The notes under the pieces are model-generated. The model was not told the DNA's origin. It made no database searches and saw only the letters and a list, made by a program, of their open reading frames with translations. Below are positions 1 through 64,000 of a stretch of 64,000 nt of DNA, one piece after another. The DNA is taken from contig OU342637.1 in NCBI GenBank assembly GCA_910589415.1, forward strand, positions 42,066,162-42,130,161, given 5' to 3'. The position numbers and the translations under genes are program-made. How positions within the stretch are numbered: position 1 is the first letter of the stretch; each line of letters begins with the position of its first letter. Source of the DNA: Malachius bipustulatus. Lineage: Eukaryota > Arthropoda > Insecta > Coleoptera > Melyridae.

Positions 1-440
1 GTGAACTGTATTCTCGGGTGTATCTCATGGAAAACCGTCAAGATGTGTTGAGGTTGGTCATGGGGAATGGCGCAGATCTCTTCTCTATACGCTTTTTATG
101 AGTAACTCGACTGGGATCTTGGGGAAAAGAGAGACAACGTCGAGGCTGATGTTGACGTAATTTGGTGGTAGTCGAAAATTATTAATGGAAAAATTAAAGG
201 TACGAGAATTGAAACGAGTCTTTTATGAAGAATTGATTGTCTTGGCCGTATGCCTGGGTGGAATATCAGTGATGAATTTGTTGATATTAGAATTTGAAGT
301 TGAGATGGAAGCAACAATAGGTCTTAACCAGAGACCAGGTTTGTGTATTTTCAGTAAGCAATAGAATCTAGCAACTGTACTATTTTTTACCATGAGTTGA
401 CTGACTTCTTCTGAAAATATAAAATAATCTATTTTCAGGC
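1..440 (-). pseudogene. Penelope-like element reverse transcriptase fragment
   Basis: Minus-strand conceptual translation in shifting frames gives the fingers/palm start of a Penelope-type RT. Visible pieces are ARFYCLLKIHKPG, then LRPIVASIS, INKFITDI, a short piece containing FIKDSFQFS, then SLDVVSLFPKIPVELLIKS. The PKIHKPG-like block, the RPIVxS block and the FDVVSLFTNIP-like block occur in this order in Penelope-like RTs (established knowledge). At least two frameshifts separate them, so the copy is dead. It runs off the left edge of the window, so its full length and any GIY-YIG endonuclease domain cannot be judged. Confidence 0.72.
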
Positions 441-1293
441 CAGAGACTAGTTTGTTGGCCTTGTGTTGGAGGGTTTGGTTTGTAGTAATTTCTGTCTACG
501 AGAATCTCATGTGCTAGACGTCGTGACGTCGATATGTCTCTCTATCCATCGCTACCGTCACGTTACCTTTGTCGGTTTGTGTAACTGTTATCTGCGGGTA
601 TTCCTTGAGGAATGGTCACGTTTTCTTGAATACGTCATGTCTCGGATCTACTGGATAGTATTTTTGGTAGAAGCTGGTTAGGATCATAAATGCAGTTGTT
701 GTACATAATTTGTTATGAATTACAATAATACTACTTACTTGTCAGTTTTACAGTAGTCGAAAATTCGAGAACAGCACAATAGAACAATTAAAACACGTAT
801 TTAACATGAACACGTGGGGGTAAAATTTGTAAAATTCGAAAAAATTGCAGTATCTAATAAGGAACTTCTTTAACCCCAAGTAGATCACTTGTGAAGTCCA
901 GTGGCATCCAGTGGGACACCCTCACCAATGTTATTTCAAAAAATGTACGCCACTGACTTTTTTATTATTTTTTTTTATTAAGCAGCTAAAATACAGCTTT
1001 TTTGTTTCCTGAATTTTTTTCGTATCTTGGTTCGTTGTAAATGTTTTGTCACCTCTACTTTTTATCTGTTTTAAAAATTAATTTGTGTGTTTAACCACAC
1101 TTTAAAAAATTCCATAAAATTTCGATAAAAATAATGGCTTTGATACCATTGGATTGAATGTCCCCTTATACTTATATTTCATAGAAATTTTTATTCCTAC
1201 ATGGGAAATTGGAATTTGAAATTATCTTAGAAAAGTTCTATATCTAGAAAATTAGAGCAGCTAAACAATGTATATTCTTATACACAAATATAT
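441..1293. other. non-coding interval, nothing recognised
   Basis: A+T-rich sequence between the Penelope-like fragment and the LTR-like element. Short open frames here are not supported by any recognisable domain or splice context. Part of it may be further Penelope-like sequence that has decayed. Confidence 0.4.
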
Positions 1294-1668
1294 TGTAACG
1301 TAGCGACCCCGGGCCTCCTTGTCTGTTGCGAAAAGCAAGTGTGATCGTCTATTTACCCCTAATAGACCACTGTGATTTGTTTCGTTGTGTTTACCGTTGT
1401 CACCCCTGCTCGTTGATTGAGGTATGCCAGGATTAGTATGGCCGAGACGGATGTCGCGAAGAACCTACTGTGACTCACTTTCAACCTAGATTTTCTTGTT
1501 TCGCGGCTGATTTGAATTTCTTTCGGAAAAGCGGGGAAATTAACTGAGACTTGTTGTCAACTGTGGTCTTCCTGTCAGATGTCTAAAAGCGAATGATGAG
1601 CGAGAGAATTCGTTTGCAAGAGCGTAAAATGGTGAAGAGCGAGAGGGGCTGTGATTTTGCATAGAGAG

Positions 1669-1675
1669 TATAAAA
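1669..1675 (+). promoter_or_regulatory. candidate TATA box of the long LTR
   Basis: TATAAAA lies about 375 bp into the LTR-like element, in a conserved block rich in GAGAG motifs. The equivalent site in copy B reads TACAAAA near 36296, so B may have lost it. The core promoter role is inferred from position and motif only. Confidence 0.4.
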
Positions 1676-2257
1676 CAATGGAAGGCGATGATGGATCTCT
1701 TTCATACATCTTTCACACTCGAATCCATTTCGAATTCCACTCTTTTGCACTCCTGTGCTTTTTTATTATTTCGTTTTGCTTTTGTTTCATTTCTTTGATT
1801 TCATTTCAAGCATCAGCTCGAATTAATTAAAGAATACAACCACTTTGGTTACAGATGACCCGGGATATGGCGGGAATATCATCTGTGTGTTTACCTACTC
1901 AATAATTATTGAATTCTCATTTTGCATTTTAATGAGCTTTACTCGTTGACTCGGCTCTTCCTTTCGTTTGGGAATTTTTATGATCGTTTATTGTTGTGGG
2001 CTTTACCCTGATACACAGGCACTCCACTCTACATTTATGACCACTTGTTTGTTGGTCGAGTTTCTAGTTTGACTTCAACGTCGAGAGCAGTGTTGCCATG
2101 TTTGTTTTGATTGCTACCTCCTCTTTGAACGTGATACGAATGTCTTTCCAATTGCTTTTTCAATTGTGAAAGCGTGGTTTTCCTGAATTGACGTCATACT
2201 CATGATGTTTTAACTCATTTCGTTTATTTGTTGTGTCGTTGTTTTGCCTCATAGGCT

Positions 2258-2268
2258 ACCTTTATTTG
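2258..2268. other. empty site equivalent to the retrozyme-array insertion
   Basis: ACCTTTATTTG here corresponds to the ACCTTTATATG that is duplicated on both sides of the ribozyme array in copy B. The flanks continue colinearly on both sides in copy A with nothing inserted. Confidence 0.7.
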
Positions 2269-4624
2269 GCCACTTTTGGACCGTTTCGATACCTATTTGC
2301 CCTGCGGCTACCTTTTTGTTCTACCTGACCTAGCGGGGCGATGAGTCAATATACCTTATCATTTCGAATATGACGTTCTCTGCAATTCGCAGTTTTGTGG
2401 TTATTGCTATTTTAAATGTGATGACCAACTGACCAAATTAGGCCGCTATTCTAGAATTATCCCTCAGGGTTCCCGTGGGCTTGCCTAGGTAATAATTGAA
2501 TGCTGGAATTTTTATGAATACCTATATTGGAGCCGGTGGGTTTTATAATCGAGCCCAACCATCGATTTCACCGTGGTCCAAGGTTTTACTCCTAACACCT
2601 GTTTAGAAAGCAGATAACTCAGTCCAGACTGAATAACATTTTATAGCAATTTTCTGCGGGGTTTCTATTAAATTTTTATTGAAGTTGACTTTCGTATAAT
2701 GTGCTAAAGGAGTTTTTGTTTTGATTGATTTTGATTGGCTTTTCACGTACTCGGGACTAATTTGTTTTTGGTTGCTTTGAATCCCTATTTGTGGAATTGC
2801 AATTCCTAATCCGAGATTTATTTCGGTTGTTGTATTTCCTGATATTTGATGAGCAGGTATTACACCTGACAACCCTGTCTTGGTTTTGGCCTACTCTATC
2901 CTTCAACTAAGGGTGCTTTGTTGCCCCGTTGCTCGCTACGATTTCCACTTTGAGAGTCATGCTCTTTTACCGGCTACCCGAGGTCTTCATCTGGACTTCA
3001 AGATGAATCCCTCCCCCAACGTGTGGTAATCGAGTACCTATTATAATTCCTGATCGGATATTGTAATGTAACTGGTATTTCCTGATATTTGAGGAGCAGG
3101 TATTACACCTGACAACCCTGTCTTATCTTGCCCTGTTCTATCCTACTCTATATCGGAGGCAGTGCCATGCTACGGCGAGAACTATGGTCTTCATTCATGG
3201 TGCTATACAATAGCGAAGGAATTCCTTTCGCTTTCTAAATGTCGTATGATTTAAACGGACAGGTTCTTGCCTGATTTAAAATGGGACTTGCATACGTGAA
3301 TGTTGCGAATCGGTTTAATTATTAATTTATGTGGATTTTGTTTCGAAGAGAGATCTTCCCTAACTACTTTCTCAATGGACTTTCCCTAATTTGTGAAGAA
3401 AATTCCTTCAGAATTTGCGTTTTGAAATCTACTAGTGAATCGGTTCGAAGAGAATTTGCCCACTGCGAGTATTGAGTTCTTTCGAGACGAGATGCAAATT
3501 AATTGGATTTCCACTGGAATTTTCCTAGGGTAGATGGAGGAAATTTACCTAGAATCCACTTATGCCATCTCCAGGTAAATTATGTTAAAGAAATTTAGAA
3601 TTATTGTGATTGGAAGTTTGCGTGAAACGATATTTGCCCTTATTGGGTTGCAACTGGAATTTTTCTAAGGTAGATAAAGGAAATTCAACCGGAGTCCGCA
3701 TAGGCCATCTCTGGTTAAATTATAGAGTTTAGATAAGGATTGGGCGATATAGAGTCCGCTAAGCCGTCTCCAGATAACGTCCAAAGGGTTAGGAAGTCAG
3801 ATTTTATCTGAGTTAGCAAGGGTTAAGGAATCTGACCGAGCCTGATCTAAATCTGAACTCTGCTTTTTTATAGAAGCAGTGGCCCGCTTTCTAAACACAA
3901 CACGCAACAATGCACCTTATTGGCACTGTCTTATACCGTGATTTTATGTGTTTTATTTCTTATCATACCTCCTTTATCTTGAGACTTAGCAAGTTGAGCT
4001 TGCGGCTACCTTACTAAATTGTCCTAAACCTGAACTACATAAATTTTCCTTAAAATCGGCGACGCGTTTTGTACTTTTCTTTGTACCTACCTACTATAAT
4101 TAGACCGGCTTAACTTTCGTTTCGTATTTTCACCTACTTGCTGTTTGAAGATCAGGATGAATTTTTGGCTATCGTCGTTTATTCCTTTGCTATACAGATT
4201 GCCCTACTATCATTACTGTGGGTGGAATACCTAGCAACTTGCTAGGTATTGACTGGAACTATTGTACCTACTTTTCGAGCCGCGTAACTTTCCTTCCACC
4301 GCCTCGAGGTCGTTCTATTATTTCACTCGATCCGAGGGTGTCTTTTATAAAGACATTCCAACATTTGGTTCTTTTCGTCATCGCTTTGCCGTTTCGTTTA
4401 GATGTTGTTAAGTGGTTGGAATACCACAAGCTAGAGCGTTTTTATTTTATGAATATTTAATGAGCTGGCAGGAATCGTTTCTTTTCCGCAATAGCGCGTG
4501 GTTGCGTTTTAATTTCCTAATAATTTTACCTTTAGGTAATTACGTACCTATTCTTGCACTGTTGGCTTTTTCAGTTTGGGTTGAATAAATTCCTTATCAT
4601 CCTACCTAGGTGTGATCCATTTCA

Positions 4625-5099
4625 CCATAATATACAAATATACAAATATATTCTTCTTTGACAACGCTGAGTAAAGTCTTATTTATTTTTTCCACTAGTT
4701 TTTCAACACTATCATCGTGGGCAGGTGAATTTTGGAAAACCACTTTTTCGTGATCTGAGAGTCACGATCGGTGGACATTTGATGAGTTTTGGTGATTTTA
4801 GTAAATTGATGTCATCCTCAATAGTGTATATTTTTTTATTAAACAGTACACTAATAAACTAAAATTGAATTTAGAGCAGAATTTATTCTGGAGAGAATCC
4901 TAAATAATATTATGAGAATCTAATAATGATCAATGTGAATATCTTTAAGTCGACAAGTAAATAATTTAATTCACCCAACTACTTAAATATTTAGTGGCTC
5001 GTTATCAATGAAATACACTTCCGTCAATGAAAACTTGTTCTCGGTGTAGTGTGTAACTCGTGCACAACTTTTTCTAACTAGTGTGATGCCTTTTTCACT
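4625..5099. other. non-coding interval, nothing recognised
   Basis: A+T-rich spacer between LTR copy A and the hAT relic. A short open stretch on the minus strand around 4660-4790 is protein-like in composition but matches no family I can name. Confidence 0.4.
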
Positions 5100-5155
5100 A
5101 TCATGAGTAGAGCTCGGATTCTATTCAAGAAAAATTACAAAAATATGCGCATATA

Positions 5156-5909
5156 TACAGGGTGTCCCAAGATTTCTTTATCAAGGGATATCTGGGTTAT
5201 TTCAAAAAATAAACAAATGAAATTCAGGAAATTTCAACCATACCCCTAAGGCTTTGCAGTTGCACCCTCAACGCCCCTTTACGCCTTTCCACCCCTAAGT
5301 AATCATCCCCTACTTTTTTTTTTCAAATGACACCCCCATATTTTTTTTGCTCCGCAGAATTATTGACTTCTTTCTGAATACGAATTTCATACGATTTTTT
5401 AAATCGAGACATATCTAGCACGCCGAAAATAATATAATATAACAAAAAGAGGGTTGTCAAGGAATAACAATTAACATTTAATATGACATTAAAATCACAG
5501 AAGCAATTATTATTATTAACGCCTATATCGAGTAACACCGGTATTACTAGTTAAGGTGGTTGGAGGAAACATTAACACAAAAAACAAGCAATTACAACTC
5601 CTTGACAACCCTCGTTTGTTTTGATATTATATTGTTTTCGGCGTGCTAGATATGTCTCGATTTGAAAAAATCGTATGAAATTCGTATTCAGAAAGAAGTC
5701 AACAATCCTGCCGAGCAAAAAAAATATGGGGGTGTCATTTGAAAAAAAAAAGTAGGGGATGATTACTTAGGGGTGGAAAGGCGTAAAGGGGCATTGAGGG
5801 TGCAGCTGCAAAGCCTTAGGGGTATGGTTGAAATTTCCTGAATTTCATTTGTTTATTTTTTGAAATAACGCGGATATCCCTTGATAAAGAAATCTTGGGA
5901 CACCCTGTA
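5156..5909. mobile_element. fold-back MITE, TACAGGGTGTCCC family
   Basis: Two inverted arms of about 370 bp meet around 5530-5560. The outer ends are TACAGGGTGTCCCAAG and its complement. It sits at a TA target (TA at 5154-5155 and 5910-5911) inside the hAT relic. No transposase is encoded; the short minus-strand open frame in the left arm is not convincing. Confidence 0.8.
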
Positions 5910-6027
5910 TATGCAGGGTTTTTCAATCAAATATGCAACAAAACATGCAACATATCAAAACATATGCAAAATGTTTATTTAACGGGAAATAGTAAAAATG
6001 CAATAAATTGTTTTCAATAAGTTTATT

Positions 6028-7187
6028 ACAGTCTTTTGCTTTTGGTTTCCTCTTTTGTCAATTGCTTTTCCTTATTTGTCAAATGATTTTTTTATTTTTC
6101 TATCTATCAATGATTATAGTCATTGATTCAGCAATCAATTTCCTTTTATGTCAAATCAGTTTCACTTTATGTCAATTGCTTTTCCTATTTACGTGCAATG
6201 ACAGTATCATAAATATTGGAAAAGCATTTGATATAGTAGGATTAACTTTAAAAAGTCAGATGTGACGTCACACTAACCGTCCGAATTAATATTTTTAATT
6301 TCACCAGAAAATGTCAAACAGTTAATTGTCAAGTTGTGAACCAGCGTAAATTATTGAAGGAATCATTCAAACAATGAATTGAAGCGCTTACGTCAGTTTG
6401 AGACCCACTGACAACTACATAAAATTTATTCACGTAATGACATTCTATCCTCTGTTTTGTGCATTTAATTCTCATTCAAAACCAATGTTGACGTATACTT
6501 ATTTATGCGGGATGGAGTGTTTAAACAAACTGGACGGTTTACTATAAAAACCACGTATATGAAACAAAATAAATCGAACTATCAAAAGGATGAGTATTCT
6601 TAATCGATACGTATGACTTTTTAGACTTTATTGGACTATATAACAGGAATCTCATTTGACAAAAGAGGAATATCAATTGAAAAATCACACTGACGTTTGA
6701 CAAATGGGAAAAGCATTTGACAAATTAGGAAAAGCAATTGACAAAAAAAGAAAACCAAAAGCAAAAGACTGTAAGTATAGTCCAATAAAGTCTAAAAAGT
6801 CATACGTATCGATTAAGAATACACATCCTTTTGATAGTTCGATTTATTTTGTTTCATGTACGTGTTTTTATAGTAACCGTCCAGTTTGTCTAAACACTCC
6901 ATCCCGCATAAATAAGTATACGTCAACATTGGTTTTGAATGAGAATTAAATGCACAACACAGATGATAGAATGTCATTACGTGAATAAATTTTATGTAGT
7001 TGTCAGTGGCTCTCAAAATGACGTAAGCGGTTCAATTCATTTTTTGAATGATTCCTTCAATAATTACGCTCGTTCACAACTTGACAATTAACTGTTTGAC
7101 ATTTTCTGGTGAAATTAAAAATATTAATTCGGACGGTTAGTAAGACGTCACATCTGACTTTTTAAAGTTAATCCTACTATAGGTACA
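6028..7187. mobile_element. composite inverted-repeat insertion in the hAT relic
   Basis: The related hAT copy at 24290-24330 is uninterrupted here, so this block is an insertion. It contains two interleaved inverted repeats. A ~60-bp block (6028-6090, TTTTGTCAATTGCTTTTCC-like) returns inverted at about 6694-6771. A ~400-bp arm (about 6229-6637) returns inverted at about 6776-7187. The terminal motif of the long arms is TATAGTAGGATTAAC. No coding capacity is seen. The exact ends and TSD are unresolved. Confidence 0.6.
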
Positions 7188-7249
7188 TATCACTGTATTT
7201 TTATTTATATAAAATCATATAAAAGATTTGGTTTACAATTATTCAATTA

Positions 7250-7989
7250 ATACTAGAAACATTACTATTTACCTTTACAGTTAATGTTTTTCCGCAAGTT
7301 TTCCACTTTAAATGATTGTCTTCTATCACTTAACATGAGTTTATATGCAGAAAAACTGCGTTCTACATCAACAGATGCTCGAACAGATGTAATAGGAGCA
7401 TATTTTAACTATGAAATAATTATTAAAGGATCAATTTGTCAACTCGTCTGAAAAATCTCTATTTAAAACTTTCAAAATCACTATCAAAGTACCAAACCCA
7501 CTAATTTTACTTACAGCCAATATTATAAAGGCTCATTAGTCTAACGGGCAGATTGCTGTGCTCGTTTTTAAAGCTAATATCGACGTCAAATGACTTTTAT
7601 TAACATTTTTGTAATTACTTTCATGTCAAGAATAGATAAATTAAAAAAAATTTCCACTAAGACTCGATACCTTCTTCAGAAATGGCCACTGAAATCTGCA
7701 CGTTAACTTAATCAGCCTTTATAATACGCGCTGTTAATGTTTCACTGAGTTTTTTAAAATTGATTGAGCAGTAGGTCCATGTACGTACACTATCTACTAC
7801 CAATTTTAAATTCTCTATTAGTTTTACAGATTCGTTTAGCGAAGTACCCTGTTTTTCAAGCTTAGAAATTGGGTTCGCAATTATTTTATAGTTGTTAATA
7901 AAACTAAGATGTTGGCCTAGTTTCTTATTGCAAAAAATCTTTTTCGCTTCCCTAATTGCTGAGGAACTATCTTCATCAAATTTCGACAT
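7250..7989 (-). pseudogene. hAT transposase fragment
   Basis: The upstream part (7708-7989) encodes 93 codons starting MSKFDEDSSSAIREAKKIF. It reads as the region before the dimerisation domain. After the MITE insertion, the sequence near 7280-7410 gives APITSVRASVDVERSFSAYK and then LSDRRQSFK. That is the C-terminal hAT dimerisation (Dimer_Tnp_hAT) motif, with the characteristic SVDVERxFS core. Several stops and the MITE interrupt it, so it is non-functional. The N-terminal BED finger and most of the catalytic domain are absent. Confidence 0.75.
7514..7733. mobile_element. PIF/Harbinger-like MITE, copy 1
   Basis: Termini CAGCC...GCTG are flanked by TTA on both sides (7511-7513 and 7734-7736). 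Terminal inverted repeats of about 45 bp contain ATTATAAAGGCTCATTA and an inverted match at the right. The same 220-bp element occurs at 26425-26653 and 42435-42657. The 3-bp TTA duplication is typical of PIF/Harbinger. It interrupts the hAT transposase remains. Confidence 0.75.
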
Positions 7990-8259
7990 TAATTCCTGAA
8001 TTTCATTTGAATGGTTGAAATAAAATAAAGCAGCCTCGAGAAAAATCCATCATGACAAGATTCACTTTAAGCTTATTTTTGGTTTTTTATTTTTTTTTTC
8101 TAGTAGGTATATTCGCCAATAATAATTGTCAAAATAAGTATTTTATGTGGCAAAAAATAACAAAATATGCAGAAAATGCAAGTTTTCTAAAAAAATGCAT
8201 AAAAAATGCAAAATATGCAACATATGCATTTTGCATATAACCCGAGCTCTAATCATGAG

Positions 8260-9255
8260 AAATAAGATATTCGTGCACTTGTTTTATTGTACTATTTCGC
8301 ACATAGTTTAATGTGAAAAAATTTCTCAACATTCTATTTGATATTTCATAAGCAAAATTTAATTTTTTATTAAAAGTTATAAGAAATTCAAAATGTGTCG
8401 TGATTATAGACCACCTAGTTCAATATAACGTCAGCGCTGTTACCAGTAAACATAATACCTGATTTTTGTAAGAAGCAAAACACCGATAAGCATGAGTTAC
8501 AGTCAACGAAAGCGGAGACATCAAATAAATAGTATTTAATCTGAACCCTCTTACATGAGAGAAGATCAATACAGTCGACAACCCCTGTAGCAATATGCTT
8601 ACCATTGAGAATACTCGTAAAAAATCAGACTGCTAAAGTCTGATGAACGCGAACAATAGTTTGCATTTATCCCATTCAAACCTTCTATATTTAGAAGGTT
8701 TGTATGTGAAATGGGAAGCCAATCAGTGGATATTATATACCCTTATGCGTTACATACAGAGTTGGCAGCGGTATTTACTCCTTGTAAATTTGCTTGTAAA
8801 TAAATTATAAAAAAGTAATTTCTTAATTTTTTTTTATTAAAAAAATGTTAAAGTTTTTTAAACAATCAAAGAGGTGTAAAATAATACATAATTGAAACCA
8901 AGTATTCGATTCTCTATTCAACTGTTTTTTTTTTCAGATAAAAAATTTCTTCATAAACAACAAAGAAAATTTTCAGCATTATAGTGTTCACTATTACGTA
9001 CATTATTTCAAATAACATTTTTTTTTTAGTTTTCTAAAAATTATTAAGAAAAAAATCATCACCACCTTGATAGACATAAATACAAATTCAGTTGTTCATC
9101 TGTGATCTGTGATTTTAAAAACCATTCATCCACGGTTCGCATATACAGAATGTTCAGAAAGACTGTAAATTTAAAGCAGAAGTGGTTTCCTTGGCTTCGT
9201 TACAGAGATATTGGGTGTCCTTTTTCTAAAATTTAAATCAAAATGGCAGTCAAGT
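8260..9255. other. non-coding interval with a small hairpin
   Basis: No gene or element recognised. A hairpin at 8677-8702 has 11-bp arms (CAAACCTTCTA and its complement). Short minus-strand open frames here have no recognisable domain. Confidence 0.4.
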
Positions 9256-9720
9256 TTAACCCTTAGTTGGTAACATCCGACTCTGAGGCGGATGCCAAGT
9301 TTTGATGCTGCGCTGAATCCAAACGAATGAATGTACAAAAATTTCGTATTAGGTATGCTCTAGTTGGTTGTCAAAAAGTCCGTAGCCGCCTTCGCAAAAA
9401 TACGTCTGTGAGACGGGTGTTACTCAGAACGATATATTTCAGTCCATCTCTCAGTCGGCTGGTGGTCGAAAGTATGGTGAATGAAAAGGTATAATATATA
9501 AAAAAATGTATAAAAATGAAATAAGTCTTGTTTTAATAAAATATATTTGTGTTTACTAGAATACATTCGAATAAATATGTAATTATACATATTATTATAA
9601 TACCTATTCCGACTGAGCGACGGATGTTACCTATAATGGTGGAACTGTAATATGATCCCCGACTGAGAGACGGATGTTACTTATAAAGTGAAAAAAAGTA
9701 TGTTACCAACTAAGGGTTAA
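9256..9720. mobile_element. piggyBac-like MITE, copy 1
   Basis: The element (9260-9716, 457 bp) begins CCCTTAGTTGGTAACAT and ends with the inverted complement. It is flanked by TTAA on both sides, the invariant target of piggyBac-type elements. There is no transposase. Both ends also carry internal GACGGATGTTAC-type subterminal repeats. A second copy lies in the Gypsy 3' LTR at 44180-45950. Confidence 0.85.
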
Positions 9721-9797
9721 GCAGCCTCCACTGGCAAAGCACAAGACCTGACATAACAACTACGATAGTTTTTGCTTTTTATTAATTTTTTTAGTTA

Positions 9798-10272
9798 TAC
9801 AGCGTGTTCAGTTAAGGGTACGGAGCGGCCATATCTCGGGAACTATTGGTACTAGAGTCTCAAATAAAAAATTTACTCTACATAGTGGGACAAAACATGA
9901 AAAGTTAGGATAGGAATATGTACCGTTTTTAGATATCTTGAGCCGTTATATAGTTCTACACTGCTTTGAAGTTGAAACATTGCGATTTTCACTTGTTTAT
10001 AACTCATAAACCACTCAATCTAAAAACAATGGTGAAAACCACCTGTTTTTTTTTCTTCAGACATTTAAAAAATATAATATTTTACAGGGTGTTCCCGTTA
10101 AAATAACGAACTAGGTGTCAACTTCCGGTATTTCCGGAAGTGCGGCCATCTTGAAAATATTTTCCTTGAATTTCTCATGGTCACTTATGTCTGGAAAATT
10201 TTTAATTTGAGACTCTAGGACCAATAGTTACCGAGATATGGCCGCTCCGTACCCTTAACTGAACACGCTGTA
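9798..10272. mobile_element. non-autonomous TIR element, TACAGCGTGTTCAG family
   Basis: The ends TACAGCGTGTTCAGTTAAGG and their inverted complement lie within a duplicated TA dinucleotide. About 75 bp at each end are inverted copies (blocks such as GGAGCGGCCATATCTCGG). The interior is non-coding. It abuts the 3' end of the LINE on its right. Confidence 0.75.
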
Positions 10273-10356
10273 TAATAGTATGTAACGTAGGTAATATTTA
10301 TAAACAATGTGTTACTAAGTTAGTTAATGTTAAATTAGCATGTATGTATATGCTTT

Positions 10357-11488
10357 CTACAATATATTGCCCAAGTCAGTGATTTCCAAGAAGGTTAGAA
10401 GCTTTCCTATGTACCCATCTTGCAACACATCTAGCAAATTACTGTCCAATTCGGCTTCTATTCTTTGCTGGTTGTATTTTTGGCAGTCCACCAGAATATG
10501 ATCAACAGTTATAGCTGTATCACAGACGCCACATCTTGGGGGTGCCTCCCGCTTCATAAAGTACTCATGCGTGAGCTGTGTATGGCCGATTCTTAGCGTT
10601 CTGATAGCTACTACTTGCTTTCTTCGTGTATTTTCCAGTTTGATGGGTTTTGAGTTCTGGCATATTTTCCTCAGTTTTGTTGTTTGATGTGTCCAATGAA
10701 CCCTCCATAGCTCCGCATGTTCTCGTTTGGTATACTTAAGAACGTCTTGGACAGGTTGGATTTGATTCAGTTTCCAGTTTGGTTGCATTCTTTGCCACTT
10801 GATCCGCCTGTTCATTTCCTTCAATCCCACAGTGGGCTGGTGTCCACAGTTCAGTGTGACTTGCTTGCCTTCTGATGTGAGTTCATGGATGCAGTATTGT
10901 ATTTTTTGATGAGTTCGAGGGTAATGAGTTGCTGTATCTTTTATGGTTACAAAATTGCGGAGAGTGAGTGAATTGCTGACGACTACATTTTTGACTGAGG
11001 AGTGTATCGGAGTTTAAAAGGCTTTCCATATAGCATATAATTCGGCACTGTGTACGCTACATAATGAGGGTAGACGACGCCGCAGCCAACTGCGCTACTA
11101 AGTCCTCGCTCTTCGATGCGTCTGTGTATATAACCGGTGGGTCGTCTATTTTGTTTATTTCTTGGTAGAACGCTTGATGAATTTCTGTTGTTGAAGGTGG
11201 ATGAGTATGGTGAATAGAAGAAAGGAAAAGGTTAATGCGAGGTGGGTGTTTCGTCGCTTATTGATTGTTTGGGATGTGAGGGAATGGTTGGGATCACTGG
11301 CGTTTAGGGAGTATGATATTGGTGTGGGTGACAGGGGACATTTTGTTAGCAGGGTTCGATTGGCGGATGTAAAGACGCTAGTGAATGCTGTGTTACCCTT
11401 ACTTGCTGCTGTTCTGGCTATGTACAGTTGATTCAGCATATGTCTTCTGATCCATAATGGGGGTTCAGTGGCTTCCCTGCAAATTGAT
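10357..11488 (-). pseudogene. LINE A RNase H and C-terminal domain
   Basis: Reading on the minus strand: ICREATEPPLWIRRHMLNQ leads into the linker. VIYTDASKSE follows near 11130 as the first RNase H motif. WTPAHCGIEGNEQAD near 10830 is the last RNase H motif (WxPxHxGIxGNExAD). The clean 157-codon frame at 10357-10830 ends with RIGHTQLTHEYF and a CxxC...HxxxxC cluster (CGVCDTAITVDHILVDC). That is the usual C-terminal zinc motif of this LINE group. A frameshift separates RNase H from the tail, and stops occur between, so it is non-functional. Confidence 0.8.
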
Positions 11489-11871
11489 ATTATCCTTTAA
11501 GAAGTAACACTTGTTACTACGTAATTAATAATTTGAGGAGATATGGTCATCTTGTCAAGATGGTGAAAAAATTATTGTAGCCTAAAAGCAATTAATTGTA
11601 TAATTATTAAGGTCATCTAGTCATGTAATCAAAAGCTGTGAAATGTAATGTGGTACTCACCACCTTAAATAATATATTATTATGTTTGTTATATGTCCTG
11701 ATGTGTTTACCTTTTTTGCTGATTTTATTAAAAACCTCACATGTTTGCATCCTGATGAAAACATGTTATATGTCGAAACGTAGATGTAATATATGTATAG
11801 AGTATTCAATATTGGCAAAGATTTTGCTGTTTTATCCCGTTATATCTCCCCAGAAACAAATTAACACTGTT
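11489..11871. mobile_element. ~380-bp insert in LINE A, hammerhead-like motif inside
   Basis: LINE A is colinear on both sides of this block, so it is inserted sequence. It is A+T-rich, encodes nothing recognisable, and carries the CTGATGA...GAAAC motif described separately. The precise ends are uncertain by about 10 bp and no TSD is resolved. It may be the tail of a Penelope-like element or another short retroelement; that is inference. Confidence 0.5.
11747..11787 (+). ncRNA. degenerate hammerhead-like motif (candidate)
   Basis: CTGATGA at 11752-11758 and GAAA at 11775-11778 could be joined by a weak stem II (ACAT/ATGT with a bulge). GCATC before the core pairs with GATGT after a GTA cleavage triplet, which gives a five-pair stem I. 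Stem III is almost absent. The core spacing fits a type I hammerhead, but stem II lacks the standard G-C closing pair. Self-cleavage is doubtful. Confidence 0.25.
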
Positions 11872-12523
11872 AGACTGGATCTGTAAGCACTGATGGAGAA
11901 TCGGAGCCCGGCGTTATGAACTGTGATCAACTTATTAAGGTCTGATTTGCTTGCTGAATCGTAAACTATAATAGTGTATTTTCGATCTGACAAGGCTTCT
12001 ATTAATCTTCAGGAGTAATTCTAAGCTTGACCCCCTGTGATGATGTGCTGGCGTTTTGAAGAGTTTTAGTCTTTGGTGACAGTTTAGAGTTAGGTGATTG
12101 ATACGGGGTCTCAATGTCAGTTTTTCGTCGAACCTAAGGTCAAGGGAACCATGTTCCCGAACAAATGGAGGATCCTTTCCATTCATTTCCAGTGACACCG
12201 GGATGTCAGGGTGTTGTTTTTTAGTGAAAAGAATAGGTTTGGTTTTCTTGGTGGAGAATTGAAGACCGTTTGGCCCGGACCATTTTCCGAGTGTTGTCAG
12301 GTGTTGTCTGCATTTGTTATCTTAGTGTAGCTGGGTTATTGCCTACGCTCTACACCAGTAGGTTGTCCGCGTATAAAGTACACTGCATGGGTTGTTGTAT
12401 CACGCTAAGGATGTCATTTATTGCTATCAGAAACAGAGTAGTGCTTAGTACGGATCTTGGGGGACAGCAGTTTGTTGGAGATATTGTTCTGATACTTGGT
12501 CACTTACTGTTACTCGAAAATAT
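11872..12523 (-). pseudogene. LINE A reverse transcriptase, palm and thumb
   Basis: Minus-strand translation gives SVLSTTLFLIAINDI followed by CTLYADNLLV. The latter is the catalytic YADD box of the RT, here with the second Asp changed to Asn. Downstream at 11935-12198 the thumb is intact for 87 codons (LDLRFDEKLTLRPRINHL then SLVRSKIHY). It ends near VHNAGLRFSISAYRSS, where the 380-bp insert begins. Stop codons and the altered active site mark it as dead. Confidence 0.8.
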
Positions 12524-12980
12524 TTCATCCATAGGGCAGAGGCATGCGAAGAAGTTCATCAATGAACCCTCGCACGCGGTTACGACAAACCTACCAGGCC
12601 TCAGTCGTACCAGACTGAGGATAACGGTAGGCCTGCTCACAGGACACTGTCGACCCGCAAACAATAACCAGGGTCGGAGGGGCAAACGACAGCGAATGCC
12701 GCTGCTGCGCCGCTTCTGCCTCGAAGACGAAGAAACGGCGGAGTACATTCTCTGCCATTGTGAAAGAGTAGCTAGGTCCCGGTTCCGGTGCCTAGGCGCT
12801 GAAAGACCTACGCCAGAGAGATACATTAGGTCTCCCAACAGACTCTGGAAGTTGGTAAAACAACTGGAGCTGGAAGAGGAGCTCTAACTATAGGGAAGGT
12901 ACCTACAATAGATCTCAACAGGTCGCAGTGCATACCTACAGAAGGCCTCCCATTACAATCTACAATCTACTTGAAAATAT
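12512..12980 (+). mobile_element. LINE B: 5'-truncated insertion with 12-bp TSD
   Basis: The inserted part (12524-12968) is flanked by ACTCGAAAATAT on the left and ACTTGAAAATAT on the right, a 12-bp TSD with one mismatch. Removing it restores the reading frame of LINE A across the junction. The insert ends in a short ACAATCT repeat tail, as in 3' ends of some LINEs. It is in the opposite orientation to LINE A and therefore younger. Confidence 0.85.
12538..12887 (+). pseudogene. LINE B ORF2 C-terminus
   Basis: The plus-strand frame gives LSRTRLRITVGLLTGHCR, then a cysteine/histidine cluster (CLEDEETAEYILCHCERVA), ending LWKLVKQLELEEEL. The TGLLTGHC...ETAEHILCxC pattern is the C-terminal tail of RNase H-bearing LINEs and also appears at 17430-17650. 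The upstream half of the longer open frame, before the TSD, is unrelated LINE A sequence. The piece is 5' truncated and cannot be active. Confidence 0.8.
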
Positions 12981-13040
12981 CGGTCCTTTAGGAATTTTAT
13001 CAGGAAGCTGATCATGCAGCCATTTACGTCCCAATATCTA

Positions 13041-15727
13041 TAGTCCAGTCAAGGAATGAGGTGTAGAGTGCGTGAGCAGGTAACTAAGCGATTCCTTCAG
13101 AAACTTGTTCAGGGGGCTTAGGTTGTTAACATACCAAAAGTCCTGACTCCTAGGTGATGAGCGGGGGGAGGAGGGGGGGGGGGGTAAAGGTACGAATTTT
13201 GGGGTTTTCGCTTATATCTCGAAAACGGTGCATCGGAGAGAAATATTTTTAGATAATAAAATAGAGTTCTTAAAATTATCTAAAACTTTTATATCATATG
13301 TTTTTTTCTAATTCCTAACCGTTTTCGAGCTATACCCTCGGAAAAAGTTGAAATTTACAAAAAAAATCAATTTACGTCAAAATATTCATAAACATTGCAT
13401 CATATTGTCTAAACCTATTCATAAACGAAAAGTATGAATAGGAAAGAAGTTGTAGATTTTTAAATTCCCTTTTAGAATATATATACATATGCTGATTAAT
13501 GTCCAACCCGCCTAAAGTTACAGCTATTTTAAAACTTGTATAGCATTTTGCAATTTTCAGAAAATTAGTTTGTATATCATATTCTTAACCCACAACCTTT
13601 GTTCGTTCATCTAATAACATATATGGCCACTTATAAGCAAGTTATTAAATAAAGTAGAAAAAATAATGATGATGACAAATTTCACACTTTATTCTACAGA
13701 TAGTTTCGTTACACCAATACAATAATAATTGTAAACCCCATTGTTCTCAATATATTCCTAATGTTTTACTCTCAACTTTAAAAGTAATCAAATTTTCATC
13801 CTCTTTGAACTTGAGGGCCCAGGCAATGATTGTTCTTCCATGGCATCTTCTTGCTCAGTAGCGGGTGGCTCTTGCTGAATGGCCTCTACATCGTCTTCAT
13901 CGTCCTCATCGTCAACAGGCACACTGTTTAGGCACTTCCCTTGACAGTGGAGGCACGCTGCAGAACAGGTGAGCATCGCTTTTCGGCAGCCACATTTTCC
14001 AATTACACAATCCTTGGTGCAGCGGCAAAATATAGTTTTCAGAAGAACCTCTGGTGCTGGTAGATTTTCCATTGTAATTGCCACCAGGGTGTCTCCTACA
14101 CGTTTCCACCCCCAATCTTGAGGGGGCAGCTCATTACCGAGCCACTGCTGCACTTGGTGGTAGGTTCGCCGAGAGTGCTGTTTAGCTGCATTCTCATCTC
14201 CCCAGCCTTTTCAACCTGGTCGTAAGTAGAGGAGGCGTTAGAAAATGTCATTGCTGCTTGCTGGATGATTTCTGACTCCAAGTACAATTTAAAGAAGCCC
14301 ACCTTGCTTCTCCTGAAAGTAGCAGAAGTTGTGTCGCATCCGGTAAATGAATGAAGGAACAGGATGTGTTCAAATCTACGGTGCTGCATCTCTTGGGTGG
14401 ACAGTACTATTGTTTTGGTTTTCCCTCGTCCGGGTTTCAGCATAAAGATATCTCGGGTCGCAGGAGTGGAAGCAATCAACAGGACAGCAAGGTCTACATC
14501 CTCACCAACGACAGCCACAGAGTTGTGAGTTGATTATTCAACAGCAGTCTTCACGATTAGGATGTCAGCGTCATCGGTAGCCTGAAGAGTATGTATCCCT
14601 TTCTCCTGCAGCTTTATCTCCAGTAAGGAGATGAAGTTAGTTTTGTTGGTAGGATTTGATAAAAAGTCTTCCTGTTTACCAGGTATTTGTGTGTCCCATG
14701 TCAAATTGATGTCGGCTGACCTTTTTAGTCTGTAACGACGTATTTGTTCTTGTGATTTAGTGCTATTGGCTGTGTTTGCGTACCCATCAAACACCACAGT
14801 GCGAGTAGTCCCAGGATAATGGTGGTCGACGTAGGTGATATAACTATTACAAATAGTCACAACCGATGCATCTTTTGGCCAAATAACTCTGTGGAGTAGA
14901 AATCCTCCATCGACTACAATGTTCATTTGTGGCAGAAGAATATCTTTCTTGGTTGGCTCAAACAAGTTGTACAGCACTGATTTGTTTGTCTTTCTGATTT
15001 TTTTTTATATAACGCTTAGGACCGATACGGATAATTCGCGATTCGGTTAATCGGCGTTCTATTGCATACGGCTCTTTTAATGTTGTTTTCTAGTATTAAA
15101 TTCAATTGACTAACAAATTGCTGATATTGTTATCTATAATTTAAACAAAATACACGAACAAAGGTTGTGGGTTAAGAATATGATATACAAACTAATTTTC
15201 TGAAAATTGCAAAATGCTATACAAGTTTTAAAATAGCTGTAACTTTAGGCGGGTTGGACATTAATCAGCATATGTATATATATTCTAAAATGGAATTTAA
15301 AAACCTACAACTTCTTTCCTATTCATACTTTTCGTTTATGAATAGGTTTAGACAATATGATGCAATGTTTATGAATATTTTGACGTAAATTGATTTTTTT
15401 TGTAAATTTCAACTTTTTCCGAGGGTATAGCTCGAAAACGGTTAGGAATTAGAAAAAAACATATGATATAAAAGTTTTAGATAATTTTAAGAACTCCATT
15501 TTATTATCTAAAAATATTTCTCTCCGATGCACCGTTTTCGAGATATAAGCGAAAAACCCAAAATTCGTACCTTTACCCCCCCCCTCCTCCCCCCCGCTCA
15601 TCACCTAGGAGTCAGGACTTTTGGTATGTTAACAACCTAAGCCCCCTGAACAAGTTTCTGAAGGAATCGCTTAGTTACCTGCTTACGCACTCTACACCTC
15701 ATTTTGGGTCATTTATTGACTGGACTA
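13041..15727 (-). mobile_element. 2.7-kb long-TIR element with a FEN/PIN-like gene relic
   Basis: About 570 bp at the left (13041-13608) and 578 bp at the right (15150-15727) are near-perfect inverted copies, ending TAGTCCAGTC and its complement. A G-run at about 13156-13184 is mirrored by a C-run near 15577-15600. The element interrupts LINE A between two adjacent RT blocks, so it is an insertion. CTA flanks both ends, a possible 3-bp TSD. The single coding region (13788-14977, minus) does not look like a known DDE transposase. Whether the encoded protein mobilises the element is unknown. Confidence 0.75.
13788..14977 (-). pseudogene. FEN/XPG (PIN-like) fold protein with cysteine-rich tail, broken
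   Basis: This is one coding region with an in-frame TAA at 14534-14536 and a frameshift near 14150. Visible blocks in order are VVDGGFLLHRV (like the FEN1/XPG N-block DxxxxLxR), VVFDGY followed by an EQIRRYR stretch (like VFDGxxPxxKxxExxxR), ATDDADILIV and GEDVDLAVLL (like the acidic I-block), and FLHSFTGCDTTS in the place of LGSDY. The third part adds a C-rich tail (CRCTKDCVIGKCGCRKA...CxxxCxxC) and an acidic C-terminus. I recall similar multi-copy proteins in other invertebrates but no assigned function. The start is not certain: a stop lies just upstream. The nuclease-fold assignment is inferred from motif order. Confidence 0.6.
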
Positions 15728-15805
15728 CTAAGTTTTTTCATGATACTAGATTTCCATGTTCTGTCGAATGTCTGTTCTATATCGAAGAACAAGGCAAGTA
15801 AGTAA

Positions 15806-17085
15806 TATTAGAAAAAAAAAATAAACAAAAGACTTATATGGTTCCTAGAACACAAAAATATTATCGAATATGTATCCCGGCAAATATGATTGTTTTAAGC
15901 TTTGTTGGACTTGCCATTTCATATGTTTCCAATGTACTCGTAACATCCATCTGGGTATTTTAGTCCTACACATTATTTTTATCATTAACATTATTTTAGC
16001 AAGGGTAGTGCAGTTTTGTGACTTTTTTTCCACAAAAGTGGTCATAAACTTCTTAAGGGAGCCATGCTGGAGAAAAAAAGTATGTGAACTTACAATATTT
16101 AATTCTTAATTGATGCTGTGGTGCAGTCCGTGTCCGCCATTTCGGGATTACCCTGTATTTAATGAGGCAATAGGGTCAACTATGAGTCATTGTATGTATA
16201 AAAGTTAAAATTATGTATTTCGAAATGATGTTTTTTATTGGTAAAACTAAACGTTCGTAATTATTATCAAAATTAGCAGTTTATTAGAATTTTTCAAACA
16301 TATCCTAATCCGAACCTACGCAAAATCGGACACATGTTTAAGTACCTATATGAACTTTTTTACTTGTAATGACTAATACTATGATTGCCCCCTTAAATAT
16401 TTCCCTTTCCTCCTAAAACACCTTGTAAAGAAATATACAGAGAGTGCTTTCAAATGGATTTTCAAACGGATTTTCAAAGATTTGAAACAGTGGAGACTAT
16501 AACTTAGGGGTACTCGATGTAGGAGTTGTATTCTTACTGTCATGTCAGTGGCTTTAAAAAATATATAGAAAGTGGGGCAGCAAACTTCCTTTCTTGAAAA
16601 TCGCTCCATTCAGACTGTAGATGTCGTAGCAAGTTTCATTGGACTATAAAGTATGCTCCCCGGTCAGTCGTCATCAATACCAAAATGCGTACCAAAAAAA
16701 ACTTTCTATTCGAACGAAGGCTGTGTGATTGCAACCCGAAATTCTTCCAAAATTGCTTTAATGTAGCCCCGATGAGCCTTGGCCCGGATAGAAAATCAAT
16801 AATGGTGATATGGGTCACTAGGTTCAAACAAACCGCGGATGCGACAAGACGAAGAACTAGAATCCTACTGCCCATCAGATCACCCGAGAACATTAAGGCA
16901 GTGAAAGCTTCAATCTTTGTGATCTCCACGCTGTTTTGTTCGAAAACATGCGTCTGCCCTTGGACTTTCCGATGCTGTAGTAAGGCGAATTCTTTACGAT
17001 GACCTTTACTACTACCTATACAAGTTGAAGATCCTGCAGGAACTTTCCCAATGTAACTTTAATTCTCGGAGGAACTCATGTGAGG
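15806..17085. other. mostly unassigned sequence, possible scraps of coding origin
   Basis: No confident gene. Overlapping open frames at about 16636-17002 on both strands are G+C-richer than their surroundings and may be a decayed transposon gene, but I cannot name it. Around 16140-16160, TACCCTGTATTTAATG resembles a MITE terminus. Confidence 0.35.
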
Positions 17086-17089
17086 CGCT

Positions 17090-17215
17090 TCTTGAAAAAG
17101 TTCCAGAGGAAACAATTTGTTTTCGTAACTAAACCAATTTTCACCTGAGTGGACGCGTCAACAAGCAGAATAATATGCGCTACTGGGCCGACAACAATCT
17201 CGGATAGTTGCATAA
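17090..17215 (+). pseudogene. mariner/Tc-like transposase N-terminal scrap
   Basis: A plus-strand frame gives FHLSGRVNKQNNMRYWADNN just before the LINE C fragment. The FHLSGxVNKQNxRxWAxxNP block is familiar from insect mariner-like transposases, immediately before the middle of the DDE domain (recalled family knowledge). Only about 40 codons are recognisable, and the DDE residues that would confirm it are missing. Confidence 0.45.
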
Positions 17216-17835
17216 AAGGCCTTTGCATTCACCTGAAGTCCTCAAGTGGATACCGGGTCATTCCGGAATCGAGGGAAACGAACGTGCCCACTCATTGGCA
17301 AGAAAAGGAGCATCGACACCCTTCATAGGACCAGAACCATTCTGTGGCTTCGAAGATACTTTCTTCAAGGTAGAATTCCAAAAGGAAGAAGAAAAACTGA
17401 GAGAAACCCATTGGAGGAACCTCAGGGTTGAGACAAGCCAAAGAACTTCTCGGGAATTTTAACCGAGAAAGGTCGAAGATACTCTTCAACCTCAATAAGG
17501 AACGTCTCAGAACACTGACGGGATTCCTAACGGGACATTGTAAGCTCAAGGAACACCTGAGGAAGTTAGGCATAGAAAAAATGGCGTCTGCAGATTCGGC
17601 GGGAAAGGAGACGAGACACCACGTCATCTACTGCTCAACTGCGATGCTTTAGAACTCACAAGAAGTAATGTTCTGGGCCTCCACCAGTTAGAGGCCGGGA
17701 ACTTACCCGACCTTGATCCTCTCAAAATCCTGAAGTTTCTCAAGGAAACGGACTTGGAGAGGGTGCTTTACTAAAGGGATTCCACACCAGGCGAAGCACA
17801 GTAGAGGGGATAAAATAGATCTTTTAGGTCGCAGT
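17216..17835 (+). pseudogene. LINE C: RNase H and C-terminal fragment
   Basis: LKWIPGHSGIEGNERAHSLA is the last RNase H motif. It is followed by a linker (FIGPEPFCGF), then after a frameshift by LRTLTGFLTGHCKLKEHLRK and a degraded zinc tail. The 3' UTR contains ATAGATC...AGGTCGCAGT, also found after the LINE B coding end at about 12905-12925. B and C are therefore the same family or sister families. Frameshifts and stops make it inactive; it is 5' truncated. Confidence 0.78.
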
Positions 17836-19785
17836 AACTAGATCACCCTCAATATACAAATACACAAAAAATACAAAAATTCACCTGAAGTCACAGTGTG
17901 GTGTGCAATTTCCTCATCTGGGATAAAGCCGGAGTCTATACCCGCCTTTTGTCCGATCACAGCTACTACCAATTTATAATACCCGCTCGTGGACCAATCA
18001 AAACCTGTATATTTGATAAACATAGCAAAATTGTGAATAGGAACGATTGCTGACATTTCTCAGAATCGACGCGTCGGTACTTGGTACTAGAAGTTGTTCT
18101 TAGCAGTAAAATAAATAAAAAAATATTTTGATAAAATTTTTTTTATATGTATATAAGAGTAGAAAAAGCATAGTATTACATTCGTGATTATGGCCATTAT
18201 TTACTTGGTGATGACAATGCCACGAGCTATCATCATCTCGTTAATAATGGCTGTATAATCACACATACATATATATATACACATACAAATAATATACCTA
18301 CTAAATTATAATAAATACTTTACCCAAGAAGTCAAAAGAAAGATTATTAGTAAATTTCCTATTCAGATATTCAGATTACTAATTAGTAGGTAAATCTGAA
18401 ATGAAAAGCTAGGTTTTAAAGTTAGGTATTTTATTACATAACGTAAGTAGGTCTGGCAAAAAAAAAATTCGTTCCCATATGCTATCATAGGTAGTAGATA
18501 AAGTATAGTACAATAGCTCGAGTTGAAAGTTGCACTTGCGGAAAATCTCACTTTCAACTCTTGTTATTTAATGTATCCTCCTGGTATTAAGATTACACCT
18601 GGAGAAATCACATAATTTTCCATAAACAACCACGGTTCGAATTGAGTTGAAATAGCCTATACATGCATTTGGTCGACGACACTAAGATTAGCGACATCTT
18701 TTCGTTCTGGGCGGACCTAACACCAAAATTAATATGCGAATTGGGTTGATTTCTGTCGTAAGATCCGCCCCGAAACGCTAGATGGCACTTAATTTTGTCC
18801 CCACTTTATGAGTTCAGTTTCCCCTATTATAGATTAAAATTTAATTAAATTAAGGTTTTACCAAATAACTTAAATTGTAATACGAGAAACTCTTACTGAA
18901 ATACGTCATGTATTTGGTCGACGACACCGCGGCTAGCGACATCTATTCGTTCTGGGCGGACCAATAATTAAATTAGTATGTGAATTGGAATTAATATCCT
19001 CGATATCCATCTACAATTTTCCGTCATGTTTTGAACACCTGTCATTAAGAATAGTCGTCAATAGAAACTAAACGTCGTACAGGTTCAGGAATTTTTTTTA
19101 GAAAAATGGTTTTAGGGGAATAGCTTCAGATTAAAATGCAAGACACGCATGGAATAACATAGACGATCTTCATGTACTCGTAAACCGTGAGAAATTACTC
19201 GGAGGCAAGAAGTTGGAACCTCCACAAACAATCCAGGGACCTAATCTGATATTTATCTATTAATTAGATCCGGAGTAAATAGTCCATGAACAATTTTCCA
19301 AGTTTCCCGAACTGCCACTTCAAGTTCCTAGTCCTAATCCTGCGGTTATTGCAGTGCAGTGCTCAGACAAGGACAATAATTCCTGTAGACAATTCAACTG
19401 TAACGTAGGTATCTGGTATTATAATTTGACAAATAGGTATATGTATATAGGATGGAATTACAAATCTGTTCGCTTCTTCGAAGTAAACACAATATGCTCA
19501 GACTCAGATCACAATATTATGTAGGTGATTATCTTTTATTAAAATTGGTGGATAACATTTTAAATACATTTTATGAAACATTTTGCTTAAAGCTTTTGAT
19601 TTTCTTTCTGATCGGCACACTTCTCTGGTGGTGGTGATGTGACAGACTGATGAGATGGAAATAACCATTGAAACATCGATGTCTCTGTCTTCACCATACC
19701 ATTAGAGTAAGTGTGTCGTTCAGAAAGCATTAATTGTTTTTTAAATACATTTTGTATACTGACCGTATTAAACTTAAAAGTGGTC
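17836..19785. other. non-coding interval with a duplicated ~60-bp motif
   Basis: No gene seen. Two copies of a block (ATTTGGTCGACGACAC, then TAGCGACATCT, then TTCGTTCTGGGCGGACC) start near 18668 and 18910. Otherwise the interval is A+T-rich, with TATATA microsatellite around 18264-18290. Confidence 0.45.
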
Positions 19786-19854
19786 ACTAAAAATTAAGTT
19801 CGACTACTTTTTTCTCAATTTTGAATATGGAATAACCGAGGGGTAAACCGCTGA

Positions 19855-20040
19855 GGATTAAGGTGTACAAATCTGAGGAAATCTGGAGGTAATCTGAGGA
19901 AATCTGGAGGTAAGTAATCTGAGGAAATCTTAGTAATTTGGAGGTAATATGAGAAATCTGCAGGTAATCAGAGGAAATCTGGAGGAAATCTGAAGGAAAT
20001 CTGGAGGAAATCTCGAGGTAATCTCGAGGTAATCTCACTT
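19855..20040. repeat. 11-bp-period minisatellite
   Basis: Imperfect tandem units of the type GAGGAAATCTG / GAGGTAATCTG. Translation on the minus strand gives repeated ISSDYLQ, an artefact of the repeat. A shorter, more degenerate stretch of the same unit lies at about 20955-21055. Confidence 0.75.
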
Positions 20041-20217
20041 GCTGCGATTTAGGCGCATGCGCGTTCTATTCTATGGTATTTTTATGTTTTATATGCCCGT
20101 ATTGCGTAGTACCTACGTATTTAATATAGGATGTACCTAACCCTAATAGTCAGCAAAGTGTTCATCGGTGTTTAGTTGGTGGATTTTTGGATTTTAATAG
20201 TGTTTTATAATTGATTA

Positions 20218-20620
20218 TACAGGGTGGCCCAAAAACGCCGAAACAGGTCGATTTTGTTAGCGAGGGGGACATATTTTCGTGACAAATTTAACTACCCAAG
20301 TTCATCCCCTTGGCAGGGGTAGCTACCCCTTTGCTTATCATCATAGGGAAACGATATCGAGTGATACATCATTTGAAAGCTACTTGAATTCTCTTTACAG
20401 CGATATCCAACATTTTGGGTTTCACTTACATACAGGATGGCCCAAAAAAAATGTTTTAATTGGGGTAGCTACCCCTGCCAAGGGGATGAATTGGATAGTT
20501 AAATTTGTTACGAAAATATGTCCCCCTCGATAACAAAATCGACCTGTTTCGGCGTTTTTCGCGTACATCTTCAGTTTTCAAGTTATTAGGCCTGGTACCT
20601 TTTCGCTGGACCACTTTGTA
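20218..20620. mobile_element. TIR element, TACAGGGTGGCCC family, copy 1
   Basis: The left end TACAGGGTGGCCCAAAAACG and a decayed right end (GGACCACTTTGTA) surround long inverted blocks (GGGGTAGCTACCCCT region and its partner near 20460). Similar sequence appears at about 28010-28256. No coding capacity. Confidence 0.65.
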
Positions 20621-21152
20621 TAGAATCTAATTGTATAGAATCTATGATAATTGTATAATTTTGTCATTGTGCAATTTACCTATAATGCTAATACCAAAAA
20701 AGAATGCACCAAAAACATTCTGTAAAAAATTTTATGTGTGAAAAAGAAAAAAATCACAGCTAAATGTATGCGACTACATAAAGGAAAAAAAAGATACTTT
20801 TGTATTTCCTGATGTGGAAGACAAAGCGGATGTGAACCTGGCCCAAATCAAATGGGAGACTATGCGATCCCCTTGAAAATAGAGGGATTTTTACTTTTCC
20901 AGCAAACGTTTTCTAACACGTTTGCTGGAAAAACGTGTTAGAAAACGTTTTAGCAAAATCTGTGATCTGGAGGAAATCCGAAGTAATCTGGAAAAAATCT
21001 AGGTATTCTCGGGGAAATCTTTGAAATCCGAGGAAATCTTTAGGGATTACCTCCTTAAAGGAATAAGGGTGTACAAATTTTTGCCAGCGGTTTACCCCTC
21101 GGGAATAACTTTCCATTTGGAAAATATTAGTAAATAATAATAATATCATTCA
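20621..21152. other. short non-coding interval
   Basis: It contains a small perfect hairpin around 20903-20945 (CAGCAAACG/CGTTTGCTG type), the second patch of the 11-bp minisatellite, and about 40 open codons at 20762-20876 (DTFVFPDVEDKADVNLAQ) of unknown origin. Confidence 0.4.
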
Positions 21153-21961
21153 AACAGGGTAACCCAGAGTCGCGAAAAAGTCACATAAGTGTTTTGTTAA
21201 TTGAGGTATCAATTTGATGTTTTTCTAACAGGTATATGGGAGGACTGATGCAGTTTGTAAAATTATTTCTGGTATACAGGCTGGCCCAACATCTCTGTAT
21301 GCCATACAACTTTGTTATTTTAAATAGGACATCAATTATCCCGATTATCTGAGGACATTAGATAAGAATTTTTTTACAAGTGGAGTTTAAATTGAAAAGT
21401 TTGGCAGTCATAAACAAGTAAAAATCGCAATCTTCCATTTTCAAAGCTGTTTAAATTGCAAACGGCTAAAGATATTGAAAAATGGCTTAGGTGCCCCTAT
21501 CATAACAAACTATTCATGTGGTATCCTATCATATAGCTAAAACTTTTATATGTATACGGCGACGAAAATTATCTGATTTTTCAACACACATTTTGTCACG
21601 AAAAATGATACGGACATGTAAGCTGTTTTCCGATATTTTGAGCGCTTGTCAATATAAGCTGCTTTGAAAATGGAAAATGGCGATTTTCATCTGTTTATAA
21701 CTAATAAAATACTTGTCAAAAAAATTCAACTGTGGAAACACTTTCTAATGATGGCTAAAAATGTAGAAATATACAGGGTATCCTTTTAAAAATGACAAAG
21801 TTTTGTGGCGTACAGCTATATTCGGCCATCCTCTATACCCGAAAATAATTTTACAAACTGAACTTTTGCCTCCCTTATACCTTTTAGAAAAAAAATCAAA
21901 TCGATACATCAATAAAACAAAACGGCTATGGAACTTTTTCGCGACTCTAGGTCACCCTGTA
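21153..21961. mobile_element. TIR element, ACAGGGTAACCC family
   Basis: Ends carry ACAGGGTAACCCAGAGTCGC and an inverted partner finishing in CACCCTGTA. Inner blocks such as AATTGATACCTC and CAATTTTCATTTTC recur inverted. Non-coding. Confidence 0.65.
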
Positions 21962-23590
21962 TGAGGACAATAAGTAATTTTTTCGCGTTCTAGAAATTAG
22001 TTAGAAAGTAATGTTTTATTTACAATGTAACATTAGTTAATTATGTTCAGTAAACAAGGTAGCTCATTACTACGACATGCTATTATGTTCTCATTGGATC
22101 AGAATAAAAAATAGAGGATATTAAAACCACGTCTAGAAAAGCTTTTATACTGCAGTTCGTAGCAGTACATGACCTGCTAGAGTAAGAAGTTTTGTGTTAA
22201 TTATTGGTTTGATCCGTTTAGTGACGGCAAACTGAAAGGGATAACTCACTTTGTTACCTTTTATCCCTTACCCTGCAACATCCCTCAGCGCGGACGTATG
22301 TCTCTATTTCTCATTACGCTTCAGGCTCTCTAACAATAATTATTCCAGTAGAAAGCTTCTGGTTCAATACACAAGCTATTCAATATTCATTTGAACTATT
22401 TATATGGCTTGATATGCACTATTGTTCTATTAAACAGTCTGCAATATGCAAGGCAGTCAACTAGATGCTATCAAACTGAATTCTAAATTCTTTAAGTTGA
22501 ATTGAATATTCAACTATTGCGAAGTATACATAGTCTCCCTGGACTAGAAATCCATAAAGATAGGCTTCGCAGTGCAGAAGCGTCAATTATTATCAAAGGT
22601 AATCAGGTTTTATCAAAGATTGAAGCTAGCGGGCAAACAGCGCCATGACGCTCGTTATCTGTGATTATGTAGCTCTTTTACAGCTTCATAAACGAGAGTT
22701 TTAACGAGTTGCTTCTTGTGACAGATTTCGTACTTTGTTATTTACGAAATAAATGCTGTAATAATGTACATCATATTTTGTAAATTTTTTACAATAATAA
22801 CCAGCAAATATGAACACACAATGAATATTTAAGTAGATTGTATCACGAATCTGTGTTGTGTCACGAATCATTCACTTGAGGGATTCATAAATGATACTAA
22901 AATTGAATGAGATATTTATTGTAAGAGTATTAAATCCTTACAGAGCCAAAGTGGAAATTTATTTCCACTCGTTAAAAAAACCTTCTCGGGTATCAATTAA
23001 AGAAATAGTGTATTTTTATGCGTTGATACAATTATAAATCTTTTCACCGTTTCTTAAATTTGCTTTCTGAAATTTTTCATCCTCATATTTTTAATTTGTC
23101 ACCGCAGACAACAACTATGGTAACACTAATATTAGTGTTACTATAGTTGTTGTCTGCTAGTGACAAATTCAGTATGTTGCCGTTGAAAACATGCCCTACA
23201 ATGAATATCGAAACGTTCTGCAATTTTGACCTATTATCTTACTACGTCACCAGCAAACGAATAATAAAATCGCGAATTTTTGGAACAAGAGCCAAAATTT
23301 GGGATACGTTATCATCATTCTAATAATTTGAATAGCAAGTTTTTGTTAGTTTTGGGTAGGCATGCATAGGGCCTACATAGGTTTTTTGCAACGACTTGAT
23401 CGATTACTATCAATCGATAGTAATCAATACTAGACTAATTAATACTTATACAAAAATTTAAGCATTATATAAATTTCAGCTCCCTACACTCATAACTGCG
23501 AACTGAGTCGTGGTGAAAACAATGAGTTTTTGGGAATTTTGAAAAGCAACCTGTACAAATTACCAAACCTTAGTGTTTTTTTTTAACGCA
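21962..23590. other. non-coding interval
   Basis: No gene recognised. About 105 bp at 22985-23095 recur at 61950-62050 (blocks AAATAGTGTATTTTTATGCG and GCTTTCTGAAATTTT), so part is a dispersed repeat. A strong hairpin is listed separately. Confidence 0.45.
23104..23157. repeat. 27-bp-arm hairpin
   Basis: A near-perfect palindrome, GCAGACAACAACTAT... meeting at AATATT, with one mismatch and essentially no loop. It may be a terminal remnant of a fold-back element. Confidence 0.8.
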
Positions 23591-23639
23591 AATTTAAAGT
23601 CCTCCATAAGAGAAAGGCGAAGGTCAGAGGTAAGTACTC

Positions 23640-24017
23640 CATTCCCAGCGATGAGTGCAACCGAAACCTTAGCCAAAAAACAAAGCAAGAAGGGAAGACT
23701 GTGACATCCGAGCCTGGCGCATCCTTACAGGGTGCTACTGGCTCCGGAGTAAGCTACTGTCAAGCCCTGACAGGTTTCAAAATGGCGATGGCAATGGAAA
23801 GTTGCCCCAAACAGCGGCTGGCTCAACACCAGGCAAAACTGGTCCAGCAATCCATCATGGAGCAGGTGATGGGAGTCGGGCCTGGACTGGGACCACAGTT
23901 CAAGGGCACCAGGTTTGAGAAGGGCGTTGTCTTTGTCACCTGCGCCGAATAAAAAAACCCAAGAGGTGGCTGATGGTAAACTTGGTACCGAAGCTGCGGC
24001 CTTGAGATGGAGCAGCA
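23640..24017 (+). pseudogene. non-LTR retrotransposon ORF1 fragment (DUF4780-like)
   Basis: The 83-codon frame (FKMAMAMESCPKQRLAQHQ ... GPQFKGTRFEKGVVFVTCAE) continues after a one-base frameshift with KRWLMVNLVPKLRP and DGAALYT. The order FxGxRxExGxxVVTCAD - WL - VPxLxPWxGAxL is what I recall for DUF4780 domains in ORF1 proteins of insect LINEs. It breaks off where hAT sequence begins. Confidence 0.5.
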
Positions 24018-24029
24018 CTATACGTGTGG

Positions 24030-24290
24030 AAAGTGATTTTAAATGGACATTTTTCAGACGAATTGACAATGGATCCTTTAATAATTCCATCTTTAAAATA
24101 TGCTCCCATTACATCTGTTGATGTAGAACGCAAATTTTCTGAATATAAACACATGTTAAATGATAGAAGACAATCATTTAAAGTGGAAAAATTAGAAAAA
24201 CATTTATTTGTAACGGTAAATAGTAATTTTTTTAGTAGTGATTGGATTATTGTGAACCAAATCTTTTACATGATTTTATATGAATAAAAA
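24030..24290 (+). pseudogene. hAT transposase C-terminal fragment
   Basis: The plus frame gives PSLKYAPITSVDVERKFSEY, then MLNDRRQSFKVEKLEKHLFV, the hAT dimerisation domain. It is better preserved than copy 1 but has only about 60 codons. It corresponds to the region at 7250-7415 on the other strand. Confidence 0.8.
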
Positions 24291-24455
24291 TACAATGATA
24301 CTCGTATGTGCTTAATAAACTTGTTGAAATAAGTTCATTGCATTTTTACTATTTTCCATTAAGTAAACATTTTTGCATATTTTTTGAATATTTTGCATAT
24401 TTTCTGCATATTTTGTTGCATATTTGGTTTAAAAACCAAATACTATTTACAGGGT

Positions 24456-25153
24456 AACAGGGTGTCCCGTATAGTTATGTTCAAAATTTTTCAGCATATA
24501 GTAGGATTAATTTTGAGCCCAAAAAAACCCAAAAGTGACAGGTCTATCTTTATTCGTTACGAAGTTACAGGCCTAAGAAAATTATGACTAGTAAATAACA
24601 AGATTCAACTTTGTAAGCCACACAACGACATTTATTAGTGTTGTGGTTTAGGCTAATAATTTATTGTTATGGTAACGACATGAGTAAACGTCACCGGAAT
24701 AAACATTAGTAGAGGTACCCCTGCTCATACGAAATGGCATTAGGATTCAAATGGATGGGGCACCAGCATATTTCGGAGCACAAGCATATTGGTGTTTGTA
24801 ACTAAATACCAGAGAGAAATTATTATTTGATCGTATTCAGCTAGCTGGTCAAGAGATAGATACGCGAAAAAATACGAGAAAACTGTGACTTTTGCAATAG
24901 GCCTCCGAGCACAAGCTTGTATTCAGCAAGGAAAAGGACATTTTTAACACATGATAAACTAAAGATTTGGTCAATAAAATAAGTTTTATGTGGTTTTCAA
25001 AGTTAAATCTGGTATTTACTAGACATTATTTTCTTAGGCCTCTAACTTCGTAACGAATGCAGATAGACCTGCCACTTTTAGGTTTTTTAGGCTTATAAAT
25101 AAGCCTACTATATGCTGACAAGATTTGAACATAACGATACGGGACACCCTGTA
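24456..25153. mobile_element. TIR element, ACAGGGTGTCCCGTA family
   Basis: About 130 bp at each end are inverted copies (ACAGGGTGTCCCGTA and its partner; block GAAGTTACAGGCCTAAGAAA and its partner). The ~430-bp interior is non-coding. The extra ACAGGGTA just outside the left end is probably a partial second terminus. Confidence 0.7.
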
Positions 25154-25197
25154 TATGCGCATATTTTCGTAATTTTTCTTGCATATAATCCGAGTTA

Positions 25198-26186
25198 TAC
25201 AGGGTTAGAACTATTTAAAGGGCCACTATATAAGGGATATCCTAAACCATTGGAGATACAGGGTCGGTTAAATTAGAGAACAGTTGCGCTATTTTGTGGC
25301 CATCTCGAATCCGTCAAAACATGCAAGATATCTGTGACCGTTCCTGAAATATCCTGAAAAAACTGAAAAATAGAGAAATCTTATTTTTGCCATATCTTTC
25401 TTACAATTGGAAATAAATAAATAATTTTTCGTAGACTTACATAAGCCGTTATGAGCTATTCATCTGACGTTTCAAAAATTTTCAAAGCCGACTAGATCCC
25501 AGTCAACTTTCGTTTTTCTTATGGCTGCCATATTGTTTTTTTATTTCGTTCGTTATGAAAAAAATAATGGAAACCAAAAACTAATAAACTTCAAAAAATA
25601 AATGGAAAAAAATTTTTCTTCTTTTTCTTTTTAAAAAAAAAGAACTTTTTAGACCGAATATTATAGAGAAATTAAAAAACTTATAATGCAAGCAGTATGA
25701 CTTCATATTGATTTATTTCAGCGGAAAATTTTCTGTTTTTCTTTGAAAAAAGAAGAATAAAAATTTTCCAATTTTTTTTTTCTAAAATTTATTAATTTTT
25801 GGTTTCCATTACTTTTTTCTTATCGAACGACATAAAAAAATAATATGGCGGCTATAAGAAAAACGAAAGTTGACTATGAAAACTCTGGGATCTAGTCGGC
25901 TTTGAAAATTTTTGAAACATCAATTGAATAGCTCATAACGGCTTATGTAAGCCTACGAAAAATTATTTATTTGTTTCCAATTGTAAGAAAGATATGGCAA
26001 AAATAAGATTTCTCGATTTTTCAGTTTTTTCAGGATATTTTAGGAACGGCCACAGATATCTTGCATGTTTTGACGGATTCGAGATGGCCAGAAAATAGCG
26101 CAACTTTTCTCTAATTTAACCGACCTCGTATCTTAAATGGTTTAGGATATCCCTGTAGTGGCCCTTTAAATAGTTCTAACCCTGTA
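25198..26186. mobile_element. fold-back MITE, TACAGGGTTAGAAC family
   Basis: The two halves (about 490 bp each) are nearly complete inverted copies meeting around 25650-25700. Ends TACAGGGTTAGAACTATTT and the complement are flanked by TA. It sits at the extreme end of hAT copy 2. No coding capacity. Confidence 0.85.
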
Positions 26187-26424
26187 TAATGTGGCATTCT
26201 ATAGATCCGACATGTGGCTGCGGCAGTTTGATCAGATATTTGGCTAGAAAATATAATATGGCATTGATAATGGGGCGTAGATGCACGTTACGTTTGTGCA
26301 CCTTTGCCAGGAAAAGTCTAGACGTCATGGCTTCTATTGAGTACTGGTTGAATACCTGTCAGTTTTCAACTTAATATAGGATCCAAAATTAAAGACGCCA
26401 ATACAGTAGCATCTAGAAGATTTT

Positions 26425-26653
26425 CAGCCAATATTATAAAGGCTCATTAGGCTAACGGGCAGATTTCTGTGCTCGTTTTTGAAGCATTGACATTGACGTC
26501 AAATTAAATTGTCTTTTATTAAGATTTTTGAAATTACTTTCATGTCAGGAATAGATAAATTCAAAAAATTTCCATTTAGACTCGATACCTTATTCAGAAA
26601 TGGCCACAGAAATCTGCCCGTTAACTTAATGAGTCTTTACTTAATACCCGCTG
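26425..26653. mobile_element. PIF/Harbinger-like MITE, copy 2
   Basis: Same family as 7514-7733. Inverted ends contain ATTATAAAGGCTCATTAGG and CGGGCAGATTTCTGTG. Flanking trinucleotides do not match in this copy. Confidence 0.7.
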
Positions 26654-27692
26654 TGTTTGTTTTTACTAAATATGATGACAATAAGCAAATAATGAATGAT
26701 TGATAAAAATATAATGATCGCGATTTATTAGAAGTTATCTAATTTTTGAATCATTTTAAAAAGCTTGTTTTCAAAATATATCTACTTATTTTGTCTGAGA
26801 ATTGCACAGAGATTTTTGTAAGTATGCAGCAAATATTCAGTAAATTTAAGAAGTGTAGTTTTTCAATAAAAAAATTATCGAGAATTTCTGGTTCATTACC
26901 AATAATTCCTTTCAAAATGTATTAGATGCAGCAAGGCCTAATGAAAGTTCTGATAGTAAGAAGTCTCCTCTTGAAGACAAATACTTATCTGAGTTTGTTT
27001 TCGCCAGTTGAAAATACTGGTCATTGGAAGTTCTGAAGTGGCCCCAAAATAGAGTCAGCGCGTTGATAAGACAGAAGGGCGTTACACTTATAATTCCTCA
27101 CTATATCTTTTGTTTTATCATCTCAAACAAAGAGTCTACGAGTTCAAACCAGTTCTATTTGTCTACCCTCTTAAGGGACCCTATTCTTTATAGCCGTTTC
27201 CAGGTGTTCGCTGCTATTGCAAGAAAAAGCATTCATGTTTCTCTCTGTTCCAGATTTGTAACCTTTAATATTAGATTATGTTTGGATTCTTTGTTTGTGA
27301 AAATGTCACTGACATCTGGTTATCAGTCCACAAATCTAAGTACTTTACTTAGAAATAGACCCCGGGGGTTGAATTTACTCATTATGTTTCGAAAGATATA
27401 AATTTAAAATGGAAAACACGACGCAATATTGTATTCATAAAAAATTTTGCATTCTTACGAGGTCTTACGAGCAGAAATTCATAGGAGAGAAGTCTAATAT
27501 TTTTTCAGCAAATGAAATGACCGTTTAACTAATTCAATAAGTTCAAATCCCAATTATGATTTTCATTTCTTTTAAAGTTGATTTGAAACTTTGCCGCTTC
27601 TAATCTTGCAAAAAAATTCACAGTTTAACTTGTCCAGAAAACTGATGAGTCAAAATCGTTATAGATATACATAGAAAAACTATATAAAAGTA
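26654..27692. other. unassigned interval
   Basis: No gene recognised. Short open pieces at about 26915-27010 (SSDSKKSPLEDKYLSEF) and 27024-27401 look partly protein-like but match no family I know, and no splice structure supports them. Confidence 0.35.
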
Positions 27693-28256
27693 TATACAGG
27701 GTCTTTAATTAAGATAGATAAACAGTCATATCTTGGGAACTATTCGGAACTAGAACTTCAAAATCAATTTTTTTTGGACTAACAACGAGCTTTTTGTGGT
27801 CCTATTTTCTTCCCCCCATTTTAGGTCGGAGTTTTGGATCTAGGGGACTGAAATTTTTTTGTGAGTAAGATATACATAATAAGTGATTGTATCCTATTGC
27901 ATGTGGGCAAAATCGGTCAAGCCGTTTCAAAAAAATGATTTTTTCTTCAATTGCTATTTTGTAACCCCTGTATAAGCAAGAGTTTCGTTTTCGTTGGGCC
28001 ACCCTGTATTTGAGCGAAGCCCAAAAATTGACATTCGTTATAAAGAGAATTCAAGTAGCTTTCAAATGATGTATCACTCGATATCTCTATGACGATAAAT
28101 AAGCAAAGGGGTAGCTACCCCTGTCAAGGAAATGAACTTGAGCAGTTAAATATGTCTCCCTCTCTAACAAAATCGACCTGCTTTGACTTTTTCATGTACA
28201 TCTTTAGTTTTCAAGTTATCAGGCCTGTTAGGTTATCGTTGGGCCACCCTTATGTA
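27693..28256. mobile_element. decayed TIR elements (two overlapping families)
   Basis: TACAGGGTCTTTAATTAAG at 27696 pairs poorly with GGGCCACCCTGTA near 28010. The part at 28010-28256 is a diverged inverted copy of the element at 20218-20620 (shared GGGGTAGCTACCCCT). Boundaries are uncertain. Confidence 0.5.
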
Positions 28257-29639
28257 GTAGAGTGCACTTGCTGATAACAGTCGTATAGAAATAATTTTTG
28301 TTTGCAATAAGGAATTAAAAGCTAAAATCAATTTTAAATGATCCCTCATAATAAAAACTGCCTTAATCCCGAGAAGGCATCAAAAGTGGTCCTGTTGGGG
28401 GTAAAATCTAAGAACCACCCCAAAAATTATTTTTTTAACATTTTAAACTACAATAAAAGCCCCACGCTTTGGCATATTATGTACGAACTGTCAGGTGAAT
28501 AGAAGTAGTTTTTTTTTCTACAACTGCCATTAAAAGTCACATTTTTAACGACAGCTGACAGTGTTAAAAGTGATTGTTTACATGGAAGCGTGCTAAAAAT
28601 ACTTTTAACACTAGTGTTAAAAGTAATTCTATCTACTTTTTCTGTACTTACATTCTCTTTTTAAACTACATTTTCTCATGATGAAATCAGAAAAAATTAT
28701 AGGTGATAAGATTTTCTTTTTAAGAAAACTTTTTATTACTGGCAAACATATTAATAAAAAATAAGTACCTAGTCAAGAATAATTGAAGACAATATTAATT
28801 GTTCAGAAATTGCAATCAATAATAATTATTATGACATCTCTTTTATTTGTATAACCATAGCGTCGGCAACGGTTGCTATGCATAGTACACTACTTGTACT
28901 TATCTGTAATATTTTAAAATGCAATTTGAAGTTGAGTGTCATTCTAAATTCATCAATTTTATTATCAAAATAGAGCAGTTTAACAAAAACCATTGTATGA
29001 TACTCGCCTTAAAAGTGATTTTATTTTGTTCGTGAATTTGTAAAATTCGCTTCCCTCATTTCACAAACCTTTTCGCTCACAAAATAAAACTTCACTTTTA
29101 ACACTAATATCATAAATAGCTATTATATTATTGAAAATTCCCTAATAAATGATAGAGCATACGCTAAAATAATTTTTTTCATCCATTTAATCCATTTCAT
29201 TTTATTTGGTTGTTTCTTTTTCTTATTCAGTATTTCTTTAAGTTGTTTTTTTTTATTTGCTTATTGTGTTATATTTCAGTCTCAAATAACATATGGAGGC
29301 TAGGAAGCTTAAAAATATAGATTATACCCAACATACAGATAGATAGACAAAACAGTGCTTCTATAAGATTTTGGCTTATTCGTACTTGAAAATTCGTATT
29401 TAATACAAGGAAATGTAACCTGTTCGTTGAATTATTTGTAACCATTTGGAAGAGAGCGGTAAGTTTTTAAGAGATTTTATACCTTCAAAGTTTCTTACAA
29501 TTAAAAAATAATTCTCATTATGATGCAGATTTTTTTTTGGCGGACACGGTATAAAATTTTCTAGTTAACTCTTCAAATTAATTGACAATCCCTGTATCGA
29601 TAATAAATTTTTAGAATAATAGCACTGAGACAAAAAACA
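28257..29639. other. non-coding interval with TTTTAACAC palindromes
   Basis: A perfect 24-bp palindrome lies at 28601-28624 (ACTTTTAACACT and its mirror). The same TTAAAAGTGA / TTTTAACAC words recur at about 28555-28580, 29010 and 29090-29105. No gene seen. Confidence 0.45.
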
Positions 29640-29886
29640 GTACTAACAAAACTTTTTTTTAGAAGAGGAAGCATCGGTTTTAACTGCGTAGGTAAGACAC
29701 AGTCGCTCCATTCTGGTAGTTTGGCTTCGAGAACGACCTCATACAGCTACAGACACATTTATAGAGAAATAAATAGTTTTATAAAAGAATACGAACAACC
29801 AAGCCGTGCTGGGATTCGAACCACAGACGTTTGGCAGCGTCAACGGTTTCAGTCAGTGACCTCAACCACTGCGCCACCGCCACCGC
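29640..29886 (-). mobile_element. tRNA-derived SINE
   Basis: The minus strand starts with a tRNA-like head: an A-box-like TGGCGCAGTGG followed about 50 nt later by a perfect B box GGTTCGAATCC, then the acceptor-like GCACGGC. The head lacks a proper anticodon arm, so it is not a functional tRNA. The body runs about 150 bp and ends in an A-rich tail (CTAAAAAAAAGTTTT). AAGTTTT occurs on both sides and may be the TSD. Transcription would be by Pol III (family knowledge). Confidence 0.65.
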
Positions 29887-31112
29887 TATTAAAACTTATT
29901 TTATAAAACTCAATTCTCACTAAATAAAGCGAGTTATTATTTATACTAAACAGCTCAAAATAATACCTGAATTATCATAAATTTTTTTGTTTGATTTCAG
30001 TAAGTGAGACACGTAGGTGAGCGTGGGCAAATTGTTAAGCAGATTTACACGGCTTTGAAGTACATATTATACAAAATATTAGAAAAAAATCGTCAATATG
30101 CTTTTCCTGCACCTCACTTACGGTGTATGTATGTGTGCCAACTGACTACGTTCTTATAGAGACTCGAATCAAAGAGATGGCTGGCTTCATCATTTACTTT
30201 CGCATTCATAATTGGAATCGTCTGCCTTTGATCACACTTCTATTGGTACGTTGATACCTTCAAATTGCAAGGTGTTGATGGAATCCTCGTCCTACGTTTC
30301 TACCTCAGTAACCAAACAGAGTCATTTAATATGATAAAATGATGTAGATGGAAATTTATATTTGAATTCAATATGAACTTCTCAATTTAAAAAAAAACGT
30401 ACCTAGTTACTTTTTCGGAAGACATGGTAATTTTTCGAAAGAACTTTAAATTTAAATTCACAGCAAAGTTGTTTTATTGAACTGATTATTTGGAACTGCA
30501 AAGCCAATAATTTTTACATTTAAGTCAGTAGAATTTGAATTTCTGTAATTCCGTTACCGAAAATAAAAACAATGAAAGGCAAACAATGTCTTGATAGTTA
30601 TGTGAAATCCTGTTTTGCTATGAAGATTGTTTAAATTTGACAGTCATGTTGATTATATTATCTTGGTAACGAAGTCGAGGAAATAATTTTTTTTTTCAAA
30701 TTTACGGTCTTCTCGAACCGCAGACTCGTGTCCGCAGAGTCCAAAAGCCCGGTCTAAAAAAAAAACCTAGAGCGTACTTTTCAATGCATATGATAAGAAA
30801 AACTCACAGTGCCTGCATGGTCTCATTCTGCCGCAACCCTCGGCACCGTGACGATAAATGGGGTGGTAGAACGTAGTTATCTACCTTTTACCTCCTACTT
30901 ATTTTTCATATTCAATCAGCCCAATTACGCCAGGTGGTCCATGAGTTACGTTTCTTGCTACACTTGCAATCATTTACAAAAAAAAAAAAAACTTGAAAAT
31001 CGCAAAACAGCAAACACGATACTATAGTCAGGCGATAATCAAAATGGAAAGAGATATTATTCTGAAATATTCTGAAGATTGCTCGGGATTTTACTCAAAA
31101 AAGAGATCGACA
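29887..31112. other. non-coding interval, nothing recognised
   Basis: A+T-rich sequence with homopolymer runs. Open frames are short and without recognisable domains. Confidence 0.4.
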
Positions 31113-31654
31113 TGTATATTAGTGTGCAGCGTTACATATAGGTAAAAAAAAATTTTTCCTTATTCAAAAAAAGCAATATCCGGCAAAAGTTGGGATTTAC
31201 AGTGTATAAGCAGTAAAGTTTTCCAGATTAAAAAAAAAAAAATTCCCTCCACCCCCGCAACACCCCCGAAATTTTCTTGATTATTTTTTTTTATTTAACA
31301 GGAATTAAAATTTGGGTTTTGATCAGAAGTCACATTTAAAAAAAAAAAAAAAATTCTTTGAATTTCCACCCCCGCCACCAATTTTTTTTTCAAAAATAAA
31401 TCACAGAATTCATTATTGCAATAGACCTTAAATATAAGATTACTATAAATAGAGACTTTTTGTATATTTTCATTTTTCTGTCTGATATCATCTTCCACCC
31501 CCGTCACTGCTATTTTGCGTACCATGCAGTTAACGCAGAAGTACCTAATCTCAGGACGTTGACAAAGAAGTGTTGCGGACGAATGCGGAGGGAGGTATGA
31601 AAATCATGTGCTCCTGATTTTCGTGTTCCGTGCTGCGACTTCCGTTCTGGTGAA

Positions 31655-32960
31655 ACATTGATCAAAAGTCAATCCGAGGATTATATTTTGACGGTCGTAA
31701 GGACTAAGGACCAAACTAGCTCACTTTCTGAAGATTTGAAGCGCCGAACGACTAATGTTGAAGAACACATTGTTTTGATCGGAGAACCGGATTCTTACTA
31801 TCTGGGACACGTGTCACCGATATCGTCCAGTGCTTCAAATATTTTTAAAAGAATTTTAGAATTCATTGATGGCTCTCACCAGTCCTTGAACAATTTGGAA
31901 GTTATTGGTTGCGATGGGACCGTAACTAATACAGGGCATAAAGCTGGCATTATTGTACATTTGGAACAGCATATCAAAGCTCCGGTCCAGTGGTTCATTT
32001 GTCAGCTGCATGCAAATGAACTCCCGCTACGACATTTGATTCAGCACTTAGATGGCAGTGCACAAGGACCAAAAGTTTTGTCAGGAGTAATAGAAAGGCA
32101 CTTCAAAACTGCGAAGAACTTCCTAGAGTTAATTTTGCTGTAATAACTGCTACATTTCCAGATATTTCTGCATAAACTTTAAGCACAAATCAGAGGTATC
32201 TTTTCGATATTTGTCGGCTAGTTTCTACCGGTTTATGTGACGAAGGTTTACTAAAAAGGTAACCTGGAAAATTAGTTCATTCTAGATGGCTTACGACTGC
32301 CAATCGAATTTTACGGCTCTATGTTTCCACCCAAAACCAATCACAAAATCTTCAAATTCTTGCGGAATTCGTTGTGAAGGTTTATGCCCCGATGTGGTTT
32401 GCCATCAAAACTAAATCATCATGTGTTTATGATGCAAAGCATCTGTTTGATACCATTAAATGATCAAGGTTCAAGGTATCTACCACAGAAACTATTACAT
32501 GTCATCGATCCAGTTATCCAAAGAAATGGGTATTTTGGACACCCGGAAAATATGTTATTGGTAATGTTTGCGGACTCCAATAAAGTCATTCGAGAACTGG
32601 CATTTAAACGAATTCTAAAACAGTCACATTCTCAAACAGAACTTCGTCCATTTGTTCTACCCAAATTTAATTTCAGAGAAACTGTAATCTTTTAGAAGAC
32701 TGGCAGGGATTTACTCTTACCGAACCACCTTTGTTGAGAAAGATATCTGAAGACGATCTGCGAGAGATTGTGGAAAATCCATTTGATTCTTTGGTTTTTA
32801 ATAAAATATTGAAGTTCCCATGCTACACCCAAGCAGTAGAAAGGGCAGTAAAGCTTATAACCGAATCTTCCATATTAGTAACTGATTCACAGAAGCGTGA
32901 CGGTGTTATAAGAAACACTATTTTTTCCAGACAGGTTATGCCAAAATTTAATACAAAAAT
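31655..32960 (+). pseudogene. CxxH-class DDE transposase relic
   Basis: Three successive open pieces (31658-32143, 32384-32695 and 32731-32960) are parts of one protein. The first holds VIGCDGTVTNTGHKAG (candidate first catalytic Asp) and WFICQLHANELPLRH, with a C-x2-H motif like that of hAT, KDZ and P-type RNase H-fold transposases. The second and third are helical C-terminal material (LPKFNF, ISEDDLREIVENPF, MPKFNTKI). Stops and frameshifts between pieces make it non-functional. I recall similar multi-copy proteins in other invertebrates. The DDE assignment is inference from motif spacing. Confidence 0.6.
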
Positions 32961-33098
32961 AGTATATTATTTTATACGGAGGGAAAGTGACACTTTTCAT
33001 GGCGCGCTCGTGTTTATCAGCCGAACGAAGTGAGGCTGATAATAGAGAGCAAGCCATGAAAAGTCACTTTTCCTCCAAATAAAATATACTATTTTTTC
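32957..33098. repeat. 50-bp-arm hairpin with a second hairpin in its loop
   Basis: AAAATAGTATATTATTTTAT and GAAAGTGACACTTTTCATGG pair with 33047-33097. The loop carries ATCAGCC...GGCTGAT around GAACGAAGTGA. Its architecture resembles the hairpins at 62828-62975 and 63744-63891. Confidence 0.65.
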
Positions 33099-34116
33099 TT
33101 CAAACGTGGGCAAATTTAAGCAAGAACATCATTTTTAATTGAAGGAAAGCGAATTTTCAAAAGGTTTGGACTGGTATTATAAGTAGGTGAGTATGGAGTA
33201 TGGGCTGCTTCTATAGAAACGCGGCGCTGTCAAATTGACACTGTCATCAACGTCAGTGAACATCGAGAAATTATTATTGAATAAATTATTGAAGAAAAAT
33301 AATAAAATAATAATTATGTAACTAAACTACTAATCATCGCAAAATCAAAATTAAAAACGTTATAAAAGTTTGTAAGTAAGTTATAAAATTAATGATAACA
33401 TCTACCTACCTCTTGCTAGACCCTGCTTGGTCATTTTTTTCATTTTCTGTTAATGATGATGCCAGTCAGTCAGAAGTTGAATGTTAAATGTAGGTCATTG
33501 TAGGTAGGTACCTATAACTGCGTGCACTAATACCTACCTAATAATAAAAATATAAGATGTTGGATTCCTTTATGTACCTAGGTATATGGTTATAATTATT
33601 ATCCTTGTGTTCAATATTCAAATTTCAATACGGAATAATAATTATTTTTGTTTACCTCGCAATAACCCAACTTTTTTTCTGACGTTTGAGCCGACTGAGC
33701 CGAGCACGAGCTCGACTCGACTGAAGCCGACTGTCGAGTCGACCGTCCGGCTTCGGGTATAATTATGACGTTTCACAGAATTACTTCGTTTCGGTGTAGA
33801 TTTTCCAAAGATTATGTTTGATTAATACCAAATTCCTTTTAACCTTATTAGATAATAATAAACTATAGAGAGTTTTCATATCTTAGGTTGAATTTTATTG
33901 ATGAATATACGGGCCTACATTAATAAAATTTCAATAGTTGATTCTTAATACAGGTAGCTATGTGTTTGTATGTTGATGTTGCTATGGCACCACTTTAGCT
34001 CCGGCGGAGGTAAAGTGTTGCTTGGCAACACTTTAGCTCCGGCGGAGGAAAAGTGAAACTTTGAGACCGGCTACTGAGTCGAGTAATGTCTGATTTACTG
34101 ACGTTTGAAGAAAAAA
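33092..34116. mobile_element. candidate TIR insertion inside the 31-34.5 kb transposon
   Basis: TTTTTTCTTCAAACGT at the left is inverted at the right (ACGTTTGAAGAAAAAA). The interior is non-coding. It includes a GACTCGACTGAAGCCGACTG-type repeat cluster (33690-33750) and a duplicated CTTTAGCTCCGGCGGAGG block (33996 and 34029). Confidence 0.5.
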
Positions 34117-34557
34117 GATTTTTTCAATTCTAATAAAGTACTCTATAACAATTTTACATTATATTTTTCCTTGTTTTTAGTGATTTATGATTTAGTGAGC
34201 CTTATTTTGGAATAAATAATTAAAATTTTGGAAAAAGTGTATCGATTATTTTTCTCAAAATTAGGTAGGTACCTATTAATTTTTGTATGTTACTGCGGGA
34301 GTGGAAAACATCTTTGCAACTAAAAAACAAAACAACTGGTGACTTTTGCTCTTGAAATTGGATACATTCTGTCCCATTAGGCATTGAAATTAAAACAAAA
34401 AAAATTAAAAAAAAATTAAAATTTTGCGGGGGTGGAAAAAATTTACTTTTTATTTTTTTTTCTATTATTTTGTTATTCTAACCTAAAATCCCCTCTTTTG
34501 ATCCCCGTTAGAATTTCCAAATAAAAAATTTATTTTAACGCTGCACCCTAATGTATA

Positions 34558-35919
34558 TGCTATTATTAACTGAACGAATTTCGGTATTTTCTGCTCAGTG
34601 ACGTACTGACGTACGTGGCTGACCGGTACCGTAATTGTTTAAATTTATAGACTGACGCAATTCTATAATAAATACAACAATAATAGCTTTTGCTATATTG
34701 ATTTGATTTTTGTGATTTATACATAATATTTTCAATTTAGATGACGTTAGTAATTTTTTAAGTTGGGTTTACTCTGTTAATGACAATGACAGTTAACTGA
34801 TTACTGTATACTTATAGATAAAAACCTATAATATAAAAAGTTAACTTCTGGAGTGATTTCTAGTAAAAACAACAGTCGAATTACGCAGGGAATGGGTACC
34901 CATTATATATTTCAGATTCCCTAAGAATTGCGACATGGCTATTAACCATTGGACTGCTGCATGTAGCCTAGAAGGTACAATAAACCTTTACTTCATGTGC
35001 CGTTCCTTGCATATAACTTGTTATAAGCGCATTGATGCCTCATGGTCCCAAGGCGATAAAAAAAAACTTTTCATACCGGGTGGTATCAACGTGATGCCTA
35101 ATTTTTTTGGCTCTATATTTATGTAGTAAATCAATTTTCCAAAATAGAATGTTCCATGGATTAAATGAGGTCCTTATAATTCAAAGAAACAAAACTTTCT
35201 TGCGGTCCGGAAAACTCTAAAAAATGTTTGTATTGCGGGGCTAACGTGTTAAATGATAATCTACAAATAAAAAAAAAAATGAATCCGATGGTTAATTTTC
35301 GAGTTACAGAGTTTCCCTCATTCAAGTTTGAAGCTAATTATTTTAATAAACTTGATAAAAATAGGTGAATGATAATTCAGACCACTAAAGTATCTGGAAC
35401 AAATAGTGCATGATTATTCATAAAACCTACAGAAAAATTGAAAATGTTGAAAATTGGCAATACACACCTAAATCTGAAAAAAATTTGAAGTTTGGCGACC
35501 GCTCAAATTTCCTTTGGTTGTCATATCTATAGTATAATAATTACTATGTTCTAGGTGTAGAAGGCGGTCATTTTGTGTTAAGCTCCAATGTTGCCGCTGA
35601 GGCCGTGCATTTGAGCGAAATAGAAAATTATAGTATTCTACACCGAGAACATATAGGATTTTTTCCGCAAGCTTTAATATTAAAAACTAAGCTAGCAAAA
35701 CATATTCAACTACAAAATACTCAAATCCACCCAAATAAGCAGCAACCGTTTTTATGAGATTCCTTACGGGTAAAGAATTAATTTTTTACATGGACCTTTT
35801 TAACGTATATATATTGTAAAGAATGTAAACAATGCAAAGTTTTGACTTCCACCAAGATCTATATCGAGTGGCATTCCAATTTCCATAAACATTAAATAAC
35901 ACTAACAATTATTATTTAA
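34558..35919. other. unassigned interval
   Basis: No gene or element I can name. Open frames at 34935-35126 and 35575-35757 are short and unsupported. The piece before 34935 has a THAP-like look (FQIP...W) but is interrupted by a stop and lacks the zinc ligands. Confidence 0.35.
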
Positions 35920-36412
35920 GTAGTGTAACGGAACGACCCCGGGTCCCTCGGTCTGTCGCGAAAAGCCACTGTGATCGTCTATTTACCTCTGGGTTTCCCC
36001 TAATAGGACCGCTGTGATTTCTTTCGTTGTGTTTTACCGTGGTTACCCCTGCTCGTTGATTGAGGTATGCCAGGATTAGTATGGCCGAAACGGATGCACG
36101 AAGAACCTACTATGACTCATTGTATCTCGGTTGATTTGGATTTCTTTCCGGAAAAGCGGGAAAATTTACTTGAGACTTGTTGTTAACGGCGGACTTCCTG
36201 TCAGATGTCTAAAAGCGAATGATGAGCGAGAGAATTCGTTTGCAAGAGCGTAAAATGGTGAAGGGCGAGAGGGGCTGTGATTTTGCATAGAGAGTACAAA
36301 ACAATGGAAAGCGAATGATGAATCCCTTTCATGCATTTTTCAAACTCCAATCCATTTCGGATTCCACTCTTTTGCACACCTGTGCTTTCTTATTATTTCG
36401 TTTTGTTTTTGT

Positions 36413-36790
36413 TAATTTCTTTGATTTCATTTCAAGCATCAGCTCGAATTAATTAAAGAGTACAACCACTTTGGTTACAGACTATCCGGGATATGGCGGA
36501 AATGTCTGTCTGATTTCCTATGCAACGACTTTCTTTGCCTAATTTCCTTTACCTAATTTCTTTGATTTCATTTCAAGCAACAGCTTGAATTAATTAAAGA
36601 ATACAACCACTTTGGTTACAGACTATCCGGGATATGGCGGAAATGTCTGTCTGATTTCCTATGCAACGACTTTCTTTGCCTAATTTCCTTTACCTAATTT
36701 CTTTGATTTCATTTCAAGCAACAGCTTGAATTAATCAAAGACAACAACCATTTTGATTACAGACTATCCGGGATATGGCGGAAATGTCTG
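36413..36790 (+). repeat. ~120-bp tandem triplication inside LTR copy B
   Basis: Three successive blocks contain TTTCTTTGATTTCATTTCAA, GAATTAAT, ACAACCA.TTTGGTTACAGA, and CCGGGATATGGCGGAAATGT. Copy A has a single such block (about 1785-1885), so the expansion happened in B's lineage. Confidence 0.8.
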
Positions 36791-37065
36791 TCTGTTTGTC
36801 GAGTTGCTAGCTTGGCTTGGATATCGAGAGCAGTTTTGCCGTGTTTGTTTTGATTGCTACCTCCTCTTTGAACGTTATACGAATGTCTTTTCAATTGCTT
36901 TTTCAATTGTGAAAGCTGGGTTTTCCTGAATTGACGTCATACTCATGATAGTTGTTTTAACTCATTTAGTTTATTTGTTGTGTCGTCGTTTTGCCTCACT
37001 GGGCTACCTTTATATGACAAAAGATGAATGACATGTTGTCAGACAACATGCCATCCATTAATGTT

Positions 37066-37152
37066 GTGCTGTGAGCAGAGGCGGAAATTGTAGACACGTG
37101 TTTCGTCCTGTTTGGGACTCTTCAGTACAATGTATCTACCAACACACAGCAC
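37066..37152 (-). ncRNA. hammerhead ribozyme, minus unit 1
   Basis: Core at 37093-37125: CTGAAGA, stem II GTCC/GGAC with loop CAAACA, GAAA, palindromic stem III CACGTG, cleavage after GTC. Stem I has an inner ATTGTA/TACAAT helix and an outer GTGCTGTG/CACAGCAC helix separated by an internal loop, the arrangement used for loop I-loop II tertiary contacts. Confidence 0.85.
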
Positions 37153-37377
37153 AGTTTAGATCACGGATCCCGTGAGCAGAATGCAATGAAATAAAAATAA
37201 AATAAAGGCACGGTGGGTTCGGCTTGCGCCATAGGATACACCCCAGACAGCCATAATGCATGCCAAAAATGAGTGCAGTGCCCCCCGGTGTGCATGAAGT
37301 AGGTAAAGCCCCTACTAGGCGTTGCTAGACAAAAGATGAATGACATGTTGTCAGACAACATGCCATCCATTAATGTT

Positions 37378-37464
37378 GTGCTGTGAGCAGAGGCGGAAAT
37401 TGTAGACACGTGTTTCGTCCTGTTTGGGACTCTTCAGTACAATGTATCTACCAACACACAGCAC
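37378..37464 (-). ncRNA. hammerhead ribozyme, minus unit 2
   Basis: Same core and stem I as unit 1; core at 37405-37437. All conserved core residues are present. Confidence 0.85.
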
Positions 37465-37689
37465 AGTTTAGATCACGGATCCCGTGAGCAGAATGCAATG
37501 AAATAAAAATAAAATAAAGGCACGGTGGGTTCGGCTTGCGCCATAGGATACACCCCAGACAGCCATAATGCATGCCAAAAATGAGTGCAGTGCCCCCCGG
37601 TGTGCATGAAGTAGGTAAAGCCCCTACTAGGCGTTGCTAGACAAAAGATGAATGACATGTTGTCAGACAACATGCCATCCATTAATGTT

Positions 37690-37776
37690 GTGCTGTGAGC
37701 AGAGGCGGAAATTGTAGACACGTGTTTCGTCCTGTTTGGGACTCTACAGTACAATGTATCTACCAACACACAGCAC
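37690..37776 (-). ncRNA. hammerhead ribozyme, minus unit 3, core mutation
   Basis: Core at 37717-37749 reads CTGTAGA in place of CTGAAGA: the invariant A6 is changed to U. Stems are unchanged. This unit is predicted to be cleavage-defective. Confidence 0.8.
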
Positions 37777-38001
37777 AGTTTAGATCACGGATCCCGTGAG
37801 CAGAATGCAATGAAATAAAAATAAAATAAAGGCACGGTGGGTTCGGCTTGCGCCATAGGATACACCCCAGACAGCCATAATGCATGCCAAAAATGAGTGC
37901 AGTGCCCCCCGGTGTGCATGAAGTAGGTAAAGCCCCTACTAGGCGTTGCTAGACAAAAGATGAATGACATGTTGTCAGACAACATGCCATCCATTAATGT
38001 T

Positions 38002-38088
38002 GTGCTGTGAGCAGAGGCGGAAATTGTAGACACGTGTTTCGTCCTGTTTGGGACTCTTCAGTACAATGTATCTACCAACACACAGCAC
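38002..38088 (-). ncRNA. hammerhead ribozyme, minus unit 4
   Basis: Core at 38029-38061, consensus. It is the last minus-strand ribozyme before the inversion. Confidence 0.85.
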
Positions 38089-38307
38089 AGTTTAGATCAC
38101 GGATCCCGTGAGCAGAATGCAATGAAATAAAAATAAAATAAAGGCACGGTGGGATCGGCTTGCGCCATAGGATACACCCCAGACAGCCATAATGCATGCC
38201 AAAAATGAGTGCAGTGCCCCCCGGTGTGCATGAAGTAGGTAAAGCCCCTACTAGGCGTTGCTAGACAAAAGATGAATGACATGTTGTCAGACAACATGCC
38301 ATCCATT

Positions 38308-38394
38308 GTGCTGTGTGTTGGTAGATACATTGTACTGAAGAGTCCCAAACAGGACGAAACACGTGTCTACAATTTCCGCCTCTGCTCACAGCAC
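38308..38394 (+). ncRNA. hammerhead ribozyme, plus unit 1 (at the inversion)
   Basis: Core at 38335-38367, cleavage predicted after 38367. Its outer stem I strand GTGCTGTG (38308-38315) is the first sequence after the strand switch, so the ribozyme is complete even though the unit upstream is truncated. Confidence 0.85.
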
Positions 38395-38619
38395 AACATT
38401 AATGGATGGCATGTTGTCTGACAACATGTCATTCATCTTTTGTCTAGCAACGCCTAGTAGGGGCTTTACCTACTTCATGCACACCGGGGGGCACTGCACT
38501 CATTTTTGGCATGCATTATGGCTGTCTGGGGTGTATCCTATGGCGCAAGCCGAACCCACCGTGCCTTTATTTTATTTTTATTTCATTGCATTCTGCTCAC
38601 GGGATCCGTGATCTAAACT

Positions 38620-38706
38620 GTGCTGTGTGTTGGTAGATACATTGTACTGAAGAGTCCCAAACAGGACGAAACACGTGTCCACAATTTCCGCCTCTGCTCA
38701 CAGCAC
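38620..38706 (+). ncRNA. hammerhead ribozyme, plus unit 2
   Basis: Core at 38647-38679. The base after the cleavage site is C instead of T (GTC then CACAAT), which breaks the first pair of inner stem I. The core is otherwise consensus. Confidence 0.82.
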
Positions 38707-38931
38707 AACATTAATGGATGGCATGTTGTCTGACAACATGTCATTCATCTTTTGTCTAGCAACGCCTAGTAGGGGCTTTACCTACTTCATGCACACCGGG
38801 GGGCACTGCACTCATTTTTGGCATGCATTATGGCTGTCTGGGGTGTATCCTATGGCGCAAGCCGAACCCACCGTGCCTTTATTTTATTTTTATTTCATTG
38901 CATTCTGCTCACGGGATCCGTGATCTAAACT

Positions 38932-39018
38932 GTGCTGTGTGTTGGTAGATACATTGTACTGAAGAGTCCCAAACAGGACGAAACACGTGTCTACAATTTC
39001 CGCCTCTGCTCACAGCAC
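38932..39018 (+). ncRNA. hammerhead ribozyme, plus unit 3
   Basis: Core at 38959-38991, consensus in all core residues and stems. Confidence 0.85.
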
Positions 39019-39243
39019 AACATTAATGGATGGCATGTTGTCTGACAACATGTCATTCATCTTTTGTCTAGCAACGCCTAGTAGGGGCTTTACCTACTTC
39101 ATGCACACCGGGGGGCACTGCACTCATTTTTGGCATGCATTATGGCTGTCTGGGGTGTATCCTATGGCGCAAGCCGAACCCACCGTGCCTTTATTTTATT
39201 TTTATTTCATTGCATTCTGCTCACGGGATCCGTGATCTAAACT

Positions 39244-39330
39244 GTGCTGTGTGTTGGTAGATACATTGTACTGAAGAGTCCCAAACAGGACGAAACACGT
39301 GTCTACAATTTCCGCCTCTGCTCACAGCAC
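39244..39330 (+). ncRNA. hammerhead ribozyme, plus unit 4
   Basis: Core at 39271-39303, consensus in all core residues and stems. Confidence 0.85.
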
Positions 39331-39555
39331 AACATTAATGGATGGCATGTTGTCTGACAACATGTCATTCATCTTTTGTCTAGCAACGCCTAGTAGGGGC
39401 TTTACCTACTTCATGCACACCGGGGGGCACTGCACTCATTTTTGGCATGCATTATGGCTGTCTGGGGTGTATCCTATGGCGCAAGCCGAACCCACCGTGC
39501 CTTTATTTTATTTTTATTTCATTGCATTCTGCTCACGGGATCCGTGATCTAAACT

Positions 39556-39642
39556 GTGCTGTGTGTTGGTAGATACATTGTACTGAAGAGTCCCAAACAG
39601 GACGAAACACGTGTCTACAATTTCCGCCTCTGCTCACAGCAC
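39556..39642 (+). ncRNA. hammerhead ribozyme, plus unit 5
   Basis: Core at 39583-39615, consensus in all core residues and stems. Confidence 0.85.
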
Positions 39643-39867
39643 AACATTAATGGATGGCATGTTGTCTGACAACATGTCATTCATCTTTTGTCTAGCAACG
39701 CCTAGTAGGGGCTTTACCTACTTCATGCACACCGGGGGGCACTGCACTCATTTTTGGCATGCATTATGGCTGTCTGGGGTGTATCCTATGGCGCAAGCCG
39801 AACCCACCGTGCCTTTATTTTATTTTTATTTCATTGCATTCTGCTCACGGGATCCGTGATCTAAACT

Positions 39868-39954
39868 GTGCTGTGTGTTGGTAGATACATTGTACTGAAG
39901 AGTCCCAAACAGGACGAAACACGTGTCTACAATTTCCGCCTCTGCTCACAGCAC
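39868..39954 (+). ncRNA. hammerhead ribozyme, plus unit 6
   Basis: Core at 39895-39927, consensus. The unit is cut short about 195 bp downstream by the right edge of the insertion. Confidence 0.85.
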
Positions 39955-41380
39955 AACATTAATGGATGGCATGTTGTCTGACAACATGTCATTCATCTTT
40001 TGTCTAGCAACGCCTAGTAGGGGCTTTACCTACTTCATGCACACCGGGGGGCACTGCACTCATTTTTGGCATGCATTATGGCTGTCTGGGGTGTATCCTA
40101 TGGCGCAAGCCGAACCCACCGTGCCTTTATTTTATTTTTATTTCATTACCTTTATATGGCCTCTTTTGGACCGTCAATACCTATTTGCCCTGCGGCTACC
40201 TTTTTGTTCTACCTGGCCTCGTAAGGCGATGAGTCAATATACCTTATCATTTCGAATATGACGTTCTCTGCAATTCGCAGTTTCTTGTGCTATTTTAAAT
40301 GTGATGACCAACTGACCAAACTAGGCCGCTATTCTATAATTATTCCTCAGAGTTCCCGTGGGCTTGCCTGGGTAATAATTGAATGCTGGAATTTTTATGA
40401 ATACCTATATTGGAGCCGGTGGGTTTTATAATCGAGACCAACCATCGATTTCACCGTGGTCCAAGGTTTTTATCCCTAACACCTGTTTAAAAAGCAGATA
40501 ACTCAACCGCTTATTGCCATCTCTAGGGTTTACCGTCCAAAGGGTTAGGAAGTAAGATTTGACCTGCTCGAAAGCTGATCTCAATCTGCCTGTACCTGCT
40601 GTAAGACGTCTGCTTTTATAGAAGCAGTGGCCCGCTTTCTAAACACGACAAGCAACAATGCCCCTTATTGGCACCCTGATTTCTTGTGTTGGTTTCTTAT
40701 CAAATCTCCCTTATCTCGAGATTTAGCAAGTTGACCTCGCGGCTACCTTACTAAGTTGTCCAAACTTCAACTACCTAAATTTTCCTTAAAATCGGCCGAC
40801 GCGTTCTGTACCTTTCCATTGTGCCTAGCTATTATAATCACACCGGCGTAACTTTCATTTCGTGTTTTCACCTGTTTGCTGCTCCAGGATTATGATGAAC
40901 TTTCGGCTGTTGTCATCCATTAATTCGCTCTATTGATTGGTGAAATTTTCATTATCGTGGGTGGAATACCTAGCGACTTACTATTGTCTTTGCATGGGGT
41001 TATTGTTTAATTTACAAATCTTTCCACCCGGTCTGTATCTAGGTCGTTTATTATTTCACTCGATCCGAGGGTGTCTCATAATACATCCACCAACATCTGG
41101 TCCGCTTCTCTCATCGCTTTGCGACTCCTTTCGATGTTTAAAAGTGCTGGAATGTTACTAGGGCGAGAGCGATTTCTCTTTTATGAATATCTATCTAATG
41201 AGCTGACGTCGTTTCTTTGCCGCGCTGGCGGGTGGAAGTGTTTTGATTTCCTAACAATTTTATCTTTAGGTAATTACGTACCTGTTCTTGCACTATTTGC
41301 TTTCTCGGTTTGGGTTGAATTAACGAGGGGGATGGAAATAATTTCCTTATCATCCTACCTAGGGCGATCCATTTCAGTAG

Positions 41381-42431
41381 TAACAAAACAGTAAACAGAG
41401 CCAAAACAACATTATAACATAATCATTGATTATGAATAAAACACTAATGTTTTACAAAATTCTACTGTATAATTTTAACAGTAGAATTTTATAAAACATT
41501 AGTGTTTTATTCATAATCAATAAGTATGCAGAGATTCTACGAAGTAAGGGTTGAAAACATAAATTTTATAACGTAATCCTATTTTTCTATTATTTACATT
41601 CTTTACGTCTTCTTAACATTCCTTACAATCATTACGTGTTCTCTACATTTTTACGTATTATTTAAGTCAAAATTTGGGAATGAATTTTCTACACGTAAAG
41701 GCACATCACTGATTATCATACACACATCATTTAAATCTGAATTAATAGTATATTATTATACCGTGTGACAAGTTTCAAAGCAGAACATAGGCGAATAGCA
41801 TGGGAAATCACATATTTGCAGTTTATTTCTCCCACTTTTATCTACAAGAATGGTAATGGTGTCTATCGAAAGAGAATTATTTTCTGAACATGTTGATATC
41901 AGATACTTAATAATTAACAGTTTCTTTATGATACCAGATTAACTTAAACTTTTCAAAATTAATAGTGTGAGCGGCCATGACATGCCTAATTCGAATAATT
42001 TTGTTACTGTCAAAAGAAACATTTTTAATCCACGTTTCCCTCAAAAGATTATCAATGAGTAATAATAATGGCTATTCTAATGCGGGACGCGTGTTTATCG
42101 CCGTGCTACTATTAACTGGCCAGTCAGATCTACCGATTTAACACCTTTCCTTGCTGTGATTTTTTTTGGGATCTTGGGGTTACCCTAAAAACAAAATTTA
42201 CAGAGCTAGACATTGCCGAATTTGCACTCGTTAATAATGGTATAAGCCATTATGAAGTAATTATTCACGAGATGATGATAATTAGCGAGTGGCATTGATG
42301 ACAGGTGGCGATCTGGTAACGGGATAAGATTTACGTTATCGGATACTGATTGATTAATAGAACTTCTAACGGTACCTGTGCCACCTCTTACCCTGAACGA
42401 AGTCCTCGGCACAACGCCATTTATACACAAT
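41381..42431. other. non-coding interval
   Basis: A+T-rich; holds the long hairpin listed next. The minus-strand open frame at 42206-42457 runs into the MITE and has no recognisable domain. Confidence 0.4.
41425..41521. repeat. ~43-bp-arm hairpin
   Basis: ATTGATTATGAATAAAACAC... pairs with its complement around a short loop (ATAATTTTAAC); the arms are virtually perfect. No flanking coding sequence. Confidence 0.85.
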
Positions 42432-42434
42432 TTA

Positions 42435-42657
42435 CAGCCAATATTAAAAAGGCTCATTAGGCTAACGGGGAGATTTCTGTGCTCGTTTTTGAAGCTAATA
42501 TTGACGTCAAACTACTTTTATTAACATTTCTTTTAATTACTTTCATGTCAAGAATAGATAAATTTGAAAAATTCCACTTAGACTCGATACTTTCTTCAGA
42601 AATGCATGACCACAGAAATCTGCCCGTTAACTTTATGAGCGTTGATAATACCCGCTG
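42435..42657. mobile_element. PIF/Harbinger-like MITE, copy 3
   Basis: Same family as 7514-7733, with TTA on both sides (42432-42434 and 42658-42660). It has a small internal insertion (GCATGACC region) relative to copy 1. Confidence 0.75.
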
Positions 42658-42664
42658 TTAGAGT

Positions 42665-43035
42665 TTCAAGTAAGCTTTTTATCCATGATTACTCCTAGGT
42701 ACTTGGCTTCCTCTGCAAATGGAATGGTTTCTCCCAGAAGAGTTAGGGGCGTTAAACCGCCCAACCTTCTCTTTCTGGAAAATTGTACTATGAAGTTTTG
42801 CGATGGCTGACCGACATGTGTGTTCCCTCTCATACCACTGATAATTTATCTTGAGTACTTTCTGAAGGATGCTAGAAATAGTCGCTACAGATCTTCCTTT
42901 GATCAGAATGACAAAGTAATCAGCACATTCATGCCTGAACGTCGACACTCCATAGTGAGAGAACAGCTAGGAGATCAACGACGAGAAGGGACCAGAGCAA
43001 AGGGGAGAGGACTCCTCTCGCTGAGTCGATAAAAA
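42665..43035 (-). pseudogene. LINE RT palm fragment (R1/Jockey-like)
   Basis: The minus strand reads RGVLSPLLWSLVVDLL, the QGGVLSPLLW block of RT, then CADYFVILIKGRS, a degraded YADDFxIxxxG catalytic box (the second catalytic Asp is Tyr). After a frameshift it gives LLGETIPFAEEAKYLGVIMD. The order matches R1/Jockey-type LINEs. The catalytic change and frameshifts mean it is dead. It is a different family from LINE A. Confidence 0.72.
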
Positions 43036-43621
43036 AGTCGACATTTTTCCTTCACATTAAGGTCGTTATAGGTACTGTGATGGTATTCCGTTGACCCCTC
43101 TTATCTCAATTTATTATTATTACTTTTATTAAAAAATTTTATACCATAAACAAATTTTGTTGAATTAATTTATGAGGACACTCTCTTCCCAGGTGGGTTC
43201 AGATAGAAAAATCTTACTTTTTTTAAACCTGAATTCAAATTTTAAATATTTTAGAACAAATCGTCTAATTTATGACTTGACAAATTTTTATTTTCACAAA
43301 ATTACAACAAAACCTACCTCCGAGCTCTCTGATCCCCAAATATTAAAACTATGCTATTATATTAAATAAAACTAATAAAACATAATAAACTAAACTCTCA
43401 CAGTATCAATTTTCTTTCTTTGGTCCTCTGACTTTCCTTTTTTCAACGTTTACTGCTTCTGCTGTCTCAAAGTTCTTTTGCTGTCTCAAAGTTCTTTTGC
43501 CTCTTCTTCTGATTCTCTCTCTCTTCGTCTTTAGCTGCTTCTCTTCACTCTCTCAAACAACAATCCCGGTCTTCTTCTTATTCTCTATCTCTCTCTATCT
43601 TTTCGTTTCTCCTTACTTCTC
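43036..43621. other. non-coding, pyrimidine-rich interval left of the Gypsy element
   Basis: CT-rich, with a direct repeat TGCTGTCTCAAAGTTCTTT around 43458-43497 and TCTC microsatellite. It continues on the other side of the Gypsy element at 58734-59000, so it is one host segment split by that insertion. Confidence 0.5.
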
Positions 43622-44175
43622 TTCTTGTAACCCTTCCTTCGCTCGATCACAAAAAAAAAAATTTTAATTAATCAGGCCAAAAAGAAAACTAAAAAAAAAT
43701 AAGCGAAAGGAAGGTGTCTCTCCCTCTGATCCCATCCAGGTACCTTCAAATTTGTTTGTACACAAAACAGGACAGAGGGGTAAAATATTTAAAAAAAAAA
43801 AATGATGATGATGAAACTACAAATTTGTCGACATGATCGTCTAACTATAAAAAAAAATTATAAGATTCAAAATTTACATAACTGACCTGCCCTACGTTGT
43901 GTCTATTTATTTTTCAGGCCATACAGATACTTAAAATAAAACTCACATAAAAAATTTAACAATTTATTGGACTTCTCCAATTAACAACATAAAACTTCCC
44001 AGCTAACGGTATATTGTATTGTGAGACAAAAGAAAATTTATCTTGGATTTCTCCCTTATCATCTACATACTAGCAACATTTCTTAAAAATAGAACAATAG
44101 TAAACTAAAAAAATGTTGATCTCGTTGATCAACAAATTACCTTCATTAGGTACTTGACAAAAAAAATTCACATTC

Positions 44176-45954
44176 TTAACCCTTAGTTGGTAACATCCGA
44201 CTCTGAGGCGGATGCCAAGTTTTGATGCTGCGCTGAATCCAAACGAATGAATATACAAAAATTTCGTATTAGGTATGTTCTAGTTGGTTGCCAAAAAGTC
44301 CATAGCCGCCTTCGCGAAAATACGTCTGTGAGACGGGTGTTACTCAGAACGATATATTTCAGTCCATCTCTCAGTCGGCTGTTGGTCGAAAGTATGGTGA
44401 ATGAAAAGGTATAATATATAAAAAAATGTATAAAAATGAAATAAGTCTTGTTTTAATAAAATATATTTGTGTTTACTAGAATACATTCGAATAAATATGT
44501 AATTATACATATTATTATAATACCTATTCCGACTGAGCGACGGATGTTACCTATCCCAGGCAGCAAGGAATGTTCACTGAATGTTCCCTAAATGTTCACC
44601 GAACATTAAACATTGCTCTAATGTTAAACAGACTTTCCGAATATTCAGGCAACGTTCAGATTCTAATGTTCGTTTTCAGACCTTGAATAAACATTCATTG
44701 AACATTAGATACTGAACATTCAAAATGCAATGTTTAATTAACATTCATACAATGTTTAAGATGAAATGTTTATTGCACGCAATTACATACAGGTACACTG
44801 ACATCAGGTAAATAACATATCGATGGTGAACTGGCAATAAGTCCTATCTCAAAAAAGTAAATTGGTCAGGAAGCGAAAAAAAAGTTCTTTTTTTTTTAAT
44901 TTAGAATTTCCGAAACAAGAAAAAAAAAACGTATATGTTTATTTTGTAACATATACTTAAATTTAGCAATAAATATTAATCACATGCTGAACGTGTATAA
45001 TAGCAGTAGGACAATTTAACACAATAAACGGAAAATGCCTGAAATTTCAGATAGGACATATTACCAGTTCACCATCGATATACCAAAAAAATTGGAAAAT
45101 CACATGCTGAAACGAAAATATTTGGCTTAAAAATTGATAAAAACCAGAATTATATTATTATAATTATTACAACGAGGTGTTGCGCGCGCAGCTCTCTTGT
45201 CTATTTCATTCCCAGTCCCAGTTGTCTTGTGTTCAATTCAATATGTCCGTTATTCTTGGCATTTCATCTTGTTTTTCTAAACTAATAGGTATAAAAGTCA
45301 CAATAAATTATCAGCAAGCTAAGTATTTTATGCTTGTCTGGTCGGAGAGAGAAGGTGCAGAGAGTGATGCAAACTAATCTAATTCTTCATCCCAGGTATT
45401 ATATATAGGTAGGTAGGTATTATGATGTAGATAGGAAGAAGAAAAACAACACGGAAGAGCAAATGTGACCTTATAATAATAATAATAATAATTTATATTG
45501 TTCACTGATGGATTGATAAATGGAATACACCTACATAGTAAGTATTATTTTTTTCAGCTTTTCAGCTCCATATAGGTAATACAATTCTTAGTGATGATCA
45601 GTTGGATAAAAAAAAACAAACATTCACTCAACATTTAAAACGAATATTCATTGAATGTTTACGAATCTGTCGTTTTTCACATTGGCTGAATGTTCATTTT
45701 TGAATGTTCAGTAAACATTCATTTATAAATGTTCACTAAAGCTTAAATCTGAACATTCACTGAACATTTAAAACTAACCTTCATTGAATGTTCACGAATC
45801 TGTCGTTTCTAACATTGGCTGAATGTTCATTTTTAACATTCAGTGAATGTTCGATTGCTGCCTGGGATAATGCTGGAACTGTAATATGATCACCGACTGA
45901 GAGACGGATGTTACTTATAAAGTGAAAAAAAGTATGTTACCAACTAAGGGTTAA
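44176..45954. mobile_element. piggyBac-like MITE, copy 2, inside the Gypsy 3' LTR
   Basis: Element 44180-45950 with the same CCCTTAGTTGGTAACAT ends as 9260-9716 and TTAA on both sides. The other LTR keeps the single uninterrupted TTAA at 57661-57664, direct proof of insertion. It was itself interrupted by the element at 44554-45867. Confidence 0.9.
44554..45867. mobile_element. TA-inserting non-autonomous element with AATGTTCA repeats
   Basis: Inverted ends TCCCAGGCAGCAA / TTGCTGCCTGGGA sit in a duplicated TA (44552-44553 and 45868-45869). The uninterrupted MITE copy near 9633 shows the empty site. Both ~200-bp subterminal regions are packed with AATGTTCA / TGAACATT words in both orientations. 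The 1.3-kb body has no recognisable ORF and contains an AAT microsatellite at 45476-45492. Confidence 0.82.
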
Positions 45955-47019
45955 CACTAACTAAATTTGGCCAATTAATTCTCCCTGATAATTAATTTAG
46001 ATTAAGATTAAATACTAAATTGAACATTTCTACTCACTAGCTAAAACTAACAACATTGGGGAAGTATTTCCCAATTATTAAAATAATAAAAATTCCCATC
46101 TTGATAAAATCAATAACGCAATCTGATGAAGTTACTTCCTCTCTTTTTAGAGATAAATTCAATGTAAACTAAATGAAACAAAAGAATTTACAAAGTACCT
46201 TTGAAGTTCCAATCATTTCTTGATGAAACGTGACTGCAACAGAAAGATCCAAAAGAAATGAGATAGACTGTGATGTCTACTCCCTCTCCTGTTGGCTAGG
46301 TCCGGCTTTGTCTGTAGAACGCCATTACTTCCAAAAAGAATTATGCTCTTCTACCCAGTGCTTGAAAATGGGATATTTCTCAACGGAGACCACCATCAGC
46401 ACATTTTGGAAATAAAATAAACGACTAAACAATCGATCTTATTATAGATCCACCCCTAAGGAGGGACCCTGCAACGAGAACAAATTATAAACACCTAAAA
46501 TTCTACTAATCGCCATCTTTAATTTTACCAAAAGAACTCCTTCGTCCTTTCAGGTTACTTGAATCTACATCTCCACACTCACATAGATGAAATTGATTTC
46601 TCCTGATTTAGGAAATAACAAGAACATTAGTTTTTACTAAAATAGAACCAAACAAACTCCATACCTGAATTTTCCAGCAAGAACAATACAACACTATAGA
46701 CAACAAATTGCTCCACTCACATCTTCACCTCATCATGGTTTTCGACAGAGAGAGCGACCGTCCGCGTCCGACGATCTTCCCTGTCCTCGACCCCTTTGTT
46801 AATCGATCTCCCCGCGCAAGACCAGCCGTCTACTACCTCGGTCGGTCACTTCACCGAGTGGCAGTTGACAAGACTCTGACTGACAGACTCATAACTCGAT
46901 CCCGTTACTATACCTCAAACTATAGAACTTGCGGAGGGCATCAAACTAAAGAAACGCCATCTTGGAAGTCCTTGATGCGTAAATCCATTCGGGATAACTA
47001 CGGAAAAGCGCACGCTACA

Positions 47020-47033
47020 CCACTCCCCCAACC
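47020..47033 (-). promoter_or_regulatory. Gypsy polypurine tract
   Basis: GGTTGGGGGAGTGG on the coding strand directly abuts the 3' LTR, the position expected for plus-strand priming. Confidence 0.75.
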
Positions 47034-47130
47034 AAAATAAAAAAATGGGATAACATACCATTTTTTTGCTCATCAAGAACACCAGAAAATATCTTCTAGA
47101 CTCTCCATTGACTTCTATGTACATATATAC

Positions 47131-49471
47131 AACGCTCTTCCTAAAGAACAAAATGGTCTCACTGACCGTACCAACGGACTAATCATAAATGTTCTTCCTA
47201 AAGAAACAAAATGGTCTCACTGACCGTACCAACAGACTACCCATACAGCACACCCAATAACGATTACGGTGTGTTTGCATTGTGACAATGTATCTAGAAG
47301 CAGACACAAGGTGACACAATTTTACGATGTAAATGTGCTACGTTTACACACCTTAGGTACATAGGTATGCACAAAGGTTAAACGTCCGCCTCACAATGTA
47401 GTCACAGTATTCCATTTATATATACACAAAGTAAGTGATCTACAATGTGTCATCGTATGCTACCAGTGATTGTGTATTATACTTGCTCTGCATACACATT
47501 GTATTTGTCCTATTAATTTTGAATGTAAATGTACTATACCGTGTATATGTAGCACTTTCGTCCCGTGTATACACACTCTACATAAAACTATACTTTTCAT
47601 GAACTAGGGTACTTCAGGGAGATAAAAGTTTTGCAGCCTGACTTTTCGTATTCGTATTTTACCAATGAATTTATTGATTGTTACCTATTATCTTTGTTAT
47701 TTTGGGAACGAAAGGTCGGACTGCGAAACTTTTATTTTCCAGAAGTATCTAGCTAGCTCAAGAAAGGTAGTTTTAAAATTGTTCCATTTTTCCTTCCATA
47801 TATCTTATGTCGTTAATGTCTTTATGGAAGTTCTGTATTTCACTCTATAGGTACCTATATAGTTACACTATTATAAAACATTATTATTTATGCAAATAAA
47901 AACAGAAGTAGGAATAAAACACTGGAATATTACAAAATTTTTATAAAAATATCAAAATCTGTCAAAAACAACATAGTTAAAATGCAAAAATATAGGTATA
48001 TTATACATCGGCAGTCTTTGCGGCAGCCCTCTTCTCAGCCATTCTCCTCTTTTTTTTTTAATTTTCCCCGATCGTCACCGCCTGTAAATACAAAATATTT
48101 CAGTGTTGATGGACGAGAATTTTCATTAATTTTCTGCAATTTAAGCAATAATAAAAAGTCCGGATTTATTATGTTATAAATCATCAGAAACACTATCACT
48201 TGCAGATTGTTTATACATATTATGCACAGTGCTATTACTTTTACGTGGTGTATACACAAAATTTAATAGCTATATAGGCTCTTCATATGCCTGAAATTTT
48301 GTTGGAAAAATGTATGGAAGTCGTTAAATTTAAAATTTCTAACAATCCAAAATCCAATACAATTAAGGTACATAAAACTTATAGGTAATAATCCAACGCG
48401 TATCTATGGATGTATGAACGGTAAATCACAATATTCTAATAACGAATGTTTATACAACGTAAAGATCGTTTCATCAAAATGTTATTAATTTTAGGTACAA
48501 AAAGCATACAATAATATTAAACATTAAACGTTTCAACATCAATAATAATAATCCTATATAGGAGTAATAACGTATTTAAAAACCTTTACTTACCTCATAA
48601 AATCCTTTTCAAGCTGCACACTCACACAGAGAACACTTCCGAGCTTCGAAATGAAATTAAAATGGCTGCTGGCACTGCTTTGCTTTACCACTCTTTTATA
48701 GAAATGCGTGAACACATGGTCGGTGTGCATACGATGACTCTTATGCGCGCGCATGTTTGAGCACCAATGTAGACACAACAATACACAACTATGGAGTGTA
48801 TATATTGTTTTTTGTATTATGTGTAAATGTCGCACGTTTACAGGGTGTGTGCAGTAGACACAAGATACACAGTCAGTATGCATACACCAATCTGCTCGAA
48901 TGTAGACACAACGAAACACAACTAAGGAGTGTATATATGGTGCTTTGTATTATGTGTATACGACGCATTTTTACATGGTGCGTACAGTAGGCACAAATAA
49001 TATTTAAAGCATCACAGATACATATGACTTATACGTTGTGGGTATCATGTACGGACGTCAAATTTCATCATTTAAATAGTTATTTTTTACGTCATATAAA
49101 AATGTTTTGAATCTTAATTGCATACAGTATACAATGATTAGACACTGTATCACATAATTATATCGATATAAAAATTGGTGTATCTCATTTGTGTATGTCA
49201 TTACTAGATCAATAATTCGATCCACATTAACGTCTTTTGTTCCTCAAGTGTTTATCTTGTAGAGACGTAATTTTATTTGGACGTGCTGTATGGGTAATAA
49301 CAAACGTTCTTCCTAAAGAAACAAAATGGTCTCACTGACCGTACCAACGGACTAATCATAAATGTTCTTCCTAAAGAAACAAAATGGTCTCACTGACCGT
49401 ACCAACAGACTAATAACAAACGTTCTTCCTAAAGAAACAAAATGGTCTCACTGACCGTACCAACAGACTAA
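47131..49471 (-). repeat. ~52-bp tandem repeats in the Gypsy 3' UTR
   Basis: Units containing TTCTTCCTAAAGAAACAAAA, TGGTCTCACTGACCGTACCA and ACAGACTA are present twice at 47131-47239 and three times at 49297-49471. They are separated only by the element at 47240-49294. A second repeat family (GAATATTGAAATG, CACTTATTCCAATA) occupies about 49500-49715. Confidence 0.85.
47238..49296. mobile_element. 2.05-kb TA-inserting element, CCCATACAGCAC family
   Basis: Element 47240-49294 with perfect 12-bp inverted ends CCCATACAGCAC / GTGCTGTATGGG and TA on both sides; excision in silico restores the 52-bp repeat unit. The interior is rich in TGTGTATAC / TGTAGACACAA-type words arranged in direct and inverted order, especially at 47270-47580 and 48720-49000. 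No convincing ORF is seen; the 109-codon minus frame there is built from these repeats. Confidence 0.82.
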
Positions 49472-49768
49472 TTGATTTCGCCTACCCCGACCCGTTCACC
49501 TACGAATATTGAAATGGAAATACAGAAAAACACTTATCCCAATATCCGGAGACAAGGAGTCTGAATAATTGAAATCAATAACTGCTCTTGTCCTTTTCAA
49601 AGAAAGACATAAGTCCTAATGACCAACCCAAAATATCACCCATACCTATCAATTCTGGACCTTTTACCTGAGAATATTGAAATGAAAATACAGAGAAACA
49701 CTTATTCCAATACCCAAAGGCATGGAACCAGAACGACAAGGCAGTAAACTAAACTCTAATAAAAAGAA

Positions 49769-50992
49769 CTAACATTCCCAAACACCGGATAACCTCCTCT
49801 CCCTAGAAATTTCCCACACGGTATCTTGTTTCCTACGAAACCGACATAGCACCGGCTCTTTGGAAATAAATTTCTGTAAAGAAAAAGGTGTGTAGAGAAA
49901 TCTAACCAGCTTTTGACCCACAAAAATCCAAAAATCATTATGATCCAAACCAGGTACCACTCTACCAGGATCATAAATCGTCTGAAATGCTGGAATATCC
50001 CCTGTAGATGAGATATTACCCAGCTCTTTGTTCAACGGGGGGTTGACCTCTTCCGGAGTCGGAGTATCCACCGTCCTTTGATGAAAATGGTGGTAAATGA
50101 GATAACTGAGGTTCAACTTCTTCTTGAAAATCTTGTTAACCATCAATTGGCACGAGCATTGGAAAAATCTTGGTCCTTCACCATAAACTTTCCAGCCTGC
50201 CCCTATATTTCTGATACAGTATGCCAGACCACTTAAGGTCTCTAACCTCCATCGACCCCTATATGCGAATACATCGGAACAATATGACCTACCCAATCTC
50301 AAACTTGGACGACGGCAGGGCTTAGACTCATGGATATTAGGTAGACATTCAGGAAAAGCCAGTTGAAAATTCAATGCATCCCGACAATTTAGAAAATCGG
50401 AAACTCGCAAAATCACCAAACTCATTTTATCAAAAATGATTTTATCTTCAATTCTTGATTCTTTATTATCTGAAACCTCCGGAAAGGGATCCAATTCCTT
50501 TACTTTGGTTACTCCAGGTTTGGCACCTAAATCGAAAAATCTTCGAGCTTCAGTAAATTCAGCTTCTGAAGGCTTTCTATACATACCCAAAATCAACACC
50601 ACATCGCCATCATAAGGCGTTAAACAGCATTTATCATAAAACACAATTTCTGATGAGAGATGCTTGGCATTAAAACGAATGAACATGGATGCTACATCAA
50701 TGCCTTGTGCCTCACAACATCTTCTAGCTTCACAATAATAATAGTATGAAAACAGAGGCACATCAGCGTGTTTCTTTTCGATAATGGCGTGGCCTGCCAA
50801 AAATTTGAAATACCGTTCCTTCTCTACCAGAAACAAATCGCTCTCCATCTGAACATCCCTAGGCCTAATATCAGAATTAACATTAAACTCCAACAATAGC
50901 TTCATTTCATCCCACAGAAGGAAGTTGAATTTCACTTTATTTGGGCGCCTCTCAGCAAACACCTTCGCTCGACGCTTACTAGCGGTAGACAT
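49769..50992 (-). CDS. Gypsy third ORF, 407 aa, unknown function
   Basis: This is an uninterrupted ATG-initiated frame downstream of pol on the same strand, about 1 kb after the pol stop. The N-terminus is basic (ASKRRAKVFAERRPNKVKF). The middle has Tyr/Cys-rich stretches (SYYYYCEARRCCEAQ). A Lys/Arg-rich piece (FKKKLNL) lies near residue 290. I see no signal peptide, transmembrane anchor or furin-type site, so it does not look like a retroviral envelope. It resembles no Gag, RT or transposase I know. Length and absence of stops beside an intact gag-pol suggest it is still under constraint, or simply young. Expression would need a spliced or internally started mRNA (inference). Confidence 0.75.
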   Translation of the reverse strand: MSTASKRRAKVFAERRPNKVKFNFLLWDEMKLLLEFNVNSDIRPRDVQMESDLFLVEKERYFKFLAGHAIIEKKHADVPLFSYYYYCEARRCCEAQGIDVASMFIRFNAKHLSSEIVFYDKCCLTPYDGDVVLILGMYRKPSEAEFTEARRFFDLGAKPGVTKVKELDPFPEVSDNKESRIEDKIIFDKMSLVILRVSDFLNCRDALNFQLAFPECLPNIHESKPCRRPSLRLGRSYCSDVFAYRGRWRLETLSGLAYCIRNIGAGWKVYGEGPRFFQCSCQLMVNKIFKKKLNLSYLIYHHFHQRTVDTPTPEEVNPPLNKELGNISSTGDIPAFQTIYDPGRVVPGLDHNDFWIFVGQKLVRFLYTPFSLQKFISKEPVLCRFRRKQDTVWEISRERRLSGVWEC

Positions 50993-52026
50993 GGTGACTC
51001 AGAACTGGTACTGCTGGTTGCCCTGTGACTGCGACTGAGCTGTTCCTCTTCGGCTTTCCCTCCTCCGATACCAACTTGGTGACTGGAATGCAGAAACAGG
51101 GGAACGCTTATTCCAGTACCTTGAAGATACCGGAGGGCCCCAACTGCCTCACAGAAACTAACTCAACCTCTCTAAATGTGCAACAATACCTGTGGAAGTT
51201 ATAATCATTAATCTTGAAAACAACAATGCAAAAACATCAACTGACTAATTGGGTTAGTAATTAGTCCTAACTAAAATTCAAAATGAAATTTCGAAAAACT
51301 AAACGTTAGTCAAAATTACCCTAAAAGGTAAATAGATCCTTTTAGAAATCTTAATGTGAACTACCTGAACTACTAAAGACAAAACTTTACTCAAAACTTA
51401 CAAATAGTTACTCAAAACTACTTGACGATACTCAAAACTGTCTGGTAAATATTAGTGAAGACTTCTGTGATAGATTTGATAGACACAACATAACTAAGAC
51501 TTATTTAGAAAGAAAAGACATCAGCTCAAGACTAAAATTCGTTTAGTTGATTTCCTAAACTGACACTAATCTTCCAAAAATTTTCTCCTTACTCAAAAAG
51601 ATAGAAAACTGCTCTTGGTAATCCAACAAATTTATACTCAATATCAGAATTACCAGAATTCAGAATTCCTGAAATTCTTTAATTAATTTTGACATGTGAT
51701 TTAGGGTAGCTAATCCTAAACACAGTCTACCTCACATAGATCTGAAAATTTTTCCTACTAACGTACCAACAAGGTAGGATTTTCATCTCTAAGGACCTCA
51801 CACAGACCTCCAGGACTTACACCAATGGGCTGCCTATTGGCTCCGGGATACAAAAGATACCTAACACAGACCTGGAGAACTTCCACACGGCATTGAACTC
51901 CAAAGTTCTGTGACCTAAAAATCTCTATCACATCTAAACTAAATTTACTCAGGACATTAGACAAAAGATAAGATTTACTAACTAACAACAACGATTTCCA
52001 AAATGATCCTTACTAAAACAAAATTA
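50993..52026 (-). other. non-coding spacer between Gypsy pol and the third ORF
   Basis: No long frame. A 77-codon frame at 51758-51991 is not supported by any domain. The segment could hold a splice acceptor or leader for the third ORF mRNA, but none is evident beyond generic AG sites. Confidence 0.4.
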
Positions 52027-55000
52027 CTAATCATCGATACTTACAAAGGGTTTAAGATCCTGAATGTGGAATTCACCCAAATTCTTCCCTGACTCATTAC
52101 TCAACTCAACAACTAAACCACTCCCTTTAACTTTCGTTATGAGAGCAGGAACATATTTAGGGGCTAGTTTCTTAGCGAAACCAGTCACCTTATCAGAAAG
52201 TACAAAATTTTTCTTCCAGACCTTGTCACCTACTTGATAACGAATGTCTCTTCGTCTCAGATTGTACCTGGAAGAATTTTTGTCATACGCTTTCTGAACT
52301 CGAGCCTGAATTTGTGGGTATAATTTCGGAACCTTCGAAATTTCCGATTGCCACTTTAACTTATCCGAAATCTGAACTGGATCATACGAATTCAAACCTA
52401 AGTCACCATAATACTGTCCATCCACCGGGACATTTCTACCAAAGATAAGAAAAGCAGGAGTAAAACCAGTGGCTTCATGCTCTGCTGTCCGAATAGCTTG
52501 TGCAATCTCATGCAAATGTTCATCCCAAGTTCTGTGGTCTTCCTTAACATAGGAGCTAATTGCAGAACCTAACACTTTATTTACCCTCTCAGTAGGGTTA
52601 ACTTGGGGATGATAACGTGCATTATACCAAACTCGCTGTACATGATACTTTTTCATAAGTGCCTTAAATTCCTTAGATGTAAATTGCACACCGTTATCAC
52701 AAACTACAATCTGAGGTACCCCGTATATCAAGAATACCTGGTTCTCTAAAAACTTGGCAACTTTCGAAGCTGTAGCTTTCGAAAGAGGCTGGACTAAAAC
52801 GAATCTTGAAAAAGCATCTGTGACAACCAACAATTGCGTATTTCCTGACTTAGACCGTGGAAATGGTCCCATCAAATCTAAAGAAATCATCTGAAATGGA
52901 AAGTCGACAGATCTCTTCTTACCATAAGCTCCGGCAGGAAGTTTATTGGTGGATTTGTGTGCTCCACACGTAGTACAAGATGACACGTACCTCCTAACCG
53001 TCTCTCTAATACCAGGCCAATAATACCTCTCTAAAATTCGTGCCAAGGTCTTATGCACTCCCAAATGAGCTGCTGTTGGACTATCATGACATTGCTCAAG
53101 AATTTCCTTTCGATTTTCAGTAGGAACTACCAACTTCCAGTTTGACTGGTTCGTTTCAATGTCATGATTATTCTTAATGTGCTTATAAATAGCACTACCT
53201 TGCACGAGAAAATTTGGATACTTTTGTGGATCACATTGTATCTTATTGATCATATCGGCATACCATTGGTCAGGAATTAAATTCTGAACTTCAACTGAAG
53301 CAATCTGTCTCGAAAGCAAATCCGGTACTACCATATCCTTTCCTGGACGATGGACTATCTTGAACTTAAAACAACTAAGCCTAACTGTCCAACGGGCGAT
53401 ACGACCCATGGGATCCTTAATTCTGTACAGCCACTGTAAACTGGCATGATCAGTTACTACAGTGAATTCTGCGCCCTCAACATAACCTCTAAATTTCTCA
53501 ATACCAAAGATAACTGCCAAACATTCTTTCTCCGTCGCCATATACTTGGTTTCGGCCTTAGAGAGTTTTCTGGACGCATAAGCAATAGGATGTTCAAAGC
53601 CATCTCGAAGCTGGAATAATACTGCCCCAATGCCGACGTCACTCGCGTCCGTCTGGATAAAGAATGGCTTATCGAAATCCGGGCTAACAAGAATAGGATT
53701 AGAGATCAATCTCTCCTTCAAATTACATAAGGCTGACTCGGCTGCTTCAGTCCAAACAATGGGGGCATTCTTTATTCGACCTTTAATGATCGAGGTGATT
53801 GGTTCAGAAATGGTCGAAAAGTCCTTAATAAACTTTCTATACCATTGTAACACTCCCATTATCCTTCGAACCTCTGTAGTGTTTCGCGGAGATGGCATTT
53901 CCGCTATAGCCTTGACCTTATCTGGGTCAGTTCTTAGCCCATTCCTATCTACTATGTAACCCAAAAATGTTAGGGAATCTCTACAAAATTGACATTTCGG
54001 AATATTCACCTTCAGACCCGCAGAAAACAAAATCTCAAAAACTTCATTCAACAACTTGACATGTTCATCAAAATCCTCAGAAACACAAACGATATCATCG
54101 AGATACACAAAAACTTTATCCTCAAATTTTGGATCCATAAATAATCTGTCCATCAACCGCTGTTGTGTCTGCGCGGCATTGCATAGACCGAACGGCATAA
54201 CTACAAATTGAAAAAGACCTCTTCCTTGAACTTGGAAAGCTGTCTTTTGCTTCGATGTTTCTTCTAAAGGAATATTCCAGAAAGCCTTAGTAATATCGAT
54301 GGAAGAAAGATATTTCTTACCACCTACCTTATTCAAAATATTATCAATCAATGGCAAGGGATAAGAATCCTTAACCGTTACCTGATTCAAACCTCTGCCA
54401 TCAAAACATAACCTATATGTACCTGGTTCTGATTTTGGTACCATTAAAATTGGAGATGCCCATGCGGACATACTTTTCTCAATTACTCCAGACTCTAACA
54501 TAGCATCGATCTCCTTATGCAAAATTTTATTAAGCATCGGCGATAATGGATATTGCCTTTGCTTAACTGGTCTAGCCTCACCAGTGTCAATAAAATGAGA
54601 GATGATATTTGTTCTCCCTGGTGCTGTTGACGACAAAGTCTCAAATTTAGTAATAACTTCAGACAACACCTTGCCCTGATCAGATGAAAGCTCGGCTAGA
54701 AAAGTATTAGAATCTGCCTTGGAAGAAGTTGATGCCTCAATTTGTCCTACCTGATAAGACCTGTTCTTAAAATTTAAATTGATGTTCGACAATCTACAAA
54801 AATCTGCACCCAAAATAATGGAATGCGAAATAGAAGGTACTACAGCAAATCTCAAATCGATAACCTTATTCTCGAAACTTACTGGAAACGTGACAAAACC
54901 TAACAACTCCTGTGAGCTACCATCTGCGATAGTCACATTCGTCCCATCCACATCCTTGACAAAAGTGTCATTACCTTCCCATAAAATTTCCACATTGGAA

Positions 55001-55188
55001 CCCAAAATCGATAAATTTGCACCAGTATCTAATAAACCCAAATATTGTCTATCTTCAATAACTATAGGTATATAAGGCCTATTATCATGTAGCTTTTTCT
55101 TAAACATCGGACAAATATCAGTATCACCCCTATCCAAATCTACACTCATCAACTTATTATTACAGTGGTTAGGTTCATTACCTACCAC
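52027..55188 (-). CDS. pol: Gypsy pol polyprotein (PR-RT-RNase H-IN)
   Basis: 1053 codons counted from a GTG; the frame is open further upstream and overlaps the end of gag, so translation probably enters by -1 frameshifting. Domains in order: aspartic protease with LLDTGAN near residues 52-58; RT with SSIDITKAFW near 295 and catalytic YLDD at 362-365; RNase H with TDAS at 513-516, a Glu near 553-555, and TDHAS near 579; integrase zinc finger (H701, H708/H712, C738, C741); integrase core with D771, D831 and E867, an exact D,35,E spacing. It ends with a basic tail and a chromodomain-less C-terminus. The RT-RH-IN order is diagnostic of Ty3/Gypsy. All catalytic residues are present, so the copy may be competent. 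Confidence 0.95.
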   Translation of the reverse strand: MVGNEPNHCNNKLMSVDLDRGDTDICPMFKKKLHDNRPYIPIVIEDRQYLGLLDTGANLSILGSNVEILWEGNDTFVKDVDGTNVTIADGSSQELLGFVTFPVSFENKVIDLRFAVVPSISHSIILGADFCRLSNINLNFKNRSYQVGQIEASTSSKADSNTFLAELSSDQGKVLSEVITKFETLSSTAPGRTNIISHFIDTGEARPVKQRQYPLSPMLNKILHKEIDAMLESGVIEKSMSAWASPILMVPKSEPGTYRLCFDGRGLNQVTVKDSYPLPLIDNILNKVGGKKYLSSIDITKAFWNIPLEETSKQKTAFQVQGRGLFQFVVMPFGLCNAAQTQQRLMDRLFMDPKFEDKVFVYLDDIVCVSEDFDEHVKLLNEVFEILFSAGLKVNIPKCQFCRDSLTFLGYIVDRNGLRTDPDKVKAIAEMPSPRNTTEVRRIMGVLQWYRKFIKDFSTISEPITSIIKGRIKNAPIVWTEAAESALCNLKERLISNPILVSPDFDKPFFIQTDASDVGIGAVLFQLRDGFEHPIAYASRKLSKAETKYMATEKECLAVIFGIEKFRGYVEGAEFTVVTDHASLQWLYRIKDPMGRIARWTVRLSCFKFKIVHRPGKDMVVPDLLSRQIASVEVQNLIPDQWYADMINKIQCDPQKYPNFLVQGSAIYKHIKNNHDIETNQSNWKLVVPTENRKEILEQCHDSPTAAHLGVHKTLARILERYYWPGIRETVRRYVSSCTTCGAHKSTNKLPAGAYGKKRSVDFPFQMISLDLMGPFPRSKSGNTQLLVVTDAFSRFVLVQPLSKATASKVAKFLENQVFLIYGVPQIVVCDNGVQFTSKEFKALMKKYHVQRVWYNARYHPQVNPTERVNKVLGSAISSYVKEDHRTWDEHLHEIAQAIRTAEHEATGFTPAFLIFGRNVPVDGQYYGDLGLNSYDPVQISDKLKWQSEISKVPKLYPQIQARVQKAYDKNSSRYNLRRRDIRYQVGDKVWKKNFVLSDKVTGFAKKLAPKYVPALITKVKGSGLVVELSNESGKNLGEFHIQDLKPFVSIDD

Positions 55189-55208
55189 TGCCTTATCAAT
55201 AACTTCAA

Positions 55209-56792
55209 CTACTTCGGAATTTTTGGGACTGCGCCTGTCTCCATAGTAGGCTGTTTTCGGGAGTTTGGAACGGTTGTCCCTCGCCGCTCGCCCCCTAAAT
55301 CGTTTTTTGAAACTGTGGTAGAATTTGCATTCTCACCACACCTAGGACAGGATCGTTTAGAAACGTCCTTTAGACCACAACCAAAACAGAAAAACTTCCT
55401 GAGCTGAGTACATTCCATAAACGAATGACCAGCACCATCACAATTCCAACACACCCAACGAGATTTAGATGACAGAAAATCTTCTTTAGGAGTTTTCGAC
55501 TCCTTTTTCTTGGGTGGCTCTGTTACTTCAATCACCTGTTCAGGTTTACGGTAAACCTTTTTGTTTATTGCCCAACTATTTGGTGTCGAATTGACAGCTA
55601 TCTGCCTACAAAAATATTCTAACTGCTCAAACGACTCTATCTGTAAAAGACATAATTTACTATTCAAATCTGGAGATAAATTTCTCCTTACGATCTTGAT
55701 TTGTTCTGCAGTGGACAACGGTACCAAAAGATGAGAAAACTTCATCCTAATCCTAGCCAAAAATGTAACCACACTTTCCCCACTAGTCTGCCTAAATGAT
55801 CTAATTTCGGCTAATAAATCTTCATCATAGTTCGGAGGGATAAACGTTGACCTTAGACGCCATTCTAATTCATCCCACGTCCTAACCTGATACTTAATAT
55901 TCCTAAACCAGGAAAGTGCTGGTTCTTTAAAAAGATCCACTGCGCAACTAAACACCTCATCTAAGGGAACTCCTCGAGCCTCGCTCAATTCCTTGACACG
56001 TTCTAAAAATTTCACAACCTCGCAACCTTGTTCTTTCCCAGAAAACGTCAAATTCCACTTATGAACGGGAGTAGATACCTTATTCCTAACACTAACTTGA
56101 TTTACCCTTAAATTCTGCGGAATATTTGAACAATCTGGTACTGAGAAAGGATTCGGACTATATAAGTTATCCCTAGGCAGCTTATCATTATAACTACCTG
56201 GCTCGGAAACTGTCAAAAAACTAAAATCTCCAATAAAATCGTCCCTAAAAGGGTTCGTTGCAGAAAGCAATTGTGAACTAGTACTCGTATTGGTTGAAAT
56301 CGTTTCTACGATAGGGCTGCTGTCTACAGTCCACCAAGAATCAACTGGACTAGAGCTTCCAGCTGGCAACAATGGCAACGATGTGTTAACCTCAGAAAAC
56401 TTCTTACTTAAATTCTCAAAATCATGACGTATTTGATCTTTTGAAACGACCTCACTAGCACTACAGTCATTTAATCGCCCTATTCTCAGCTTCAAATGAA
56501 CTATCCTAGACAATAATCTACTATATAATGGAAAATTTTCCCCAATTGATTTAATTTTCCCTAACGACACCTCTATGTTATTAAGAGTTTGCCTACATGC
56601 CTCTGAATCTTCGTCAAAATCTAACGGTGAAACTGTTGGTACTACTACTTCTGATCTTATCAACCTACTTAATTGGGTCCTACGCATATTATTGTCCCAT
56701 AAGGGCTCCTCGTTTCTCAACAAGATCTCATACTTAATCTCTTCAACTCTCAAATGAGCTACTTCAAAGCTAGTCCCTAACTCTGAACTCAT
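55209..56792 (-). CDS. gag: Gypsy gag
   Basis: 527 codons from the first ATG; the open frame extends 8 codons further upstream without another ATG. The central part (FLERVKELSEARGVPLDEVF ... ALSWFRNI ... WDELEWRLRSTF) is a retrotransposon capsid (Retrotrans_gag) domain. Near residue 448 there is a canonical CCHC zinc knuckle (CWNCDGAGHSFMEC), then a second cysteine cluster (CFGC...CPRC). It forms the virus-like particle and binds RNA (family knowledge). It stops 20 bp before the GTG taken as the pol start and overlaps the pol frame. No internal stops. Confidence 0.93.
   Translation of the reverse strand: MSSELGTSFEVAHLRVEEIKYEILLRNEEPLWDNNMRRTQLSRLIRSEVVVPTVSPLDFDEDSEACRQTLNNIEVSLGKIKSIGENFPLYSRLLSRIVHLKLRIGRLNDCSASEVVSKDQIRHDFENLSKKFSEVNTSLPLLPAGSSSPVDSWWTVDSSPIVETISTNTSTSSQLLSATNPFRDDFIGDFSFLTVSEPGSYNDKLPRDNLYSPNPFSVPDCSNIPQNLRVNQVSVRNKVSTPVHKWNLTFSGKEQGCEVVKFLERVKELSEARGVPLDEVFSCAVDLFKEPALSWFRNIKYQVRTWDELEWRLRSTFIPPNYDEDLLAEIRSFRQTSGESVVTFLARIRMKFSHLLVPLSTAEQIKIVRRNLSPDLNSKLCLLQIESFEQLEYFCRQIAVNSTPNSWAINKKVYRKPEQVIEVTEPPKKKESKTPKEDFLSSKSRWVCWNCDGAGHSFMECTQLRKFFCFGCGLKDVSKRSCPRCGENANSTTVSKNDLGGERRGTTVPNSRKQPTMETGAVPKIPK
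55221..55227 (-). promoter_or_regulatory. candidate -1 ribosomal frameshift heptamer
   Basis: CCCAAAA in the gag frame (C CCA AAA) fits X XXY YYZ and lies 9 nt before the gag TAG. The pol frame is -1 relative to gag and open through this point. No downstream pseudoknot was worked out. Confidence 0.6.
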
Positions 56793-57091
56793 CTTGATTA
56801 ATATAAAGATACACAAATATCAAAACTACAAAAACACTCAAATAGAGAAACCTTGATTTGGAACGCACAATGTATAGGTACCTTATCAATTAGTATTGCT
56901 CAAAATTGCAAAAATATTAGTAGTATTATTTACCGTTGTTAATTAACCTCACTTAATATCATCAAATGTCGTTAATATATGTACACACTATCTTAAAAAT
57001 CCAAAACATGAGTTAGCATAACCACATATAAGTACACATAAACATTAAAAAATTTCTCACAATACAATATTATCCAAAAATAAACTCCGTG

Positions 57092-57107
57092 CTGGTCACT
57101 GGCACCA
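57092..57107 (-). promoter_or_regulatory. Gypsy primer-binding site
   Basis: TGGTGCCAGTGACCAG on the coding strand starts 2 nt after the 5' LTR. The leading TGG complements a tRNA 3'-CCA. Which tRNA primes cannot be decided from memory. Confidence 0.65.
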
Positions 57108-57109
57108 TT

Positions 57110-58729
57110 TGTAACCCTTCCTTCGCTCGATCACAAAAAAAAAAAATTTTAATTAATCAGGCCAAAAAGAAAACTAAAAAAAAATAAGCGAAAGGAAGGT
57201 GTCTCTCCCTCTGATCCCATCCAGGTACCTTCAAATTTGTTTGTACACAAAACAGGACAGAGGGGTAAAATATTAAAAAAAAAAAAATGATGATGATGAA
57301 ACTACAAATTTGTCGACATGATCGTCTAACTATAAAAAAAAATTATAAGATTCAAAATTTACATAACTGACCTGCCCTACGTTGTGTCTATTTATTTTTC
57401 AGGCCATACAGATACTTAAAATAAAACTCACATAAAAAATTTAACAATTTATTGGACTTCTCCAATTAACAACATAAAACTTCCCAGCTAACGGTATATT
57501 GTATTGTGAGACAAAAGAAAATTTATCTTGGATTTCTCCCTTATCATCTACATACTAGCAACATTTCTTAAAAATAGAACAATAGTAAACTAAAAAAATG
57601 TTGATCTCGTTGATCAACAAATTACCTTCATTAGGTACTTGACAAAAAAAATTCACATTCTTAACACTAACTAAATTTGGCCAATTAATTCTCCCTGATA
57701 ATTAATTTAGATTAAGATTAAATACTAAATTGAACATTTCTACTCACTAGCTAAAACTAACAACATTGGGGAAGTATTTCCCAATTATTAAAATAATAAA
57801 AATTCCCATCTTGATAAAATCAATAACGCAATCTGATGAAGTTACTTCCTCTCTTTTTAGAGATAAATTCAATGTAAACTAAATGAAACAAAAGAATTTA
57901 CAAAGTACCTTTGAAGTTCCAATCATTTCTTGATGAAACGTGACTGCAACAGAAAGATCCAAAAGAAATGAGATAGACTGTGATGTCTACTCCCTCTCCT
58001 GTTGGCTAGGTCCGGCTTTGTCTGTAGAACGCCATTACTTCCAAAAAGAATTATGCTCTTCTACCCAGTGCTTGAAAATGGGATATTTCTCAACGGAGAC
58101 CACCATCAGCACATTTTGGAAATAAAATAAACGACTAAACAATCGATCTTATTATAGATCCACCCCTAAGGAGGGACCCTGCAACGAGAACAAATTATAA
58201 ACACCTAAAATTCTACTAATCGCCATCTTTAATTTTACCAAAAGAACTCCTTCGTCCTTTCAGGTTACTTGAATCTACATCTCCACACTCACATAGATGA
58301 AATTGATTTCTCCTGATTTAGGAAATAACAAGAACATTAGTTTTTACTAAAATAGAACCAAACAAACTCCATACCTGAATTTTCCAGCAAGAACAATACA
58401 ACACTATAGACAACAAATTGCTCCACTCACATCTTCACCTCATCATGGTTTTCGACAGAGAGAGCGACCGTCCGCGTCCGACGATCTTCCCTGTCCTCGA
58501 CCCCTTTGTTAATCGATCTCCCCGCGCAAGACCAGCCGTCTACTACCTCGGTCGGTCACTTCACCGAGTGGCAGTTGACAAGACTCTGACTGACAGACTC
58601 ATAACTCGATCCCGTTACTATACCTCAAACTATAGAACTTGCGGAGGGCATCAAACTAAAGAAACGCCATCTTGGAAGTCCTTGATGCGTAAATCCATTC
58701 GGGATAACTACGGAAAAGCGCACGCTACA
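57110..58729 (-). repeat. Gypsy 5' LTR
   Basis: 1620 bp, TG...CA ends on the coding strand, uninterrupted, including the single TTAA at 57661-57664 that is filled in the other LTR. The short plus-strand frames inside both LTRs are coincidental. Confidence 0.93.
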
Positions 58730-58733
58730 TTCT

Positions 58734-59191
58734 TTTGCTGACTCCGACTCTGTCTGTAGTTGCTCTCCGACTCTTTTTACTTCTCTTTCCTAATTTTCAC
58801 CTTTTATTTCTGTTTTCTGCCAATTACCCTCCAAATTCCAATTTCATTATTTAATAATTTCGTGCTATATCTTATTACTCTCATTAGTTCTTCCAAATTA
58901 TTATTTTTCACTTTTCTTACTTTTTTTCTGACAGTCCTCTTAAAAATTTCTTATCTAATTAATTACTCTTTTCGTTGCTATCAACATTCTTCCCCTTAAT
59001 TTTTCTTTATCAATTCCTCTCCTGATTTTTTAAAACAATAAAAAATGAATATTTTTGACATTTCTCAATTACCAATTATTACTAACAATTTTTATTTGTT
59101 TCAAGTCATAAATTTAATTGTCGTAATATTCAAATTAGATCCAACTTGAAACCACTACCTTCCTACAGCTGAACCCAATTTTTCACAATAG
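58734..59191. other. pyrimidine-rich non-coding interval right of the Gypsy element
   Basis: Continues the CT-rich segment interrupted at 43621; may be intron sequence of the candidate gene that follows. No exon seen. Confidence 0.4.
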
Positions 59192-59902
59192 TACATAGTT
59201 CTGTTTCCAAGCACATTGCGGATTCAGAACCACCGAGCGAGGCAAATGAGGAAACTCCAGACCTCAGTGAGACAACCGAAGATCCCGTATATTTCTGCCG
59301 CGACACTCTCACCGTGGAGCACTGATATATTTCAATACTATTATAATATTTATCAATTATAATTGCATTGTTCATTAAAACTATTTATTTGATTCAATTT
59401 TAGTGAGTACTAATGGAGATGAAATATTTATCTATGTTGCTTTACGTTTCTACATATTGAAACTTGTGGCGACATACACAAACAAGAAAGTTGCTCTATG
59501 TATCTTTGGTGGATGGGCATCTTTAGGAGCAGAAAAATGCAGGTAACACAATAATTATATTATTATAACAGGACAGTCGAAATAAACCACTAATTTATCT
59601 GACCATGTAGACTGGATAATTCATGTAGATTAGGTATCGGTGTACTTACTTTGATTGGACTCTATAACGCCCTGTATTCGGAACGCGCATGTTACTGATA
59701 ATTTTTTATTTTGTTCAAATAATGATTTTATTTGAGATAAGTCGTTCAATGGATATGCGCTCGGGTATGCGTGATATAATAATCCCAATGTCATCAAACT
59801 TAATTTCACAAATTATGTGGTTGGTATAACTATGTATCAAATTTTCATAATAATTATTATATATACTATGATTTTTATAGGAAGGCAAGAGTCTGGGCGT
59901 GA
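59192..59902 (+). CDS. candidate 3'-terminal exons of an unidentified host gene
   Basis: Three blocks join in phase. Exon a, about 59192-59266 (HIADSEPPSEANEETPDL), ends at a good donor (CTCA|GTGAGA). Exon b, 59404-59542, starts after TTTTAG and ends AAATGCAG|GTAACA; it encodes STNGDEIFIYVALRFYILKL and CIFGGWASLGAEKC. Exon c, 59881-59902, starts after TTTTTATAG and reaches TGA after seven codons. An AATAAA lies at 60180. The hydrophobic YVALRFYIL...ALCIFGGWA run could be a membrane segment. I do not recognise the family. No start codon is seen; upstream exons would lie beyond the Gypsy insertion or outside the window. Alternatively exon c could belong to the longer open frame 59817-60200, but that is out of phase with exon b. 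Confidence 0.4.
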
Positions 59903-62074
59903 ACTACGCATCTTGCCGGCTCTAATTGTTCCACCCATAGAACTGATAAACGCTGTTTCACCATATCAGACTAGAAATCACATCAGTGGCGCCGCGCACA
60001 TAAAAATAATTCGCCGGCTTCGTGCTGATATAACCTCTCGTTTATTCATTATAAATATATTTTTTAATGTACTTATATACTTGGTCAGTCAAACAAGTGA
60101 TCTTCACTTTTTTACCAATTTTACACGAAAAGCCAATAATAGAGGTCACGACACGATGACAGAAACTCTACCTGTTTCAAATAAATACTACACGAGATAA
60201 ACAGTACCTACCACCACTGACTTTTTACCTGTTCGATGAACGGCGGAGTTACTCTTATCAGCCTTATCTGGTTGGTTGTGTTTTTTACGCGGACACCGAC
60301 TAGCATTGTTGATATTGGACAATAAACATTTATGGATTCGAATGCCGATCTGCGCACTAACCAATTCTCGTCAAACTCTCGCCTTCCTATAAAAGTCATA
60401 CAGTACTTTCGTATGAGCCGTTAAGTTTAGTGTGAAAGTAGTCTTCAGAATATTATTTTCTTCTAGAAATTAATTCAGCAGGATTACTTTAGAAATTATA
60501 AACACTAGCCAACTTTGAATCAGTAAATCCATTAAGCTGCGAATCTGAATTAAAGTTTTCATGGAATAATACTTATTTCTTGTCGGACTTTCCTGTGGAA
60601 AAATCAAACTGCCTATCCCCCCTGTGTAGCTTTCAGTCGGTTCCAGTTTAATATAATTTATAAGTTGTCTTTTTGTCGCAAAAGGGCGTGGTTCCTTTTA
60701 TTACGATCTGCTGCCGCAATAAAAAGTTACATTTACGGAATTTGGGACATTTGATACAATAAGGTATACATTTGGCACATCCCATTCACCAGCAGTGATG
60801 GAAGTAAATTGATATATCCGTAATATCCGCAAAATGAGTATGGAAGGAGATTTTAATGTGTTACTAGTTATATTAAGAAAACAGTAAAGGTTGCCTTCAG
60901 TTTTCCTAATCGCGTATTTTATACTTCCAGTCCCGTTGTCTTACTTTTTCTCACTGATTTAAAATTGAGTTTTACAACGAAGCTTGTTAAGAGTACTTTT
61001 TACTGGAGATTTTTACCATGGTGTTGAAACAGTCATCAACCTGAAACTTTGTAGCTTTATTTAAATCGTTTTATAATAAACATTGCGACGTTATCATTCA
61101 TTTATACAGTGTTGCTCATTAGTGCTGCAAAGTAGCTTTTATACTAGAGTTCAAAATAATAACAAAAAAACTCATCTGCCGCTCCACCAAAGTACGATCT
61201 GTCCTACTTTTTAACAATATTTTTGTAATATACAACTTTCTTATTTCAAATACGAGGGTACATTTTTTTTTCAAGTTTTGGATTGAAATCTAATTTCTGA
61301 GTAAAATGATATCATTTTGCCTTAACCAACTCTCCCGGTTTATGCGTTAGGTATGTCAATTTTTTTGAAAAAAAATTCAAATGTAACCGTCCAGAAAACT
61401 AATAAAATCAACTTCGTTTTTCATTATTAAAAATTATCGCATCATGCACCAACAAGGAGACACATGAAGGTGTTTAAATCTCTATTGGGAAGTTTAATTT
61501 ATTATGCAGGGTGTTCAAAAGCCAGCTACAAACTTTGAAGATTTCGAATCGATTTTTCGTGTTTATTCTAAATACAACGCCCTGTATATTATCAATGTCA
61601 TCAATTAGGTATTGAAGTCCTCCTTCAACATATTATAGGGTTTCCCGTACCCGTACCTAACTCCTATAGTTTAGAAGTTAGAAAAATGTTGGAGCCTGCC
61701 CTCCTCCTTTCTCCTTTCTCAAAAATAAAAGCCTAACACTTACCTTAAATCAAAACTGGAGGAGGCGGTCATTGACAGGTCTCAATGTGTTTGCCCTGAT
61801 TTATTAAATTGCAAGACACATTGGCATGTCGAGTAGGACATATCAAATTCGGAATGCCCTACCTAAATCTCAAAATGATTTACTAAAACTTTAATTTTAG
61901 AAAAATAAATAAATTTTGTGATCGTCTTGGTCAAAATAAAACTTAAAACCTTCTTGCGCATCAATCGCATAAATAGTGTATTTTTATGCGATTCAATTAT
62001 GAAAATTTTCACCGCTTTTTAAATTGGCTTTCTGAAATTTTCCATAGTCAGGTCATATTAGCGTAGTGGTTTAT
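59903..62074. other. unassigned interval with MITE scraps
   Basis: No gene recognised. TATGCAGGGTGTTCAAAAGC at about 61503 looks like one end of a TIR element. About 105 bp at 61950-62050 repeat 22985-23095. Confidence 0.4.
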
Positions 62075-62827
62075 TGTGAAAATTTCACGCCATCAATTTT
62101 CAGCCAATAAAGTACGAGCATTGCTTACCGTTGCCATGGTTATTTGTGTATTATATCGGAAATTTTCTCCTCCAGGGCTAAGCTGGAGAGTATTATAGTG
62201 GAAATTTTTTGACGTTTAAAAGTGACAACTAGGAACTTTATAAACGTCAACTGTTAACTGTTGCTGTTATTAATATTAATCAACCAATGCGTTTTGTTAA
62301 AGTTTCTATTATAATTTAATATTAAAGTGATGTTTTCGCGTATTACCACGTATGAAATCACGGATTCACTATCGAAAAAATGATCTGAAGAAACCTAATT
62401 TACCAAATTTAGTAATTCTATTTGAAATAGGTAGGTACTTACATAATTTTTCGGATAACACACGGCGAATTCATGGGGGTTCGACCACTTTATTTTTATA
62501 ATTAATTATATGGCACTTTTTGTTGGTAGAATCCATCTGCTGGGCAAATCCTTGCGCTTTGGAAAGAATGGCATCTAATCAATACTAATCATAATTACTA
62601 TTATACCGCAATTGTCGACTTATCATTATCAAAAAACACATTCGGCTGGTGAAGTTTATAAACTAAAATTTTTGTTTGACAGCGCTAATAATGGCGGCGC
62701 AGTTATTAAACGTCAGTTTGGCGTTGTCACGTGATTATGTTACGCCTCCATGTCATATTTTTATTTCACAATAAAATTGTAATTTTTCTATTCAAAACTA
62801 ATTTTGTTGTGAAATTTTCTTTCCAAA

Positions 62828-62975
62828 TACCACTCGAAATCAAATTATACCAGGAAATTTTGTTCTCGCTTACGAATATTTTAAGAAAATTATCCCTCGC
62901 CTTCGGCTCGCGATAATTTTCAAAATATTCGTGAGCTCGAAAAAATTTCCGGAAATAATTTGACCTCTAGTGGTA
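62828..62975. repeat. long hairpin, unit 1
   Basis: About 65-bp arms starting TACCACTCGAAATCAAATTA and mirrored near 62975; the loop is CCTCGCCTTCGGCTCGCG. Mismatches are few. Confidence 0.75.
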
Positions 62976-63743
62976 TTACATGTGAAAATTTCACGCCATC
63001 AATTTTAAGCCAATAAGGTACGAGCATTGCTTACCGTTGCCATGGTTATTTGTGTATTATATCGGAAATTTTCTCCTGCTGGGGTAAGCTGGAGAGTATT
63101 ATAGTGGAAATTTTTTGACGTTTAAAAGTGACAACCCGGAACCTTATGAACGTCAACTGTTGACTGTTGCGGTTATTAATATTAATCAACCAATGCGTTT
63201 TGTTAAAGTTTCTATTGTAATTTATAATATTAAAGTGATGTTTTCGCGTATCACCACGTATATGAAATCATGGATTTACTATCGAAAAAATGATCTGAAG
63301 AAACCTAATTTACCTAATTTAGTAATTCTATTTGAAATAGATAGGTATACTTACATAATTTTTCGGATTAACTCACGGCGAATTCATGGGGGTTCGGCCA
63401 CTTTATCTTTATAATTATTAATTGTATGGCACTTTTTATTGGTAGAATCCATCTGCTGAGCAAATCCTTGCGCTTTGGAAAGAATGGCATCTAATCAACA
63501 CTAATCATAATTACTATTATACCGCAATTGTCGACTTATCATTATCAAAAACCACACTCGGCTGGTGAAGTTTAGAAACTAAAATTTGTGTTTGACAGCG
63601 CTAATAATGGCGGCGCGCAGTTATTAAACGTCAGTTTGGCGTTGTCACGTGATTATGTTACGCCTCCATGTCATTTTTATTTAACAATTAAATTGTAATT
63701 TTTCTATTCAAAACTAATTTTGTTGTGAAATTTTCTTTCCAAA

Positions 63744-63891
63744 TACCACTCGAAATCAAATTATACCAGGAAATTTTGTTCTCGCTTACGAATATTTTAA
63801 GAAAATTATCCCTCGCCTTCGGCTCGCGATAATTTTCAAAATATTCGTGAGCTCGAAAAAATTTCCGGAAATAATTTGACCTCTAGTGGTA
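63744..63891. repeat. long hairpin, unit 2
   Basis: Same hairpin as 62828-62975 in the second tandem unit, with the same CCTTCGG-type loop. Confidence 0.75.
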
Positions 63892-64000
63892 TTACATGTG
63901 AAAATTACATTTCATTTCCTTTCAAAACGTGCCTTAGAAGGGATTTTTAAATTTAACAAAACAAAAAAATTGGCAAAATTTAACAATTTTGTCCCTTTTC

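Follow-up and report, generated by a model that had tools for sequence, protein, structure and literature searches.

A head-to-head array of hammerhead retrozyme units within a single target-site duplication in Malachius bipustulatus, and how it may have been inserted

Ten nearly identical 312-bp units, each carrying a type I hammerhead ribozyme, form two opposed arms inside one short target-site duplication in the window, the whole 64-kb stretch of Malachius bipustulatus DNA that was analysed. That the block is a single insertion of a retrozyme is very probable. As to how it was made, the reading preferred here is a non-LTR retrozyme insertion by two-strand-primed, multi-round reverse transcription of circular RNA. 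We give this a probability of about one half (0.52), a figure that applies to the whole mechanistic chain and to evidence from one locus.

Tandem Repeats Finder reports a 312-bp period over 37016-40147, about ten units, resolved into two abutting 312-bp arrays at 37016-38307 (4.1 copies) and 38307-40147 (5.9 copies). The earlier note had described near-identical 312-bp units, ten in number, and in this it was right, both by the period and by the ten hammerheads; its single ten-unit tandem is the wrong architecture, since four units are antisense and six are sense, opposed at 38306/38307. The parts of the block are as follows.

37016..38306, minus strand, left arm: 4.1 units, outer edge at unit position 138, centre at unit position 96
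38307..40147, plus strand, right arm: 5.9 units, centre at unit position 1, outer edge at unit position 281
38306..38308, no strand, head-to-head junction: one T (38307) common to both arms

The RNA-sense 5' sides of the arms face each other at the junction. In RNA sense, the outward ends are unit 138 in the left arm and unit 281 in the right arm, 143 nt apart on the unit, and the inward ends are unit 95/96 and unit 1. Because hammerhead cleavage falls after unit 61, the four arm ends all lie away from a ribozyme end. Compared with one unit, the array carries three substitutions in 3132 bp, each confined to a single unit: A to T at unit 32, a conserved core base (in 37466-37777), A to T at unit 248 (in 38090-38307), and T to C at unit 62 (in 38619-38930). 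A further mismatch to the unit is nothing but the base at the junction. The GC fraction at 38001-40000 is 0.464. No frame longer than 120 aa, stop to stop, overlaps the array, which rules out a protein-coding reading, as had been claimed before.

The hammerheads were located with the Rfam model RF00163. All ten score above the gathering score of 34, with 54.1-58.7 bits and E values of 7.5e-13 to 2.4e-11, four on the minus strand and six on the plus strand.

37087..37131, minus strand, type I hammerhead 1, 58.7 bits
37399..37443, minus strand, type I hammerhead 2, 58.7 bits
37711..37755, minus strand, type I hammerhead 3, 54.1 bits, conserved core A changed
38023..38067, minus strand, type I hammerhead 4, 58.7 bits
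38329..38373, plus strand, type I hammerhead 5, 58.7 bits
38641..38685, plus strand, type I hammerhead 6, 58.1 bits, base just 3' of the cleavage site changed
38953..38997, plus strand, type I hammerhead 7, 58.7 bits
39265..39309, plus strand, type I hammerhead 8, 58.7 bits
39577..39621, plus strand, type I hammerhead 9, 58.7 bits
39889..39933, plus strand, type I hammerhead 10, 58.7 bits

The claim of a full type I hammerhead in every unit thus holds as far as the scores go and is qualified by the changed core A at 37711-37755. A core pattern allowing up to three mismatches matches the 64-kb window at the same ten places (nine exact, one with a single mismatch) and nowhere in 100 shuffles. 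A permissive Rfam scan of the window gave no hammerhead beyond the ten. Below the gathering scores, the window also matches five miRNA families and one cis-regulatory family, which are taken as chance. The core patterns had no match in a set of viral contigs (two patterns) or in a set of genome contigs (one pattern); as these sets consist of viral or prokaryote records, the result says little about animal genomes.

Stem III is the weak element of the ribozyme. A 3-bp palindromic hairpin, CACGTG, had been proposed for it, which does not hold because no loop would remain; as a hairpin the stem has at most an A-U and one C-G pair, closed by an ACGU loop. Between two copies it becomes an 8-bp ACACGUGU helix. 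For the 87-nt ribozyme region the minimum-energy fold (-25.7 kcal/mol) is without stem III, the first pair of which has a probability of 0.006, and folds that retain the hammerhead reach -23.5 kcal/mol at best. For two copies the predicted structure is a double hammerhead containing the 8-bp stem III, at -62.1 kcal/mol versus -51.4 for two separate monomers, concentration being ignored. Since the two-copy fold is better than two monomers and the monomer folds without stem III, the ribozyme is predicted to cleave as a dimer; the earlier expectation of best cleavage as a dimer is in this way supported by folding. Over its full 312 nt the unit has more structure than shuffled versions of it (z -2.63; its stability was matched by 2 of 100 shuffles). 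The mobile RNA can probably cut itself.

The insertion itself is marked at both edges. A direct repeat of 10-12 bp, (T)ACCTTTATAT(G), borders the whole palindromic block, and an older repeat is split by it.

37005..37016, no strand, left target-site duplication TACCTTTATATG, of which 37006-37015 is unambiguous
40147..40158, no strand, right target-site duplication TACCTTTATATG, of which 40148-40157 is unambiguous
2254..2271, plus strand, empty site GGCTACCTTTATTTGGCC in a paralogous copy of the repeat, by sequence comparison within the window
35921..41376, plus strand, older repeat split by the insertion, given by its outermost matches to 1291-4624, which are broken rather than continuous

Ten bases of the duplication are unambiguous, and one base on each side may be part of the array instead. 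Among random position pairs in the window given equal slack, 5 of 20,000 had a repeat of at least 10 bp and none of 20,000 had one at 11. The second copy of the older repeat, at 1291-4624, is uninterrupted at the insertion point; the two copies match at 89.5% and 92.6% beside the site and at 85.6% and 75.0% further out. The empty site differs from the duplication at 1 of 12 bases and is a paralogue, not an allele. The longest duplications specific to one arm are 2 bp (left arm) and 3 bp (right arm), and, with no duplication around either arm alone, two independent insertions are ruled out. Because one duplication surrounds the block, a paralogue is empty and none belongs to a single arm, both arms most likely came in as one insertion. 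Mobilisation in one event, as the earlier note had it, is thus supported by the 10-12 bp duplication and the empty-site paralogue in the window. Since there are only three substitutions in 3132 bp, the insertion was probably recent. Outside the units the block has no LTR-like ends on either side, its right edge is free of poly(A), and target and unit share no more than one base at each edge.

The opposed arms could also have a simpler origin: either a tandem of one orientation went in and its left portion was flipped afterwards, or the inversion reflects misassembly. Both versions of this reading are highly improbable. The antisense arm starts immediately at the left duplication. Since no sense base remains beside that duplication, one breakpoint of a later inversion would have had to coincide with the edge of the array. 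An artefact of reading through a hairpin would leave a mirrored flank; the two flanks are different and collinear with the sequence at the empty site, and the arms are unequal in length and phase. Very improbable, too, is a reading in which end joining at a staggered break captured extrachromosomal fragments of the retrozyme, either cDNA or DNA. The overlap of 0-1 nt at the joints is what such capture would give, but it requires that both pieces, from the same 312-bp unit, enter in one event with a clean duplication, and it leaves the head-to-head order without a reason.

In the preferred mechanism, RNA of the unit would be cut by its hammerhead, probably as a dimer, and then circularised. The target would be cut in staggered fashion, leaving an overhang of 10-12 nt, and each target strand would use its 3' end to prime reverse transcription within the circle, opposite unit positions 138 and 281, where homology is no more than 1 nt. 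The enzyme would run about four and about six times round the circle, and the two cDNA ends would be joined in the middle of the block at the stem I inverted repeat. Two-strand priming at a staggered break would place the start of each cDNA on the outside and its end in the centre, which is the arrangement observed. Arms of 4.1 and 5.9 rounds call for a circular or multimeric template, and the copying read through ten hammerhead cores. A circular template would be economical: the earlier proposal of copying from a circular or concatemeric RNA fits the multi-round arms and their ends away from the cleavage site, features that do not decide between circle and multimer. The enzyme would most likely have been supplied in trans by a Penelope-like element. 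No Penelope-like gene was present among the 13 ORFs of the window scanned with Pfam, the sole reverse transcriptase being Gypsy; ten of these ORFs gave no Pfam match. Among 120 listed hits, of 2170, to the Gypsy Pol, a single one bears an organism name, Photinus pyralis, at 46%. The Gypsy element and the retrozyme itself both speak for a eukaryotic host. Tentatively, the locus may be viewed as rolling-circle, target-primed reverse transcription frozen in place, in which both strands of one staggered break primed on circular retrozyme RNA and each synthesis went round the circle several times, a description that we consider possible rather than probable.

The centre of the block bears on the main rival explanation of the inversion, which is copy-back. 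In this case a cDNA primed at the right edge would fold at stem I and copy itself into the left arm. With stem I paired (unit positions 1-9 with 81-89), such a cDNA would turn no more than 7 nt from the observed junction; of 20,000 random junctions 296 came as close, in a test chosen after the junction had been seen. Self-priming is also how the authors of PMC3846280, in the passages on inverted junctions of Penelope, read those structures. An exact turn at stem I would, however, keep six more bases, beside the CATTAATG palindrome. The left outer end would be arbitrary, and none of the three substitutions is common to mirror positions of the arms, although all three may be later mutations. Taken together we regard copy-back as unlikely. 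The joining of two cDNA ends through the stem I palindrome, as in the two-strand mechanism, would resemble it.

The form of the template and the way it was primed can be compared with L1. In L1 twin priming an inverted 5' part lies within one target duplication, and L1 primes at its poly(A) tail. The inverted arm inside a single duplication is like this known form, which argues for a linear, uncleaved multimeric transcript used in twin priming by a LINE or a Penelope-like enzyme. The absence of poly(A) and the overlap of no more than 1 nt for priming at each edge are unlike L1, and the arms agree unit for unit, with no common variant pattern from a source array. Passages of PMC11167929 on the Penelope-like element of Anolis add support for a linear multimer, since in vitro it works mainly on RNA that has not been processed. 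Hammerhead mutants of this element insert there equally to the wild type, so that an enzyme of the Anolis type requires neither cleavage nor a circle. Overall we consider the linear multimer distinctly improbable.

For two-strand priming, the same passages of PMC11167929 offer a biochemical parallel. In vitro, the purified Anolis protein cuts both strands and extends them, and synthesis begins at internal positions of its RNA that have no homology to the target. These start sites, 30-40 bp apart, are shared by the top and the bottom strand, and an ATT motif is preferred. The array is unlike that element, as described there, in that its outer ends are 143 nt apart (units 138 and 281) and not 30-40, and that no 5'-ATT-3' occurs within the duplication. 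In the portions of PMC3846280 on bdelloid rotifers, there are Penelope copies whose pseudo-LTRs are inverted, mostly in head-to-head order; the duplications measure 8, 9 and 10 bp in the examples given, and some copies have none. Head-to-head repeats in one short duplication, a hammerhead motif and partial tandems are features that the array has in common with Penelope-like elements as presented in passages of these two papers (PMC3846280, PMC11167929). Those elements encode a reverse transcriptase and a GIY-YIG endonuclease and have minimal hammerheads, whereas the unit described here is non-coding and has a canonical hammerhead. The possibility that the array is itself a Penelope-like element was rejected, because it codes for nothing and no reverse transcriptase or GIY-YIG ORF is present in it.

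For animal retrozymes, passages of PMC7229834 propose Penelope-like or LINE helpers from common features and co-occurrence. The present locus provides physical evidence on retrozyme movement, with an empty site, one duplication, and arm ends that mark where synthesis started or stopped. This can be tested in other genomes with retrozymes, where one would look for opposed arms, for short duplications, and for outer ends that fall repeatedly at a few unit positions instead of at the cleavage site. If general, head-to-head arms in one short duplication would be a signature of Penelope-like enzymes mobilising animal retrozymes. If the reading is true, palindromic loci could also yield long double-stranded RNA from their own unit.

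Among known systems the closest is that of the metazoan non-LTR retrozymes. In the parts of PMC7229834 that describe them, animal retrozymes form circles of about 170-400 nt, have duplications of more than 4 bp when present, and have Penelope-like elements as suspected helpers. The main text of PMC7229834 does not contain the term 'head-to-head', and no head-to-head retrozyme or hammerhead array was found in the open-access papers searched, as judged by titles, listings and passages, nor a head-to-head retrozyme array in the passages on Schistosoma W-elements, which include hammerhead satellites. The array differs from the tandem repeats of PMC7229834 in that direct tandem order is kept within each arm only and not across the block. 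With the axolotl and newt hammerhead repeats in the passages of PMC7229834, which report measured dimer cleavage for axolotl retrozymes, it has in common a stem III that is very weak as a hairpin and has a palindromic loop, and better cleavage as a dimer (here predicted), the core alone having been compared, through the Rfam model. In line with metazoan non-LTR retrozymes as described in parts of PMC7229834 and PMC7761336, it has a type I hammerhead in a multimeric 312-bp unit within the range of 170-400 bp, is non-coding with a GC content below 50%, shows no LTR-like ends outside its units, and has a target duplication longer than 4 bp. By the features tested the array is a metazoan non-LTR retrozyme; the element itself is of a known kind, and what is new, relative to the open-access papers searched, is the head-to-head layout.

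In the predicted fold of the 312-bp retrozyme unit, the longest hairpin would be one of 16 bp at unit positions 96-130 (for example 38402-38436 in the window). Its first base, unit 96, is also the inner end of the left retrozyme arm, a coincidence that may be due to chance. The older repeat that received the retrozyme contains a 141-bp tandem repeat, which is present there in 2.7 copies (36413-36794) as against about one unit in the uninterrupted paralogue (1789-1897).

The following features were delimited elsewhere in the window:

43625-58710, minus strand: Gypsy-type LTR retrotransposon
55209-56816, minus strand: gag of the Gypsy-type element
52027-55188, minus strand: pol of the same element, containing domains for RT, RNase H and integrase
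13055-15703: element with terminal inverted repeats of 552 bp, 98.6% identical

The repeated ends of the Gypsy-type element are 99.6-100% identical (43625-44180 versus 57109-57665, and 45951-47000 versus 57661-58710, the latter in a search that ran only as far as 47000). One copy of the end repeat is divided by an insert of about 1.77 kb (44181-45950), parts of which match window 9256-9720. The two matches overlap by 5 bp at the split, as for a target duplication.

The element at 13055-15703 is perhaps a DNA transposon or a foldback element; the two ORFs scanned between its inverted repeats (13791-14210 and 14537-15004) gave no Pfam match. Several long foldback palindromes, whose arms show 83-97% complementarity, lie at 5153-5912, 6232-7181 and 25233-26154, and a repeat of about 0.9 kb occurs at 62064-63906 as two head-to-tail copies that are 95% identical.
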